64,000 bases of DNA. Source: Thalassia testudinum. Taxonomy: Eukaryota > Streptophyta > Magnoliopsida > Alismatales > Hydrocharitaceae. Shown here piece by piece: positions 1 to 64,000 of the stretch (the stretch's first letter is position 1; every line of letters begins with the position of its first letter). Below the pieces are notes generated by a model. It saw only the letters and a list, made by a program, of their open reading frames with translations, made no database searches and was not told the DNA's origin. The DNA lies in the NCBI GenBank assembly GCA_037157565.1, contig JAZHRO010000012.1:7528501-7592500 (forward strand). Direction: 5' to 3'. The position numbers and the translations under genes are program-made.

Positions 1-3000
1 GGGCGACCAAGTCTTTTGGTTGCGACTGTATCGAGGAACATGATCCCGTGGAACCTTTGGTCGAGGAATGCCTCACCCTAAGTTCTGTCTCGGACCACCA
101 ATCTTGTTCTGACCCATCATCGTCTCTACCCATGGACCTCTGTAGGGCTGATTACCATCAAACAACACCATTTGAGGAGATTGATGTTGGTCAACTCCCG
201 CCTTTCCCTTTTCCTTCGACTGTTGTTCCACCCGCACCCGAACTAAAGTCGCTACCTGAGAATCTCAAGTATATCTTCCTGGGACCTGACCAGACCTTCC
301 CTGTGATTATTAACTCTCATCTAACCAAGGATCAGGAACTCAGGTTGACCGTGACCCTTTCGGAACATTGGGCTACCATTGGATGGACCATTTCAGACTT
401 AAGAGGAATTAGCCCCGCCTATTGCACTCATAAGATTTACCTGGAAGACGGGGCACGACCCTCCTGCCAGATGCAGAGACGATTAAACCCAAATATGCGG
501 GATGTCGTTAAGAAAGAAATTATCAAGTGGCTTCACGCTGACATCATCTATCCCATCTCTGACAGCCCTTGGGTGAGCCCCACTCAAGTGGTTCCGAAGA
601 AAGCTGGGCTCACCGTTGTCACCAATGAGCATGGCGAATCCATCCCCACCCGCACCACCACCTCATGGCGGATGTGTATTGATTACATGAAGCTCAATGA
701 AGCAACCAAGAAAGGTCATTTCCCCTTGCCATTCATTGACCAGATACTTGAAAGATTGGCAGGGCAAAAGTATTTTTGCTTTTTGGATGGATATTCAGGG
801 TATAACCAAGTCGCAATTGCTCCTGAAGATCAAGAGAAGACCACATTCACTTGCCTGTACGGCATGTTTGCATTCCGTCGTATGCCGTTCGGGTTATGCA
901 ACGCACCTGCTACCTTTTAGTGTTGCATGCTAGCCATTTTTTCAGAAATGGTGGGTGAATACTTGGAGATCTTTATGGATGATTTCTCTGTATTTGGGAA
1001 TTCATTCAACCATTGTTTGAGCAACTTGGAAAAAATCCTGAAAGGATGTATCGAGGTTAATTTGGTGTTAAGTTGGGAAAAGAGCCATTTTATGGTTCAA
1101 GAAGGAATCGTCCTCGATCACATCGTATCGCATAGGGGCATTGAGGTGGATTGGGCCAAAGTTGATCTAATTTCCAAACTTCCTCTACCTAGCTCGGTAA
1201 GGCAGATCCGTTCAATCCTGGGACATGTTGGTTTCTACCAAAGGTTTATCAAAGACTTCTCCAAGCTTTCCAAACCCTTAACCGACCTTCTGGCCAACGA
1301 CGCCTTATTCCACATGACCTCTGATTGCATCAAGGCTTACCACATCCTCCGAGACTTAGTTTCCACAGCACCTGTACTTTAGCCCCCGGATTGGTCCCAG
1401 GACTTTGAGATTATGTGTGATGCATCAAATTTTGTCATAGGCGCTATCTTGGGACAAAGACAAGACAAGAAACCCGTGGTGATCTACTACACGAGCAAGA
1501 CGTTGGGCAAGGCCCAATGAAATATACAGTCATAGAGAAAGAATTGCTCGTTGTAGTTTTCAGACTTGAGAAGTTCCAATCTTACCTGCTGGGATCCCAC
1601 GTAACCATTTATACTGACCATTCAGCCATCTGGCACCTGTTGGCTAAAAAGGATGCGAAGCCCAGGCTCATCAGATGGATCTTGCTCTTGTAGGAATTTG
1701 ACCTGGAAATCTGCGATAAAGCCGGATCAAAGAATGTGGTGGCTGACCATTTATCTAGACTTCACCTAGACCACATTGGACCCTCCCTGCCTTTATCCGA
1801 CACCTTTCCTGATGAACACATTTTGGCTGTGCAAGACAAGAAACTACCTTGGTATGCTGACTATGTCAACTACCTAGTTGTAGGACAGACCCTTCACAGC
1901 TGGTCCAGACAGCAACGGGACAAGTTCTTGACCGAGGCCAAGCATTATTTCTGGGATGATCCATGCTCATCAGATGGATCCTGCTCTTGCAGGAATTTGA
2001 CTTGGAAATCCGCGATAAAGCCAGATCAAAGAATGTGGTGGTTGACCACTTATCCAGACTTAACCTAGACCACATTGGACCCTCCCTGCCTTTATCCGAT
2101 ACCTTTCCTGATGAACACATTTTGGCTGTGCAAGACAAGAAACTGCCTTGGTATGCTGACTATGTCAACTACCTGGTTGTAGGACAGACCCCACACAGCT
2201 GGTCCAGATAGCAACGGGACAAGTTCTTGGCCGAGGCCAAGCATTATTTCTGGGATGATCCCATGCTGTTTCACCTATGTGCCGAGTAGATTATCAGGCA
2301 GTGTATCCCTGAGGATGAAGTTCAGACTGTGCTATCTTTCTGTCATGACCAAGCTTGTGGTGGCCACTTCTCAGGAAAGAAAACGGCTGCGAAGGTTCTG
2401 CAGTCTGGATTTTACTGGCCTTCCTTATTTAAGGATGCACACAACTTTGCCAAGACTTGCTCTCGCTGTCAAACGCTGGGGATCATGACCAGAAAAGATA
2501 TGATGCCCCTCCAACCCATTTTGATTGTCGAGATCTTCGATGTTTGGGGTATTGATTTTATGGGTTCCTTCCCACCATCCAACAGCTTTGAGTACATCCT
2601 AGTCTCGTAGACTATGTCTCTAAATGGATTGAAGCTGTCGCCACCTGCCGATGCGATCATAAGACTGTCATGGACTTTGTTAAGTAAAACATCTTTTCCC
2701 GATTTGGAATACCAAAGGCCATGATCAGTGATGGTGGAAGTCATTTTATTCACTCCCAATTCCGTGCCCTACTTAGAAAATACAGGGTTAACCACTACAT
2801 CGCTACCCCGTATCATCTGCAAACAAATGGGCAGACCGAGGTCTCAAATAGACAAATCAAGAACATTCTACAGAAGACTGTGAGACCTGACAGGAAGGAT
2901 TGATCCACACTATTGGATGATTCCCTGTGGGCATATCGGATTGCTTTCAAGACCTCAATCGGCATGTCGCCTTATCGCCTGGTCTTTGGCAAAGCTTGCC

Positions 3001-3425
3001 ACCTTCCTGTCGAGTTGGAACACTGGGCTTACTGGGCCGTCAAACAGTGTAACATGGATTCCCAGTTAGTTGGTGCGCAGAGGACGCTCCAACTCTTTGA
3101 GCTCGAAGAAATTCATTGGGATGCCTTTGAGAACAATCGGCTGTATAAGGAGAAAATGAAAGCCGTCTATGACTGACTCATCCATAAAAAGGCCTTTGAG
3201 CCTAACCAGCAAGTCTGGCTTTTTGATGTCCGTTTGAAACTCTTTCCAGGGAAGCTCAGGTCCAAGTGGACAGGACCATTTAGGGTGGTCAAGCCCCACT
3301 CCAATGGGGTAGTTGAAATCGCTAATCCGAACACTGGACACACTTTCACAGTCAATGGCTAGAGATTGAAACACTTCCTAGCTCAGGTTCCCCCAAAGGA
3401 GATTGTCACCCTCATTGAAGGATGA
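1..3425 (+). pseudogene. Athila-like pol (RT-RNase H-integrase), decayed
   Basis: Remnant of the polyprotein that reverse-transcribes and integrates the element; the reading frame is open leftwards out of the window. RT spans about 450-1300, with FLDGYSGYN (around 783) and FMDDFSVFG (around 972) keeping the catalytic aspartates. RNase H follows at about 1410-1740. Integrase spans about 2300-3425: N-terminal HHCC zinc site (HDQACGGHF, CSRCQ) and all three DDE residues (GIDF, ISDGG, QTEVSN). Nine in-frame stops are visible: TAG at 918, 1380, 1691, 2209, 2287 and 3360; TGA at 2901 and 3174; TAA at 2685. Frame breaks lie near 1520, at the 1966 duplication joint and near 2605. Catalytic residues survive but no functional product is possible. 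The last stop, TGA 3423-3425, is the natural end. Confidence 0.88.
1667..2264 (+). repeat. 299-bp tandem duplication inside pol
   Basis: The segment from CTCATCAGATGGAT at 1667 recurs at 1966 with a period of 299 bp. It covers the end of RNase H and the linker to integrase. Because 299 is not a multiple of three, the duplication breaks the frame. The copies differ at only a few positions. Copy 1 has TAG at 1691 where copy 2 has CAG (1990); copy 2 has TAG at 2209 where copy 1 has CAG (1910). Confidence 0.9.
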
Positions 3426-3582
3426 CACGAGCACCGCCCTGCTGGAGGCATTAAACTTAGTGCTTCTTGGGAGGCAATCCAGAAGATTCAGACTGATCAG
3501 GTATTCTACTTCACTCGGGTAATATCTTTTCAAACCCCTGTTGCATCCATGTATTTGTCAATGAGGACATTGTCCAACTTAA

Positions 3583-3596
3583 GCATGGGGGGGTGG
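3583..3596 (+). other. Internal polypurine motif GCATGGGGGGGTGG
   Basis: G-run preceded by GCAT, 158 bp after the pol stop and 1.18 kb before the LTR. The same motif occurs at the equivalent place in the other two Athila-like elements (42911 on +, 52550-52561 on -). It resembles a polypurine tract, the RNase H-resistant primer of plus-strand DNA, but is not adjacent to the LTR. Confidence 0.6.
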
Positions 3597-3975
3597 TAAA
3601 TTGCATGATTCTGAGCTCATTTAATCAGTATGAATAGAATAAAATTAAAAAAAAAATTGAATTTAGGAAGAAAAACTTAGGCATTAGAAATTTATCAATA
3701 GTGGAAAATAATACGGAAAGAACTTGAACACTTAGACTTTTCAGGCCTTTAGGCCTAATCAGCCCTGGTGTCCATTAAAATATGGATTTAGCTTCAAATC
3801 CTTGCAACCATAATCTACTCTAATCCACTAACTAAATAAGGTGATAAGTATACGACTTATCAACTCATCCCCTAACTCATAAGAACTTTTAGTCTAAGCA
3901 TCTGCACACATTTTTGCACAGACTCACTACTCGGAGATTCTGACAAAAATTGGGTAGCTAATGAACTTTCTAAGG

Positions 3976-4218
3976 TGGTATGACTGGTAAGTTGTCATGG
4001 GTAACAGCCCATTGGCAGGTTATCTAGAGCCCAGCCACGGGACCACCTCCTCTTTATTGCCTCTAGGTAAATTTGAGATCAGAGAAGCCACCTACCAAAT
4101 AATAAAAAAAAAAGAAGAAAAAAGAGAACAAAATAAACCACACTTCACCGCACGAGTATGGCTGGAAAGTGATCGTGGGTAAAAGCCCATTGGTCGGTTG
4201 TCCAGAGCCCAGCTCAGT
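3976..4218 (+). repeat. Degenerate direct repeat, two ~63-bp modules
   Basis: Modules at 3976-4040 and 4154-4218 (period about 178 bp) share GGGTAA.AGCCCATTGG and AGAGCCCAGC. A differently worded two- to three-copy repeat lies at the same place in the element at 33489-46580 (43682-43832). Confidence 0.6.
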
Positions 4219-5560
4219 AAAAGCATAAAAAGAACCAAAACACTTAAGGAAGAAGCGGGGAAGTAGAGCAAGCCAGGGAGATATACATTGAAAAAATCCC
4301 TGTGTTGACCCTAATTAAGACAAACATAGGGAGAAAGCTACCGATCGAACAAATATACCTTCAGGCAAAACACTTCCTCTTCTGGTCACCTAAGGGCATA
4401 GAAACCCGAAGTCTGTCTAAATTACCGTTGAGTGAGTCTATCAAAATCTTCACACCAAGATGCTTAGCACTTAGATTTTTGTCCGAGTTTTGGGTAGGTT
4501 GGATAGTCGTAAAAAGTTACCAACACATTCTTAACTCCAAAAATCTAAAAATAAGAAAAAAATGTATATATACATGCATTAAAGCAAGGATCCAGGAGAT
4601 TCATATTTTGGTAGACACTCGGGCGCTGCTTAGTCTTTGTAGATTAAGATCTTAGTATATTTCCTCCTATTGACAAGTGACAAAATGTCCAAGTAGTTAC
4701 TTCTTAAATTCTGATTGAAAATAAAGGTTAGAATAAATTTTTGCTAGGGACTAGCAAGGAGTAAGCATGAGGGTATGATAACACTGCATCTTGGGGTGAT
4801 AATTCTGTCAATTGGGGTTTATCTTAAGAGCAAAATGCATAGATAACACATCATAAATAGGAATAAGAGCATCGCATGCATTGCACATCAAGATTACTTA
4901 TAATGCATTATTAACGGCTATGTGTACAAGAACATGTCGAAACAAGCCTCATATGAGCAATCGGACCGCACGGATGGATTCAGAGCGACGAATGGAGTCC
5001 AACGGACTCAAAATTAGCCAAATCCGACATCCGGAGCTCCTGCAATGGGGCCAAGAAGTTCTAACTGTTGATCTGATGATCAACGGCCCACAGCGTGCCA
5101 CGTGGTGCCCACTCAACGCATCCTCGCCACCGACCGCTTTTGCCTTCACCCAGAGGAGGAATCTTAGCCGTTGATCTTCGATCGAACGGCTGAGAGCCTC
5201 TTGCGCACCTACACTCTTCGCGACCTTCCGCAGCAACAGTGCAGCGGTCGACCGCCTCACGCCCGCACACCCAGCGCGGGATCGAACAGCGCTGCGTAGA
5301 AATTGCGAGGCGAAGGCGCACTGAGGGAATTTGAGCCACCTGATCAATAGCGAACGGCGAGGATCGAGTCGCGTGGCGCATCTGATGCGCACGGACACTC
5401 GCGCACGCGATGATGCGGCAGAAGAGCACGCCCTTCGCGAGATTTCAGCCGTTCGATCTTCGATCGGACGGCTTACAAGGCACATGTGCAGATCGCCACA
5501 GAGGTAGAACAGGGCTCGCTCGCGATCGACGAGCGAAGGGGGTTACATAGACAGATTTTG

Positions 5561-5600
5561 TATGGGTTTAGCGACGTCCCATACGTCGCTAAAGCCCATA
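5561..5600 (+). promoter_or_regulatory. Inverted repeat with two ACGT cores upstream of TATA
   Basis: Inner arms TTTAGCGACGT (5567-5577) and ACGTCGCTAAA (5583-5593) are perfect complements around CCCAT. With a one-base bulge the pairing extends outward through TATGGG and CCCATA. It ends 25 bp before the TATA box. ACGT cores are typical plant bZIP targets; its role as an operator is inference. Confidence 0.55.
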
Positions 5601-5624
5601 CTTAAATTAAAAAACCCTTTTGCC

Positions 5625-5632
5625 TATATAAA
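5625..5632 (+). promoter_or_regulatory. LTR TATA box (TATATAAA)
   Basis: TATATAAA in the context CCTATATAAACTCC, at about position 850 of the 1404-bp LTR, where the U3 promoter is expected. No other TATA element of this quality was noticed in the LTR. Confidence 0.6.
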
Positions 5633-5952
5633 CTCCATCCAACCACCCATGGAAGGGCATTCAATTCACTTGCAAGTGCTCTACCCCACTCATAGCCACC
5701 ATTAGCTCTCTTTGTAATCGTCAGAGCCGAGAAGCCGCCGACGGAGCCCCTCTCCACCGCTGTGGCTGCCTCGTCGTCTTCTCTCTCTCTTTCCTTTTTT
5801 ATCTTAAGCTTTTCTTTACTTGTGTTTAAGCATTTGTCTAGTGTTATAATTGTAAAACTAGAGTTACATGTCAAATGAAGTTGTTTCCTATCTAGATATT
5901 TACCCTCTTTTATGTTTAAGTTGCATGTTGTGAATGAAAAATTCTAACCCTA

Positions 5953-5988
5953 TTCTCTCTCTCTCTTTCTCTCTTTCTCTCTCTCTCA
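5953..5988 (+). repeat. CT-rich microsatellite
   Basis: Interrupted (CT)n with TTT interruptions, downstream of the LTR TATA box, probably in the transcribed leader. Confidence 0.7.
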
Positions 5989-6179
5989 CTTGCTTTTCAC
6001 CCACGTCTTTTCACAAGCAAAAACCTATTATTTCCGTGACATTAAGTGACAAGAAAAATCTGGTTTTCACGCCTCCCTGAGATCGACACTTAGACTCACA
6101 TCCATTTCTTCATTTAAAATCGACGTTGCGAGCGTAAGCTATAACGACTCTTTTAAACATACGCGTCTCCCGCGCGTCA

Positions 6180-6965
6180 GAAACGAACCCGTCTGTGTGA
6201 GACGTTGATGGTGGAGGATGGAAGCGGCCCTACTAGCAGGAGCACTCACAGGGCCGCTGCGAGAGGGGGCTCACGGCATTAGTGGGGGAGCTGTCTCGTT
6301 CTGCGGGTACACCTGGTACCTTTGGGGGCCCCAGACAAGGACTCACCGACTGCAGTAGACCCCCGCCTAGCCTCCATCAGGGGCAGCAGATAGAGGGAGG
6401 AGGTCGTCTTCCCCTCTGCTACCAATGTAGCCATCCGAGCCACATACGGAGGGACTGCCCATCCAAGGCTAGAACACAGCATACGCTCCCTGCATCGAGC
6501 ACTGGAGGCTGCGGTTACCAGGCCCGATGGGGAGGACATCATTCACGAGGAGGGTACTGGCCAGCTGCTTCTCACCCGGCCCAGAGCATGGCTGCTTCTT
6601 CTGCACCGAGGGCTGAGAGGCATATTAACGCCTTGGCTCACGGAGATGCTAGAGTTTCTAGCTCTGTAGTAGCAGGTATGGTTTTAGTTTCCAGTAGGCT
6701 CGTTTACACACTTTTCGATTCTGGTGCCACACACTCGTTTGTTTCTACGGGTTTTGCTGTCAGCTTGGGGTCAAGCAGTGTCCTTTTAGAGGAGCCATTC
6801 CTGATTAGAGGCCCAGGTGGATAGGTGTTCATCGCTGAGGAGGTTTTCACTGACTGTGAGGTCATAATAGGGGGACATGGTCTCCCGATTGACCTGATCA
6901 TGATCTCGATGGAGGATTTCGGTGTAATCCTCGGAATGAACTAGCTGGTTGCTTACCATGCCCTA
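6180..6965 (+). pseudogene. Tekay-like gag C-terminus and protease, decayed
   Basis: The open frame around 6282-6824 encodes a single CCHC zinc knuckle (CYQCSHPSHIRRDC, CX2CX4HX4C, about 6417-6458) for RNA binding, then a retropepsin motif LFDSGATHSF (about 6711-6740) with the catalytic Asp. The N-terminal capsid part of GAG, normally some 300 residues, is absent; the segment begins at the end of the Athila-like LTR. A TAG at 6822 and a later TAG near 6942 (inferred Trp codon) interrupt the frame. Protease Asp and knuckle cysteines are intact, so decay is mainly by stops. Confidence 0.8.
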
Positions 6966-8385
6966 GTGGACTGCTTTGGGAGGAAGATTATTTTCTTCAT
7001 ACCAGAGTTACCTCCCTTCGAGTTCCATGGCCAGCTAGTAGACGAAGGATTCAGGTGCATTTTCGCACTTCGGGCAATGAAGCTATTGAGCCAGGGATGC
7101 GAGGGCTTCGTCGCTTGTGTTGTGGTAGAGCCTAGCCCCGTGGCTGACTTACAAAGTATTCCGGTAGTCCGTGAGTTCCCCGACGTCTTTCCAGAGGAAC
7201 TGCCAGGACTATCACCTGAGCATGAGATCGAGTTTGAGATCTCACTAGTACTAGGGATCGGCCCCATTTCAACTGGACTGTACTAAATGGCCCCGCTTGA
7301 GCTGCGAGAGCTCAAGTCATAGTTACAGGACTTGCTAGAGAAGGGCTTCGTGAGGCCCAATGCCTCCCCGTGGGGAGCCCCTGTTCTATTTGTGAGAAAG
7401 AAGGATGGTACTCTTCGGCTGTGCATCGACTACAGACAGCTGAACTGGGTCACCGTTAAGAACAAGTACCCACTGCCTCGCATCGATGTTCTATTCGATC
7501 AGCTGAGAGATGCCATAGTATTTTCCAAGGTAGATCTGAGGTCGGGCTATCATCAGTCGAGGATCAGGGAGATCGACATCTTCAGGATGGCTTTTCACAC
7601 GCGGTATGGTCACTACGAGTTCTTGGTCATGTCATTTAGGCTGACCAATGCCCCGTTGCTTTCATGGACCTGATGAACTGCGTCTTCCAGCCATACTTAG
7701 ATCAGTTCATGGTGGTTTTTATTGACGACGTACTCATCTACTCCCAGGACCTAACTCAGCACAGACAGCATCTTCGCATGGTCTTGAACACTTTGAGACG
7801 GCACAAGCTGTACGTCAAATATAGCAAGTGCGAGTTCTGGTTGGGTCAGGTTATCTTCTTGGGCCATGTGATCTCGGGAGATGGGCTGGTGGTGGATCCA
7901 GCCAAGGTTGAGGCTGTACTCAGGTGGGAGAGGCCACGTACAGTGATGGAGATTCGCAGTTTCTTGGGGCTGGCAAGTTACTACAGGTAGTTTATCCGAG
8001 GATTCTCATAGATCGCGCATCCTATGACTTAGTTGACCCAGAAGGACGTGCCCTTTGCATGGATAAACGAGTGTGAGTCTTGCTTCCAGAAGCTGAAGGA
8101 GAGGCTGACCTTCGCTCCTGTAGTTACCATCCCAGATAGCAGTGGTTTTCGCATTGAAGACATGGAGGCATTACTTGTACGGAGAGACGTTCGAGATTTT
8201 CACTGACCACAAGAGCCTTAGATATCTGTTTGACCAGAAGGAGCTCAACAAGAGACAAAGACGTTAGTTGGAGCCCCTGAAGGACTACAAGTACAGCATC
8301 TCCTACCATCCAGGGAAAGCCAATGTGGTGGCTGATGCCTTGAGCCTGAAGGTGCCTGCCCACTTGGCTTGTTTACAGGCATAGA
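6966..8385 (+). pseudogene. Tekay-like reverse transcriptase/RNase H, decayed
   Basis: RT begins near 7280 (MAPLELRELKS), with LCIDYRQLN and the first catalytic Asp in [12 protein letters not shown] (around 7528). It shifts frame near 7660 and continues with [10 protein letters not shown] (around 7718), which holds the catalytic Asp pair. Stops include TAG at 7988 and two more TAGs within the next 50 bases. RNase H resumes at about 8145 with a segment like [15 protein letters not shown]. The block that should precede it, including the first catalytic Asp, is missing between about 8135 and 8145, so RNase H is truncated internally. The RNase H end (YHPGKANVVADALS) is recognisable at about 8307-8345. 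Confidence 0.8.
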
Positions 8386-9913
8386 GTTGGAGACTCACGG
8401 AGGAGGTGAGTAGTTGGCGACCCTAGGAGTCACAAGGGTACTGCGGGGTGGTGATAGTGGCGAGGCAGACACGACCAGAGCTGATGGATCATATCGTGAC
8501 TAGGCAGATGACGGATCCATATCTACAGACACTGCGAGATCGGATATTGACAGGAAGCCTAGGAGAGTTCTCATTCATTGATGGGGTTCTACGTATGTGG
8601 GGACACTTGTGCGTTACTAGAGACGAGAAGCTATTGAGAGAGCTCCTGACTAAGGCACACGGATCCAGATTCACCATACATCCCAGGAACACGAAGATGT
8701 ACCATGACTTATGACGTGATTTCTGGTGGAGGGGCATGAAGCGGGATGTTGGTCATTTTGTTCAACAGTGTCTGATATGTCAGCAGGTGAAGGCCGAGCA
8801 TCGGAGGCCTGCAGGGCCGTTACAGCTGCTTCCCATGCCAGAGTGGAAGTGGGAGAGTGTCACTATGGACCTGGTAGTAGGGTTACCCGTGACACAATGA
8901 GGACACGACACAGTCTGGGTGATAGTAGACAGATTGACGAAATCGACACGTTTTCTGTAGATTCGCATCACGTCTGGACCAACATAGCTAGCGGAGCACT
9001 ACATTCGAGATGTGGTGTGCCTTCAGGTGGTCCCTCACGAGATTATTTCAAATAGAGACACTCGTTTCACTTCTCAGTTTTTGTCAGAGTTTCAGTGTGC
9101 TCTGGGGACTCGTTTGAGGTTCAGTACGGCATATCACGCCCAGCCGACGGACAGTCAGAGTGCACCATTCAGACCCTTGAGGACCTTCTACGTGCTTGTG
9201 TACTAGACTGGAGGGGTTCCTGGGAGGAGCATTTTCCCCTGACAGAGTTTGCATACAACAGGTATCACTCAAGCATTGGCATGGCACCGTATGAGGCCTT
9301 ATACGGGAGGAGGTGTACTACTCCCTTGAGCTGGGTTGGGGTGGGGACTAAGTGGGAGGTTGGTTCCAGGTTGATACGTTAGAGTCAGGAGGTGATCGAG
9401 CAGATCCATCGACGACAAGGTACCGTCAGGAGCAGGTAGAAGAGCTATGCTGATTTGAAGCGTAGAGAGGTACAATTTGAGGTTGGGGATCACGTCTTCC
9501 TCTATGTTTCACCCATGAAGGGCTTGTAGAGGTTTGGGGTGAGAGGGAAGCTTACGCCATGATTTGTGGGGCCTTTTGAGGTCCTGGAGCGGGTAGGACC
9601 CATTGCTTACCAGCTTGCCCTTCCTCCCCAGCTTTCTGGAGTACATGACGTGTTTCACATGTCCAACCTCAAGAAATACATCGCCGATCCCAGCCATGTT
9701 ATGAGCCACGAGAGCATCAAGGTGGGAGACTACTTGACCTATCCCGAGAGGCATGTACAGATACTAGACCGAGCCATCCGGAGATTGGGACGGAAGGAGG
9801 TGCCCCTGGTGAAGGTCCTGTGGAGAAGCCAGTAGTACGAGGAGGCCACTTGGGAGCCTAAGGTGGTGATGCGAACACAGTATCCCAAGCTTTTTCACTG
9901 TACGTCGTTCTAA
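8386..9913 (+). pseudogene. Tekay-like integrase with C-terminal chromodomain, decayed
   Basis: The integrase zinc-binding region is readable over about 8640-8800 (H..H; CLICQQ). The catalytic core starts with the first Asp in TMDLVVGLP (about 8866). The second catalytic Asp is replaced by Asn (ISNRDTRF, about 9053, a G-to-A change), and the Glu region is split between frames near 9150. The C-terminus (9566-9913) carries DVFHMSNLKKYIADP and the chromodomain core EVPLVKVLWRSQ..YEEATWEP, which reads marks such as methylated histone H3 in active relatives. TAG at 9833 interrupts the chromodomain and TAA at 9911 ends the frame. Chromodomain type and flanking motif favour the Tekay/Del clade. Confidence 0.8.
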
Positions 9914-10013
9914 CCTACTTCGATCCTCTTTAAGTTTGTTACGCGCATTTATTTTTATTTTCTCACCCTAGTCAGCTCAAGTTTCGGAGATGAAACTTCC
10001 TTTAACTTTGTTA

Positions 10014-12505
10014 TGTTGAAATGACCCTTTTCTGGGGTCGTTTGGCATTTTTAGAATCCGTAGGGGTTTTTCCTGCAGTTTTAAACCCTTTATCTTTTGT
10101 TTTGAGGGTTTGTGAGGGGGAGAGGGAAATTGCAGGGACGTCCCTACAATTTCCCTACCACCTCTCCTCACCATACACACCCTATTCCCTCCCCCTCACT
10201 CCACACGCCTCACTTCTCGCCCCCCTACGGCGACCACCATCCCCTCCTCCATGTCGTCCCCTTCACCTCCACTCTCCATATATGCCCCCTCCTTCTGCTC
10301 CCACACCACCAGTCGACAGGAAGCAAGAGAGGAAGAGCGAGGAAAGCAGGAGAACTTGAGGGGAGAGCGAAGGCCTGAGAGCGGAGGAGTCGAGGTGGTG
10401 CTGTTGCTGTTGCAGGCTTCCGCGGTAGAAGGGATTAAGAAACGGTTCTGTGGAATCATTTTTCCGTAGAATCAGACGTTCAGAGTGCCTTCCAAACATC
10501 TGGTAGGACGTCCGAAGGTAACCACAGACGTCTGGTAGTGTATTTTTCTTCAATTATCTTTCTACCAAATTTTTGACCTTGCATGCGCGTGTCAGAGGTT
10601 GGGAAGCGCGTTGGTGCGAGGATAGAGGCACTTTTAGACGTCCGGACGTGTTTCCAGACGTCTGAAGACACTCCCAGACATCTGGACTGAGTCTCAGACG
10701 TCCGAGAAAGGCGCCCCGAGTAAGGCCAGTCCCTGAGTACGTTTAAGACATTTGGGACTCTTCCCAGACGTCTGATTTTGGTCAGGGTTGGTGTTTTTGG
10801 GGTCGTTCAAGACCCAAACGGTGTCGATTTTCCGCAAACGAAACGTCTCTGGTTTCCGTGCGAGTTTCTCTATGTAATGGTACTTTGTTCGTGTCATTTT
10901 GAACACTTTTGACCTATCTATCCTTGTCACAGGTTGCCAGTCTGTCGAGTATACGGGGCCTGCGGAGACATCGGGAGCTACTGTACGAGCCCCCATTCCA
11001 CCTGGTTTCTCTGGTAAAGTGGTTTTTACCTTAATCTTGAAATTAATAAAGTGCATGCATAAAAATTAGTTAAACCTAGGATGTGAACTGAACCCTAGGA
11101 AGAAGTAAATGCATTTTTTAGAATACATCTAATCAATTAAACCCTAGGTTGTGACATGAACACTAGGGCTCGAGAAGATGCATGTGTAGAGAGATGAATG
11201 ATTGAATAAACCATAAGCTGCCTATGCTACCTGAAATGAATTACGTTATGAATAGAAAATGAACTCGTACTATGGCAACTGAGATGCCTATTCTATATGT
11301 AACAAATCAGATACGGAATAAGAAAAGTTTATGTACGAATCCTACGGGGAATGTAGAACGAACAAGAATACTGTAATATGAAGAACTGGATGGTTCTAAA
11401 ACATGTCGCCATGGGCAGCTGTTCGGACTTGGTTTAGGGAGGTGAGCTGGCCTTTGTGTATATAGTACCGAAGAGAGCAACCATCCCTTTTAAAGTAGAA
11501 GGGAGCTTCCCGCCCCTTGGGTGGAGACCCAGGGTGAGCCCCTCTACGTCAGCTCCTGTTGGCCCTCGTGTACGTAGTACCGAGGAGAGATACTTAGTGT
11601 AGGGGGTGCTAGCCACCCCAGAGGGCCCGGGGTTAAGACTGGCCACCTTACACTGACTCTAGTTAGGCCCACTGGGTAAACCGGGATAATTGGACGAGGG
11701 TACGCGGACTGTGAGGGGCAAGATCCCTGTTCTGAGAGGGCAAGGCCCTGTGCTATACGTTTGGGTGTACCCGCTAGTGGAAAACAACTGACCGCATGCC
11801 AGTACGGGGTAACTACCCGTGCACTTATCACATGTGTCGTAGTCACCGCTACGTCGTGACCGTGACCTCAGGGTAGTAGACCGGGTGTAGGACTACCACG
11901 GGGGATTCTCTCCGCCAGGATAGTGCCACATGTACATCCTGCATCGTGGGAAAACTATAGGCAAGATCGTTCCCTTAGGGAACACGAAGATTGAGAAATG
12001 TCATGGAACCCGATTAGAATACTCAGATCAGCAACACGTAATAAGATAACTGGAACCGGAGGATAATATTTTAAGATGCTTGTTAAGTTACATAACATGT
12101 TTTGACCACCACTCTACTCAGCGTTAACTGACTCTAGATGTTATAACCTTGTACAGGTCAGGGATTCGAGCAGCCAGAGCCACCAGCTGCTGAGGGCGCT
12201 GGACCTAATCAAACCCAGTTATAGTTTTCCTTCTTCTAGTGTTGTAGTGAGTTCCTGTAGTTCATGTTATTTTAGTTATATTTCAATCATACTGTACTAG
12301 TTATGTTGTGATGGCCTGTTATATTATGGTGATTGCCGTTCTCTTACTTTACTGTCAGTTTTTATTTTTACTACTTAGTTATATTACTTGTGTGGTTGTG
12401 GAATGAATATGTATTTGGTTATTTCTCGTTGGACGACTAGGTCCTGGGGTTCGTCGAGGCGACCCGTTCTTGGGTTATGTAGGGAGCTGGGAATTGGCCG
12501 TGACA
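10014..12505 (+). repeat. Tekay-like LTR, complete copy (2492 bp)
   Basis: Starts TGTTGAAATGACCC after a degraded polypurine region (GTTTCGGAGATGAAACTTCC) and ends CCGTGACA at 12505. A second copy starts with the same context at 12870 and ends ATGACA at 24841. Near the start AATGACCC can pair with GGGTCGTT (hairpin). A weak TATA-like CATATATG lies near 10276. A paired-palindrome array occupies 10473-10774. The remainder is non-coding; short open stretches on both strands have no recognisable product. Confidence 0.85.
10473..10774 (+). promoter_or_regulatory. Array of 20-bp-phased CAGACGTCTG palindromes (Tekay-like LTR)
   Basis: Ten near-palindromic 10-mers start at 10473, 10493, 10505, 10525, 10635, 10655, 10675, 10695, 10745 and 10765. 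Steps are 20-12-20, then 20-20-20, then 20. Spacers between partners are 10 bp and differ in sequence. The core GACGTC is the C-box type ACGT motif bound by plant bZIP proteins; regulatory function is inferred. The array lies downstream of the TATA-like site. Confidence 0.65.
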
Positions 12506-12869
12506 CGACGTGTTCCACGTGTCCAGTCTCAGGAAGTACATTGCCGATCCCAGTCATGTTTTGAGCTACGAGAGCATCGAGGTGGGAGATGACTTGACCT
12601 ATCCCGAGTGGCCTATACAGATACTAGACCAAGCCGTCCGGAGATTGAGACAGAACGAGGTACCCCTTGTGAAGGTCTTGTGGAGAAGCCAGCGGTATGA
12701 GGCCACTTGGGAGCCTAAGGCGGCGATGTGAGCACAGTACCCCGAGCTTTTTGACGGTACGTCGTTTTGACCTACTTCGATTCTCTTTAGGTTTGTTATG
12801 CACATTTATTTTATTTCCTTACCCTTGTCAGCTCAAGTTTCGGGGACTAAACTTTCTTTAAGTTTATTA
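12506..12869 (+). pseudogene. Tekay-like chromodomain remnant between two LTRs
   Basis: Second copy of the extreme 3' end of pol, matching 9646-10013. It reads DVFHVSSLRKYIADP, then the chromodomain core EVPLVKVLWRSQRYEATWEP, ending at TGA 12729. Here the chromodomain has no internal stop, unlike the first copy. It is joined directly to the end of an LTR (GTGACA/CGACGTG) with no primer-binding site, so everything from primer site to integrase core is deleted from this unit. Confidence 0.8.
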
Positions 12870-15800
12870 TGTTGAAATGATCTTTTCTTTGAGTCGTTTG
12901 GCATTTTCGAAATTCGTAGGGGCTTTCCTTCAATTTTAAACCCCTTATCTTTTGTTTTGAGGGTTTGTGAGGGGGAGAGGAAAATTGCAGGGGCATCCCT
13001 GCAATTTCCCCACCACCTCTCCTCACCATATGCACCCTATTCCCTCCCCCTCACTCCACATGCCTCACCTCTCCCCCCTGATGAGAAGCTCATCATGGTC
13101 TCTAATTACCCCTAATTAACTAGTCTTCCTAGTTAATTAGCTAGGAATATGTAAATATATGGGTTAATTATTAAATAAGGGATAAAATAGTAAATGACCT
13201 TAAAATAAGTTAAAAATATTATATTATTATCCAATTAATATTATTAATAATTTAATTAATAAGTGGACTCGAAATATCATCAGTAATTTATCAAATTAAT
13301 GTGTTAACTAACTTAAGTATAATTTATACCTAAGTATGTAATAACTTCAGTAACCTTACTTAATTAAATAAATTAAGCTAAAAAGATCAAAAATGTAAAT
13401 TCAAGGTTTAAATATAATAATTGTCTTATTTATAATCATATATAAAAAGTTGAAAAAGATTTAAATTAAAATAAACCTTGAAAACCTTAGTTTACATTTT
13501 AGTCCTTATGTTTTATTTCAATCGAGTCCTTATTCTTCACTTAGGTCCTCAATTTTCATTACAGGTAAGTCCCTGAAAACTTCTTCTTCTTCTTTCCTTC
13601 TTCAGCCTCTTTGACGGCTAACGACAGGAGGTACATACACCCACTGATCACCGCGTATCCGATGTCCTTTTCTAAACTCCTGGAGCTTGTGCTCACCATC
13701 CTCTTTTCATCCATTGGTCTGGATGAAGCTACAATTCCATTTTAGGTTTGAAGTTAACCTCACCAGCGTCGAAGAAGGCACAGGTGGTTACTTCACTCCT
13801 AGACCTTTCTCCATCCAGATACATCCTCCTCCTCAGTCGCCGCAACCTACAAATACCCCTCCACACCCTCGATTTCAGCAGTTAGCTCCATTCCCTCTTC
13901 TTCCAGTAAGCTAACAGATAGGCTATTCCCTCCAAAATCCGGCGACCTTCTCCCGCTTCCTCCGTCTTCCTCCTCGCTCTGGATCTCCGCCGACGTCCAC
14001 TGAGTCTTTTGACGCAGCGCTAACGCTAGATTTCCTCTGCTTCACTTCGCCTACACCTGCCAGACTTCTTTCCTCGCCCCTTTGATTTTCACCTTCGTTA
14101 AGGACCTTCGACAGAGATCTTTTGCCCCCTTCATCCAGGTAATAGTAGGTTAGGTAAGTAGTTTAAGTAGAGTAGTTAGTTAGGTAGATTAGACAGACTT
14201 AATGTTAGATTTTCAGTCATCTTCCTCAGCTCCGACGAGCTCGTTGAGCTTGACTAGAGCATTCTTTTATCTTTTTAAAACATCAATCACCTTCCTTAAT
14301 CTCCCATGATCATTTCTAACATCTTAATTCTCTGATTTGATCACCTATTTGCCTAATCCACCTTCACCTTCACCGGTTGCTTCTACTGTCTATGGCGGAG
14401 GTCACTAAGGGTAATCCACCTCCACTGGGGCCCTCCACCACTTAACCGTCACTTAAGGGCCCCTATCTTCACTTTAATTTGAATAATAATCATTTATTTA
14501 GCAAATATCTAAATTTCATATACTCTCCTGAGCTTGCTATCAATGGCAACTCAGGAGGAGTTCCTATAGCTAATTAACCATCTCTATTTCATAGCCACTT
14601 CCTTCTGACTTGTTTTCTCCACTCAATTGAGTGAGAAAACATGTCCTGAGCTCAATTGAACTCAGAATCTGATCAATGTCAATTCATTGCATATCTTCCA
14701 GTTTAATTGTTAATTGAAGAAATTAATGTGTTCCTAAGATTTCTTGTGACCTCAAGAAACTTTTCAGATCATCCATGGCATGTTTTAATGTTATTTGCAC
14801 TTATTTAGCCATTTTCTGGACTCATGGGAGCTCCGACGAGCTCCGATGAGTCAAAAATGTACTCTTCAGCCCATAGAACTTTGCATGAAGCTCCAGATCA
14901 TTTATTTGAGGTTCACTGAGCATTCTGTAACATTTTGTTTGAAGTTTTAAGACCTAGAGCTCCATCTAGACCTCTATCTTCTCCAACTCTGGCAGAGTTG
15001 GAGATGACTATTGGTTAGGGTTAAGCCTAATTTTAAAGGTTTAGAAGCATCAAAAGGATGCCCTGAGATCAATTCAATAGATCAATCACTTAGATAGGCC
15101 TTAGTTTGTTCCGTCGAACAAACTCACTTAGGATCTTAGGTGATAGGCCTAAAACCCTAGAAATCCTAGTTGAAACTTCCTTCTGAGAATCTGAATCTAT
15201 TTCTGAGGTGAAATAGAAGTGAATTAAGGCATTAATTTCATCTGAGATAACCTAATGAAGAAAGTTAGATTTCAAGGAGTAATGGTCAAACTCAGATCAA
15301 AATTGATGATTCAGTCATCAATTAGGGGAATTGATGGGTGGAAATGATTTCTAGAATGATTTTAAATGATTTAAATTTGACTTAGATGAGTTTAGGTTAG
15401 GATTTCACATGAGTTCGAATGCCGTTCAGTTTGGGTTGTTTTTGAACCCAAACTGACGATAGTGTGTTTTTGGTGAATTTCAAATGAAAAATTTATACAG
15501 ATAGATCCTTAACAACCTTTAGAGGTTGTTTGAGTTGAAGAAGTAGATCTTTAGTTGTCTATTGGACTAAATAGATTGAGAAATGGAGCTCTGAAGCTCC
15601 TTAGCGAAGATTTTGAGCTGCTTTGCCTTCCTGAAGCTCTTAAGAGTATTTTCACTTCTTTAGTAGGTGCAGAAACACCTACTAAACTGATTCAGCACTT
15701 GGTCTGAGGTCAAAGGGTCACTCTGCAGGACCTTAGAGCTGAAGTACTGCTCTGCAGGCCAGAATGGCCGTGGTGATACAGACTTTTCGCCCTTCAAATC

Positions 15801-15950
15801 GAAGAGCAAGATCTTCCCTCAGTATCAAATTGATACTGCAATCTTGTAGAGTCTCCTTAGAGCTTTCTAGCGAGCCTTTATTTACTCGATTTGGAGCTCT
15901 GATGTGGCCAGAGCCTTCAATTGATTCTTGGCCTGGAAGGGGAAAAGATA

Positions 15951-15962
15951 GTCCCACATCGG
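15951..15962 (+). promoter_or_regulatory. USE-like motif GTCCCACATCGG in the solo LTR
   Basis: GATAGTCCCACATCGG matches the upstream sequence element (RTCCCACATCG) of plant snRNA promoters, with an A/T-rich stretch GGATAAAAGTAAAATG about 25 bp further on. Similar GTCCCACATCGG motifs are also common in plant LTRs, so this is more likely an LTR promoter part than an snRNA gene. No snRNA sequence follows. Confidence 0.45.
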
Positions 15963-16304
15963 CAAAGGAGAAGTGCCCACCTTAGGATAAAAGTAAAATG
16001 TGTATGGGGTTGTTCGGTCGTCAGTGCTGGGCGCACAAATGAGCATTATGTGTGTGTGGGCATGCGAGCGTGGGCCCGTGAGGGCGTGTTGCATGTGGGC
16101 CTGGGAGGCCGTGGGCCGAAGTGGCTGGAGACTATGTTGAACAGGAAATAAACCAAACCGAATAAAAACTAGGCTCAGACCTAGTAGGGTCTGGTCCCAC
16201 CCTGAGAGGGGTGCTGTGTATCCCCGACCGGTCCGACCCGCCAACCATAGAATCAAATTTTTGGTTCAGATGGGTTCAAATCGGTTTGGTTCAGCTCTGT
16301 TGCA

Positions 16305-16515
16305 AAGGAAAAGGAGAAGAAGAGGAGAGCTTGTTGGGTTGAATAGAATAAAAAAAAGAGAAGCAAAGGAAGGGTAAACAGGCAAAAGAAATAAAAAGAA
16401 AGATTAAGAAGAGATGTATAAGAAGAAGAGCTCCAGACAGAAAGATTAAGAGAAAGGTAAAAAGAGAAAAGAGAGAGAGAGAGAGAAACGTAGAAGAAGA
16501 AGAGAAGAAGGATTG
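16305..16515 (+). repeat. Purine-rich (A/G) tract in the solo LTR
   Basis: About 200 bp made almost only of A and G, including (GA)n at 16470-16488. Comparable tracts of about 400 bp lie at 35573-35970 and 45890-46272 in the LTRs of the 33489-46580 element, at a similar distance from the LTR end. Confidence 0.7.
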
Positions 16516-17226
16516 AGGCTGAAGATTATGAAGAAAGAATGGAATTTCTTTTTGTAATTCTTACTTAAATACTAATTTCTTTTGAGCTTAAATGATGTAA
16601 TAAGGTATATATTCATTGGAATTTCTTTTTCTTGCCTTAATCTTTTGTAAATAAGAAGAAATTAAAGAAATAAACATGTTTACTTGTTTGTAGTAGAAAA
16701 TCATATGTGTAAATATGTTTTCCATATGAAATTTTGCATGTTTTTCAATTGGAAATCCTTAAGCAAGATTCATATTTTTAGCGTAAATTTAATTATAATT
16801 CTCATAAGTAGCTTAGAATTTAGTGGTGAATTCAACTAAGTTATGCCTCCCAGTGAACGACCTGGACTCAACTAGTTAAAAAGAACTAAAATCTAAAATG
16901 TTAGGTTAACTTGACCCTATACTACTCAATTGACATAAATTCAAGTTGACCTAAGTTACTTTCTTTTGCACATAACTAAGCATAATTAACTTAATTAACT
17001 GTGTTGAGAAAGTTAACGACCACCCCCCTACGGCTACCACCATCCCCTCCTCCATGCCGTCCCCCTCACCTCCACTCTCCATATATACCCTCCTCCTCCT
17101 TCTGTTCCCACACTGGCAGTCGAGAGGAAGCGAGAGAAGGGGGAGCCGAGGTGGTGGTGCTGCTGTAGACTTCCGCGGCGAGAAAGGATTCAGAAACAGT
17201 TATGCGGAATCATTTTTCCACATAAT

Positions 17227-17530
17227 CAGATGTTTGAAGTTACCTCCAGACGTCTGGTAGGATGTCAGAAGGTAACCTCAGACGTATGGTAGAGTAGTTT
17301 TCTTCAATTATTTTCCTGCCAAAGTCCTGATTGAGTACGCACATGTGTCAGAGGTTGGGAGGCACATCGGTGCGAGGATCGAGGTGATTTCAGACGTCCG
17401 GGATCATCTCCAGACATCTGAAGGCACCCTCAGACGTTTGCACTGAGTGCCAGACGTCCGAGGAAGGTGTCCCGAGCAAGGTATGCCTGTGAGTTCGTTT
17501 AAGACGTCTGGAACCTTTCCTAGACATTTG
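17227..17530 (+). promoter_or_regulatory. 20-bp-phased palindrome array (second Tekay-like LTR)
   Basis: Sites start at 17227, 17247, 17259, 17279, 17391, 17411, 17431, 17451, 17501 and 17521, reproducing the step pattern of the first LTR (20-12-20, 20-20-20, 20). Several sites have decayed by CpG transitions (CAGACATCTG, CAGACGTTTG), but the spacing is unchanged. Confidence 0.65.
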
Positions 17531-18846
17531 ATTTCAGTCAGGATTGGTATTTTTGGGTCCATTCCGGGTCCAAATGATGTTGGCTTTTTGCAAACGAAAT
17601 GTCTTTGGTTTCCGTGTGAGTTTCTCTATGTAGTGGTACTTTGTCTATGTCATTTTGAATACTTTTGACCTACCAACCCATGTCATAGGTCTCCAGTCCG
17701 TCGAGTATACGGGACCTGCGGAGACGTCGAGAGCTATTATATGAGCCCCCATTCCACCCGGTTACCCTGGTAGAGTGGTTCTTACCCTAATTTTGAAATT
17801 AATAAAGTGCAAGCATAAAATTAGTTGAAGACGTAAATGCATGCTTTAGAATACATTTATTCGATTGAACCCTAGGTTGTGACATGAATACTAAGGCTAG
17901 AGAAAATGCATGTATAGAGAAATGAATGATTGAATAAATCATAAGCTGCCCGTACTACCTGAAAGGAACCACGTTATAAATAGAAAACAAACTCGTACTG
18001 TGATAAATATGGAAATTGAGCTGCCTGTTTGGTATGTAACAAACCGAGATGAAATAAGAATAGTTTATGTACGAACCCTATGGGGAATGTAGAACGAGAC
18101 AAGAATACTGTAGTACAAAGAACCGGATGGTTCCAGAACATGTCGCCACTGGCAACTGTTCGGACTGGGTTTAGGGAGTGAGCTGGCCTTCGTGTACGTA
18201 GTGTAGAATCCCTACCAGGAGGGGGTGACGTAATAAAATGCGGAATAGAATATAAACAATCTCAAAAAATTCAATCACACAAGGTACACAATTATTTTTA
18301 GGTGGAAACCCAAACTGGGTGAAAACCACCACCTAACCCTCTCGAGTTAGGATTTTCCGATCAACAAAGTTGATCAAATCCACTAAACGAATCACTTAAA
18401 AGAGGGTGATTCAACCTCAATTACAACCACGCTACAAATGCGAGGGTAGCGTTCCTCAACCCCTTCTCTTCACGAGAAGGATTTTGTCTCACGAAGGAGA
18501 CGGGAATTCGCAAAGCGAATACCCAACCAAATAACAAAGTAAAATAACAAATATAGTCCTATAGAGCCAACAAAGATTTAAACCTAGCTTTTATAGGAAT
18601 TAGGAAACTCCCTTTTGCAAGGAGTGTGTCGAATCGATGACGCGGGTGTGTGAGCCACGCGACGACGCAACGTCGCTCTCGTGAACTACGGCGGGAGAGC
18701 GGGTGCGCAAAGGCTTGATGCTCTCAAGATGTGGAACTTGAGCTTGGAAAGCAAGAGCTTTTCTTGGACACAAAAGAGTGTGAAAGTGTATTATTAGGTG
18801 TATCTTGTGTATCTAGGTGTATGTTTGTGTGCAAGAGGTTCCTCTC

Positions 18847-18854
18847 TATTTATA
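18847..18854 (-). promoter_or_regulatory. LTR TATA box (TATAAATA)
   Basis: Minus-strand CTCTATAAATAGAGAGG; the matching box in the other LTR is at 22673-22680. It lies about 110 bp downstream of the palindrome array in the element's orientation. Confidence 0.65.
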
Positions 18855-18965
18855 GAGGCCTTAGGAAAGCTTTGGAAGGCTTTGGAAAGCTTCCATAGCC
18901 GTTGGGTGAAAAGCCCAAGAGAATTAGGCCGAAATCAGGAACAATGATTGCACTGACAGGGTTGT

Positions 18966-19504
18966 CAGACGTTTGATCCTGGCATTAGACGTCTAGGAAA
19001 CCAGTTTAAGACGTCTGAAAATAAGGTCAGACGTCTGATTTTATGCGGGTTTCTTCCTGACTTGAATCAGATCTAAACAAGGTTCTAGTGCAACTCCATC
19101 AGACGACATACAGGATGTCTGGAACTATGTCTGGACGTCTGGAAACCTACTTTTTCGTGGGAATGGATTTCCAAGAGTTGCAACGACTAGAAAATCTCTG
19201 AGAAGAGATTTTGGGTCAGCCGAGGCAAAACGGTCATCTATCAGACGTCTGGAAAGGCTTAAGGACGTCTGATAAGGTTCTAACAATCATATCTTCAGTG
19301 TTTGCTAAGCCAGCCAACGGTCCACTAATTGGACGTCTGGCAAAGTCATCAGACGTCTTCTAAGACGTCTGGACAGAGGTATGGACGTCTGATTTCATCA
19401 AACAGAGCTAACAAGTCCAGCCTAAATGTTATCAGACATCTGAATAAACAGTTAGACGTCTTAAAACACATTATCAGACGTCTAATTTTGGAATTAGACG
19501 TCTG
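18966..19504 (-). promoter_or_regulatory. Array of paired CAGACGTCTG palindromes in U3 (3' LTR)
   Basis: Sites start (plus coordinates) at 18966/18986, 19008/19028, 19100, 19112/19132, 19242/19262, 19330/19350, 19362/19382, 19433/19453 and 19475/19495. Slashes mark pairs exactly 20 bp apart; pairs join by steps of 12 or 22. Spacers within pairs are 10 bp and unrelated in sequence. The array sits upstream of the TATA box, so an enhancer bound by bZIP-type factors is the simplest reading (inference). Confidence 0.7.
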
Positions 19505-19913
19505 AAAAAGTAGTTTGAACCCTATATTGGTTTTCTAAGTTCTCTATAGAAAACCTAAGTATCCTAGGGTTGTGCAGGTGTTCCTGAGACTACTGTTAGG
19601 GTACTTTGAGGCTCTTTAACATGATGTTCTATGGAACAAAAAGAGCAAGGAAATAAAGACAAGAGTACATGAAAGAAATAAACAGAATTCTATCCTATTC
19701 TTCTTGTCATTCCATCTTCAATCTATCGCTCCTCGCGAATCTTCTCTGTTCTCCATCAAGCTCCTCCAATCCGTTCTGGATGCGAGCTCGAACTCCGTCT
19801 AATCACATCTCCATTTGCAATTTACCTGAAATGTAAGACTCCAAGTGTAAATGTTAAATGACACGTGTTTTGTTATCATCAAAACAAACGATCGCGGTGC
19901 TCTAGCACCAACA

Positions 19914-19927
19914 ATCTCTCCCTTTTT
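19914..19927 (-). other. Polypurine tract of SIRE-like element
   Basis: Minus-strand AAAAAGGGAGAGAT ends directly at the 3' LTR start TGTTGG. This is the expected place and composition for the plus-strand primer. Confidence 0.8.
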
Positions 19928-20236
19928 GATGATGACAAAACCATAAATAAAGCAGAAAAAATCCTCCCCCTTTTTGACATTATCAAAAATGTTTGATTGA
20001 TTTTAAATTTCCTATGACTCTCCTTTAAAACATGCTCTTCTATGAATTTCTTTTAACAAAAGTAATGTCCTCCTTTTTCTAACAACAAGATAGCTGTTTT
20101 TCTTCTCCTCCTTACTAAAGGAATTTTAGCTACCTTACATCTCCCCCTTAAAAATTGACAATTAGCTCATAATTTTTTAACTCCCCCTATCTAAATGCTT
20201 ATGATAAAAGGATAGGGTAAAGAATTTTTACCTCAC

Positions 20237-21973
20237 CTACCATGGCCAGTAAAATGGTACAAATGGTGGTGGATGCCACATCGGATGGGGCTCCCATCCG
20301 TAGCTTGGAGACCCGGGCATTGGCGCCGGTCTCCAGTCTGGTGGTCGACGTGCGGCGGGTCCATCGTTTGTTCGCCATCTCGTCGGTCTTCTTGTTCTCC
20401 TCCTTGGTCTACTCCTTGGTTCTCCCAACTCGAGTTGACTAGCCTTGAGCTTGTAGATCCAGTCATTCGTGTTGTAGTTATCCCTGAAACCTACAAAATG
20501 GGATTCCAATTCTTTCTTCGGTATCCAAGTGAGCTTGGATCCAGATCTGTTAGGGGGTCGTTTTGACGGAGATCCTGTCTCAACCTTAGGGCTATAAAAA
20601 TTATCTACTTTGTTGATTAATTTATTGGAGTTTTCCCTAAGACATGCAATTTCTTTTTCTATAATATGCATCTTAGTCTTTAAATCAGAAATTTCTAACT
20701 TTAAACTATTATTTTCTTCAATCAATTTAGTATTTTCATTGATTAAATTTTTACTTTCTAATAACAGGTTATTATTCTTAGGACTAGAGCTACTTTCTAG
20801 GTCCTTAAGTTTTATTTCTAACCTATCATTTTCAGATTTAAGAAAGCTAAGGTTCTTTTTAATGCTTTTGTTTTCTATTCTTAATGTTTTACTAACATCA
20901 AATAGTCCATTAAAAGTTTCTTGTAAATCGAAATTTACCTCGTTGTCTGAGTCGCTTCCGCTTTCGTTGTCGCTATCACTTCCTTTGGCCATGAAATCAA
21001 AGCAAGCGGTTTCTTCTTCTATAGACTTTTCTTCTTCTTCTTCCTCCGAGCTCAAATCGTCCCAAGTGGCTTGGAACGCCTTCTTCTTAGATTTCTTCTC
21101 CTTTTCCTTCTTCTTCCTTTTTAGAAGAGGGCATTCTGGTCGCAGATGCCTTTTCTCGTTGCAGTAGTAGCAACGTCTCGGGCTTTCTTTCTTCTCCTTC
21201 TTCTTTGATTCCCTACACAACTTGGAAAACTTTTTAAGTAAAATTTTAATGTCTTCGTCGTCGGAACTTACCTCGCTATCCGACGCGACTTTGAAGGCGA
21301 GAGTCTTCTTCGGTTTAGGCTCCAGTGTATCCTTCTTCTTCTGCTTCAACTTAGTCTCGTAGGCCATTAGATTGCCTAGGAGATCTTCCATGTTGAGCTC
21401 CTCCACTTCGTTCGCCTCCTCGATGGCGGTGACTTTCTGTTCCTACTCTGGTCCAAGGGAACGAAGAAGCTTCCCTTGAAGCTCCCCCTTGATGAAAGTC
21501 TTCTCTAAAGCTTTCAAATTTTTTACTATGAGAGTGAACCTAGTGTTCATCTCACTTAAAGTTTCGTTAGATTTCATGGAAAAAGCCTCAAACTCTTGTG
21601 AAAGTAAATTGAGTTTAGAAGTTTTTACCTTAGAGGTACCTTCATGAGTTACCTCGAGTGTGTGCCAAATCTCGTATGCAGTGGCGCATTGCGAGATTCT
21701 ATTAAACTCCTCCGAGCTGAGCGCGCAGTATAACGCGTTCATAGCTTTCACGTTGAGTGAGAGTTCTCGAATCTGCTGCTGTGAGTAGCCTGCTGCAGGT
21801 CTTTCTGGGACGTTGAAGGGGGTCTCGCAACGGTCCCATATTGTAAATTCGGTGGCTTGAAGCCATGTCTTTATCTGTAGCTTCTAGTAGCTATAGTTGT
21901 TCCCGTCGAAATAGGGTGGTCGGATGGTGGACTACACCTAGGAAATCCTGCTCGCGGAACTACTCCCCTCCAT
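20237..21973 (-). pseudogene. SIRE-like GAG with four in-frame amber codons
   Basis: The capsid/nucleocapsid protein of the element packages its RNA. From an ATG at 21973 the frame reads PPYFDGNNYSY, then a UBN2-type Copia GAG block (AYEIWHTLEVTHEGTSKVK), LLRSLGPE, an acidic/lysine-rich stretch, a CCHC knuckle (CYYCNEKRHLRPEC, about 21165), a long coiled-coil-like Lys/Asn/Glu region, and WIPKKELESHF. Four TAG codons interrupt it: two close together after the start (about 21936-21942), one after NYSY (a Trp position) and one after SLGPE (about 21426). There is no frameshift. The last ~60 residues (20237-20420) are Arg/Pro/Trp-rich and GC-rich, unlike the rest. No pol follows; only about 320 bp separate GAG from the polypurine tract. 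Confidence 0.88.
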
Positions 21974-22013
21974 AGGATCTTCGCGGGTGTGTAACGCCGA
22001 TAACGTGAAACCT

Positions 22014-22025
22014 GCTTTGATACCA
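22014..22025 (-). other. Primer-binding site, initiator tRNA-Met type
   Basis: Minus-strand TGGTATCAAAGC begins two bases inside the 5' LTR. It differs by one base from TGGTATCAGAGC, the complement of the initiator tRNA-Met 3' end used by most plant Copia elements. Confidence 0.85.
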
Positions 22026-22027
22026 AT

Positions 22028-23739
22028 TGTAGAATCCCTACCAGGAGGGGGTGACGTAATAAAATGCGGAATAGAATATAAACAATCTCAAAAAATTCAA
22101 TCACACAAGGTACACAATTATTTTTAGGTGGAAACCCAAACCGGGTGAAAACCACCACCTAACCCTCTCGAGTTAGGATTTTCCGATCAACCAAGTTGAT
22201 CAAATCCACTAAACGAATCACTTAAACGAGGGTGATTCAACCTCAATTACAACCACGCTACAAGTGCGAGGGTAGCGTTCCTCAACCCCTTCTCTTCACG
22301 AGAAGGATTTTGTCCCACGAAGGAGACGGGAATTCGCAAAGCGAATACCCAACCAAATAACAAAGTAAAATAACAAATATAGTCCTATAGAGCCAACAAA
22401 GATTTAATCCTAGCTTTTATAGGAATTAGGAAACTCCCTTTTGCAAGGAGTGTGTCGAATCGATGACGCGGGTGTGTGAGCCACGCGACGACGCAACGTC
22501 GCTCTCGTGAACTACGGCGGGAGAGCGGGTGCGCAAAGGCTTGATGCTCTCAAGATGTGGAACTTGAGCTTGGAGAGCAAGAGCTTTTCTTGGACACAAA
22601 AGAGTGTGAAAGTGTATTACTAGGTGTGTCTTGTGTATCTAGGTGTATGTTTGTATGCAAGAGGTTCCTCTCTATTTATAGAGGCCTTAGGAAAGCTTTG
22701 GAAGTCTTTGGAAAGCTTCCATAGCCATTGGGTGCAAAGCCCAAGAGAATCAGGCCGAAATCAAGAACAATGATTGCACTGACAGGGTTATCAAACGTCT
22801 GATCCTGGCATCAGACGTCTGGGAAACCAGTTTAAGACGTTTGAAAATAAGGTCAGACGTCTGATTTTATGCGGGTTTCTTCCTGACTTGAATCAGATCT
22901 AAACAAGGTTCTAGTGCAACTCCATCAGACGACATACAGGACGTCTAGAACTATGTCTGGACGTCTGGAAACCTACTTTTTTGTGGGAATGGATTTCCAA
23001 GAGTTGCAACAGCTAAAAAATCTCTGAGAAGAGATTTTAGGTCAGCCAAGGCAAAATGATCATCTATCAGACATCTGGAAAGGCTTAAGGACGTCTGATA
23101 AGGTTCTAATGGTCATATCTTCAGTGTTTACTAAGCCAGCCAATGGTCCACTAATTGGACGTCTGGCAAAGTCATTAGACGTCTTCTAAGACGTTTGGAC
23201 GGAGGTATGGACGTCTGATTTCATCAGACAGAGCTAACAAGTCCAGCCTAAATGTTATCAGACGTCTAAATAAACAGTCAGACGTCTTAAAACACATTAT
23301 CAGACATCTGATTTTGGAATTGGACGTCTGAAAAAGCAGTTTGAACCCTATATTGATTTTCTAAGTTCTCTACAGAAAACCTAAGTATCTAAGGATTGTG
23401 CAGGTGTTCCTAGGACTACTGTTAGGGTACTTTGAGGCTCTTTAACATGATATTCTAAGAAACAAAAAGAGCAAGAAAATAAAGACAAGAGTACATGAAA
23501 GAAATAAGCAGAATTTTATCCTATTCTTCTTGTCCTTCCATCTTCAATCTATCGCTCCTCGCGAATCTTCTTTATTCTCCATCAAGCTCCTCTAATCCGT
23601 CTTGGATGCAAGCTCGAACTCCGTCTAATCACGTCACCATTTGCAATTTGCCTGAAATGTAAGACTCCAAGTGCAGATGTTAAATGACACGTGTTTTGTT
23701 ATCATCAAAACAAACGATCGCGGTGCTCTAGCACCAACA
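22028..23739 (-). repeat. 5' LTR of SIRE-like element (1712 bp)
   Basis: Partner of 18202-19913 with identical length. Its palindrome array occupies 22792-23330 and its TATA box 22673-22680. Some sites intact here have decayed in the other LTR and vice versa, mostly at CpG. Confidence 0.93.
22792..23330 (-). promoter_or_regulatory. Array of paired CAGACGTCTG palindromes in U3 (5' LTR)
   Basis: Same sites as the partner LTR shifted by 3826 bp, with the same 20-bp pairing. Differences are single transitions such as AAACGTCTG for CAGACGTCTG at 22792. Confidence 0.7.
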
Positions 23740-24841
23740 CGTAGTACCGAAGAGAGCAACTATCCCTTTTAGAGTAGAGGGGAGCTTGCCACCCCTTAGG
23801 TGGAGACCCAGGGTGGGTTTGGCCACTCTACGTTGACTCCTATTGGCCCTCGCGTACGTGGTACCGAGAGGAGCTACTTAGTGTAGGGGGGAGCTAGCTT
23901 CCTCAGGGGACTCGGGGTTAGGACTGGCCACTCTACACTGACTCCTATTAGGCCCACTGGGTAAACCGGGATAGTCGGACAAGGGTACGCGGACTGTGAG
24001 GGGCGAGACCCCTGTTTCTGAGTGGTGAGACCCCTGTTCTGAGAGGACCAGGCCTTGTCTATTCCGTGCTGTACGTTTGGGCGTACCCGCTAGCGTAAAC
24101 AACTGACTGCATGCCAGTGTGAGGTAGCTACCCGTATGCTTATCACGTGTGCTGTAGTCATTGCTACGTCGCGACTGTGACCTCGGGGTAGTAGACCGGT
24201 TGTAGGACTACCACGAGGGACTCTCCTGACCAGGAGAGTGGCACGTGTACATCCTACATCGTGGGAAAACTACAAACAAGATCGTTTCCTTAAGGAACAG
24301 GAAGATTGAGTAATGTCATGGAACCTGATTAGGGTATTCATATTAGCAACACGTAATAAGATAATTGGAATCGGAAGATAATATTTTAAGCTGCTTGTTT
24401 AAATTACATTACATGTTTTAGCCACCACTCTACTCAGCGTTAGCTGACTCCAGATGTTATAACTTTGTAAAAGTTAGGGATTCGAGCAGCCAGAGCCATC
24501 GGCTGCTAAGGGCGCTAGGTCCAGTCGAGCCAAATTGTAGTTCCCTTCTGTTAGTTGTTGTAGTGAGTTCCTGTAGTTCATGTTTTTTCAGCTATATGTG
24601 TACTAGTTTTTGTTGTGATGGCTATGTTCTATACTAGTTATGTTACGATGGCTTGTAATATTATGGTGATTACCGTTCTCTTGCTTTATGATCAGTTTTA
24701 TATTTGTTACTTAGTTACAATACTTGTGTGGTTGTGAAATAAATGTGTATTCGGTTATTTCTCGCTAGACAACTGGATTTTAGGATTCGTCGAGGTGACC
24801 CGTCTTCGGGTTCTATAGGGAGTCGGGAATGGGCTATGACA

Positions 24842-27800
24842 AATTCAATCTGCTTAAATATCTCAATATCAAAATTCACTTATTTTACTTATTTCTTATT
24901 CTTTTGCTTATTCCACAAATCTATTCCCATTTTCAAACATCACCTAGGAATTCACACATCGATCTCATATTGCAAAAGTATTCAAAAATTTGTAGGATTC
25001 CCACTCACCCTATGATCCAAAACAAGCATAGATATATTTTAAAGCAATTAAGTAAATCAAGTCTTATAATTCTAAATATATATAATTCAAATTGGGAAGA
25101 AAAAAAAATACTTGACAAATAATTTCTATAATTTTTTAGAATAAAAGTAGGTATCATATATACCTTCGAAAATAATACGCCTAAAAATAAGTTCTTCAAC
25201 TCTAGATGTTTAGATATACCTTTTTTTTGTCATTTTTTACTCATGCCAATGTTTTTTGAATACATGTCCAATCCTTCTAAGCATCGATCTCTCATGATCT
25301 ATTTGATATAACCACGATCACAAACTCTCCCCTCTTATCCATCACATTTAATAATTATACCATCAACTATTTATGCTTTCATCTCTATTAACATGTAAGG
25401 GCCTTTATCCTCCTCCTTTTCAACTTGAACTTTTAAATAATAAAAGTAAAAGGAACCTTATCTAAGATAACTTTATTAAATTGAAACTTAAATTATATCA
25501 ATAGAGCAAATACATAAGCTGCATATAGTCACAGATGTAAAAATGAGTATTTAAACGATCTTTCTATTAAAATAGTGCATTTACCAATTGACAAGAAAAA
25601 AATAATTTTACATGTTAAGCCATTCAAAACTACTTTTAAAATATCGAAGAAAAGGTTAATCCATGAAATTTAAAGGGAGATTTTTTTTTTTATCAAAGAA
25701 AAAGTTTATTTAGAATATAAATATATATCAGCATATAATTTTAAAGTTATACATCTAAAATTACGTTAAAATATTAAATTATTTGAAAAATTTTTTGAAT
25801 GCAAATAAATTACTATCAATCATATTTAAACTTAAAAAAAAATTACGATGTATCCCTCGGCACGATGCGAGTTTAATCAACAGTGTGTGTGTTGAGCTAA
25901 CAACCAACTTTATCATCCACACTCCATGTGCCACATAATCTATATATATATAAGAGAACAAACATTATATAAATTTGCCCCGTTTAGCTGCTAGTTAAAA
26001 CAACCAAATTATGTTAACAATTCATTTGGAATGTCGACCTAAGCTTCTTTGGCGTCCCCAACTCCCATACTAATTGCTCCGGCCAAAATTGAACCTGAGA
26101 TGAAGGAGGATTACACGAGGTGGTGAATAACTAGAAAGGGGATATATCTTGTTGATGTTGACGCATCTATTATTATTATTTTTTGAAAATAAGTATTTCA
26201 TTGCAAGGAAAAACATGATATAAGAGATGTATTTTAGAGAGGAATGGAAAAGATAGAGAATTTTTATTCACGAAAGAGAAAATATATCATGTGGAAATAG
26301 AGGAACTCAAAGACAAAAAAATGAGATAAGAAACAAAAAATAAAGAAAAAAGAAATGTCCCGAGATTGGAAATTGGACGATCTCTTGAAGGAGATCGATC
26401 CCACACTCGTAGAATGGTAAAGTATCAACTAGATAAAAAACTTAAAGATCGTTCTAACAAGTTTATCAAAAAATTGGAACTTGACACATGTCAAGAGAAC
26501 TCGACTGTGAGAAGTACTAGGTCACACGTGGTTCCCAAGAAAAACAAAACAACCTAAAAAAAGAAAAAGAAAGATCTATACTATGCAAATATACAAAACA
26601 AATGCCACCAACACCCACCAAGTCAACGAAGCCACCAAAGTCATCGCCACCGCCACAGTGCAGACACGATTGGCATCGACACCACTCATCCGCAGTAATT
26701 GAGTGGCGGAAGCCACCCCATGTGCGGCCACCGTGAACTTCGGCAAGCTCGCTCACCACCACACACCATAAGCCACAGTGGCTACGGCTACCGTAAGCCG
26801 CAATGGCTACGGCTTTCGAGGACATCAATGACGAGATCAACATGGTCACACGGTCGCCACCATGACTGTGACCCCAGCTCACCGGCTCCACCTTGCGCCA
26901 AGCCGCATAGCCACCACGACCACCATGGCTAAGCACGGCATCCACAAGCCACAATTGGCGGTGCATGTCGGGGGTGAAGCTCGCACATCAGAGAGGATGG
27001 ATCCAAGAGGAGGTGAGGAAGGATTCGGAGATGGGGGGGCTCTAATCTATTTTAGGTGCAATGGAGAGCGACTTGCAGGTTATGTGACACATCTGGTATT
27101 AGTGCTTTGTAGCAAGATTACTCAGCAATCACAGATCTTAATAGGTATTTAAGCTTTTTCCCAAAACAAAGCGAAATATTGACTAGTTAATGTATGATAT
27201 ATAGACAACCGACATATTAGCACTGAAAAATAGGATATTCACAACGATTAACCAGTTGTATCTCTCTCAAAACAGTCAATTAAGAAACTTGGTTATAGTC
27301 ATGTCATAAACATACTCCATCCGGAGAATTTCTTGCTTTAGCCAATGCTTAGCATTTACAAATATCAAGGATCCTGGTGGATCGTGTGATTTGTGTCTTT
27401 GTAATCCTAGTAACAGGAAGATTTCTTGTAGTTTCCTATACCTATGGTTGCAAATTAAAATTCGGACCTGAGCATTTAGCATGCACGAAAGGTTGGTAGC
27501 CTTTACCTTGCTTTCCCTTTCTGGGACAAAGTGGAGAGGATGGTTACTTTGCATTTCCAATTCATCATACAATAAGCATGTATTAATGTAAAGTAAAAAG
27601 AAAATAACAAGCATCGAGGGTGGTTGCTTTACAGCCGCAATAGGAAGACCTTCGTAGAGATTGTAAAGCAAGAAGGAAAGATCACGTATGGTTCTCTTCC
27701 GGAGAAAGAAAAAAAAGAAATCACATTTGACCCTCAAGCCTACAATCTTAGTCTTTCTATTCAAATTATTGACAAACTTTCTTAGAGGTTAGTTTCCTTG

Positions 27801-28100
27801 GGCGCTTCTAAATTTTCTCTTGGCAATAAGTACAGAAATTATGGATGGCATGTTAGAGCTGCCACAATTGGCTCCCTTACGGGAAATAAGTTCTTGTTCA
27901 CAGGACCAAACACATAACATGCTCCACGGTCTTGTTCGTGGAATCTTTTTCTATTTAAAATTTTTTTCGTAGATGTCATTAAAAATCATCAAAATTATTT
28001 TTTTATTATTAGATTCCAAATGTCACTATTAATCTCACTGAAAATTCTGACCCTGTCGTGGAAATACTATTTGGGTTAATGTCTATCTAATTTGAGTTAA
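24842..28100. other. AT-rich intergenic DNA, no gene supported
   Basis: 24842-26100 is strongly AT-rich with A- and T-runs. About 26580-27000 is GC-richer, with GCCAC/GTGGC-type repeats that create overlapping open stretches on both strands (for example 149 codons at 26517-26966 minus); their composition is low-complexity and I recognise no product. A 162-codon open stretch on the minus strand (27276-27764) begins in a T-run, encodes a poly-Phe segment and is not recognised. I see no retroelement domains here. Confidence 0.5.
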
Positions 28101-28164
28101 GAGATGTTAAGTTCCCCTTTCCTTCCTCCTTGTCCTCCTCCTCCTCGACCCTCCTCTCGGCACC

Positions 28165-28330
28165 ATGACCATCACCGTTGCCAAAGCAGCAATAGCAACA
28201 TCTACAACAGCAACAACAACAGCAGCAATAACAACAACAAGAGTAGCAATAATAACAATGACAACATCTATAGCAAAAATAACAACACCAACAACAGCAA
28301 TGACAACAACAAGCAAGAGCAAAAAAACCA
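28165..28330. repeat. Imperfect trinucleotide (CAA/CAG/ACA) microsatellite
   Basis: Runs of ACA, GCA and CAA triplets with point interruptions. Read on + they give Asn/Ser-rich or Thr-rich open stretches and on - a hydrophobic Val/Ile one. These are products of the repeat, not genes. Confidence 0.8.
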
Positions 28331-28457
28331 TCGCTTTCACCCTCCCCTCCCCAACTTCGGTGCTTTGCTAAACCACCTCCTCCCCCTTCACCCCCATCCC
28401 CCCACCGTCTCTCTCAATTGTGGTGCAAAGCCGAAGTAGAATTAGAAGAAGAAGGCA

Positions 28458-28722
28458 ACACTGTGTAACAAAGGGAAGGCACAGTCGATGCTGAACCATT
28501 TTGCGGTGATGAAGTAGGAGAAGTGGAAGTCGAAGGAGCGGCCCTACCTTGCCTCCAAGTGTCGTGGCCCTGTTGATCTACCGCGATGACACATACGACA
28601 TTCGCGAGCACCTCGACGACGTTATCGAGCATGAGATGCGCACGAGGGTCGAGGCTGACTGGCGGAGGATGGAGATGATCAGGAAGAAGACTAGGAAGGC
28701 CATGAGGAGTGGGAGGTTGTGA
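28458..28722 (+). pseudogene. ISY1: ISY1-like pre-mRNA splicing factor fragment
   Basis: From 28464 one frame reads KAQSMLNHFAVMK, a TAG, then ERPYLASKCR, which closely resembles the conserved N-terminus of ISY1, a spliceosome protein of the NineTeen complex. At about 28573 the match moves to another frame: IYRDD followed by DWRRMEMIRKKTRKAMRSG, ending TGA at 28720. This resembles the C-terminal YRDDEDG...WRRM-E-IRKEARKA-RSG region of plant ISY1. The central ~130-150 residues are missing, so the two ends are fused with a frameshift. No introns are visible, consistent with a decayed retrocopy or captured fragment. The match is from memory of the family. Confidence 0.65.
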
Positions 28723-30267
28723 GCGTGGGGCGAACCCCAACAGCCAAGATTCGATTTTAAGGCAACTGGTGGGGACTTGAGAGTGAAATATGAGGACCTA
28801 AATCAAGTTTGGGACATGGGGAAGAGTTGGGTAATGGGACAAAGTAGAGAGAGAGAAAGAGAGAGAAGAGTGGGTGGAGGAGGTGATGGATAGGGAGGAG
28901 TTCAACCTCATTGTCGAGGACCTAGTCGATGTTGACAATGGAGAAGCCGAGAGGAGGGAAGAGGAATGAGGAAAAGGAAAGAGGAGGAGCCTCACATCCC
29001 TAAAAAATACTAACCATCTGATCCATCCCTACAGATGGATTAAATCACCATTGTTTATTTTCCTTCAAGATTAGCATTTTTAACATAACTCAGGTTAACT
29101 TCTCCTAACCTTGATTAGTGTACTAATCGAGAGACAATAGGATGACATTTATGTTGACCGTATAAGTTTCACAATGATGATAATAACAATATTTGTAATT
29201 TAATGGAAAAAAAAATGGTTTCGATTATTTTCGATGATAGATGTGTAAAGACCCTTTTGCTTTTTTGTACAACAATAAATCCATGTCGACTTGTTGTGGG
29301 AGAGAGGCAGCAAATAATGATTTTTTATTTATTTTTTTTATGATGAGGAACCCTTCTTGAGGCAAACTCTGCAGAAACGACCACTTGCCTACAATCACCG
29401 AACAAACCTCGAGCTCAAACTTACGACTCACCGTGTTTCTCATTTGACGGATATAGATGTACTGGTCACCGGTTTAGACATCGAGCCAATGTAGCAAATA
29501 ATAGAGTTGCCAAAGACGAAAAGATGCACTCCCTGATGCCACCTTTCTATTTTTTCCGTGAAATGGTTGAGTTGGAGATGGGAAATGAAAGGGTAGAGAA
29601 TCCACGTGGTGGGAAAATTCATCACAAGGAGAAATCTCCAAAGCATCACAGACTGAGAGGGGGTCACAGAGGAGAAAGGTGAGAGGAAATAAAATATGTG
29701 TGGATGGTATTGGGTGAGGTGGGAAACATGTGGCCCATGGGTGAGTAAAGCTTAGTAGGTGGTTTGGAGGAAGCTAGAATCTAACAAGAAAAAGTTGCGA
29801 GAAGTGGGTTTTGTGCATAACACGACAGATGCAAGGGTTTTTATATGATATGGGGAAATGATTCTGCAAGATTTTGTGGATGCTAAATACAGGAAGTGGT
29901 TCTTCTAATGACAGCCGGACTTGAGGAACTCTGCTTTGGATTAGAAGCATTAGATAAAAGAAGATATGCAATAGATATAAATATTGATCAATTGCCTTCA
30001 CATGAAAGATAGCTATGTTAAAAAAAAAAAAAAAACAAGTGACGTTAAGTAGTATGCTGCGCAACCATACTTGCAAACATATGGATTTAGTTAGGTATTT
30101 GACAAGATAATCATATAAAATGCTCCTTAATTCCATGGAAAAGGTTGTTGGTTAAAAAAGATACGCTTGCCGCCTATGCGGAGCCCATATGAGGAATGTA
30201 GGATTTATCTCATTAAACAATCCATTATTGTGGATAATCAAAAGAAAAAAAAAAGAAAAAGAAAAGA

Positions 30268-30299
<32 letters not shown>

Positions 30300-33120
30300 T
30301 TCAATTTTTGCACCCATCCATCTGCCATCTAGAAATATTGTACATTTTAGGAGAAAAAAAGAAAAGTTTCTATAACATGCTTGTGGGACGCAAGTTTAGC
30401 TTATTCATTTTTACTGACAGAAAACTACTCGATGGGCTTGTAAATCAACAATATTTCATAATAGAACCAATAGATAGGTCAAGATTGTTTTGTAAGATTG
30501 TAGAATAAAGAATCGCAGCAATAAAATGAAAGAAGAGGTTTAGTTCAAAATTCTAAATAAAGTTGGACGCATTCATGGTCAATAGCTATGATAGTGTATT
30601 TATTATTCTTATGTTCACGGAAAAATAGAGAGGACACAAAAACATTTAATTCTGACAATCCAAGATTCTATGTAGAGCTTGTCAAAATTTCTCTATATTT
30701 TAACATGGGAAATGGGACATATTCTTTCTCTTTCTCCCACTCATGGCCTATGGAATAGGGAAGAAGGAGCTCCATGGTGTCGAATGCTAGAATTGTGTGT
30801 GGGCTTACATACATTATCATGAGATTTAAACATTACTGGCCATTGTTAAGTTAGTCTTTTAAGGTGATCCAGTAAAGTTTGTTAAACCATATACACTTCT
30901 TATAATAGGAGATAAAATGCGTAGATACCTTTTGGAAGATTTGAATTTTTTGATCGAAAGAGTTGCAAATTTTCAAAACCTATTTCCTATAAATAGGCAT
31001 ACGTTTACAGTGGAGTTCTATTACCATCTATCCCCCATTAAAGAAATGAAACTTGAAGTCATTAGGACTCTACCTTGTGCATGACTAGGGATAGACTATG
31101 AGAGACTATCTCTCATTCTTTGGAAAATCAAATCCTCTTTGAAGTTCCGTGAAGAAGGCAACATCGCTTTTGGTTGTCTTCAAGTAGGCCAAAATCTCTC
31201 TTGAAGGATCCAACACGCCTTTTTGAAGGAATCAATGCAATGGATTCAAGTAAGCCTTGTTGCTTCGACTAATAATATTGACGAGAATGGATCTTGGGAT
31301 TAGCATATAGTTTCGCTATCAAGTTTTTCTATCGTCAAACCCTCTCTCTCACGGCTACAATGCAAAAGGAGGGTAGGGTGCAACCACATACCTTATGGTC
31401 AAGTATGCTAAAGCATGAGATGGGAATTGTCATCGCCACTCCCTGCTACCACACATTGGAACTCCCTACTGATCACTACGATTGTTGTTGCCACCATGAG
31501 GTCACCCTCGAGTAGAGCTCGTCACATTTTCCAAAACCCCTATCATTTCTCCTTCAACCTCTCTTGCTTTCTAGTACAATTTGGGACTTTTTTTTGGTTT
31601 TAGCATCAATGACTTGAGAGGGAGATTTATAAATAAAATCTTAATTTGAGTTCCACATCTCTGGAATGCCCTAAATCAATATTTGGAGTGGTGTTGAGAC
31701 TGGATTTTCTCTTTGATTGGTAATGAGTTTGTTGGAAGTAGGTTTTGTTGTTCGGTCCCAAAGATAAGTCCTCTTATGGCTTATCTTTCTTTTTCTTTTA
31801 TTTTCTTTTGTTTGTTTTTTTCCCTTTTGTATGCACAATTCATTACAAAAAAACCCAATGAACACTCACCTTGAGCATATTAGGTCATGGTCAGGCATAG
31901 AGTAAATCCAATGACTCATATGAGAAGAGTCACTACTCTTTACTTGGATAAGGCCTTCGTGCATGGTAATGGAGATTGAACGACACAAGTGTGAGTTAAA
32001 ACTAAGCATATGGGGAGTGTGCTCATGTGAGGTACCATGTGTTTATTAACAACTGAACTTGGTCATAACAAGCATGGTCTATGGGTAGGGTTGCTTGGGC
32101 ATGAAGGATGATGCATGTTACACCCTCATAGGTAATTTTGAACTAAATTTTTGCTTTCCCTCTTAATTTTCATTTATTTTGCATAAGTAGCCACATTCCT
32201 CGCTACGACACTTATGGAAGGAGGTAGAGACCATGACTGTTGAAGGAAGATCTACAAAGGTGTGAAAATCTTAGGAGGTGATTCTACCTATGATCTTGGG
32301 ATGCTATTCCCCATAAATCATAGAGAGTGATCACCAATAGGTGATGGTCTATAAAGGTGCATGAGAAGAGGTAGGGGAGGATGATGGGCTTCATGCTGGT
32401 GTACCCAGTGATATTGTATTAAGGGAGAGGGGAGAATTATTGTATCATCTTTCACTTAATAAAATTTAAGGATTATAATTGCTCCCTAGATGGATACCTT
32501 ACCAGGTGGAATCAAGTAACCCAAATTCTCGGTGTCTTCCTTTTTGTCTCCCTATCCTGGTCCCCCCTATATTGTTCATCCTTTACGTGATTGGATCTCT
32601 CAATTTAGATCCTTGAAGAATCATGGGGTTATGCTATGATCGGTTAGCATCATATGTGGAAAGTATACCAACTTCTTTGATATTTTCCTGGATCACTTAT
32701 CTCAAAGATGGCTCCTCATCATTGAGATGGCTCCTCATCGTTGACCCCACCAGTGTATTCTTCCAAGGGTGACATCATCCCTTGACAGATCCTACCATTA
32801 AGCCACTACCCAAATTTATCATGCTCAATGTGAAGCCCCCTGTCATAGTGTTCTTTAAGTCTTGTTTGGATGAGTACGAAAGGAAAACACTAGTTAAAAT
32901 TTATGGGAGTATTTGAATGGATAGACGGTGAGAGGTAGATTTGAGTATAATAAATTTAATGGATGAGTTGATGTATTATAAGATACAATATAATTTTATT
33001 ATATTATAATTTGATGGATTAGTTATAATTTGATGGATCCTCTAAGGTGGAGTTATCAACCTTTTGGATGATAAACTCTTAAGATTTACATTAAGTTGCT
33101 CCGCGGCCTCGTCTCCATAA
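28723..33120. other. AT-rich intergenic DNA, no gene supported
   Basis: Contains a GA-rich run (28845-28878), A-runs (30019-30034), an AT microsatellite (30268-30300), a CCTATAAATAGG TATA-like site near 30986 and an 18-bp tandem repeat (GATGGCTCCTCATC, 32706-32743). The stretch 30740-32600 looks like transcribed non-coding sequence, perhaps an old LTR-type remnant, but I found no matching partner repeat. Open stretches such as 29774-30136 minus have no recognisable product. Confidence 0.45.
30268..30300. repeat. AT microsatellite
   Basis: ATATATACATATATAT followed by further (AT)n, directly after an A/G-rich run. Confidence 0.8.
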
Positions 33121-33357
33121 GGGCAAGAAACGTTAGGCAACGACAAAGCCGACCGCTGCCGTCGGATCTACCTCGAGCGCAAAGTCCTCTCATCCCTCTG
33201 CTACCCTCTTCGCCCCCTCCGTGGCCTCATCTTCACGGATCGCCTGGTCGGCTTCGCCATCAACCACTGCCCAGGAGGCGACCTCTCCTCTCTACGCAGG
33301 GGCCAGACAGATAAATTGTTCTCCGAAGAGGTCATCTGCAGGTCGCCCTTCTTTTGA
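33121..33357 (+). pseudogene. AGC-type protein kinase fragment
   Basis: The frame from 33121 to a TGA at 33355 contains DRCRRIYLERKVLSSL and then HCPGGDLSSLRRGQTDKLF, followed by SEEVI. CPGGDL with a following LR.RQ.....F is the signature around the hinge of plant AGC VIII kinases (the PINOID, WAG, D6PK and UNICORN-like group), and the preceding block resembles the segment between helix C and the hinge. Upstream and downstream kinase motifs (ATP-binding Lys, HRD/YRDLKPEN, DFD) are absent: similarity stops after SEEVI and a stop (TAA 33118) lies just before. This is a host gene fragment of about 70 codons, ending about 130 bp before an Athila-like LTR. Confidence 0.6.
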
Positions 33358-35330
33358 GGCTGCAACTAGGGCTCCCCGTCCCAACTCCCATTGCAGCTCT
33401 ACCTTTGGTGCTCCATGTGACCAAGCCCGCTGGAATAGCGTCGCGACTCTCGCCTTTCAGTGCTCCACGAGGATCACGACTCTGCGCTTGATGAGAATAC
33501 CATCATGAGCCCTAACTAGCCCATTTTGACTCATAAAAGAGAACAAAAGCTCCTACATAACCAATTTGAGGTCTTAATTCACTGAATAACCTTTTTGAGA
33601 GAAAATAAGAAACAAGGGGTAAAACTGTAATTTTACCAATGCAGTTCAACAACAGGTTTTCTTAAGGGCTGAACACAGGCTAAATGATCTTAACAAGATA
33701 ATAAGTGGGTTGAATCAGACAGAAAAGGGTTCGTGTGAGTTCTGGGAATTAAATGACTTCTCGTAACCCTAAAACAAATCCACTTGATAAAACAAGGTTC
33801 TGATCAGGATAAAATTCATCTAAACCCTTTAAAAATCATAAAAAAATATTTTCTAGGTTTATAACTTTCAATTTGGCCATTGGAACCCATTTTGACCTAG
33901 AATGGGGTCTTAGACAAATATTTGCCCTAATTTGGGTTTTTACGTAAATTGCTAAGTCAAACGTGGTCAAACCCAAAATTCAACCTCACCATTGGATTCC
34001 TTAGGTCCAAATTAGGTTTGTGCCAAAATTTGGATCTAAGGGGAATTTATCTTAACCCACTTTGCAAATAGGTGTAGCCTAATTACATTTCTACCCCTAT
34101 CTTTCAAAAACCCTTGCATTTGACCCCCTAGATTCTTCATCGTTCTTTGCAATTAGGTCCCTCCACCATTATAGCAGAGGGAATCCTACTCCGACGAGCT
34201 CTAGAAGGAGATTTCTCCCTGATTTCTCAGAGAATCCCATTCAAAATTGAAAAGGAGATTCTCTGAGAAATCCTCTCCAATGTAAACCCAATTTGAGGCC
34301 TTACTTGGTACCCGATCTCTCATGTGAACGCATGAAAGATTTGGGTCTCTTTTGATTTACCATTGCCGGTGAACCTACCTCACTTGGAAGCTTGGCTTCC
34401 AAGCATAAGACCGACCTCCAGGGCCTATTTAAGACACCCCAGATTGCCCCGACTCTCCTAAGCTTGAAATTAGTTGGAAAGCCCCCTCAATTTTGTCTCT
34501 CCTCCTCCGGCTGACTTGCTCATCAAGCTCCGACGACCTCTCCTACTCTCTCTCATCGCCTAGCCACAATACTGGTGCAGGTTCCCCTTCCTCACACTCG
34601 TCCGCGTCGCGCAGCACTCGCCGACGCCCCTGCCTCCCCTTCGTCCTTGCCGACCATCCTCACTGAGCACCTTTGTCTCCAGCGTCGGCAATACGCGACA
34701 GACTCCATCTCCGTCTCCCCCTTCGTCTCTTCACTCCCAAATAAGTCTCTCTCACTCTCTACTTTCTTTCCCCCTTCTTTATTCCCCCGAACAACTACTG
34801 TTGCACTCCACCACCATCATCCCCTTCACCTTCGTTCACCAACTCCGGCGAGCTCGCTCCACCTCCACAGACCACCTCCTTCCTCGCCGATCGGTCCATA
34901 AGCACCGCCTCGACTCACTGTTCATAACCCCCCACTCATATCACTCCGCCACTCACCCAAACGCACCCCCGAACACACCCACACACATGGCCGCAGTGTG
35001 CCCTAGGCATGCTCTCATAGGTGTTCCCATGCCACGCTGACCACCTTTGCACGTTCGCTGCACCTTGGCGAAACTCCCTGAGTTTTCTTAATGTGGCTGC
35101 TAGATCGTTGTCGTGATTTCAGGTCCAGGATCTCTTTGCCATTGACGTCGGGCTTGAAGCTTGCTTGCAAGCTTCTCTAGGCTGTGCTCGCTCTAGGTCA
35201 TAGTCCCAGGTTGTGCGGAAAGTCTTCGCGAACATCTCCAGGCATCCAATTGGTGTCGAGGGCCATAGCTGCAGCTGCAATTGAAGGAAGCCACTCTACT
35301 GCAGGCGCGTGCGAAGGAGGTGGGAAGATA

Positions 35331-35341
35331 GTCCCACCTCG
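35331..35341 (+). promoter_or_regulatory. USE-like motif GTCCCACCTCG in 5' LTR
   Basis: GAAGATAGTCCCACCTCG closely resembles AAAGATAGTCCCACATCGG in the solo LTR at 15945-15962. It is absent from the 3' LTR because of the ~480-bp length difference. Confidence 0.4.
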
Positions 35342-35572
35342 AAAAGTTGTGGAGCGCCGCACCCGCATAAAGTGAATTTCTGCCATAGGCTCTTCGCCTC
35401 CAACTCACGGGGTGAGGTCCTTCTCTCACCCAACCCGACGCCTCATCCACGACCACGCCCTGCGGACCTGGTGACCCGACCCTACTAGCACACCTCGCCT
35501 ACCACCGCACGGTGATGGGCCTGGTCCCGGGTGCATACCCTACCCGATTACCCGTGAAGCGTGGCTCTAGGA

Positions 35573-35970
35573 GAGTGGAACCTAAGAGAGAAAGGAGAGA
35601 AGAGAGCTCATGCAGGTAGGGGGTAGGTTTTGCTCTGCAGAGGAAGAGAAGCCAAGACAAAGGAAGAGGAAGGAGAAGACAAGGCCAAAAAGAAGCTAAG
35701 GAAGAAGGAGAAGGGTTGTAGTAGAAGGAAGAAGCCAAAGAGAGGAAGGCAAGGAAGGCAGAGAAAGAAAAGAGAAGAAACTGAAGGAAGAACAAGCTGA
35801 AGGTAGCCGGCAGAGAGAGAGAGAAAAAGGTAGAGGAAGAGAAAGGCTAAGGTAGGAAAGCTAAGCCAGAGAACAGGGAAGAAGGAAGATAAAGAAGATT
35901 GAAGACAAAGGTAGAGACAGAGACAGAAGACCAGGAGAAGAAGAAGAAAAGAAAGAGCCAAGCACTGTAG
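35573..35970 (+). repeat. Purine-rich tract in 5' LTR (~400 bp)
   Basis: Mostly A/G with GAGAGA, GAAGAA and AAGGAAGA runs; the counterpart in the 3' LTR is 45890-46272. Such homopurine DNA can form triplex structures; any role is inference. Confidence 0.7.
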
Positions 35971-36278
35971 CATAATCGTTGTAAGGCATTTGATTCACAA
36001 ATCAGACGTCTAATTTTGAGCTTTATTCACATACATTGGTTTCTTTAGTATTTTGTGTCTTACATTTACTTCTATCTTTTTGCACTATAACATTGATTTT
36101 ATTGCATATTCTTTTAAATTCTAAAGTTGTGATCTTGATTTCTAAACCCTAATTCGCTCCCTGTGTTCGACCTCAGACTTTAAAATTTGAGTAATAAAAT
36201 TGTATTTGTTTTGAATGCTTTTTCAGCTATACTACAATGCGACCTTTTTAAAACCTGATCAAGCGCGACGAACATTTT

Positions 36279-36296
36279 TAGCGCCGTTGCCGGGGA
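36279..36296 (+). other. Primer-binding site, tRNA-Asp type
   Basis: TAGCGCCGTTGCCGGGGA starts four bases after the LTR end. It differs in one base (G to A, second position) from TGGCGCCGTTGCCGGGGA, the complement of the plant tRNA-Asp 3' end used by Athila elements. Confidence 0.85.
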
Positions 36297-37308
36297 GCAA
36301 TGGGCGATTTAGAAATCTTGATTACAATTGCTGATTTGGTATTAACTTGATATATCTCTTTTTGTTGTGGTTGTTTCAGGGGAGAAGATTCAAAAGACAT
36401 CTGCTCATCAAACACACTCGGGGCAGGTAATTATTTATTAATCTCTTTCTCTTAAGCCCCTCATTCTGAAAAGGAAAAAACAAGATAAAATCAATTAGGG
36501 CTACTTGTTTTACATTTCTGGCTAAATTCATCAAAGTTGTCTGATTTGATTTCAACAACAATATTGATTTGTGCACCCATTTAAGGTAACTAGGGCTACC
36601 ACCTTCTTGATTGAGCCCTAGATACCACATTGGATAAACTAAATTGGACCAAGGTTAGAGTCAAATTAAGGATTTCAATTTTGGGTTTTAGAGACATACC
36701 TTCATAAGCAAGAATTAACTCTCCAAAAGAGGTGTGCCTAAGCCTTGGTTGAAGAGATCTATTCAAGAAAACCCGAAAATTCATGCTCTTAATCTCACTT
36801 GAATCCTAAAATAAAGGACCTAAAAACTTCTCAAAGGACAAATAGGTGAAGTTGACCCCTTTTGTTGGGTCAACCAACCTTGAAATTAGGTCACCTTTTG
36901 CACTTAATACATCTAAAGTTCAAGTGAAATCTTAAGCACCCTTGCTCTTAATTAAAACTGGTAGACTTAAGAGGTCAAGTCCCCATTCTGGTTTACCTAG
37001 AACATCAGTGACAAGAGAGGTCGAGTGGGGGACACCTATAACTCGTGGGGGCGCTTTACCGTGTAGGAGTCTTTGCGAGACTCTCCCTCTCTAGCTGCCC
37101 AGGTATTTCTCAGGTGGACGGCTTTCTGACTAAGGGATATCATCCGCCTCGAACCTCTATAGTCATCCAAATTTTTTGGGTGTCTTGATTGGGTTCATCA
37201 CATTCTACTCGTCCAAACCATCGGTGCATGTTTGGTAGGAGGTCCTTAAGACCATCCTTGAGGCCTCCTTTATTGATTCACTCCCGTTGAGGCCAAGCCT
37301 CGACTTTC
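36297..37308 (+). other. Untranslated leader of Athila-like element
   Basis: About 1 kb between primer site and gag with no long open frame. It should hold the packaging signal, but I cannot identify one by eye. Confidence 0.6.
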
Positions 37309-39050
37309 GTGTTTGTGCAGCAACCCCATCACATAGACATCTCCTCTGATTCATCTGAACCAAATTCTCCTTCTTCTATCATCATGGCACAACCCGTAGA
37401 AGAAGAGAACAACCTTGAGAACCAACTTCAGCACCTTAATGATTTATTTCAAGCCTTTGTAAACCCACCACAGCGTCCTATGATGCGATATCACTATAAC
37501 CCCGTTGCTGTGGCGATCGAACCTCAAGTCCAAATCCCGGCTGGAGGTCTAGATTCTAAACTCAAGCCCAACATGATTCATGCTATTCCAAAGTTTCATA
37601 GGCTTAATTCCGAGGATCCCTTCCAGTACATCAAACAACTAAAGCATCTGGCCCAGACCTTCGGGTCAAATGTCCAAAATCGGGATATTCTTCTCATGAA
37701 GATGTTCTCCTTCTCTCTCATGGACAAAGTAGCTCACTGGTATTAGACTCAAATGCATCCAATCAACACATGGGTTGAACTACAATTTGAGTCTTTGAAA
37801 AAGTTCTTCTTAGTTGGTCGGATGAATGCCTTATGACACCAGATTATGCACTTCACCCAGCAGTTTGGAGAACTCCTTCATGAAGCATGGGACCGTTTCC
37901 TGGATCTCATACGAAAGTGCCCCCATCACGAAGTTCCTAAATGGGAATAAGTCAATCTTTTTACCAGGAACTCTGTGAAGATATTCGCTTATTCGTCAAT
38001 GCAACCTGCGGAGGAAATATCCATGGTCAACACAAAGACACTGTGTGGGAGATTCTCGAGCATATGTGCGAGAACTCCATCAATAATGACTCCATGGGCT
38101 TATTTGATCGGAAGAATGCCCGTGCATCGACGAATCTATGAGGAGCACGAGACGCAAAGCCTGTCTGCATTCGTCGACTTGGAATTAATGGCCAGTTGGT
38201 TGGACAAGGTCTCTGTCATTGAGAAGAAGGTGGAAGAGCTGACTCGATATCTGCAGCAAGCCACCTCTGCATAAAATCCGTTTGCACAGCCGCCTTCTGG
38301 GAGGGAAACTGTGCATAACATCTATCATTGATCTTCTCAGGGGATGGACCCGTATCCACCCCCGTCCGACTCTAATACTGGAGGAAACTCCGATCCGACC
38401 TACTCTAGTTGGGGGAACTTTGAACCCTCATACTCTGACTTTCCTGAGGTTCCTCAGACCTACGAGGACCTCAACGCCATCCAGAATGACCCATTCTCTA
38501 ATACCTATAACCCTGGATGGCGAAATCATCCCAATTTCCTGTGGGTGGGAAATAATCAGAATCAAAGATCACCATATCAACCCCGTCGACAAGCTCCTCG
38601 TCCATATCAGCCGCCTCAACCGCGGCCCAACCCCACCTATCAATCTAGGCTAGCTCAAACAGATCAAATGACTCTTATCCTTCAGACTCTGGCTGACATT
38701 CAGAAGACGAACGAGACTATGCAAAAATAGCATAAGGACGAGATCACAGATGTTCGCAATCAACTCGCCTAGATGGCGAATTCTCGCCAACCTAGCATAC
38801 TCCCTTCTCCCTCTACCGAATCTGAATAACGTACCGAACCAGAGGCGCGTTATGAACCCAAATCCAAGCCAAGCCCACATGATTTATCAGGCCCCATTTG
38901 TTCCATCACCCGACGGGATGGAAGCTTTGACATCATATGCGGGATTTCAGCAGCAGCCACCTATTTTGCTGACTCCAAACAAAAACCAGGAAGGACTGAA
39001 TTCTGTTACAACCCGTAGTGGCAAAGCAACACAAGACCCACCTTAACCAA
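37309..39050 (+). pseudogene. Athila-like gag, decayed
   Basis: The capsid precursor reads from about 37309 (or the ATG at 37384, MAQPVEEE). The retrotransposon-gag block begins HAIPKFHRLNSEDPFQYI (about 37573) and continues through DKVAHWY, WVELQFESLKKFF and ATCGGN (about 38000). Later parts are Pro/Gln/Asn-rich (38344-38730) up to TRSGKATQDPP (about 39045). Stops: TAG 37744, TGA 37834, TAA 37948, TAA 38272, TAG 38728, TAG 38770, TAA 39044. A short segment (about 37950-38130) is read in another frame and then returns, indicating two compensating indels. I see no CCHC knuckle, as is usual for Athila GAG. Confidence 0.82.
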
Positions 39051-39841
39051 GCCACTTTCAGCCTGGTAGTGCTAACCCAAGCCCTAGGATAGTTATCCAG
39101 GATACCCCTATCCTAGATCAAGAACCTTGACCTATTTTAGAGGAACCATTCAAGGTTCCATTTCCTGAGGCCTTGACTAAGGGAAAGAAGACAAACAAAC
39201 CCGTGGCACCTGAGGAGGATCTGGTCAAGCTCTTTGAATAGGTCCATATAAACATCCTGTTGATGGATGCGATTCGCCACGTATCGGCTTACGCATAATC
39301 TCTAAAAGATGTGTGTACACCTAAGCATAAGTCGCGAACCAAAAGTGGGAGTCCATTCATACTGTCAGAGCAAGCCAGCTCTGTAATTTTGAGCAAACTC
39401 CCACCTAAGGCAAAAGACCCAGGTACTCCCCTGATTTCCTGTACCATTGGTGATACCCAATTGGACAGAGCTTTATTAGATCTAGGAGCCTTCGTAAACC
39501 TAATACCCACATCCCTACTTGACCATCTTGAGGAATCTGAGCTTAAATCGACAGAGGTGACATTACAGTTGGCTGATTGATTTATTAAGTCACCTAAAAG
39601 AGTTCTTGAGGATGTCATTGTTAGGGTGCGGGATTTCTATTTCCTAGTGGACTTTATAGTCTTAGATATAGATGCTCTAGAAAACCCAAGGGATACACCA
39701 ATTATACTAGGGAGATCTTTTTTGGCCATTGCTAGGGCCAACATAAATTGTGAGGAGGGCCAAATTGAACTGAAATTCGGGAACCAAACATTAAAGATTG
39801 ACATCTTTAAGGCCAAACAAGGATTAATTGCGGTGTTATAG
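39051..39841 (+). pseudogene. Athila-like protease region, decayed
   Basis: The retropepsin that would cut the polyprotein. Its active-site region is LDRALLDLGAFVNLIP (about 39461-39508), where DLGA is the Athila form of the usual DTGA/DSGA; the catalytic Asp is present. Further on are STEVTLQLAD and DTPIILGRSFLA (about 39694-39728), the second conserved protease block. Stops interrupt at TGA 39128, TAG 39239, TAA 39296, TGA 39578 and TAG 39839, most explicable as Gln or Arg codons hit by C-to-T change. Confidence 0.8.
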
Positions 39842-39864
39842 AATAAATATGTGACATCAAGGTT

Positions 39865-41590
39865 GTGGTTGACGATCCGCTTATTGAAGACAACCTGACT
39901 ATTTTTGAACAACCACAAGAGGATCAAAACTCGCAATCAGAGGAGTCCGAACCTAACCTAGATACACCCATAACTCCCTCCCTTGCTATTGAAACATATC
40001 CTGAACCACCCGCTGCTGCTGATAACCCTGTCCTGGAACTCAAGCCTCTTCCCGACCATCTTACGTACGTCTTTGTGGGTTCCAATCAGATGTTTCCTTT
40101 GATTATCAACTCTAGACTGACACCTGATCAGGAATTCCGTCTAATTTCTGTTCTCCAGCAACATCGAAGAGCCATTGGATGGACTCTCGATGATTTGACT
40201 GGTATCAGCCCCTCCTACTACGCACATCATATCTACACCGAAGAGGGCACACGACCTTCCCGTGAAATGCAAAGACGTATGAATCCTAATATGCAGGAGG
40301 TCATGAAAAAGGAGATCATTAAGTGGTTAGATGCAGGGATCATTTACCCGATCTCCGACAGTCAGTGGGTGAGTCCAATCCAGGTTGTGCCTAAGAAGGT
40401 AGGACTCACCGTGATCATGACTGAAATCGAAGAAATCATACCGACCCGTGTCTCAAATTCGCAGAGAGTCTGCATTGATTACAGAAGGCTCAATACCTCC
40501 ACAAAGAAGGATCATTTCCCACTACCATTTATTGATTAGATCCTCGAGAAACTAGCGGGAAATAAATTCTTCTGCTTTTTGGGCGGGTACTTCAGTTATA
40601 ACTAGGTTGCAATCCATCCTAAGGACCAAGAAAATATCATTTTCACCTGCCCCTTTGGGACGTATGCGTTCCGAAGAATGTCATTCAGTCTCTACAATGC
40701 ATCTGCTACTTTTCAGCGGTGCATGCTTGCCATATTCTCAGATATGCTAGGTGATTATCTGGAAGTCTTCATGGATAACTTTTCAATATTCGGAGAATCA
40801 TTTGATGATTGCCTCCTGCACTTGGTCTAGATCCTCAGGCGGTGCATTGACGTGAATCTAGTTCTTTCCTGGGAAAAGAGCCATTTCATGGTGTCTGAAG
40901 GAATTGTCCTGGGACACCTCATTTCAGAAAAGGGCATCTAGGTTAATCGAGCCAAGGTGAATATGATTTCCAAACTCCCTATGCCTAGGTCTATCAAGGA
41001 CATCCAATCTTTTCTGGGGCACATCATTTTTTACCATCGATTCATTCCTGATTTCTCAAAGATCATGCGTCCCCTGAATACTCTGCTATCTAAGGATGTT
41101 CCTTTCGAAATCTCCAAGGAATGCACTCAAGCATTTGAAATCCTCCATGATCGAGTTACTCAAGCTCCGATCCTACAGTCCCCTAATTGGTCTCAACCCT
41201 TTGAGATCATGTGCGATGCATCCGATTTCATTGTAGGAGCGGTACTTGGGTAGAAAATTGACGGGAAACCCGTGGTCATCTACTACGCTAGCAAGACACT
41301 TGACGAGGCTCAGCGTAACTACACAATTACTGAGAAAGAGCTGTTAGCTGTACTATTTACCCTGGAAAAGTTCAGATCATATCTCCTGGGTTCCCGTGTT
41401 ATCATTTACTTGGATTACACAGCTGTGAGGCATCTCCTTGCAAAGAAGGACGTGAAACCTCGATTAATCCGCTGGATCTTGCTGTTGCAAGAGTTTGACC
41501 TCGAGATTCGCGACAAAGTGGGAAAACAAAATGTGGTAGTTGATCACTTGTCCCGCCTTCCTTCTGAGATTATCGACCCCTCCGGACCAT
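39865..41590 (+). pseudogene. Athila-like RT and RNase H, catalytically dead
   Basis: RT runs from about 40050: IIYPISDSQWVSP, RVCIDYRRLN (about 40470), a TAG at 40537, then the first catalytic block reads FLGGYFSYN in place of FLDGYSGYN, so its Asp is lost. The second block reads FMDNFSIFG (about 40770), losing one Asp of the FMDD pair. RNase H follows: IMCDASDFIVGAVLG (about 41210), YYASKTLDEAQRNYTITEKE, and LLLQEFDLEIRDKVGKQNVV. Stops include TAG near 40600, 40828 and 40939 and TAG 41251. The frame shifts near 41590. Confidence 0.85.
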
Positions 41591-41591
41591 C

Positions 41592-42623
41592 ATGGAACGT
41601 TTTCCTGATGAGCACCTCCTGACTATCAGTACAGGGCTTCCATTGTTTGCTGATATAGTAAACTACCTAGCATCACATCAGATCCCGTCTAATTGGACGA
41701 AGGCCAAGAAGGACAAATTGCTTTCCGATGCCAAGTATTACTTTTGGGAAGACCCGTATCTGTTCCGTATCGGTGCTGATCAAATCATTCGACGATGTGT
41801 CACGGGAGCGGAAATTCAGGACATCTTGTCCTTCTGCCATGACCAAGCATGCGGTGGGCACTTCTTAGGTCATAAAACCGCAGCGAAAGTCCTCCAGTGC
41901 GGCTTCTATTGGCCCACAATTTTCAAAGACGCATACAATCATTGCAGGGCATGCACTCGTTTCCAGACCTTAAGCAACATGAGCCACTGTGATATGATGC
42001 CCTTACAACCAATTCTTGTATGCAAGCTATCAAATTGGGAGATCAAGAAAATCCTCTAGGTTACTGTTCGACCTGACAGGAAAGACTGGTCATCTCGACT
42101 TCCAGAAGTTTTGTGGGCTTATAGGACCACACAAAAAACCCAATTAGGTATGTCTCCCTTCAGATTGGTGTATGGGAAGGCATGTCACCTCCCCGTCTAA
42201 TTGGAGCACAAAACCTATTGGGCAATACGGAACTACAACCTAGATCTTTCTAAGGAAGGAACCTACAGAAAGCTTCAAATGAGTGAGATCGATGAATTAC
42301 ACCATGACGCATATGAGAACTCGCAAATTTACAAAGAGCGAGTTAAGGCCTTTCACGACAAGCACATATCCAAAAAGATCTTTCATCCTGGTCAAAAAGT
42401 TATACTCTTTTATGCCAAGCTTAAACTATTCCCAGGAAAACTTAGATCGAAATGGATCGGACCTTACCTTGTCAGATGAATCTTTGGAAATGGAGCCATC
42501 GAGATTAGTCCACTCAGCCATGATTCAGAACCTTTCATCGTGAACGCTCAGAGACTCAAACCATTCATTGACCCTATCGATGCAAATTTGGCTGAGATAT
42601 TCTTTACCCTCCATTCTCCCTGA
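41592..42623 (+). pseudogene. Athila-like integrase with catalytic core deleted
   Basis: The zinc-binding domain is good (HDQACGGHFLGHKTAAKVL and CRACTRFQ, the last Cys replaced by Phe; about 41840-41970). Immediately after MMPLQPILV (about 42020) the sequence jumps to SNWEIKKIL (about 42035). In the other Athila-like copies these two points are about 325 bp apart, and the missing part holds all three DDE residues except the flank of the Glu. The C-terminal part continues: [25 protein letters not shown], and KLKLFPGKLRSKWIGPYLV (about 42415-42475). Stops are TAG 42057, TAA 42198 and TGA 42477; the natural stop is TGA 42621. Confidence 0.85.
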
Positions 42624-42910
42624 GCTCATTGCACCCAGTCGATGGTGTAAAACTCAGCGCTTAACGAGAGGCAACCCATCATTTTTGAAAAATCTGAAAC
42701 CTTTCTTGACATTCCTATGTTGAATTCATATTGCACTTTAAGGTTCATCCATTAGAATAGCCAACCCCACCTCAGGTACTCGTACCCGAGTGTTGAAATC
42801 ATTCGAAACAGTCACCACGACCCGTTCGTCCACCCAAAACATGTTCTAATGAATGATCTAAGTTGAACTCGAACCCACCTAATTTATAATGCGGACATTG
42901 CAAATCGTAG

Positions 42911-42925
42911 GCATGGGGGGGTATG
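42911..42925 (+). other. Internal polypurine motif GCATGGGGGGGTATG
   Basis: Lies 288 bp after the pol stop and about 1.36 kb before the LTR. It matches the motifs at 3583 and (minus) 52561, and resembles the LTR-proximal tract GCATGGGGGTATG at 44260. Confidence 0.65.
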
Positions 42926-43681
42926 AAAGTGCAAAACGTCGTGAAAATCATCTCACAAGAAAAGGTTTCATCAAAAAAATCACATATCCCAAAAATACCA
43001 AAAAAAAAGAAAAAAGTCTTGAAAAAGAATAGAAAAATTTTGAGGGGAGAGAAAATTTTGAGGTCATACAAATCTTGAGGAGAAAAAGGGGAAAAGTGAA
43101 AAATGTCAAAAAGGAGCATAAAATGAAAAGAAAAAGAAGAGATAGTCATTAGTAAGAAATTAAGGGATTAACTGAGTTCTATACCATATCAAGAAAAAGA
43201 AAATGAAAGAAAAAGGTGCTAAAAGAAACACAGAAGAGATTAGTAGGAACACTAATCTTAGGCTTCTTGGGCTAGACTCTTAGGCTTAAAAATTCAAGTA
43301 TCCGCTAAGATCTGGATAGTCCTCAAGAGGTTGGGGATAATGCGAAGCTTAAGTATTAGGTGTAAGGCTTAGGGAGTATTCAACCTCGTTAACTGACCTC
43401 TGATTTGTGGGACTCGGTAACCTAAGCACCTCAATCCACACACAATCTGGTTCAGTGCGCATAAGTATCAAAATGACGCAAATGCGTTTAATTGTTCTAA
43501 AAAAGTTGCCTAGATTAGGAGAGGCTGATCAACACAAGTTGATTTGGACGAGTTCCCGACGCGGAAAGGCGGGAAATTCCCCTCGAAGATGCGCAATAAC
43601 ATATCGTCTCCTCGGTGCTTGTCTCCTAGGATATTTACATATCCTACTGGGGGCATGTAAGCACCCTACACTGGTTTAGAT

Positions 43682-43832
43682 GCCATGGGCGGCATTATCA
43701 CGAAATGTCGATTGGCAGGGTTTGGATTTAGTTACAGAACACTATGGGAGGGATTATCTCGAAATCTCGAAAGCTAGGGTTCTGGGGGTTGCCATGGGCG
43801 GTGCTATCACAAAGCATCAATTGCCAGGGACC
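43682..43832 (+). repeat. Short tandem modules in the 3' non-coding region
   Basis: GCCATGGGCGG.. ATTATCAC.AA..TCGATTGGCAGGG occurs at 43682-43725 and 43791-43832, with a weaker copy (ACTATGGGAGGGATTATCTCGAAA) between them at 43741. Confidence 0.6.
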
Positions 43833-44270
43833 CTTCAAGGATTGATGATGGGGACTAGGAATCCGATATAGATCATGTTGCGAAGCCAATCCGAAGCTAG
43901 AAATAAAAAGAAAAGAGAGGGAAAACTCTCTAAACAAAGAAAAACCCTCTGCCTCTCTCTCACAAAAAACGCACTGCAAACTGAACCGAGGCTAAAATAT
44001 GTTATAAGCACAGGTGCTTTAACCGCGGAGTCCAATGAACCTTAGGATAGTTCTTATGGGCCTTAAAAACTTTCGCGACAGACTGAGGCTAGTGTTGGTC
44101 AGGTCCGGTTGGCACTTGAGTACCTCTAGGCCTATTATCGGCATTCTAACATAATTAAAAGAAGAAAGCACTCAACATAGTTTTTGAACATCAAGGAACT
44201 CATGGTCTAGAATCGAAGTTAAAACCTTAAAATTTTGCTAAGGGACTAGCAAAAACTAGGCATGGGGGTA

Positions 44271-46580
44271 TGATGGGAACACCATCATTTGCCCTAATTA
44301 ACCCATTTTTACCCATAAAAGAGAACAAAAGCTCCTACATAACCAACTGAAGGTTTTAATTCACTGAATAACCTTTCTGAGAGGAAAATAAGAAACAAGG
44401 GGTAAAACTATAATTTTACCATTGCAGTACAACAATGGATTTTCTCAAGGGCTAAACACAGGTCAAATGGTCTTAACAAGATAATAAGTGGGTTGAATTA
44501 GACATAAAAGGGTTCGTGTGTGTTCTGGGAATTAAATGACTTCTTATAACTCTAAAACAAACCTACTTGATTAAACAAGGTTATAGTCAGGATAAAATTC
44601 ACCTAAACCCTCTAAAAATTATAGAAAAATATTCTCTATGGTTTAGAACTTTCAATATGGCCAATGGAACCCATTTTGACCTAGAGTGGGGTCTTAGACA
44701 AATATTTGCCCTAATTTGGGGTTTTACATAAATTGCCCTATCAAACGTGGTCAAGCCCAAAATCCAACCTCACCATTGGATTCCTTAGGTCAGAATTAGG
44801 TTTGTATCAAAATTTTGACCTAAGGGGAATTCATCTTAGCCCACTTTGTAAGTAGGTCCAGCCTAATTACATTTCTACCCCTATCTTTCAAAAATCCTTG
44901 CATTTGACCCCTATCTTCTTCATCATTCTTTGCAATTAGGTCCCTCAGCCATTATAGCAGAGGGAATCCTACTCCGACGAGCTCTAGAAGGAGATTTCTC
45001 CCTGATTTCTCAGAGAATCCCATTCAAAATTGAAGGGGAGATTCTCTGAGAATCTCCTCCAATGTAAACTCATTTTGAGGCCCTACTTGGTTCCCAATCT
45101 CTCATGAGAACGCATGAGAGATTTGGGTCTCTTTCGATTTACCATTGCTCGTGAACCTACCTTGCTTGGAATCTTGGCTTTCAAGCACAAAATCGACCTC
45201 TAGGGCATATTTAAGACACCTCAGATCGCTCCGACTCTCCTAAGCTTGAAATTAGTTGGATAACCCCCTAAATTTCATCTCTCCTACTTCGTCCGACTTG
45301 CTCATCAAGCTACGGTGGCCTCTCCTAGTCTCTCTTGTCTCCTAGCCAAAATACTAGTGCCAGGTTCCTCTTCCTCACGTTCGTCCGCGTTGCGCAGCAT
45401 CCGCCAACGCCCCTGCCTCCCCTTCGTCCTCGCCGACCATCCTCACTGAGCACCTTCGTCTCCGGCGTCAGCAATACGCGACAGACTCCATCTCCATCTC
45501 CCCCTTCGTCTCTTCACTCCCAGATAAGTCTCTCTCACTCTCTACATTCTTTCCCCCTTCTTTATTCCCTCAAATGACTACTGTCACACTCCACCACCAT
45601 CATCCCCTTCACCTCCAGCCACTAACTCCAGTGAGTTTGCTCCACCTCCATAGACCACCACCCTCCTCGCCGACCTGACGGACCTGGTGACCCGACCCGA
45701 CACCTCCACAGAGTGAGGTCCTTCTCTCACCCAACCCGATGCCTCGTCTGCGACCACGCCCCACGGACCTGGTGACCTGACCTGACCAGCACACCTCTCC
45801 CACCACCGCACGCTAATGGGCTTGTTCCTGAACGCGTACCCAACTCGATTACCGGTGAAGCGTGGCTCCGGGAGAGCGGAACCTAAGAGAGAAAGGAGAG
45901 AAGAGAGCTCATGCGAGTAGGAGGTAGGTTTTACTCTGTAGAGGAAGAGAAGCCAAGCCAAAGGAAGAGGAAGGAGAAGACAAGGCCGAAAAGAAGCTAA
46001 GGAAGAAGAAGGAGAAGGGCTGCAGCAGAAGGAGGAAGCCAAAGAGAGGAAGGCAACGAAGGTAGAGAAAGAAAAGAGAAGGAAGAAATTGAAGGAAGAA
46101 GAAGCTGAAGGCAGTCAGCAGAGAGAGAGAAGAAGGCAGAGGAAGAGAAAGGCTAAGGCAGGAAAGCTAAGCCAGAGAACAGGGAAGAAGGAAGATAAAG
46201 AAGAAGATTGAAGACAAAGGCAGAGACAGAGACAGAAGACCAGGAGAAGAAGAAAAGAAAGAGCCAAGCACTGTAGCATAATCGTTTTAAGGCGTCTGAT
46301 TCACAAATCAGACGTCTAATTTTGAGCTTTATTCACATACATTGGTTCCTTTAGTATTTTGTGCCTTACATTTACTTCTATCTTTTTGCACTATAACATT
46401 GATCTTATTGCATATTCTTTTAAATTCTGAAGTTGTGATCTTGATTTCTAAACCCTAATTTGCTCCCTGTGTTCGACCTCAGACTTTAAAATTTGAGTAA
46501 TAAAATTGTATTTGTTTTGAATGCTTTTTTGGCTGTACTACAATGCGACCTTTTTAAAACTCGATCAAGCACGATGAACA
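44271..46580 (+). repeat. 3' LTR of Athila-like element (2310 bp)
   Basis: Starts TGATGGGAACACCATCAT directly after GCATGGGGGTA and ends CACGATGAACA. The start forms a perfect hairpin (TGATGG/CCATCA). The ~480 bp of 5'-LTR sequence around 34900-35390 is missing here near 45670-45715. The purine tract is at 45890-46272, and a palindrome pair (46289, 46309) lies 20 bp apart near the end. Confidence 0.9.
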
Positions 46581-48130
46581 ATGCTCCCTTCCAAGCAGCC
46601 ATCAGGGTTGGGTTGGAACGATTGGAAGGAGGGAGATGGGCGACTTGGGCGATTCAAGCGACCGATGGAGGAGGGTCGAGCGTCGACGGCGGTGGGGGCG
46701 GTGGTCGAAGAAGGGACTGTGGGGGCTTTGATGGACGGTGGGCTAAGGGAAGCTGGTCATGAGACTTTGACTATAGGAGATCACAGCGAGGGTGTGGAGA
46801 GGGGTTTTGTGCTTTTGATGTTGGGAACGAGGGCACGTCGCGGCGGATTGTCGTAATGTTGTCATTTGCCTTGCATGTGGTGGGCTAAGGTACATGAGAA
46901 GCACGTGTCGAAGAGAAGGGTTGCGGGAGGGGCGACGTGGGCTATCTAGATCACATGGGGGTTTTGACCCTCCACAGCGAGATGCCAGTCCAAGACATAA
47001 TCGTTAGGCCTTCCAACGTGAACCGAGGAGAAAGGAGAGGGAACCACGTAGGAAATGTGCATGGCAAGCACCGAAGGCCCTGACAGCACCATCTTTGGAC
47101 GTCAAAGTCCCTCTCTCACCAGACGTCCTTGCAGCGGAGGCGCTCCTCCGAGGATCTCTCATTGGGGAGATCATGGTAGGCCCCCTTTTCTTGGATGCTA
47201 TCCAAAGCTTCATAAGATCCCTTCCCCTTTTCTCATTGATGTGGAAAGTTATGATGACGAACCCTTCAAGGTTCTTGCTTTTTGGACTGTCAGATTTCGA
47301 TGTCGATTCGTTGAAGTTTCATTCTTGTTGTGGATTGATTTCGGTCTTGTGAAGATTGGTTTCCCCATTTGATGGGGCTTTGAATGAAAGACCCCCTCAA
47401 CGTGTTTTCACCAGAGAAGGTGTGGTTGCGATTAGAGGATTGCCGCTGCATCTTCATTCTAATGCAGTTGTTGAGAGCATCATTGCAGGTTTTGCTTCCT
47501 TGAACGAAGGCTCGATAGTGGGTCTGATAGAAGGTGATGGAAGCTTAGTGATCATGGAGGTTCGATTGAGACATAGTGGGTTGTTCCATGAGAGGGTGGT
47601 CCTTCGATGCGGTGGCTCATCCTAGCTTCTATCAAGGTGACGATACAATCTGTGGTGGTGGAGACGAAGGAGAGGAAAGCGGAGGCTGAGCATGAGAAGG
47701 ATGTGGGCATGCAATGGTGCCCCATGGTGCAAGAGTCTTAGGCTTTGGGAAGCAATACTCGGAAGAAACGTAAGGTCGCTAGGGAAACACAGGAGGTGCA
47801 GATGAGAGGTGAAGAAGAAATGGGTGGTAGTGAGCCCATGGAATATGGGGGTGATCGAGCGATAATCCTTCATGATGGGGGAACGTCTGCTAGAGAAGAA
47901 GCTCAGCATGTTGTTTAGCCACAGGTACAAGGAGACAGCAACACGTTTGTGTTTTCTATGCCTGAGGGGGGTGCTTACAATGAAGGGTTTGATGCACCTT
48001 CTGGTGGGGCTACCATAGGTAGGGGAAGGTGTAATCTTCGAAGCAGGGGATCATCTAGAGTAGACATGAAACAGGTGGCCAGCATTCTCTATGTTGCATG
48101 TAGTGGAGATCCTAACTTGGTTAAACATAC
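46581..48130 (+). pseudogene. LINE ORF1 with CCHC knuckles, decayed
   Basis: ORF1 proteins bind LINE RNA. Two knuckles occur at 46810-46908: the first is C-F-stop-C-WERG-H-VAAD-C, in which a TGA replaces an Arg-type codon; the second is CLACGGLRYMRSTC, in which the zinc-binding His is Tyr. Downstream, in several frames, come LSPDVLAAEALLRGSLIG (about 47112), then VVAIRGLPLHLHSNAVVESI (about 47419), which resembles the DUF4283-type region of plant LINE ORF1. Multiple frame changes and stops make a product impossible. The beginning of ORF1 is lost at the LTR boundary. Confidence 0.65.
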
Positions 48131-48136
48131 CACCAC

Positions 48137-48972
48137 ATGTTGAGGACCCTAACGTGGAATGTTAGGGGTCTGCAGGACCACACTCAGCGGAATATTTTGG
48201 CTAGGTACCTTCAAGAGTAGAGGATTGATTATGCTTTATTGCAAGAGACCCACGTTGAGGGGGATGGAGTGGGGGAGTGGTTTTCCTTGAAAAAGGATGA
48301 GACCCCATTGGAGTGCGTTGGATCTTCTAGGTGAGCAGGAGGCCTATGCGTGTGGTGGAGGTCCAGTTGCCTTCATCTGGAAGACAAGAAGATTGGTAGA
48401 TATATGATTACTTGTTGCTTCTTTAGAGAGGTGGATAGTGCTATGATGTACATCTCTTTGATTTATAGGCCTTGTAACCAGAGTGACTGACCACTCTTAT
48501 GGGATGAACTGAGGGACGCAGCTGGGTGGGTGTAAGGAGCAGCGTAGTTGGTGGGTGGAGATTTCAACGTCACCTTACTTTCAAACGATAAACTAGATGG
48601 TAGGGTGGACTCCTCTACACACGGCTTTCAGTATGTGGTCGATGAGTTAGAGTTGGTGGACATCCTCTGGTTTGGTGCAGCATACACGTGGAGAAATGGC
48701 AATGGCTTGATGTCGAAGATAGATCGCTTCCTGGGCAGTGTGGATTTGATGGGCACTTTTCATATGGCATCTGTGATAGCATTGGGAAGACCTTTTTCAG
48801 ACCATACCCCTTTGGTCTGGGGGAGTGGAGAGGGTGCTAGGAGGAGCACACACTTCAAATTTCAGAAGTCATGGCTCAAGGAAGAGGGTTTTCGAGATAT
48901 GGTGACATCTTGGTGGGAGTCGCAGGAGGTGGTGGGCTTGGCTACGCAATGTTTAACGGCGAAGTTGTGAGG
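48137..48972 (+). pseudogene. LINE ORF2 endonuclease domain, decayed
   Basis: From the ATG at 48137 the frame reads LTWNVRGL, YALLQETH, GGDFNVTLLSND (about 48551), YTWRNGNGLMSKIDRFL and SDHTPLVWG (about 48797-48824). This is the order of the exonuclease-endonuclease-phosphatase fold that nicks target DNA, with catalytic Asn, Glu, Asp-x-Asn and Ser-Asp-His residues kept. Several stops precede the long open part from 48548, including a TAG after RYLQE and a TGA after QSD. The frame ends at TGA 48968, which is part of the target duplication of the Athila-like insertion. Confidence 0.85.
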
Positions 48973-49414
48973 TGATTGGGTTTTTGCGTGGTTTGTAATT
49001 AGGGTTTTTAGGATCGTTACAATGCACAAAATCCGAGTCACTTTTAAATTTGTAATCTTAGATAGGGAAGTATCTAGGGTCATCCAAGGAGGCTAAATGT
49101 TTGTAAAATATGTCTCTTACTTGGAAATGGAAATCAACTTTCTTTTTGGTATTTTAGAATATATAATTTTTATAGGTTTTGAAAAAATGACAATACGCGG
49201 AGTTGAGGACGGGAAAAAGACTACTCCTAAGTTAGCAACTAGGCGACAAGAATGACCTCTTCCCAAGCTCACCCTAGGCAAGTGAGGACCTAGGATAATT
49301 GGGAAGGGGGTGTGAAAGTGCTAAAACAAAATCAAAGCAAGAAGAAGATGCACCAAATTAAAAAGGCAATTTTATAGGAAATGGATTTTTGTTTCACTTG
49401 TAGAGGAAAGCTTC

Positions 49415-49640
49415 TATGACAAAAAATGAAACTAAAAGAGCAAATGAAATAAAAATCCTGGATGATGATGGTGAAGATGGTGAAGCTCTTGCTCCAACTA
49501 CGGCTGCTCCCGCAGTTAAAAAGGGTCTATGACAAAAAAATGAAACTAAAAAGAGAAAATGAAACAAAAATCCTGGATGATGATGGTGAAGATGGTGAAG
49601 CTCTTGCTCCAATTGTGGCTGCTCCCGTAGTTAAAAAGGG
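49415..49640. repeat. 113-bp tandem duplication in the 3' LTR
   Basis: TATGACAAAAAATGAAAC at 49415 recurs at 49528, each copy running through GGATGATGATGGTGAAGATG and GTTAAAAAGGG. The partner LTR has one copy (about 60426-60538), so the duplication post-dates or accompanied insertion. Confidence 0.85.
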
Positions 49641-49985
49641 CTCCTCCTCCTTCTTCTTGAACTAAGATGTGGTCTTCTCCTGGCAAGCCCTAGAAGGGGG
49701 GTGTGCCTTGGCTCCTCCAAGGTGGAAGCTACCACCTTCAAGTCTTCTCCAAGGGTGGGCATGGACCACTCTTCCTCCTCCAATTGCTTGGCCATCCTCC
49801 TAGTGGAATGCTCCTCCTCTTTGGCGTGGGACAAGGAGAAGAATGGAGAGGAAGAAGGCACCAAGGAGGCAAGGGTTATCCTCCTTAATCTTCTTCCTTC
49901 CTTCTTCTTGGCCGTAGGTTATAAGTGGGTATAAGCTAGAGTTAACGCTAATAGAGGATGATTTTTTTGGTGGTAGGTGATGGGT

Positions 49986-49992
49986 TTTTATA
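49986..49992 (-). promoter_or_regulatory. LTR TATA box (TATAAAA)
   Basis: Minus-strand CTATAAAAACCCATCACC; the same box is at 60886-60892 in the 5' LTR, where it would drive the element. Confidence 0.6.
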
Positions 49993-50459
49993 GAGGTGGA
50001 AGGTGGTGGTTGGAGTGGAGATGAAGTGTAGGGCTAGGATGGCTTTTAGGAGGTGGTTAGGTGATCATATGGTGGAGGATGATTGGCGCCAAGTGGGGGG
50101 ATGTGAAGGTAGTGGTTATGGTGGTGGAGAGGCACCTAAAGGTGGCGCCAACCATGGAGAGGTGCCTTGGTTTTGGCGCTAGCATGAAGGCTTCTAGAAG
50201 GGGGGTTAGGTAGATGGCTAGATGTGGTTCAAAGGGTAGGTGTAGGGATGAGATGTAGGGATTTTTGGAGGGAGTTTTTGGCTCCAAAATAAGGGTATTT
50301 ATAGTTGGATTTGGCACCACTTTTTTGTGGCTTTTGGAGGTAGTGGGTAGGCTAGGTTGGTGCCAAGGTGAGGTGGAAGTAGGGTTAGCTTATGTGGAGC
50401 TTAGGTGGAGTTAATTGGTGGAGTTGGTTAGGTGGGGTTTTAAGGTGGTAAATGCCAAG

Positions 50460-51090
50460 GGAGTTAGAGCCTAGCTAAGCTAGCTTAGCTAGTAATGGAG
50501 TAGAGGAGACAATGGGAGCTAAGGTTTGAGGAGAGAAGCTGGACAGAAGAAGTTTGGAGCTAGCAACTGTTGAAGAGGGTGGCATGGAGCTACTTTAGCT
50601 GGCTTAGCTTGCTAGTTCCTTGTTGCCTGCTAAGCCATGCTAAAGTAAGCTGGTTTCTGCTAAAAGAAGCTGAGGTGAGCTGGGTCCGGTGCTCCCGGGG
50701 ATGATTTAGCTAGTTGAGATAGCTAAGGTAGCTTAGCTCAACTTAGTTGAGCTAAGCTCAGTCCGCGGGAGCTGGACTTGAGCTTCCTGAGCTAAGATGA
50801 AGTCATCTTCAGCTGGCTAGAGTTGAGTGGAGTTGGATATAGCTGGTCCTGAGTTGAGGTGAACTCCAATCAACTCAACGAGCTAGCCAGAGCTCCTAGT
50901 GAATTGATGGGAGCTGAGATGAGCTAGACTCAGCTAAGTTGAGTTGGATCTGAGCTAACTTAAGCTAAGGTGAGCTAAGATGAGTTCTCTTGAGCTACTA
51001 TTCAGTTGAGATGAGTTAAATGGAGTTAGGATGAGCTAACCCTAGTTCAAGTGAGCTAGATTCTAGCTTTGGTGAGTTGGATCAGGCCGA
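50460..51090. repeat. AGCT-rich degenerate array in the 3' LTR
   Basis: Dozens of AGCT tetramers in words such as TGAGCTAAG, GTGAGCTA and CTAGCTTAGCTAG with irregular 8-15-bp steps. The counterpart in the other LTR is 61370-62030. It lies upstream of the TATA box in element orientation. Confidence 0.7.
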
Positions 51091-51325
51091 GTTCCAGTTG
51101 GTTTGAGCTTCCCCTTCAACTGCCTTTTCGAGTGCTAGGGTTCTAGGGATCTGACAATATGTTTATCCCTAACACTTACAAAAACATATAAAAAAGACAA
51201 TAAAAAGTAAAATGCATGCCTAACCTAATTTATGCCTAAATGCAACCCAAACTTGTTTGCAAAGCAAAATCCTAAGAGCTAGGTTTGTTTTAATGTATAA
51301 GAATGATGATAACTGGCGTTTATCA

Positions 51326-52740
51326 CATCCCTATGCTTATCTTTTGCTAGTCTATTAGCAAAACTTTAATTTTTACAAAATGAAATTTTCGGGAAATCTA
51401 ACTTTTTTGACTTTTGAAAAGAAAGAGATTACGGGACCTTGGTTGGTCTAAACACAGGAGGTACGAGATTTGTTAAAGATAAACATCGGGATTTATTTTC
51501 GTATCCAAAATTAGACAAAAACGGGATCAATATATCCTCCAAAAAATTCATAGATTAACCCCTTGTTAATTCAAATGACTTGAAATTTTTGTTTTTAGGA
51601 TTTTTCTAGCTCTTGAATCTGATTCGCAACTTGCAAAAACCTTTAAAACCTTGTGTCCGTGCTTGTGAAAAACCAACATTTATAAGGACGTGTTTTTGGT
51701 TTAAAACCTTTTTTTTCCTCTCCCCCATGCTTATTTTTAGCTTAGTCTTATAGCAGATGTGTCGGGATCATCATTCTCATTACCAATCCTCTAGAGGGCT
51801 CTGACGCCAGTACTTTGAGATAGCTTTGTCCATGACACCACCGGGAGCTCACAACCCCAAAACACAATGCGGTGCAAAGGGGCGCTCGAAGCAAACTCAA
51901 ACTCTTGCTCCGACACTATAGGTAGAGCACCATCCAAGACACTTGAGTTGCAAAAATGCACTTTAATGCTCCATCTAAAGATATGTAATATAGATAAAGA
52001 GCAATGCTGATGCGGTAACATGTTGCCATCGCATCCTCAAAAGAGGCATTTTCCTCCTTCTCGACGGTGGGAACTCAAACCAATGATCTGCTTTAGACTT
52101 TTACTAAAGCCAAACAACGGGGTTTTTCTAATTTTTAGTAGTTTTTAGATGTTGGCTTGTGTGTAAAATTTGACAAAGGTGGTTTTGCATGAAATGCAGG
52201 TTTTTGAATTAGAAACTAAGCTAGATACTTTTCATATTACAAAAGAAGATCAAGTCACCTGAACTATCATGAGTTCAAGTGGACTTTTGGAGAAGGATAT
52301 CTGATTTAGTCTAAAAATAAATCCTGAAATTCTAATGATCAAATCCGTATCCTTATCCCTAATTTGTCAAAGATAAAATCTCATTGTACCAAAAGTGAGT
52401 TTTCAACCTTAGTCCCAATTTCAAAATTTTCCTCAAAAAGTTTTCAACATTTTTATTTTTTTTGCTATGCATGCAAAAAACAAGAAAAAGAAAGAAAGCA
52501 TGTTTTTAGGTTTTGAAAATCTTAAATCGATCGTCAAAATTTTAAAATCACCCCCCCATGCTTAAGATATGCAATGTTCTCATGCATTAGGAGGGGAAGA
52601 GAGATTACCTTAGTAAAAGGCGATTGGATTTAGGATAGTCAAAACCTGGAGAAAAGAAAGAAAAAAGAAAGCAGGAAAAATGATGGGTTACCTCCCATCC
52701 AGTGCCATCTTTTACGTCATTTAGGCAGGCGTAGTGTGCA
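51326..52740 (-). other. Non-coding 3' region of minus-strand Athila-like element
   Basis: Between the 3' LTR and the integrase stop. It holds the LTR-proximal purine stretch (minus-strand AAAGATAAGCATAGGGATG at about 51327-51345), an extra purine run (minus AAGCATGGGGGAGAGG near 51717) and the internal polypurine motif at 52550-52561. No env-like gene is visible. Confidence 0.65.
52550..52561 (-). other. Internal polypurine motif GCATGGGGGGGT
   Basis: On the minus strand, 180 bp after the end of integrase and about 1.23 kb before the 3' LTR, equivalent to those at 3583 and 42911. Confidence 0.65.
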
Positions 52741-54110
52741 TCAGTGATAAGCTGTGGTTGGTTCGGTTAAATCCAAAGATTCTAAAGGAAGATTCGAGGC
52801 ATGATCAAAATGGGGCTTTAAACGTTGGCCGTTGACTTGAAAACTCATATTAGTTTTAGGATTAAAACGATCAACAACGTCATAAGGATATATTTTTAGG
52901 ATAATAAAGGGGCTGGTCCATTTTGATTTTAACTTTCCAGGAAAAATACGTAATCTTGCATCAAAAAGCCAAACGCGTTGATTGACGTCAAAATGTTTCC
53001 AAACAATGTATTTATCATGAAATTTCTTTGTTCGATCTTTATAAATCCACGCATTTTCATAAGAAAAATTACGTAATTCTTCCAGTTCAATCAATTGTAA
53101 TTTTCTGTGGATACCGACGTCAGATAAATCCATATTTAATTGCTTTATTTATTAGAAACCTCTATGCTCAAGTTCTACTGGGAGATGGCATGCCTTCCCA
53201 AAAATCAGACAGAAGGGAGACATACCGAGCAGGGTTTGAAAGCCGTACGGTAGGCCCATAAAGCATCGTCCAACTTGATGGACCAGTCTTTACGATCGGG
53301 CCTAACCGTCTTTTGTAAAATATTTTTGATTTCCCGGTTAGAAACTTCTGCTTGGCCATTTGTTTGGGGGTGATAAAGTGTGAAAATTTTGTGATTAACC
53401 CCATATTTAGAAAGAAGGTGATGAAATTGTGAATAAGTGAAGTGTGAGTCTCTATCACTGATAATGGCCTTTGGAATGCCGAATCTTGAGAAAATATTTT
53501 CCTTAATAAATTTGACAACCACACGGTGATCATTGGTGTGGGTGGGTATTGCTTCAATCCATTTAAAAACATAGTCAACTATGACTAGTATATACAAATA
53601 CCCACCAAAGTTGATGAACGGTCCCATGATGTCGATGCCCCATACATCGAAAATTTCAACCTTTAAAATTGGATTAAGGGGCATCATATCCTTCCGAGTC
53701 ATGTTGCCGATGCTCTGGCAACGCACACAGGACCGAACGTAAGAATGAGCATCTTTGTGCATGCTAAGCCAGAAGAAACCAGAATTAAGGATCTTAGCTA
53801 TAGTTTTCTTACTTGAAAAATGTCTGCCATAGGCCATTGAATGACAATGTATTAGAATATCATGGATTTCTAAATCAGGGACACATTGTTTAATGACCTG
53901 ATCGGCACAAATGTAGAAAAGATCGGGCTCCTCCCAAAAATAGTATTTAATATCAGCAAAGAACTTATCCCTTTTGGTTTTTGGCCAATCAAAGGGGATT
54001 TGTTCTGTTGCTAGATAGTTTGAAATGGGTGTAAACCAAGGGAGGGTATTGGCAGCTAAAATGCTTTCATCAGGGAATTGATCAGGGGGGTCATCATGTC
54101 ATTAGTCATA
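52741..54110 (-). pseudogene. Athila-like integrase, nearly complete
   Basis: The long open part 53837-53205 carries CVRCQSIGN of the zinc domain, the DDE residues in [19 protein letters not shown] and [11 protein letters not shown], and the C-terminal ALWAYRTAF. After a frameshift near 53230, the [12 protein letters not shown] block and then 53133-52741 follow, with LRIFPGKLKSKWTSPFIIL typical of the Gypsy integrase tail. The zinc-domain start (HDQACGGHF equivalent) is damaged by stops around 53840-53900. All catalytic residues are intact, making this the best-preserved integrase in the window, but it is not translatable as one protein. Confidence 0.87.
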
Positions 54111-54607
54111 AGACAAGAGAGATGGTCGGCCACTACATTTTGTGATCTCACCTTATCCTTGATTTCTAGGTCAAATTCCTGAAGCAGCAAGATCTAACGG
54201 ATAAGACGGGGTTTTGCATCTTTTTTTGTCAGCAAATATTTAAGTGCTGAGTGACCGGTATATACAGTGACATGTGACCCTAAAAGATAAAATCTAAATT
54301 TTTCTAGGGCAAATACAATGGCAAGATGTTCTTTTTCAGTAATCGTGTAATTCTGTTGTGCATCATCAAGATTTTTGCTAGCATAATAGATCACAACGTG
54401 CTTCTTGTTAATTCTTTGCCCTAGAACATCCCCTACAGCAAAATCTGAGGCATTAGCCATAAGTTCAAAGGGACGATTCCAATTAGGTCCCTGTAAAATT
54501 GGTGCCTTGGTAACATCCTTCTTCAACCTCAAAAAACTCTCCAGGCATTTATCATTGAAATTGAATGGTTGGTCTTTAGTAAGTAATTGACTTATGGGTT
54601 TGGAGAT
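54111..54607 (-). pseudogene. Athila-like RNase H, decayed
   Basis: Open from 54532 to 54194: GPNWNRPFELMANASDFAVG, VVIYYASKNLDDAQQNYTITEKE and SHVTVYTGHSALKYLL. The first catalytic Asp of the usual CDAS is Asn here (MANAS), and the TDH Asp is Gly (YTGHS). A TGA-type or other stop replaces Trp after PRLIR, then LLLQEFDLEIKDKV follows to about 54120. RNase H is therefore probably inactive even apart from stops. Confidence 0.82.
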
Positions 54608-55426
54608 TTAGGAAAAATTTTTAATGAAACAGCGGTAGAAACCCACATGCCCTAAAAAGGAGCGAATATGCTTCATAGTAGTGGGTGGCGGGAGCGTAGA
54701 GATGGCATCAATTTTAGCTCGATCTACTGCAATTCCCTTTTTAGAAATAACAAGGCCTAGGACAATACCTTCCTGGACCATGAAATGACTTTTTTCCCAA
54801 CTAAGGATGAGATTAACTTCTATGCATTTTTGGAGGGTTCTTTCAAGATTCCAAAGACAAAGGTCAAAAGAATCTCCAAAAATAGAGAAGTCATCCATAA
54901 AGACTTCCAGACATTCACCTACTAGGTCTGAAAATACTACAAGCATACACCGTTGAAAAGTCGCTGGTGCATTGCAGAGATCGAAGGGCATTCTTTAGAA
55001 AGCAAAGGTTCCAAAGGGGCAGGTGAATGTAGTTTTATCTTGGTTCCTAGGGTGGACTGCTACTTGATTATAGCCGGAATACCCATCAAGAAAATAATAG
55101 TATTCGTGTCCAGCTAACCACTCCAAGATTTGATCAATGAAAGGGAGTGGAAAAAGGTCCTTCTTGGTGGTGGTGTTTAATTTTCTATAATCAATGCATA
55201 CGCGCCAAGAAGAAGTGGTCCTAGTGGCTATTTTTCCTCATTTTCATTGGTGACAATTGTTAGTCCAGCCTTTTTAGGAACAACTTGAGTGCGACTAACC
55301 TAGGAGTTGTCAGAAATGGGGTAGATGATATCAGCATCAAGCCACTTTATAATCTCCTTTTTTACCACCTCCTGCATAGTAGGGTTCAGGCACCTTTGTA
55401 GTTGGCGGGAGGGGTGAGAGTTGTTC
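54608..55426 (-). pseudogene. Athila-like reverse transcriptase, decayed
   Basis: From about 55260 the minus strand reads TRTTSSWRVCIDYRKLN, FPLPFIDQILEWLAG, FLDGYSGYNQVAV (about 55090) and, after a stop within FAF.RMPFDLCNAP, the long open part 54991-54608 with FMDDFSIFG (about 54908). Both Asp blocks are intact. The N-terminal part of RT (55426-55260) is scrambled by frameshifts and has several stops. It ends at FIKNFS followed by a stop (an inferred Lys codon). Confidence 0.85.
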
Positions 55427-56425
55427 TCAAGGGTTAGAAAGGGTCCAGCCACTAGCTTTTCGATTTTTACTTAAAACCTGGAGAAGTTTTTTCTCTTGTG
55501 CCCTAGTAAGTCTAGAATTTATGATAAGAGGCAGGGTCTGATTTGGACCCAGGAAATCATTTTTAAGGGAGTCGGGCAAAGGTTTTAACTTCAGTTGTGG
55601 GCCTGGGTCCAAAAGAATTTCTGCTTTAGGAGTTAGTAGTGAAGTGAGAGTGAAGGGGTCAGCTGAAGTGTTAGCTGAAGAATGTGTGGTTAGGATGAGA
55701 GGGTGGGATGAAGTGGATTGTTCAAGAATCGTGTTAATGGCAAAATAGGAACCCAAGTGTGAAATCTGCAAAGTTTTCTCCACTATATTTTTCATTTCTG
55801 AATCTGAATCAAAGAAATCAAGTTCTTGGAATAGCCAAGATGTTTGGAAAATATCTAGGGTAACAGATTCACCGCCACACATGATCTTCATCTTGCCAGA
55901 ATCATAATCAATATTAGCACGAGAGGTGGCTAAGAATGGTCTTCCAAGAATTATAAGGGCAAACTTTAAAGCTTCCGGTACCCCTATGTCTAGGACTAAA
56001 AAATCTACTACAAATAGACAATTTTTGACCCGGGCAAGAACATCATCAACAATTCTCCTTGGTTTAATTATAGATCAGTCTGCTAATTGAAGAGTAACCT
56101 CAACAAACTTTAATTCTCCAATCTTAAATTCCTAAAAAACAACTATGGGGATAAGATTAATCGAGGCATCGAGATCCAGTAAAGCGCAATCAAAAGAAGT
56201 GTCATTAATGACAACTTGAATCAGGGGTGCACCTGGATCTTTCTTTTTAAGAGGCAATTTGCTCTGCACAACTGAGCTAACTGTCTCTGGAAGGATTACC
56301 TTTCCTAGGTTTCGGGGTTGCCTTTTGGGAGTACACAAATCTTTCAGAAATTTTGCATAGGCAAGAATATACTTTATGGCATCCTGGAGAGGGATATTAA
56401 TCTCTACTTGTCCAAAAAGATCCAT
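55427..56425 (-). pseudogene. Athila-like protease and linker, decayed
   Basis: The 56425-56132 part reads LPLKKKDPGAPLIQVVINDT and ALLDLDASINLIPI: the active site DLGA has become DLDA, with Asp in place of the conserved Gly next to the catalytic residue. The second block ILGRPFLATSRANIDYDSG is near 55935. The linker 55891-55427 (PQLKLKPLPDSLKNDFLGPN, ..IINSRLTRAQEKKLL) matches the linkers at 240-400 and 40030-40170, and precedes RT. Confidence 0.82.
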
Positions 56426-58510
56426 TAATTCCTTATCAGTGGGCTCAGGTTTCTTCTTTTTGGTGTGCGAAGAGTGATGGGCTTGTGGAAAAGGTACAAG
56501 GTTTTCCTGTTTTGCATTATTAGGTTCCTAAACAGGGTTAGAGGAAGAGGGAGAAGAGTTGATCTATTTTTCATTAATGTGGGTTTGTATAACAGGCAGG
56601 GGATCTTGAGTGGTTTTCCCGTTCCTCAAAGTAACTGCATTTGCAGTATGACTGTTTATAGGATGAGGACAAGAAGCCTGACTGTTATTAAAACCTAGGG
56701 AATGCTGAGGTGCTCGGTGAATGGGTTGACTGGGATATCCACCTTGGAATTGATTCCGTTGATTATTCGGATTGGGCATGGGTTGGGAAGGTAAATTCCT
56801 AGCAGGTCGATGATCGGGAGTAACCTTAACTTGATGTTGCAAGTTAGTTATCATGCGGGTTGCTTCCGTCATTTGATTCTACATACCTTGCATAGTCTTC
56901 ATGGCCTGGGTATTAATATCTTCCTGGGATGGTCCAGGTTGATATGCGGGTTGCCCATAATTCCCAAATTGATTTTGTTTGGGAAATAGAATCGGGTTCG
57001 AGGCTTTCCAGGAGTGATTCAGGTTGGTCCTCCAGTTTTGATTATAAGTGTTGGAGTGGTTTCTAAATTTCTCCTGGAGAACATAAATATTTTTCGTGGT
57101 GGGATCAAGAATATTCTGATTCAGATTATCAAAATTCCCAATCAAATCTTGTGTAAAATCAGCAAAAAATTACTGACTAGCAAGTGTGGCATCAATGTTG
57201 TGCAGATTTTCTCTTCGGAGAAGTTGTGGAGTGTTAGTGTATGTAGAGTTAAAGCATGGAGAATTAAAATGTGGAGCTTGTTTGTGAGTGAGCTTTTCTT
57301 CCATCTTTTTCTGGTGAATTTGCATCTGGTCTAGTCATTGAGCTAACATACATAGATCATCCTAAGTGATTAGAATAGAGGTGGATTTGGAGTCAATTTC
57401 ATTGACTCGGTGTCTGGGGTTTTGAGTTCTATCAAAAGTGCCCATTGAAGTCATATTAAATGAGTTTTCACTCATTTCTTCAAAAAGGAGGTAGGCACTT
57501 TCGGCATCCTTATTAAGGAAATTGCCCCCACTTGAGGCATCCACAAATCTCTTTAATTGATCTTCTAATCCATGATAGAAGATCTGCACTAACTGCCATT
57601 GTGGAATTTCATGGTGAGGACAACTTCTTAGAAGTTCTTGGAATCTTTCCCAAGATTCATGGAGGGGTTCACCATTTTTTTGTTGAAAGGTCGTTATGGA
57701 TCTTCTTAAAGCATTAGTTCGACCAATCGGAAATTTTTTTTTAAGAAAAGTGCTCTTTAATTGGGGCTAGGTGGTGATAGGATGCCTAACCATTCTACAC
57801 TAGTGTGAAGCTTAATCTTTTAAAGAGAGAGGAAAAAGTCTCATTAACCACGTCTTCCTGCACATTGCGGGAACGAGTGGTTTGAGCGAGGACAGTTAAT
57901 TCCTCGAGATGACAAAAAGGGTCCTCTCTCGGAAGACCATGGAAATGCTTGATTAGGTTTAGAATAACGAGTTTGATCTCAAAATCTCCTTATGGTATGA
58001 CCACCCCAGGTCTTTCCTCATAGTTGGAAGGATCATAAAAATCCTTATGACTGGCTGCTGACGGGGTGGCGGATTTTGCCCTTGGTTGGTTAGGTTCGTC
58101 ATAGCTCTAGCCAAATTTTCTTGGTTTTATTGTAGTTGAACCAGATGGTCAACCATAAAGGCAAAGGGGTTTGCATTTTGAGTTTGGATTTGAGGGCCAC
58201 TTTGCCTTGCAGGATTTTTTGGTTGCTCCAGATAAGGGAGGTTAGGGATGGGGAAGTTAGCTTGTGGGTCGACTGACGGGTTAGAAGCGGAAGCAGAATT
58301 TTTTTATTAGTTTCCTGAGTTTTCCATATTGTTAGAAGTGGAAGAAGAAGAAGAAAAAGATTTTCTGGTGTGGGGGGCAAAATCAGATGGTCCCTCAAGT
58401 TGTGGGTTTTGGGACCTTCGCCCATGCATGCACTTTTTTTTGGAAGAATTGGAGGGGAGGAGAAGAGAGAGAGATGAGAGAAAGTGTGCAATTCAAACAA
58501 CAAAATTCTA
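56426..58510 (-). pseudogene. Athila-like gag, decayed
   Basis: Recognisable pieces on the minus strand: LIKHFHGLPREDPFCHLEEL (about 57960), HESWERFQELLRSCPHHEIP (about 57640), LVQIFYHGLEDQLKRFVDAS (about 57590), FDRTQNPRHRVNEIDSK (about 57430), and a Gln/Pro/Asn-rich C-terminus ending VTLRNGKTTQDPLPVI (about 56600). The start near 58503 is followed by Pro/Leu-rich sequence in mixed frames. Several stops (for example before the 57362-57589 and 56879-57145 pieces) and at least two frame changes. No CCHC knuckle. Confidence 0.78.
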
Positions 58511-59961
58511 GACCTAACTTAAATGTGATTCTCTAAAAAAGTAACCTAAGACTTGATCTGTTTAGGAAATAAGAAATCAAGAATGAATACCCGTTCTACT
58601 AACAAATCTGGCCAAGTTGCATAAGGGGAGGTTTGGGCCTAAGCATTTCCTAGGAAAATCCCAGGGGCTTGTGCAAACCTACGTCTGGTCGTTTGACATG
58701 GCCCCTCAGCCTGACATCAGATATAGATGATAGAATTGGCATTAACTAGAGAAAACTTAAGAACTATATAGCAAGCGTAAATTGATGAATCCTTAGGGTT
58801 CAAATTGCTACAACTTTTAATTAAGTCTAGGAAACTATAGTGCACACGGAATGTGGAGGGTGTTGATTGGGGCATTGCTCTGTTATTTCAATTTTTATGG
58901 TGTGTGCAAGAATTGGAAGGTGATTCCAATTAACAATCAAGTTGTCACACAATTAATGTATTTCTATATTTAGGATTTGCTTTAGCTTAGTGTGTTTTAG
59001 AGTTTTCTCTTTAAGTATTCAAACAAGTTTGATATTCCACAAACAAAGGAAAAGCAACTTGTGTTAGTGATGATATATTTCCTTTATATTGTGGGACTAA
59101 GAAAGAAACCCTAATTGAATTTGACCCTAAAACAGAAAATTTAACTACCAATGAATTGCTTTAGGATTTTTCTTTTAAAGTAGTGGTTCAAACAAGGCAA
59201 ACAAGGATTCCAAAAAATATTTTTTTAGAATTTTAGAAATTTGTTTGCTATTTTTAAAAGGCTTTTCTTTATGTTGGTGTCAAAGTCCAGAAATGATACC
59301 CAAGGGTATTTTGGACTTTTTAGTACCACCATCGGCCTCAAAATTTTTTTGTAAATTTATTTGATGTGTAGAATTTCACAAGAATTCTAGAAAGATAAAA
59401 TTTACAAAAATTGGATGTGTATAAAAATTCCTAAAATTTGTGGACAGTAGCAAAACAGGAAGATGAGAAGGTGTGACCCCTTGCAGTCCATGAAGTTTTA
59501 AAAGTTAATTTCTAATCTAATTATTCTGAAATTTGGAACATATGTTCCTTACTTGAATTGGAATCACTGGGTGAAATTTCAAGATTTTAAGAAGCTTGTG
59601 GTGTTGGGAATTGATTTTAGAAGTCCAAATAAAAGTCTAGACCCAAAAATCGGAGCACCCGCACTTAAGGTGAAGTGGTGTTTAATTGAGTAATTAAGCA
59701 AACAATGAATTTTAAATGACACCACTCCACCTAATTTTAATGTTTAGGATCTTGAAAGCCAAGTTTAATGTATTTTTGGCGGTTTTTTAAAGGTTTATGT
59801 AACAAGGAAAGAGAAACCAACCTGAAATCGTTGGAAGAAAATGAACTTTGAGCTCTTGCTTCCAAATTCCCGCTTTCTTCCTGTAGTTCCTGCACACACA
59901 AGAGAGAAGAGAGACGAGATCCACTTCAAGCAAGAGAAAGATGATAAAGTAAAGCCGTGCC
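58511..59961 (-). other. Leader of minus-strand Athila-like element
   Basis: About 1.45 kb between the primer site and gag, AT-rich, with no supported gene. Confidence 0.6.
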
Positions 59962-59979
59962 TCCTCAACAACGGTGCCA
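59962..59979 (-). other. Degenerate tRNA-Asp-type primer-binding site
   Basis: Minus-strand TGGCACCGTTGTTGAGGA lies five bases inside the 5' LTR. It differs from the tRNA-Asp complement TGGCGCCGTTGCCGGGGA at four positions, all transitions. Confidence 0.7.
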
Positions 59980-59984
59980 AAAAT

Positions 59985-62248
59985 TGATCGAGTTTTTGTG
60001 TGGTTCGTAATTAAAGTTTTTAAGATTGTTGCAACAAACAAAATTTGAGTCACTTTTAAATTTATAATCTTAGATAGGGAAGTATCTAGGGTCTTCCAAG
60101 GAGGCTAAATGTTTGTAAAATATGTCTCTTACTTGGAAATGGAAATCAACTTTCTTTTTGGTATTTTAGAATATATATTTTTTATAGGTTTTGAAATAAC
60201 GACAATACGCGGAGTTGAAGACGGGAAAAAGACTACTAACTTAGCAACTAGGTGATAAGAATGACCTCTTCCCGAGCTCACCCTAGGCAAGTGAGGGCCT
60301 AGGATAATTGGGAAGGGGGTGTGAAAGTGCTAAAAGAAAATCAAAGCAAGAAGAAGATGCACCAAATTGAAAAGGCAATTTTATAGGAAATGGATTTTTT
60401 TTTTACACTTGTAGAGGAAAGCTTCTATGACAAAAAGTGAAACTAAAAAGAGCAAATGAAACAAAAATCCTGGATGATGATGGTGAAGATGGTGAAGCTC
60501 TTGCTCCAACTGCGGCTGCTCCCACAGTTAAAAAAGGCTCCTCCTCCTTCTTCTTGAACCAAGATGTGGTCTCCTCCTAGCAAGCCATAGAAGGGGGGCG
60601 TGCCTTGGCTCCTCCAAGGTAGAAGCTACCACCTTCAAGTCTTCTCCAAGGGTGGGCATGGACCACCCTTCCTCCTCCAATTGCCTGGCTGTCCTCCTAG
60701 TGGAATGCTCCTCCTCTTTGGCGTGGCACAAGGAGAAGAATGGAGAGGAAGAAGGCACCAAGGAGGCAAGGGTTAGCCTCCTCAATCTTCTTCCTTCCTT
60801 CTTCTTCTTGGTTGTGGGTTATAAGTGAGTATAAGGTAGAGTAAACACTAATGGAGGATGATCTTTTTGGTGGTAGGTGATGGGTTTTTATAGAGGTGGA
60901 AGGTGGTTGTTGGCGTGGAGATGAAGTGTAGGGCTAGGATGGCTTTTATGAGGTGGTTAGGTGATCATATGGTGGAGGATGATTGGCGCCAAGTGGGGGG
61001 ATGTGAAGGTGGTGGTTATGGTGGTGGAGAGGCACCTAAAGGTGGCGTCAACCATGAAGAGGTGCCTTGGTTTTGGCACCACCATGAGGGCTTCTAGAAG
61101 GGGGGGGTTAGGTGGATGCCTAGATGTGGTTCAAAGGGTAGGTGTAGGGAAGAGATGTAGGGATTTTTGGAGGGAGTTTTTGGTGCCAAAACAAAGGTAG
61201 TTGTAGGTGGTTTTGGCTCCACTTTTTGGTGGCTTTTGGAGGTAGTGGGTAGGCTAGGTTGGTGCCAAGGTGAGGTGGAAGTAGGGTTAGCTTATGTGGA
61301 GCTTAGGTGGAGTTAATTGGTGGAATTGGTTAGGTGGGGTTTTAAGGTGGTAAATGCCAAGGGAGCTGGAGCCTAGCTAAGCTAGCTTAGCTAGTAATGG
61401 AGTAGAGGAGGAGGCAATGGGAGCTAGGGTTTGAGGAGAGGAGCTAGACAGAAGAAGTTTGAAGTTGAATTAGAGTTGGGAGCTGCTAAAGAGGGTGGCA
61501 TGGAGCTACTTTAGCTAGCTTAGCTTGCTAATTCTTTGCTGGCTGCTAAGCCATGCTAAAGTAATCTGGCTTCTGCTAAAAGGAGTTGAGGTAAGCTAGG
61601 TCTGGTGCTCTCAGGGATGATCAAGCTAGTTGAGGTAGCTAAGGTAACTTAGCTCAACTAAGTTGATCTAAGCTGAGTCCTCGGGAGCTAGACTTGAGCT
61701 TCTTGAGCTAAGATGAAATCATCTTCAGCTGGCTGGAGTTGAGTGGAGCTGGATGTAGTTGGTCCTGAGTTGAGGTGAACTCCAGTCAACTCAGCTGAGC
61801 TAGCTAGAGCTCCTAGTGAACTGATGGGGGCTGAGATGAGCTAGACTCAGCTAAGTTGAGCTGGGTCTGAGCTAACTTAAGCTGAGGTGAGCTAAGATGA
61901 GTTCTCTTAAGCTACCATTCAGCTGGGATGAGCTGAATGGAGCTAGGATGAGCTAACCCTAGTTCAAGTGAGTTGGATTCTAGCTATGGTGAGTAGGATC
62001 AAGTTGAGTTCCAGCTGGTTTGAGCTTCTCCTTCACCAATTGCCTTCCCGAGTGCTAAGGTTCTTGGGATCTAACAATCTGTTTATCCCTAACACTCACA
62101 AAAACATATCAAAAAGACAATAAAAAGTAAAATGCATGCTTAACCTTATTTATGGCTAAATGCAACCCAAAAACCCATTTGCGGAGCAAAATCCTAAGAG
62201 CTAGGTTTGTTTTAATGCATAAGAATGATGATAAACTGGCGTTTACCA
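59985..62248 (-). repeat. 5' LTR of minus-strand Athila-like element (2264 bp)
   Basis: Partner of 48973-51325. TATA box at 60886-60892, AGCT array at 61370-62030. The minus-strand start TGGTAAAC..GTTTATCA forms an 8-bp hairpin with one G-T pair. Short ORFs such as 60903-61097 lie in G-rich repeats and are not genes. Confidence 0.9.
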
Positions 62249-62995
62249 TGAGGTCTGCATCTTATGCTCTTTGATTTTAAAAAATCTTTGGTGCATGTGA
62301 GGACTCAGAGAAGGATGGAAGCCATGGAGGGCGTAAAGAGGTTGGACAACAGGGATGGGCAGGGAGTGCTCACTGAAGAAGATCAGAAAATGAGAAAGAA
62401 CCTGCAGGATACTGTGGCCAAGGAAGATCTAAAGCGAGAGGTGGATTGGCGTCAGAAGTCACGACAGTTGTGGTTGAAGGAAGGGAATTTGAATACTAAA
62501 TTTTTCCATGCAGCAGCTAGTGCAAGGAGGAGGTTTAAGTTGATCACTACACTCTGGTATGGAGATCAAGTGGCTGATTCACCAGCAGATTTTTGTGGCC
62601 TAGCTAACGCATATTATACAGATACCACACAAGCAGGTGTGGGAGGGGCGTGGAAGCTCACCACGTCTGACTTGCCGAGGCTGAGTGAAGAAGCAGGTCG
62701 ACAGTTGTGTAGATAGATCAGTTTGGAGGAGGTGACCACAGCATTAAAGGAATTGAAGGAGGAAGGGTCACCTTGCTTAAACGATTTCCCTGTCCTTTTT
62801 TACAAGGAATTTTGGCAGGTGCTTAAAGAAGATGTCATGGGAGTCTTGGAGGAGTTTTAGAGGGGAACTTTGGGATGGAAAAAATCAATAAGTCTCTTTT
62901 TCTTCTCCCAAAGAAGGCAGGTGCGGAGTCCCCTTTTGATTTTAGGTCCATTGCATTGTTGAATGCTATTTACTTATTGATTGGGAAGATACTGG
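62249..62995 (+). pseudogene. LINE ORF2, endonuclease-RT linker and RT start
   Basis: Continuation of ORF2 after the Athila-like insertion. It reads DWRQKSRQLWLKEGNLNTKF, FHAAASARRR (about 62505), a TAG at 62714, then DFPVLFYKEFWQVL (about 62783), which is the beginning of the LINE RT domain, and frame-shifted LLPKKAGAESPFDFRSIALL near 62907. This is the canonical linker-to-RT order of plant L1 elements. It stops at 62995, where a SIRE-type LTR begins; the RT catalytic boxes are beyond the insertion or lost. Confidence 0.85.
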
Positions 62996-64000
62996 TGTTG
63001 GTGCTAGAGCACCACGATCATTTGTTTTGATGATAACAAAACACGTGTTATTTAACATTTGCAATTTGAGTCCTAGATTTCAGGTCAATTGCAAATGTGG
63101 ACGTGTTTAGACGGAGTTCGAGCTCGCATCCAGGACGGATTGGAAGAGCTTGACGGAAAACAGAGGAGGTTCGCGTGGAGCGAAAGATTGGAGATGGAAG
63201 ACAAGAAGAATAGGATAGATTCCTTTTTATCCTTTCATGTATCTCTTGTATTTATTTTCTTGCTCTTTTTGATTCCTTAGAACATTATGTTAAAGAGCCT
63301 CAAAGTACCCTAAAAGTAGTCCTAGGAACACCTGCACAACCCTAGGATACTTAGGTTTTCTGTAGAATACCTAGAAAACCAATATAGGGCTCAAACAGCA
63401 TTTCAAGACGTCTAATCCCAAAATCAGACGTCTGATAAAGAATTCTAAGATGTCTGACTGTTGTTTCAGACGTCTGATAACTGTTAGGCTGGACTTAGTT
63501 TTCTGTCTGATGAAATCAGACGTCCAGACCTTAGACCAGACGTCTTAGAAGACGTCTGATGGATTTGCCAGACGTCCAGATAGTGGACCGTTGGCTAACT
63601 TAGCAAGCACGGCAGTATATGACCGTTAGAGCCTTATCAGACGTCCATAGGTCTTCCCAGACGTCTGATAATTGACCGTTTTGCCTCGGCTGACCCAAAA
63701 TCTCTTCTCAGAGATTTTCTAGCCGTTGCAACGTTTGGAAATCAATTCCCACAGTAAAAGTAGGTTTCCAGACATCCAGACTTAGTGCCAGACGTCCTGT
63801 ATGTCGTCTGATGGACTTGCGTAAAAACCCTGTTTAGATCTGATCCAAGTCAGGGAGAGACCCGCCCAAAATCAGACGTCTGACCTTTGTATCAGACGTC
63901 TTATAGTGAACTTCCAGACGTCTGATGCTAGAATTAGACGTCTGATAAGCCTGTCAGAATAATGATTGTTCCTGATTTCGGGCTGATTCTCTTGGACTTT
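62996..64000 (+). mobile_element. SIRE-like LTR, left part, runs off the window
   Basis: Begins TGTTGGTGCTAGAGCACCACGATC, the same start as the SIRE-like LTRs (their minus strand). It follows them through TTGATGATAACAAAACACGTG and the palindrome array. Inserted in the RT of the LINE; the 5 bases before it are ACTGG. At least 1005 bp are present. The short open stretch 63089-63280 lies in U3 and is not a gene. Confidence 0.88.
63405..63944 (+). promoter_or_regulatory. Array of paired CAGACGTCTG palindromes (third SIRE-like LTR)
   Basis: Sites start at 63405/63425, 63447/63467, 63517/63537, 63549/63569, 63638/63658, 63769/63789, 63801, 63873/63893 and 63915/63935. Steps are 20-22-20, 20-12-20, 20, 20-12 and 20-22-20. 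This mirrors the order in the SIRE-like LTRs at 18202 and 22028, read in reverse, although many spacers have diverged. Confidence 0.7.

What the first reader, a model, noticed from the sequence alone, without database searches (positions are those of the whole stretch)
63405..63944. Paired 10-bp palindromes, exactly 20 bp apart, form a structured array in SIRE-like U3
Seen directly: 17 near-copies of CAGACGTCTG in 540 bp, of which 16 form eight pairs starting exactly 20 bp apart (10-bp site, 10-bp spacer, 10-bp site). Pairs join through steps of 12 or 22 bp, giving modules 20-22-20, 20-12-20, 20, 20-12 and 20-22-20. The spacers differ in sequence, so this is not a decaying tandem repeat: site and spacing are kept, spacer sequence is not. 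Twenty bp is close to two helical turns, which places partners on one face of DNA. In the related LTRs (18966-19504 and 22792-23330) the array lies about 110-650 bp upstream of the TATA box. Known: GACGTC is a C-box/ACGT core for plant bZIP factors. Inferred: a cooperative multi-dimer binding platform acting as enhancer, silencer-escape or targeting element. I know of no published description of this layout.
Basis: partly seen in the sequence, partly recalled or inferred. Interest (0 to 1): 0.93.

Follow-up and report, generated by a model that had tools for sequence, protein, structure and literature searches.

The report
Shared palindrome arrays in retrotransposon LTRs
Two unrelated families of plant jumping genes carry in their end repeats the same ladder of ten-letter palindromes set 12 or 20 letters apart, which looks like a docking strip for one DNA-binding protein that both rely on.

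Summary
Confirmed. The window holds 17 near-copies of CAGACGTCTG at 63405-63944 with eight gaps of exactly 20 bp; 200,000 random placements gave at most six.

In the 4.26-Gb host genome exact AGACGTCT pairs occur 212,299 times at 20 bp, 54,917 at 12 and 43,822 at 22, but 825 at 19; reversed-pattern controls give 1-6. The 21-bp count did not complete.

The kind is known: palindromic repeated motifs upstream of the TATA box in Sirevirus LTRs (PMC2829016). Two things go beyond the parts I read: the exact 20/12/22 spacing, and the same motif with 20/12 steps in a Ty3/gypsy chromovirus whose LTR shows no homology to the Sirevirus LTR.

Sites are the slowest part between Sirevirus lineages (5 fixed changes in 170 columns; spacers 28 in 108), yet decay after insertion (16 changes, all transitions; Fisher p=3e-6).

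Best reading: a spacing-constrained array for a dimeric, probably host-encoded protein, acting as LTR enhancer. Factor and output are inferred. Arrays also grow by in-register duplication.

The parts
63405..63944 (+). Array of 17 CAGACGTCTG-like sites in U3 of a Sirevirus LTR (the given finding)
62996..64000 (+). LTR of that Sirevirus (TGTTGG start), cut by the window end before its TATA box
18202..19913 (-). 3' LTR of a short Sirevirus copy (LTR-gag-LTR), target duplication ctacg at 18197-18201
18966..19504 (-). Same 17-site array in that LTR
18846..18855 (-). TATA box CTATAAATAG, about 112 bp downstream of the array
22028..23739 (-). 5' LTR of the same copy, target duplication at 23740-23744
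22792..23330 (-). Same 17-site array in the 5' LTR
20237..21442 (-). gag-like frame of the short copy; its relatives carry the copia-type gag domain PF14223
10473..10774 (+). Array of 10 sites in a Ty3/gypsy LTR, gaps 20,12,20,110,20,20,20,50,20
9602..9832 (+). End of the Ty3/gypsy integrase (SH3_Tf2-1, PF24626) just upstream of that LTR
17227..17530 (+). Homologous 10-position array in a second Ty3/gypsy LTR (17023-18201 continued at 23742-24841, split by the Sirevirus copy)

Best explanation
The array is an LTR cis-regulatory platform of many copies of one dimer-binding site (palindrome YCAGACGTCTGR, strongest in AGACGTC) at fixed steps of 12, 20 or 22 bp. One sequence-specific plant DNA-binding protein, most likely host-encoded and perhaps an ACGT-core bZIP, binds neighbouring sites at set distances and cooperatively raises LTR transcription or accessibility. 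A Ty1/copia Sirevirus and a Ty3/gypsy chromovirus in this genome depend on the same factor, so both keep the site and the 20/12 steps while spacers drift. New sites arise by in-register duplication of modules. After insertion the sites, rich in CG and CHG, are methylated and decay by C-to-T change. Shown: sites, spacing, genome-wide excess, sharing by two superfamilies, slow evolution of sites between lineages, transition-only decay. Inferred: protein binding, cooperativity, enhancer output, host origin of the factor, methylation.
For: Eight exact 20-bp gaps of 16 never reached in 200,000 placements; the 10-site Ty3 array has six of nine against a maximum of 4. Genome-wide exact pairs 212,299 / 54,917 / 43,822 at 20 / 12 / 22 bp against 825 at 19 and controls of 1-6. 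Same motif and 20/12 steps in a Ty3 chromovirus identified by its domains with a non-homologous LTR (masked alignment P 0.15). Site columns 5 fixed and 16 post-insertion changes of 170, other columns 67 and 17 of 400, p 2.8e-6. Distant Ty3 arrays: sites 74-79% identical, spacers 39-48%, flanks 48-52%. Position upstream of the TATA box in the Sirevirus and at the start of the Ty3 LTR, upstream of a TATA-like TTAAAAG.
Against: No binding, expression or methylation data. Spacing is partly inherited: a 52-bp module duplication, weak spacer similarity within arrays. The second Ty3 array and the 10473 and 17227 arrays lie downstream of TATA-like sequences, so position is not fixed, and the 5' LTR of L011 lacks the second array. 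Spacer indels do occur: one step of 19 in L011 and 825 pairs at 19 genome-wide. The selection test has three copies and counts decay private to one LTR as fixed. Long-gap phasing is not significant.
Confidence: 0.55

Rival explanations
1. Structural reading: palindrome pairs form hairpins in RNA of the 3' LTR (site 1 with 4, site 2 with 3) that serve the element's RNA or feed small-RNA production, as proposed for maize Sireviruses.
For: The 540-nt array folds at z -10.3; 7 of 8 modules tested fold at z -2.7 to -7.6, one (63769-63810) at -0.6. Small RNAs pile up on palindrome-rich regions of maize Sireviruses (passages of PMC10760457 and PMC5311732).
Against: Any set of palindromes folds this way. 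Only 1 of 158 predicted pairs has a kept two-sided change, though with just three sequences. Sites 63517 and 63569 carry the same CCA end in all three LTRs, which breaks their mutual pairing. A hairpin gives no reason for exactly 12 or 20 bp in two unrelated elements.
Confidence: 0.15
2. Relic of tandem duplication: the spacing only records the unit lengths in which the array grew, and nothing selects for it.
For: In-register 52-bp duplication in L003; distant Ty3 arrays differ by 38 alignment columns, about two steps; weak spacer similarity within arrays: P 0.003, 0.001 and 0.003 for three arrays, 0.07 for a fourth.
Against: Sites stay while spacers of the same age lose identity. Two elements without LTR homology share 12 and 20 steps. 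Spacers of the 63405 array do not resemble the Ty3 U3 spacers (P 0.98).
Confidence: 0.13
3. Anti-silencing platform: the arrays attract a factor, TE- or host-encoded, that removes DNA methylation rather than activating directly, in the manner of VANC on VANDAL elements.
For: VANC targets are dense short motifs that grew by tandem repeat formation, and VANC6 motifs also occur in the unrelated TE AT9TSD1 (passages of PMC5735166; abstract of PMC10398659). Here the motif is dense, grows by duplication and is shared by unrelated TEs.
Against: No candidate TE protein: the coding pieces of L011 searched show gag-pol domains only. Post-insertion changes at sites are all transitions, which suggests these copies were methylated there. 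No methylation data.
Confidence: 0.15

Closest known systems
Sirevirus LTR repeated-motif (RM) boxes, Bousios 2010, PMC2829016 (abstract and sections 9, 10, 11 and 19 read)
   Same: Many near-identical palindromes clustered in the first half of a Sirevirus LTR, upstream of a conserved TATA box; the wheat-type example Usier (GTCGGACGTCCGAC) shares the GACGTC centre.
   Different: The CGG-CCG core is replaced by CAG-CTG; a fixed 20/12/22 spacing is not described in the sections read; there RMs are called Sirevirus-specific within a Ty1/copia set, here a Ty3/gypsy element carries the same motif.
Maize Sirevirus palindromes (CACCGGAC-NNN-GTCCGGTG) as small-RNA hot spots; passages of PMC10760457 and PMC5311732 seen, the 2016 original not held
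   Same: Palindrome cluster in the LTR regulatory region; that palindrome too was found in another TE order (Helitrons).
   Different: Longer motif, GC-rich, discussed as RNA structure; no spacing rule in the passages seen.
VANC-target motif arrays of VANDAL transposons; passages of PMC5735166, abstract of PMC10398659
   Same: Dense short motif in TE noncoding DNA, amplified by tandem duplication, present also in an unrelated TE.
   Different: DNA transposons with their own VANC protein; motif YAGTATTAY is not palindromic; the word 'spacing' does not occur in the 2017 paper.
as-1 type tandem bZIP sites (TGA factors); passages of PMC9360754, the 2002 spacing paper not held
   Same: Two dimer sites at a set distance bound by two dimers; spacing matters. 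The 12-bp centre distance of as-1 is recalled, not from a call.
   Different: as-1 uses TGACG, absent here; two sites, not 17; no 20-bp step.

Membership tests
Sirevirus (element with the 63405 array) | Multiple polypurine tracts before the 3' LTR | tested here: met
   Several GGGGGAG-type tracts in the 350 bp before the 3' LTR of the 18202-23739 copy (seen directly)
Sirevirus (element with the 63405 array) | Inverted repeat around the PPT/3' LTR junction | tested here: met
   GTCATCATCAAAA before and TTTTGATGATAAC after the junction (seen directly; feature from the abstract)
Sirevirus (element with the 63405 array) | Conserved TATA box near the middle of the LTR | tested here: met
   CTATAAATAG at LTR position 1060 of 1712 (feature)
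Sirevirus (element with the 63405 array) | Copia-type gag and Sirevirus-lineage RT | tested here: inconclusive
   gag relatives carry PF14223; RT not tested: no copia-type YVDD motif was found in the window and one interior frame was scanned by Pfam
Sirevirus RM boxes (Bousios 2010) | At least 8 palindromic copies clustered in the LTR upstream of the TATA box | tested here: met
   17 sites, 112 bp upstream of the TATA box in two LTRs
Sirevirus RM boxes (Bousios 2010) | CGG-CCG core signature | tested here: not met
   None of the 17 sites of the 63405 array has both CGG and CCG; Bousios lists one exception, Tnd-1. Some Ty3 sites keep one of the two, e.g. CGGACGTCTG, CAGACGTCCG
Sirevirus RM boxes (Bousios 2010) | Cluster forms a CpG island | tested here: inconclusive
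   CpG observed/expected 0.87 at GC 0.45 in the array, window 0.58 at 0.43; no island program was run
Sirevirus RM boxes (Bousios 2010) | Confined to Sireviruses | tested here: not met
   Same motif and 20/12 steps in a Ty3/gypsy chromovirus LTR
Ty3/gypsy chromovirus (element with the Ty3 arrays) | gag, protease, RT, RNase H, integrase and chromodomain in Ty3 order | tested here: met
   L011: Retrotrans_gag, RVP_2, RVT_1, RNase H, Integrase_H2C2, SH3_Tf2-1, Chromo (integrase core rve just below its cut-off); window copies tied to it by BLAST and PF24626
as-1/TGA bZIP element | TGACG cores | tested here: not met
   0 on either strand in two arrays
VANC-type anti-silencing target | Loss of DNA methylation on binding of a TE-encoded protein | not testable with these tools
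   no methylation or binding data

The most novel reading that the evidence does not exclude
Two retrotransposon superfamilies of one plant have converged on, or exchanged, a single regulatory code: a palindrome with a strict 12/20-bp spacing rule, repeated hundreds of thousands of times, so that one trans-acting factor opens or un-silences both. The copies would form a genome-wide, coordinated set of binding sites for that factor.
Probability: 0.25. Interest if true: 0.85.

Novelty: new variant of a known kind. Interest (0 to 1): 0.66.

Why it matters
Bousios 2010 could name no factor for the Sirevirus palindrome boxes, and I saw none named in the listings and passages I read. Here motif and spacing are sharp enough to make probes for finding the factor, and a Ty3 element using the same code is an independent replicate. 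With 212,299 exact 20-bp pairs in one genome the factor would meet a vast pool of sites, which bears on how TEs share or compete for host activators and how LTR promoters keep working while being methylated and mutated.

Tried and rejected
Helical phasing across the whole array: phase coherence beats fully random placement (P 0.0008-0.002) but not placements that keep the short gaps (P 0.24-0.42), so it adds nothing.

Common origin of the Sirevirus and Ty3 arrays: spacers of the 63405 array resemble those of the 10473 array in the same direction (3.2 against 2.5 of 10; none of 3,000 shuffles reached it) and not reversed (P 0.81), but do not resemble those of the Ty3 U3 array (P 0.98; reversed 0.07), and resemble those of another Ty3 copy only reversed (P under 0.001; same direction 0.09). 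Masked alignment P 0.15. Inconsistent; exchange is neither shown nor excluded.

TGA factors: TGACG absent. RNA structure: no covariation support, with three sequences.

A third carrier: a repeat pair at 35983-36012 and 46289-46318 has one 20-bp pair; too little to count. L020-L022, picked for odd spacers, proved to match the Ty3 family.

Relatives elsewhere: viral contigs gave one pattern match, L001, not examined, and no gag relative. The genome tool says the host has no relatives held.

Literature: 10 searches. The motif string hit 16 papers, none of which looked from title or abstract like a plant TE paper. I saw no listing that describes the spacing or the sharing between superfamilies; I judged mostly by titles and abstracts. 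The 2016 Genome Research and 2002 NAR papers are not held.

Not obtained: the count at 21 bp and a GGACGTCC pair count.

Full report
What is there. The 540 bp at 63405-63944 hold 17 near-copies of CAGACGTCTG with gaps 20,22,20,50,20,12,20,69,20,111,20,12,72,20,22,20. Eight gaps of exactly 20 never arose in 200,000 random placements, maximum 6. The array sits in U3 of an LTR that starts at 62996 and runs off the window. Two homologous LTRs, 18202-19913 and 22028-23739 on the minus strand, belong to one short copy with a ctacg target duplication and carry the same 17 sites, about 112 bp upstream of CTATAAATAG. Several polypurine tracts, the inverted repeat at the LTR junction and the TATA box (seen; named as Sirevirus features), with gag relatives of copia type, mark the element as a Sirevirus; its RT could not be tested.

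The same code in an unrelated element. The window has two more arrays, 10473-10774 and 17227-17530, with gaps 20,12,20,110,20,20,20,50,20 (112 in the second). They lie in LTRs whose matches to the SIRE LTR are only short and site-centred, best E 2e-4 (masked alignment P 0.15), downstream of a Ty3/gypsy integrase end (PF24626). A fetched relative, L011, shows the family plainly: gag, protease, RT, RNase H, integrase, SH3 and Chromo domains, an LTR TGTAACGA...TCGTTACA followed by a tggtatcagagc primer site, a U3 array with gaps 12,20,12,20,12,20 in both LTRs, and in its 3' LTR only a second array further down. BLAST ties the window copy to this family in the coding tail and the LTR end; with sites masked, the arrays themselves were too diverged to group.

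Genome-wide test. The window lies in a 4.26-Gb genome of 237 contigs. Exact AGACGTCT pairs: 212,299 at 20 bp, 54,917 at 12, 43,822 at 22, 825 at 19; reversed-pattern controls 6, 1, 2 and 3. The 21-bp count did not complete. A 100-kb sample (ten stretches at round coordinates, of 20 asked; the other ten lay beyond contig ends) holds 126 sites at up to 2 mismatches against about 32 after shuffling. Its adjacent gaps up to 60 bp: 37 of 20, 15 of 12, 4 of 32, 3 of 35, 2 each of 8 and 50, one each of 19, 21, 22, 41 and 51. Three of the ten stretches hold 96 of the 126 sites.

Selection. With the pair L1/L2 (18202 and 22028 LTRs) recording post-insertion change and L3 (the 63405 LTR) against both recording lineage change, sites have 5 fixed and 16 post-insertion changes in 170 columns; other columns 67 and 17 in 400 (p 2.8e-6). 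Fixed rates are 2.9% in sites, 25.9% in spacers, 13.4% in flanks. All 16 post-insertion site changes are transitions, as expected of methylated CG and CHG cytosines; over the whole LTR pair the array has 31 transitions and no transversion in 540 bp, the rest 33 and 9 in 1172. Limits: three copies; 'fixed' includes decay private to L3, and up to three of the five look like that. For the two window Ty3 copies sites differ at 17%, spacers at 32%, flanks at 22%; transversions 2 of 100 against 20 of 261, p 0.049. Against four more distant Ty3 arrays, sites are 74-79% identical, spacers 39-48%, flanks 48-52%; the alignment may be anchored on sites. The four indels all lie in long gaps, but four events are few, and spacer indels exist elsewhere: a step of 19 in L011.

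Origin of spacing. Module duplication is real: L003's Sirevirus LTR has an extra in-register 52-bp copy of the 20-12-20 module, and Ty3 arrays differ by 38 columns, about two steps. Spacer similarity within arrays is weak but above shuffles in three of four arrays, partly because the palindrome extends to YCAGACGTCTGR. So spacing is partly inherited. What duplication does not explain is the slow evolution of sites and the same 12 and 20 steps in two non-homologous LTRs.

How it probably works. A dimer binds each palindrome; neighbours at 12 or 20 bp allow contact between dimers; the array raises transcription from the LTR promoter. The factor is unknown. TGACG is absent, which weakens TGA factors; a C-box-type bZIP stays possible. 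Hairpins fold well but lack compensatory change (1 of 158 pairs, three sequences). Anti-silencing in the manner of VANC is not excluded and would fit a motif shared by unrelated TEs.

What is known. Bousios 2010 (abstract and sections 9-11 and 19 read) describes palindromic RM boxes, at least 8 and up to 32 per element, mostly clustered in the upper half of the LTR before the TATA box, with a CGG-CCG core in all but one, calls them Sirevirus-specific within a Ty1/copia set, and names no binding factor. This array is that kind of thing with CAG/CTG ends where RMs have CGG/CCG, as CpG decay would leave them (inference), plus a spacing rule and a Ty3 carrier. In maize the Sirevirus palindrome also occurs in Helitrons (passages), so sharing across TE kinds has a precedent. 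My ten searches gave no listing describing this spacing or a Ty1-Ty3 sharing; the library lacks most subscription papers, so absence is not proven.

Verdict. Real, strongly non-random and genome-wide; known in kind, new (as far as seen) in its spacing rule and in crossing from Ty1/copia to Ty3/gypsy. Function is inferred.

Noticed in passing
35983-36012 and 46289-46318: A further repeat pair (33489-36274 and 44271-46580, about 90% alike) carries one 20-bp pair of the same motif; its element type was not identified.
   Followed up: partly
L003:936-1529: A Sirevirus LTR with an extra in-register 52-bp copy of the 20-12-20 module, a snapshot of array growth.
   Followed up: yes
18202-23739: Short Sirevirus copy, LTR-gag-LTR with about 2.1 kb between the LTRs, inserted into a Ty3 LTR with a 5-bp target duplication.
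   Followed up: partly
13079-17022: About 3.9 kb that seems inserted in a Ty3 LTR at a CCCCCCT run, splitting 12503-13078 from 17023 onward.
   Followed up: no
1661-2267: A 299-bp tandem duplication, downstream of a reverse-transcriptase frame.
   Followed up: no
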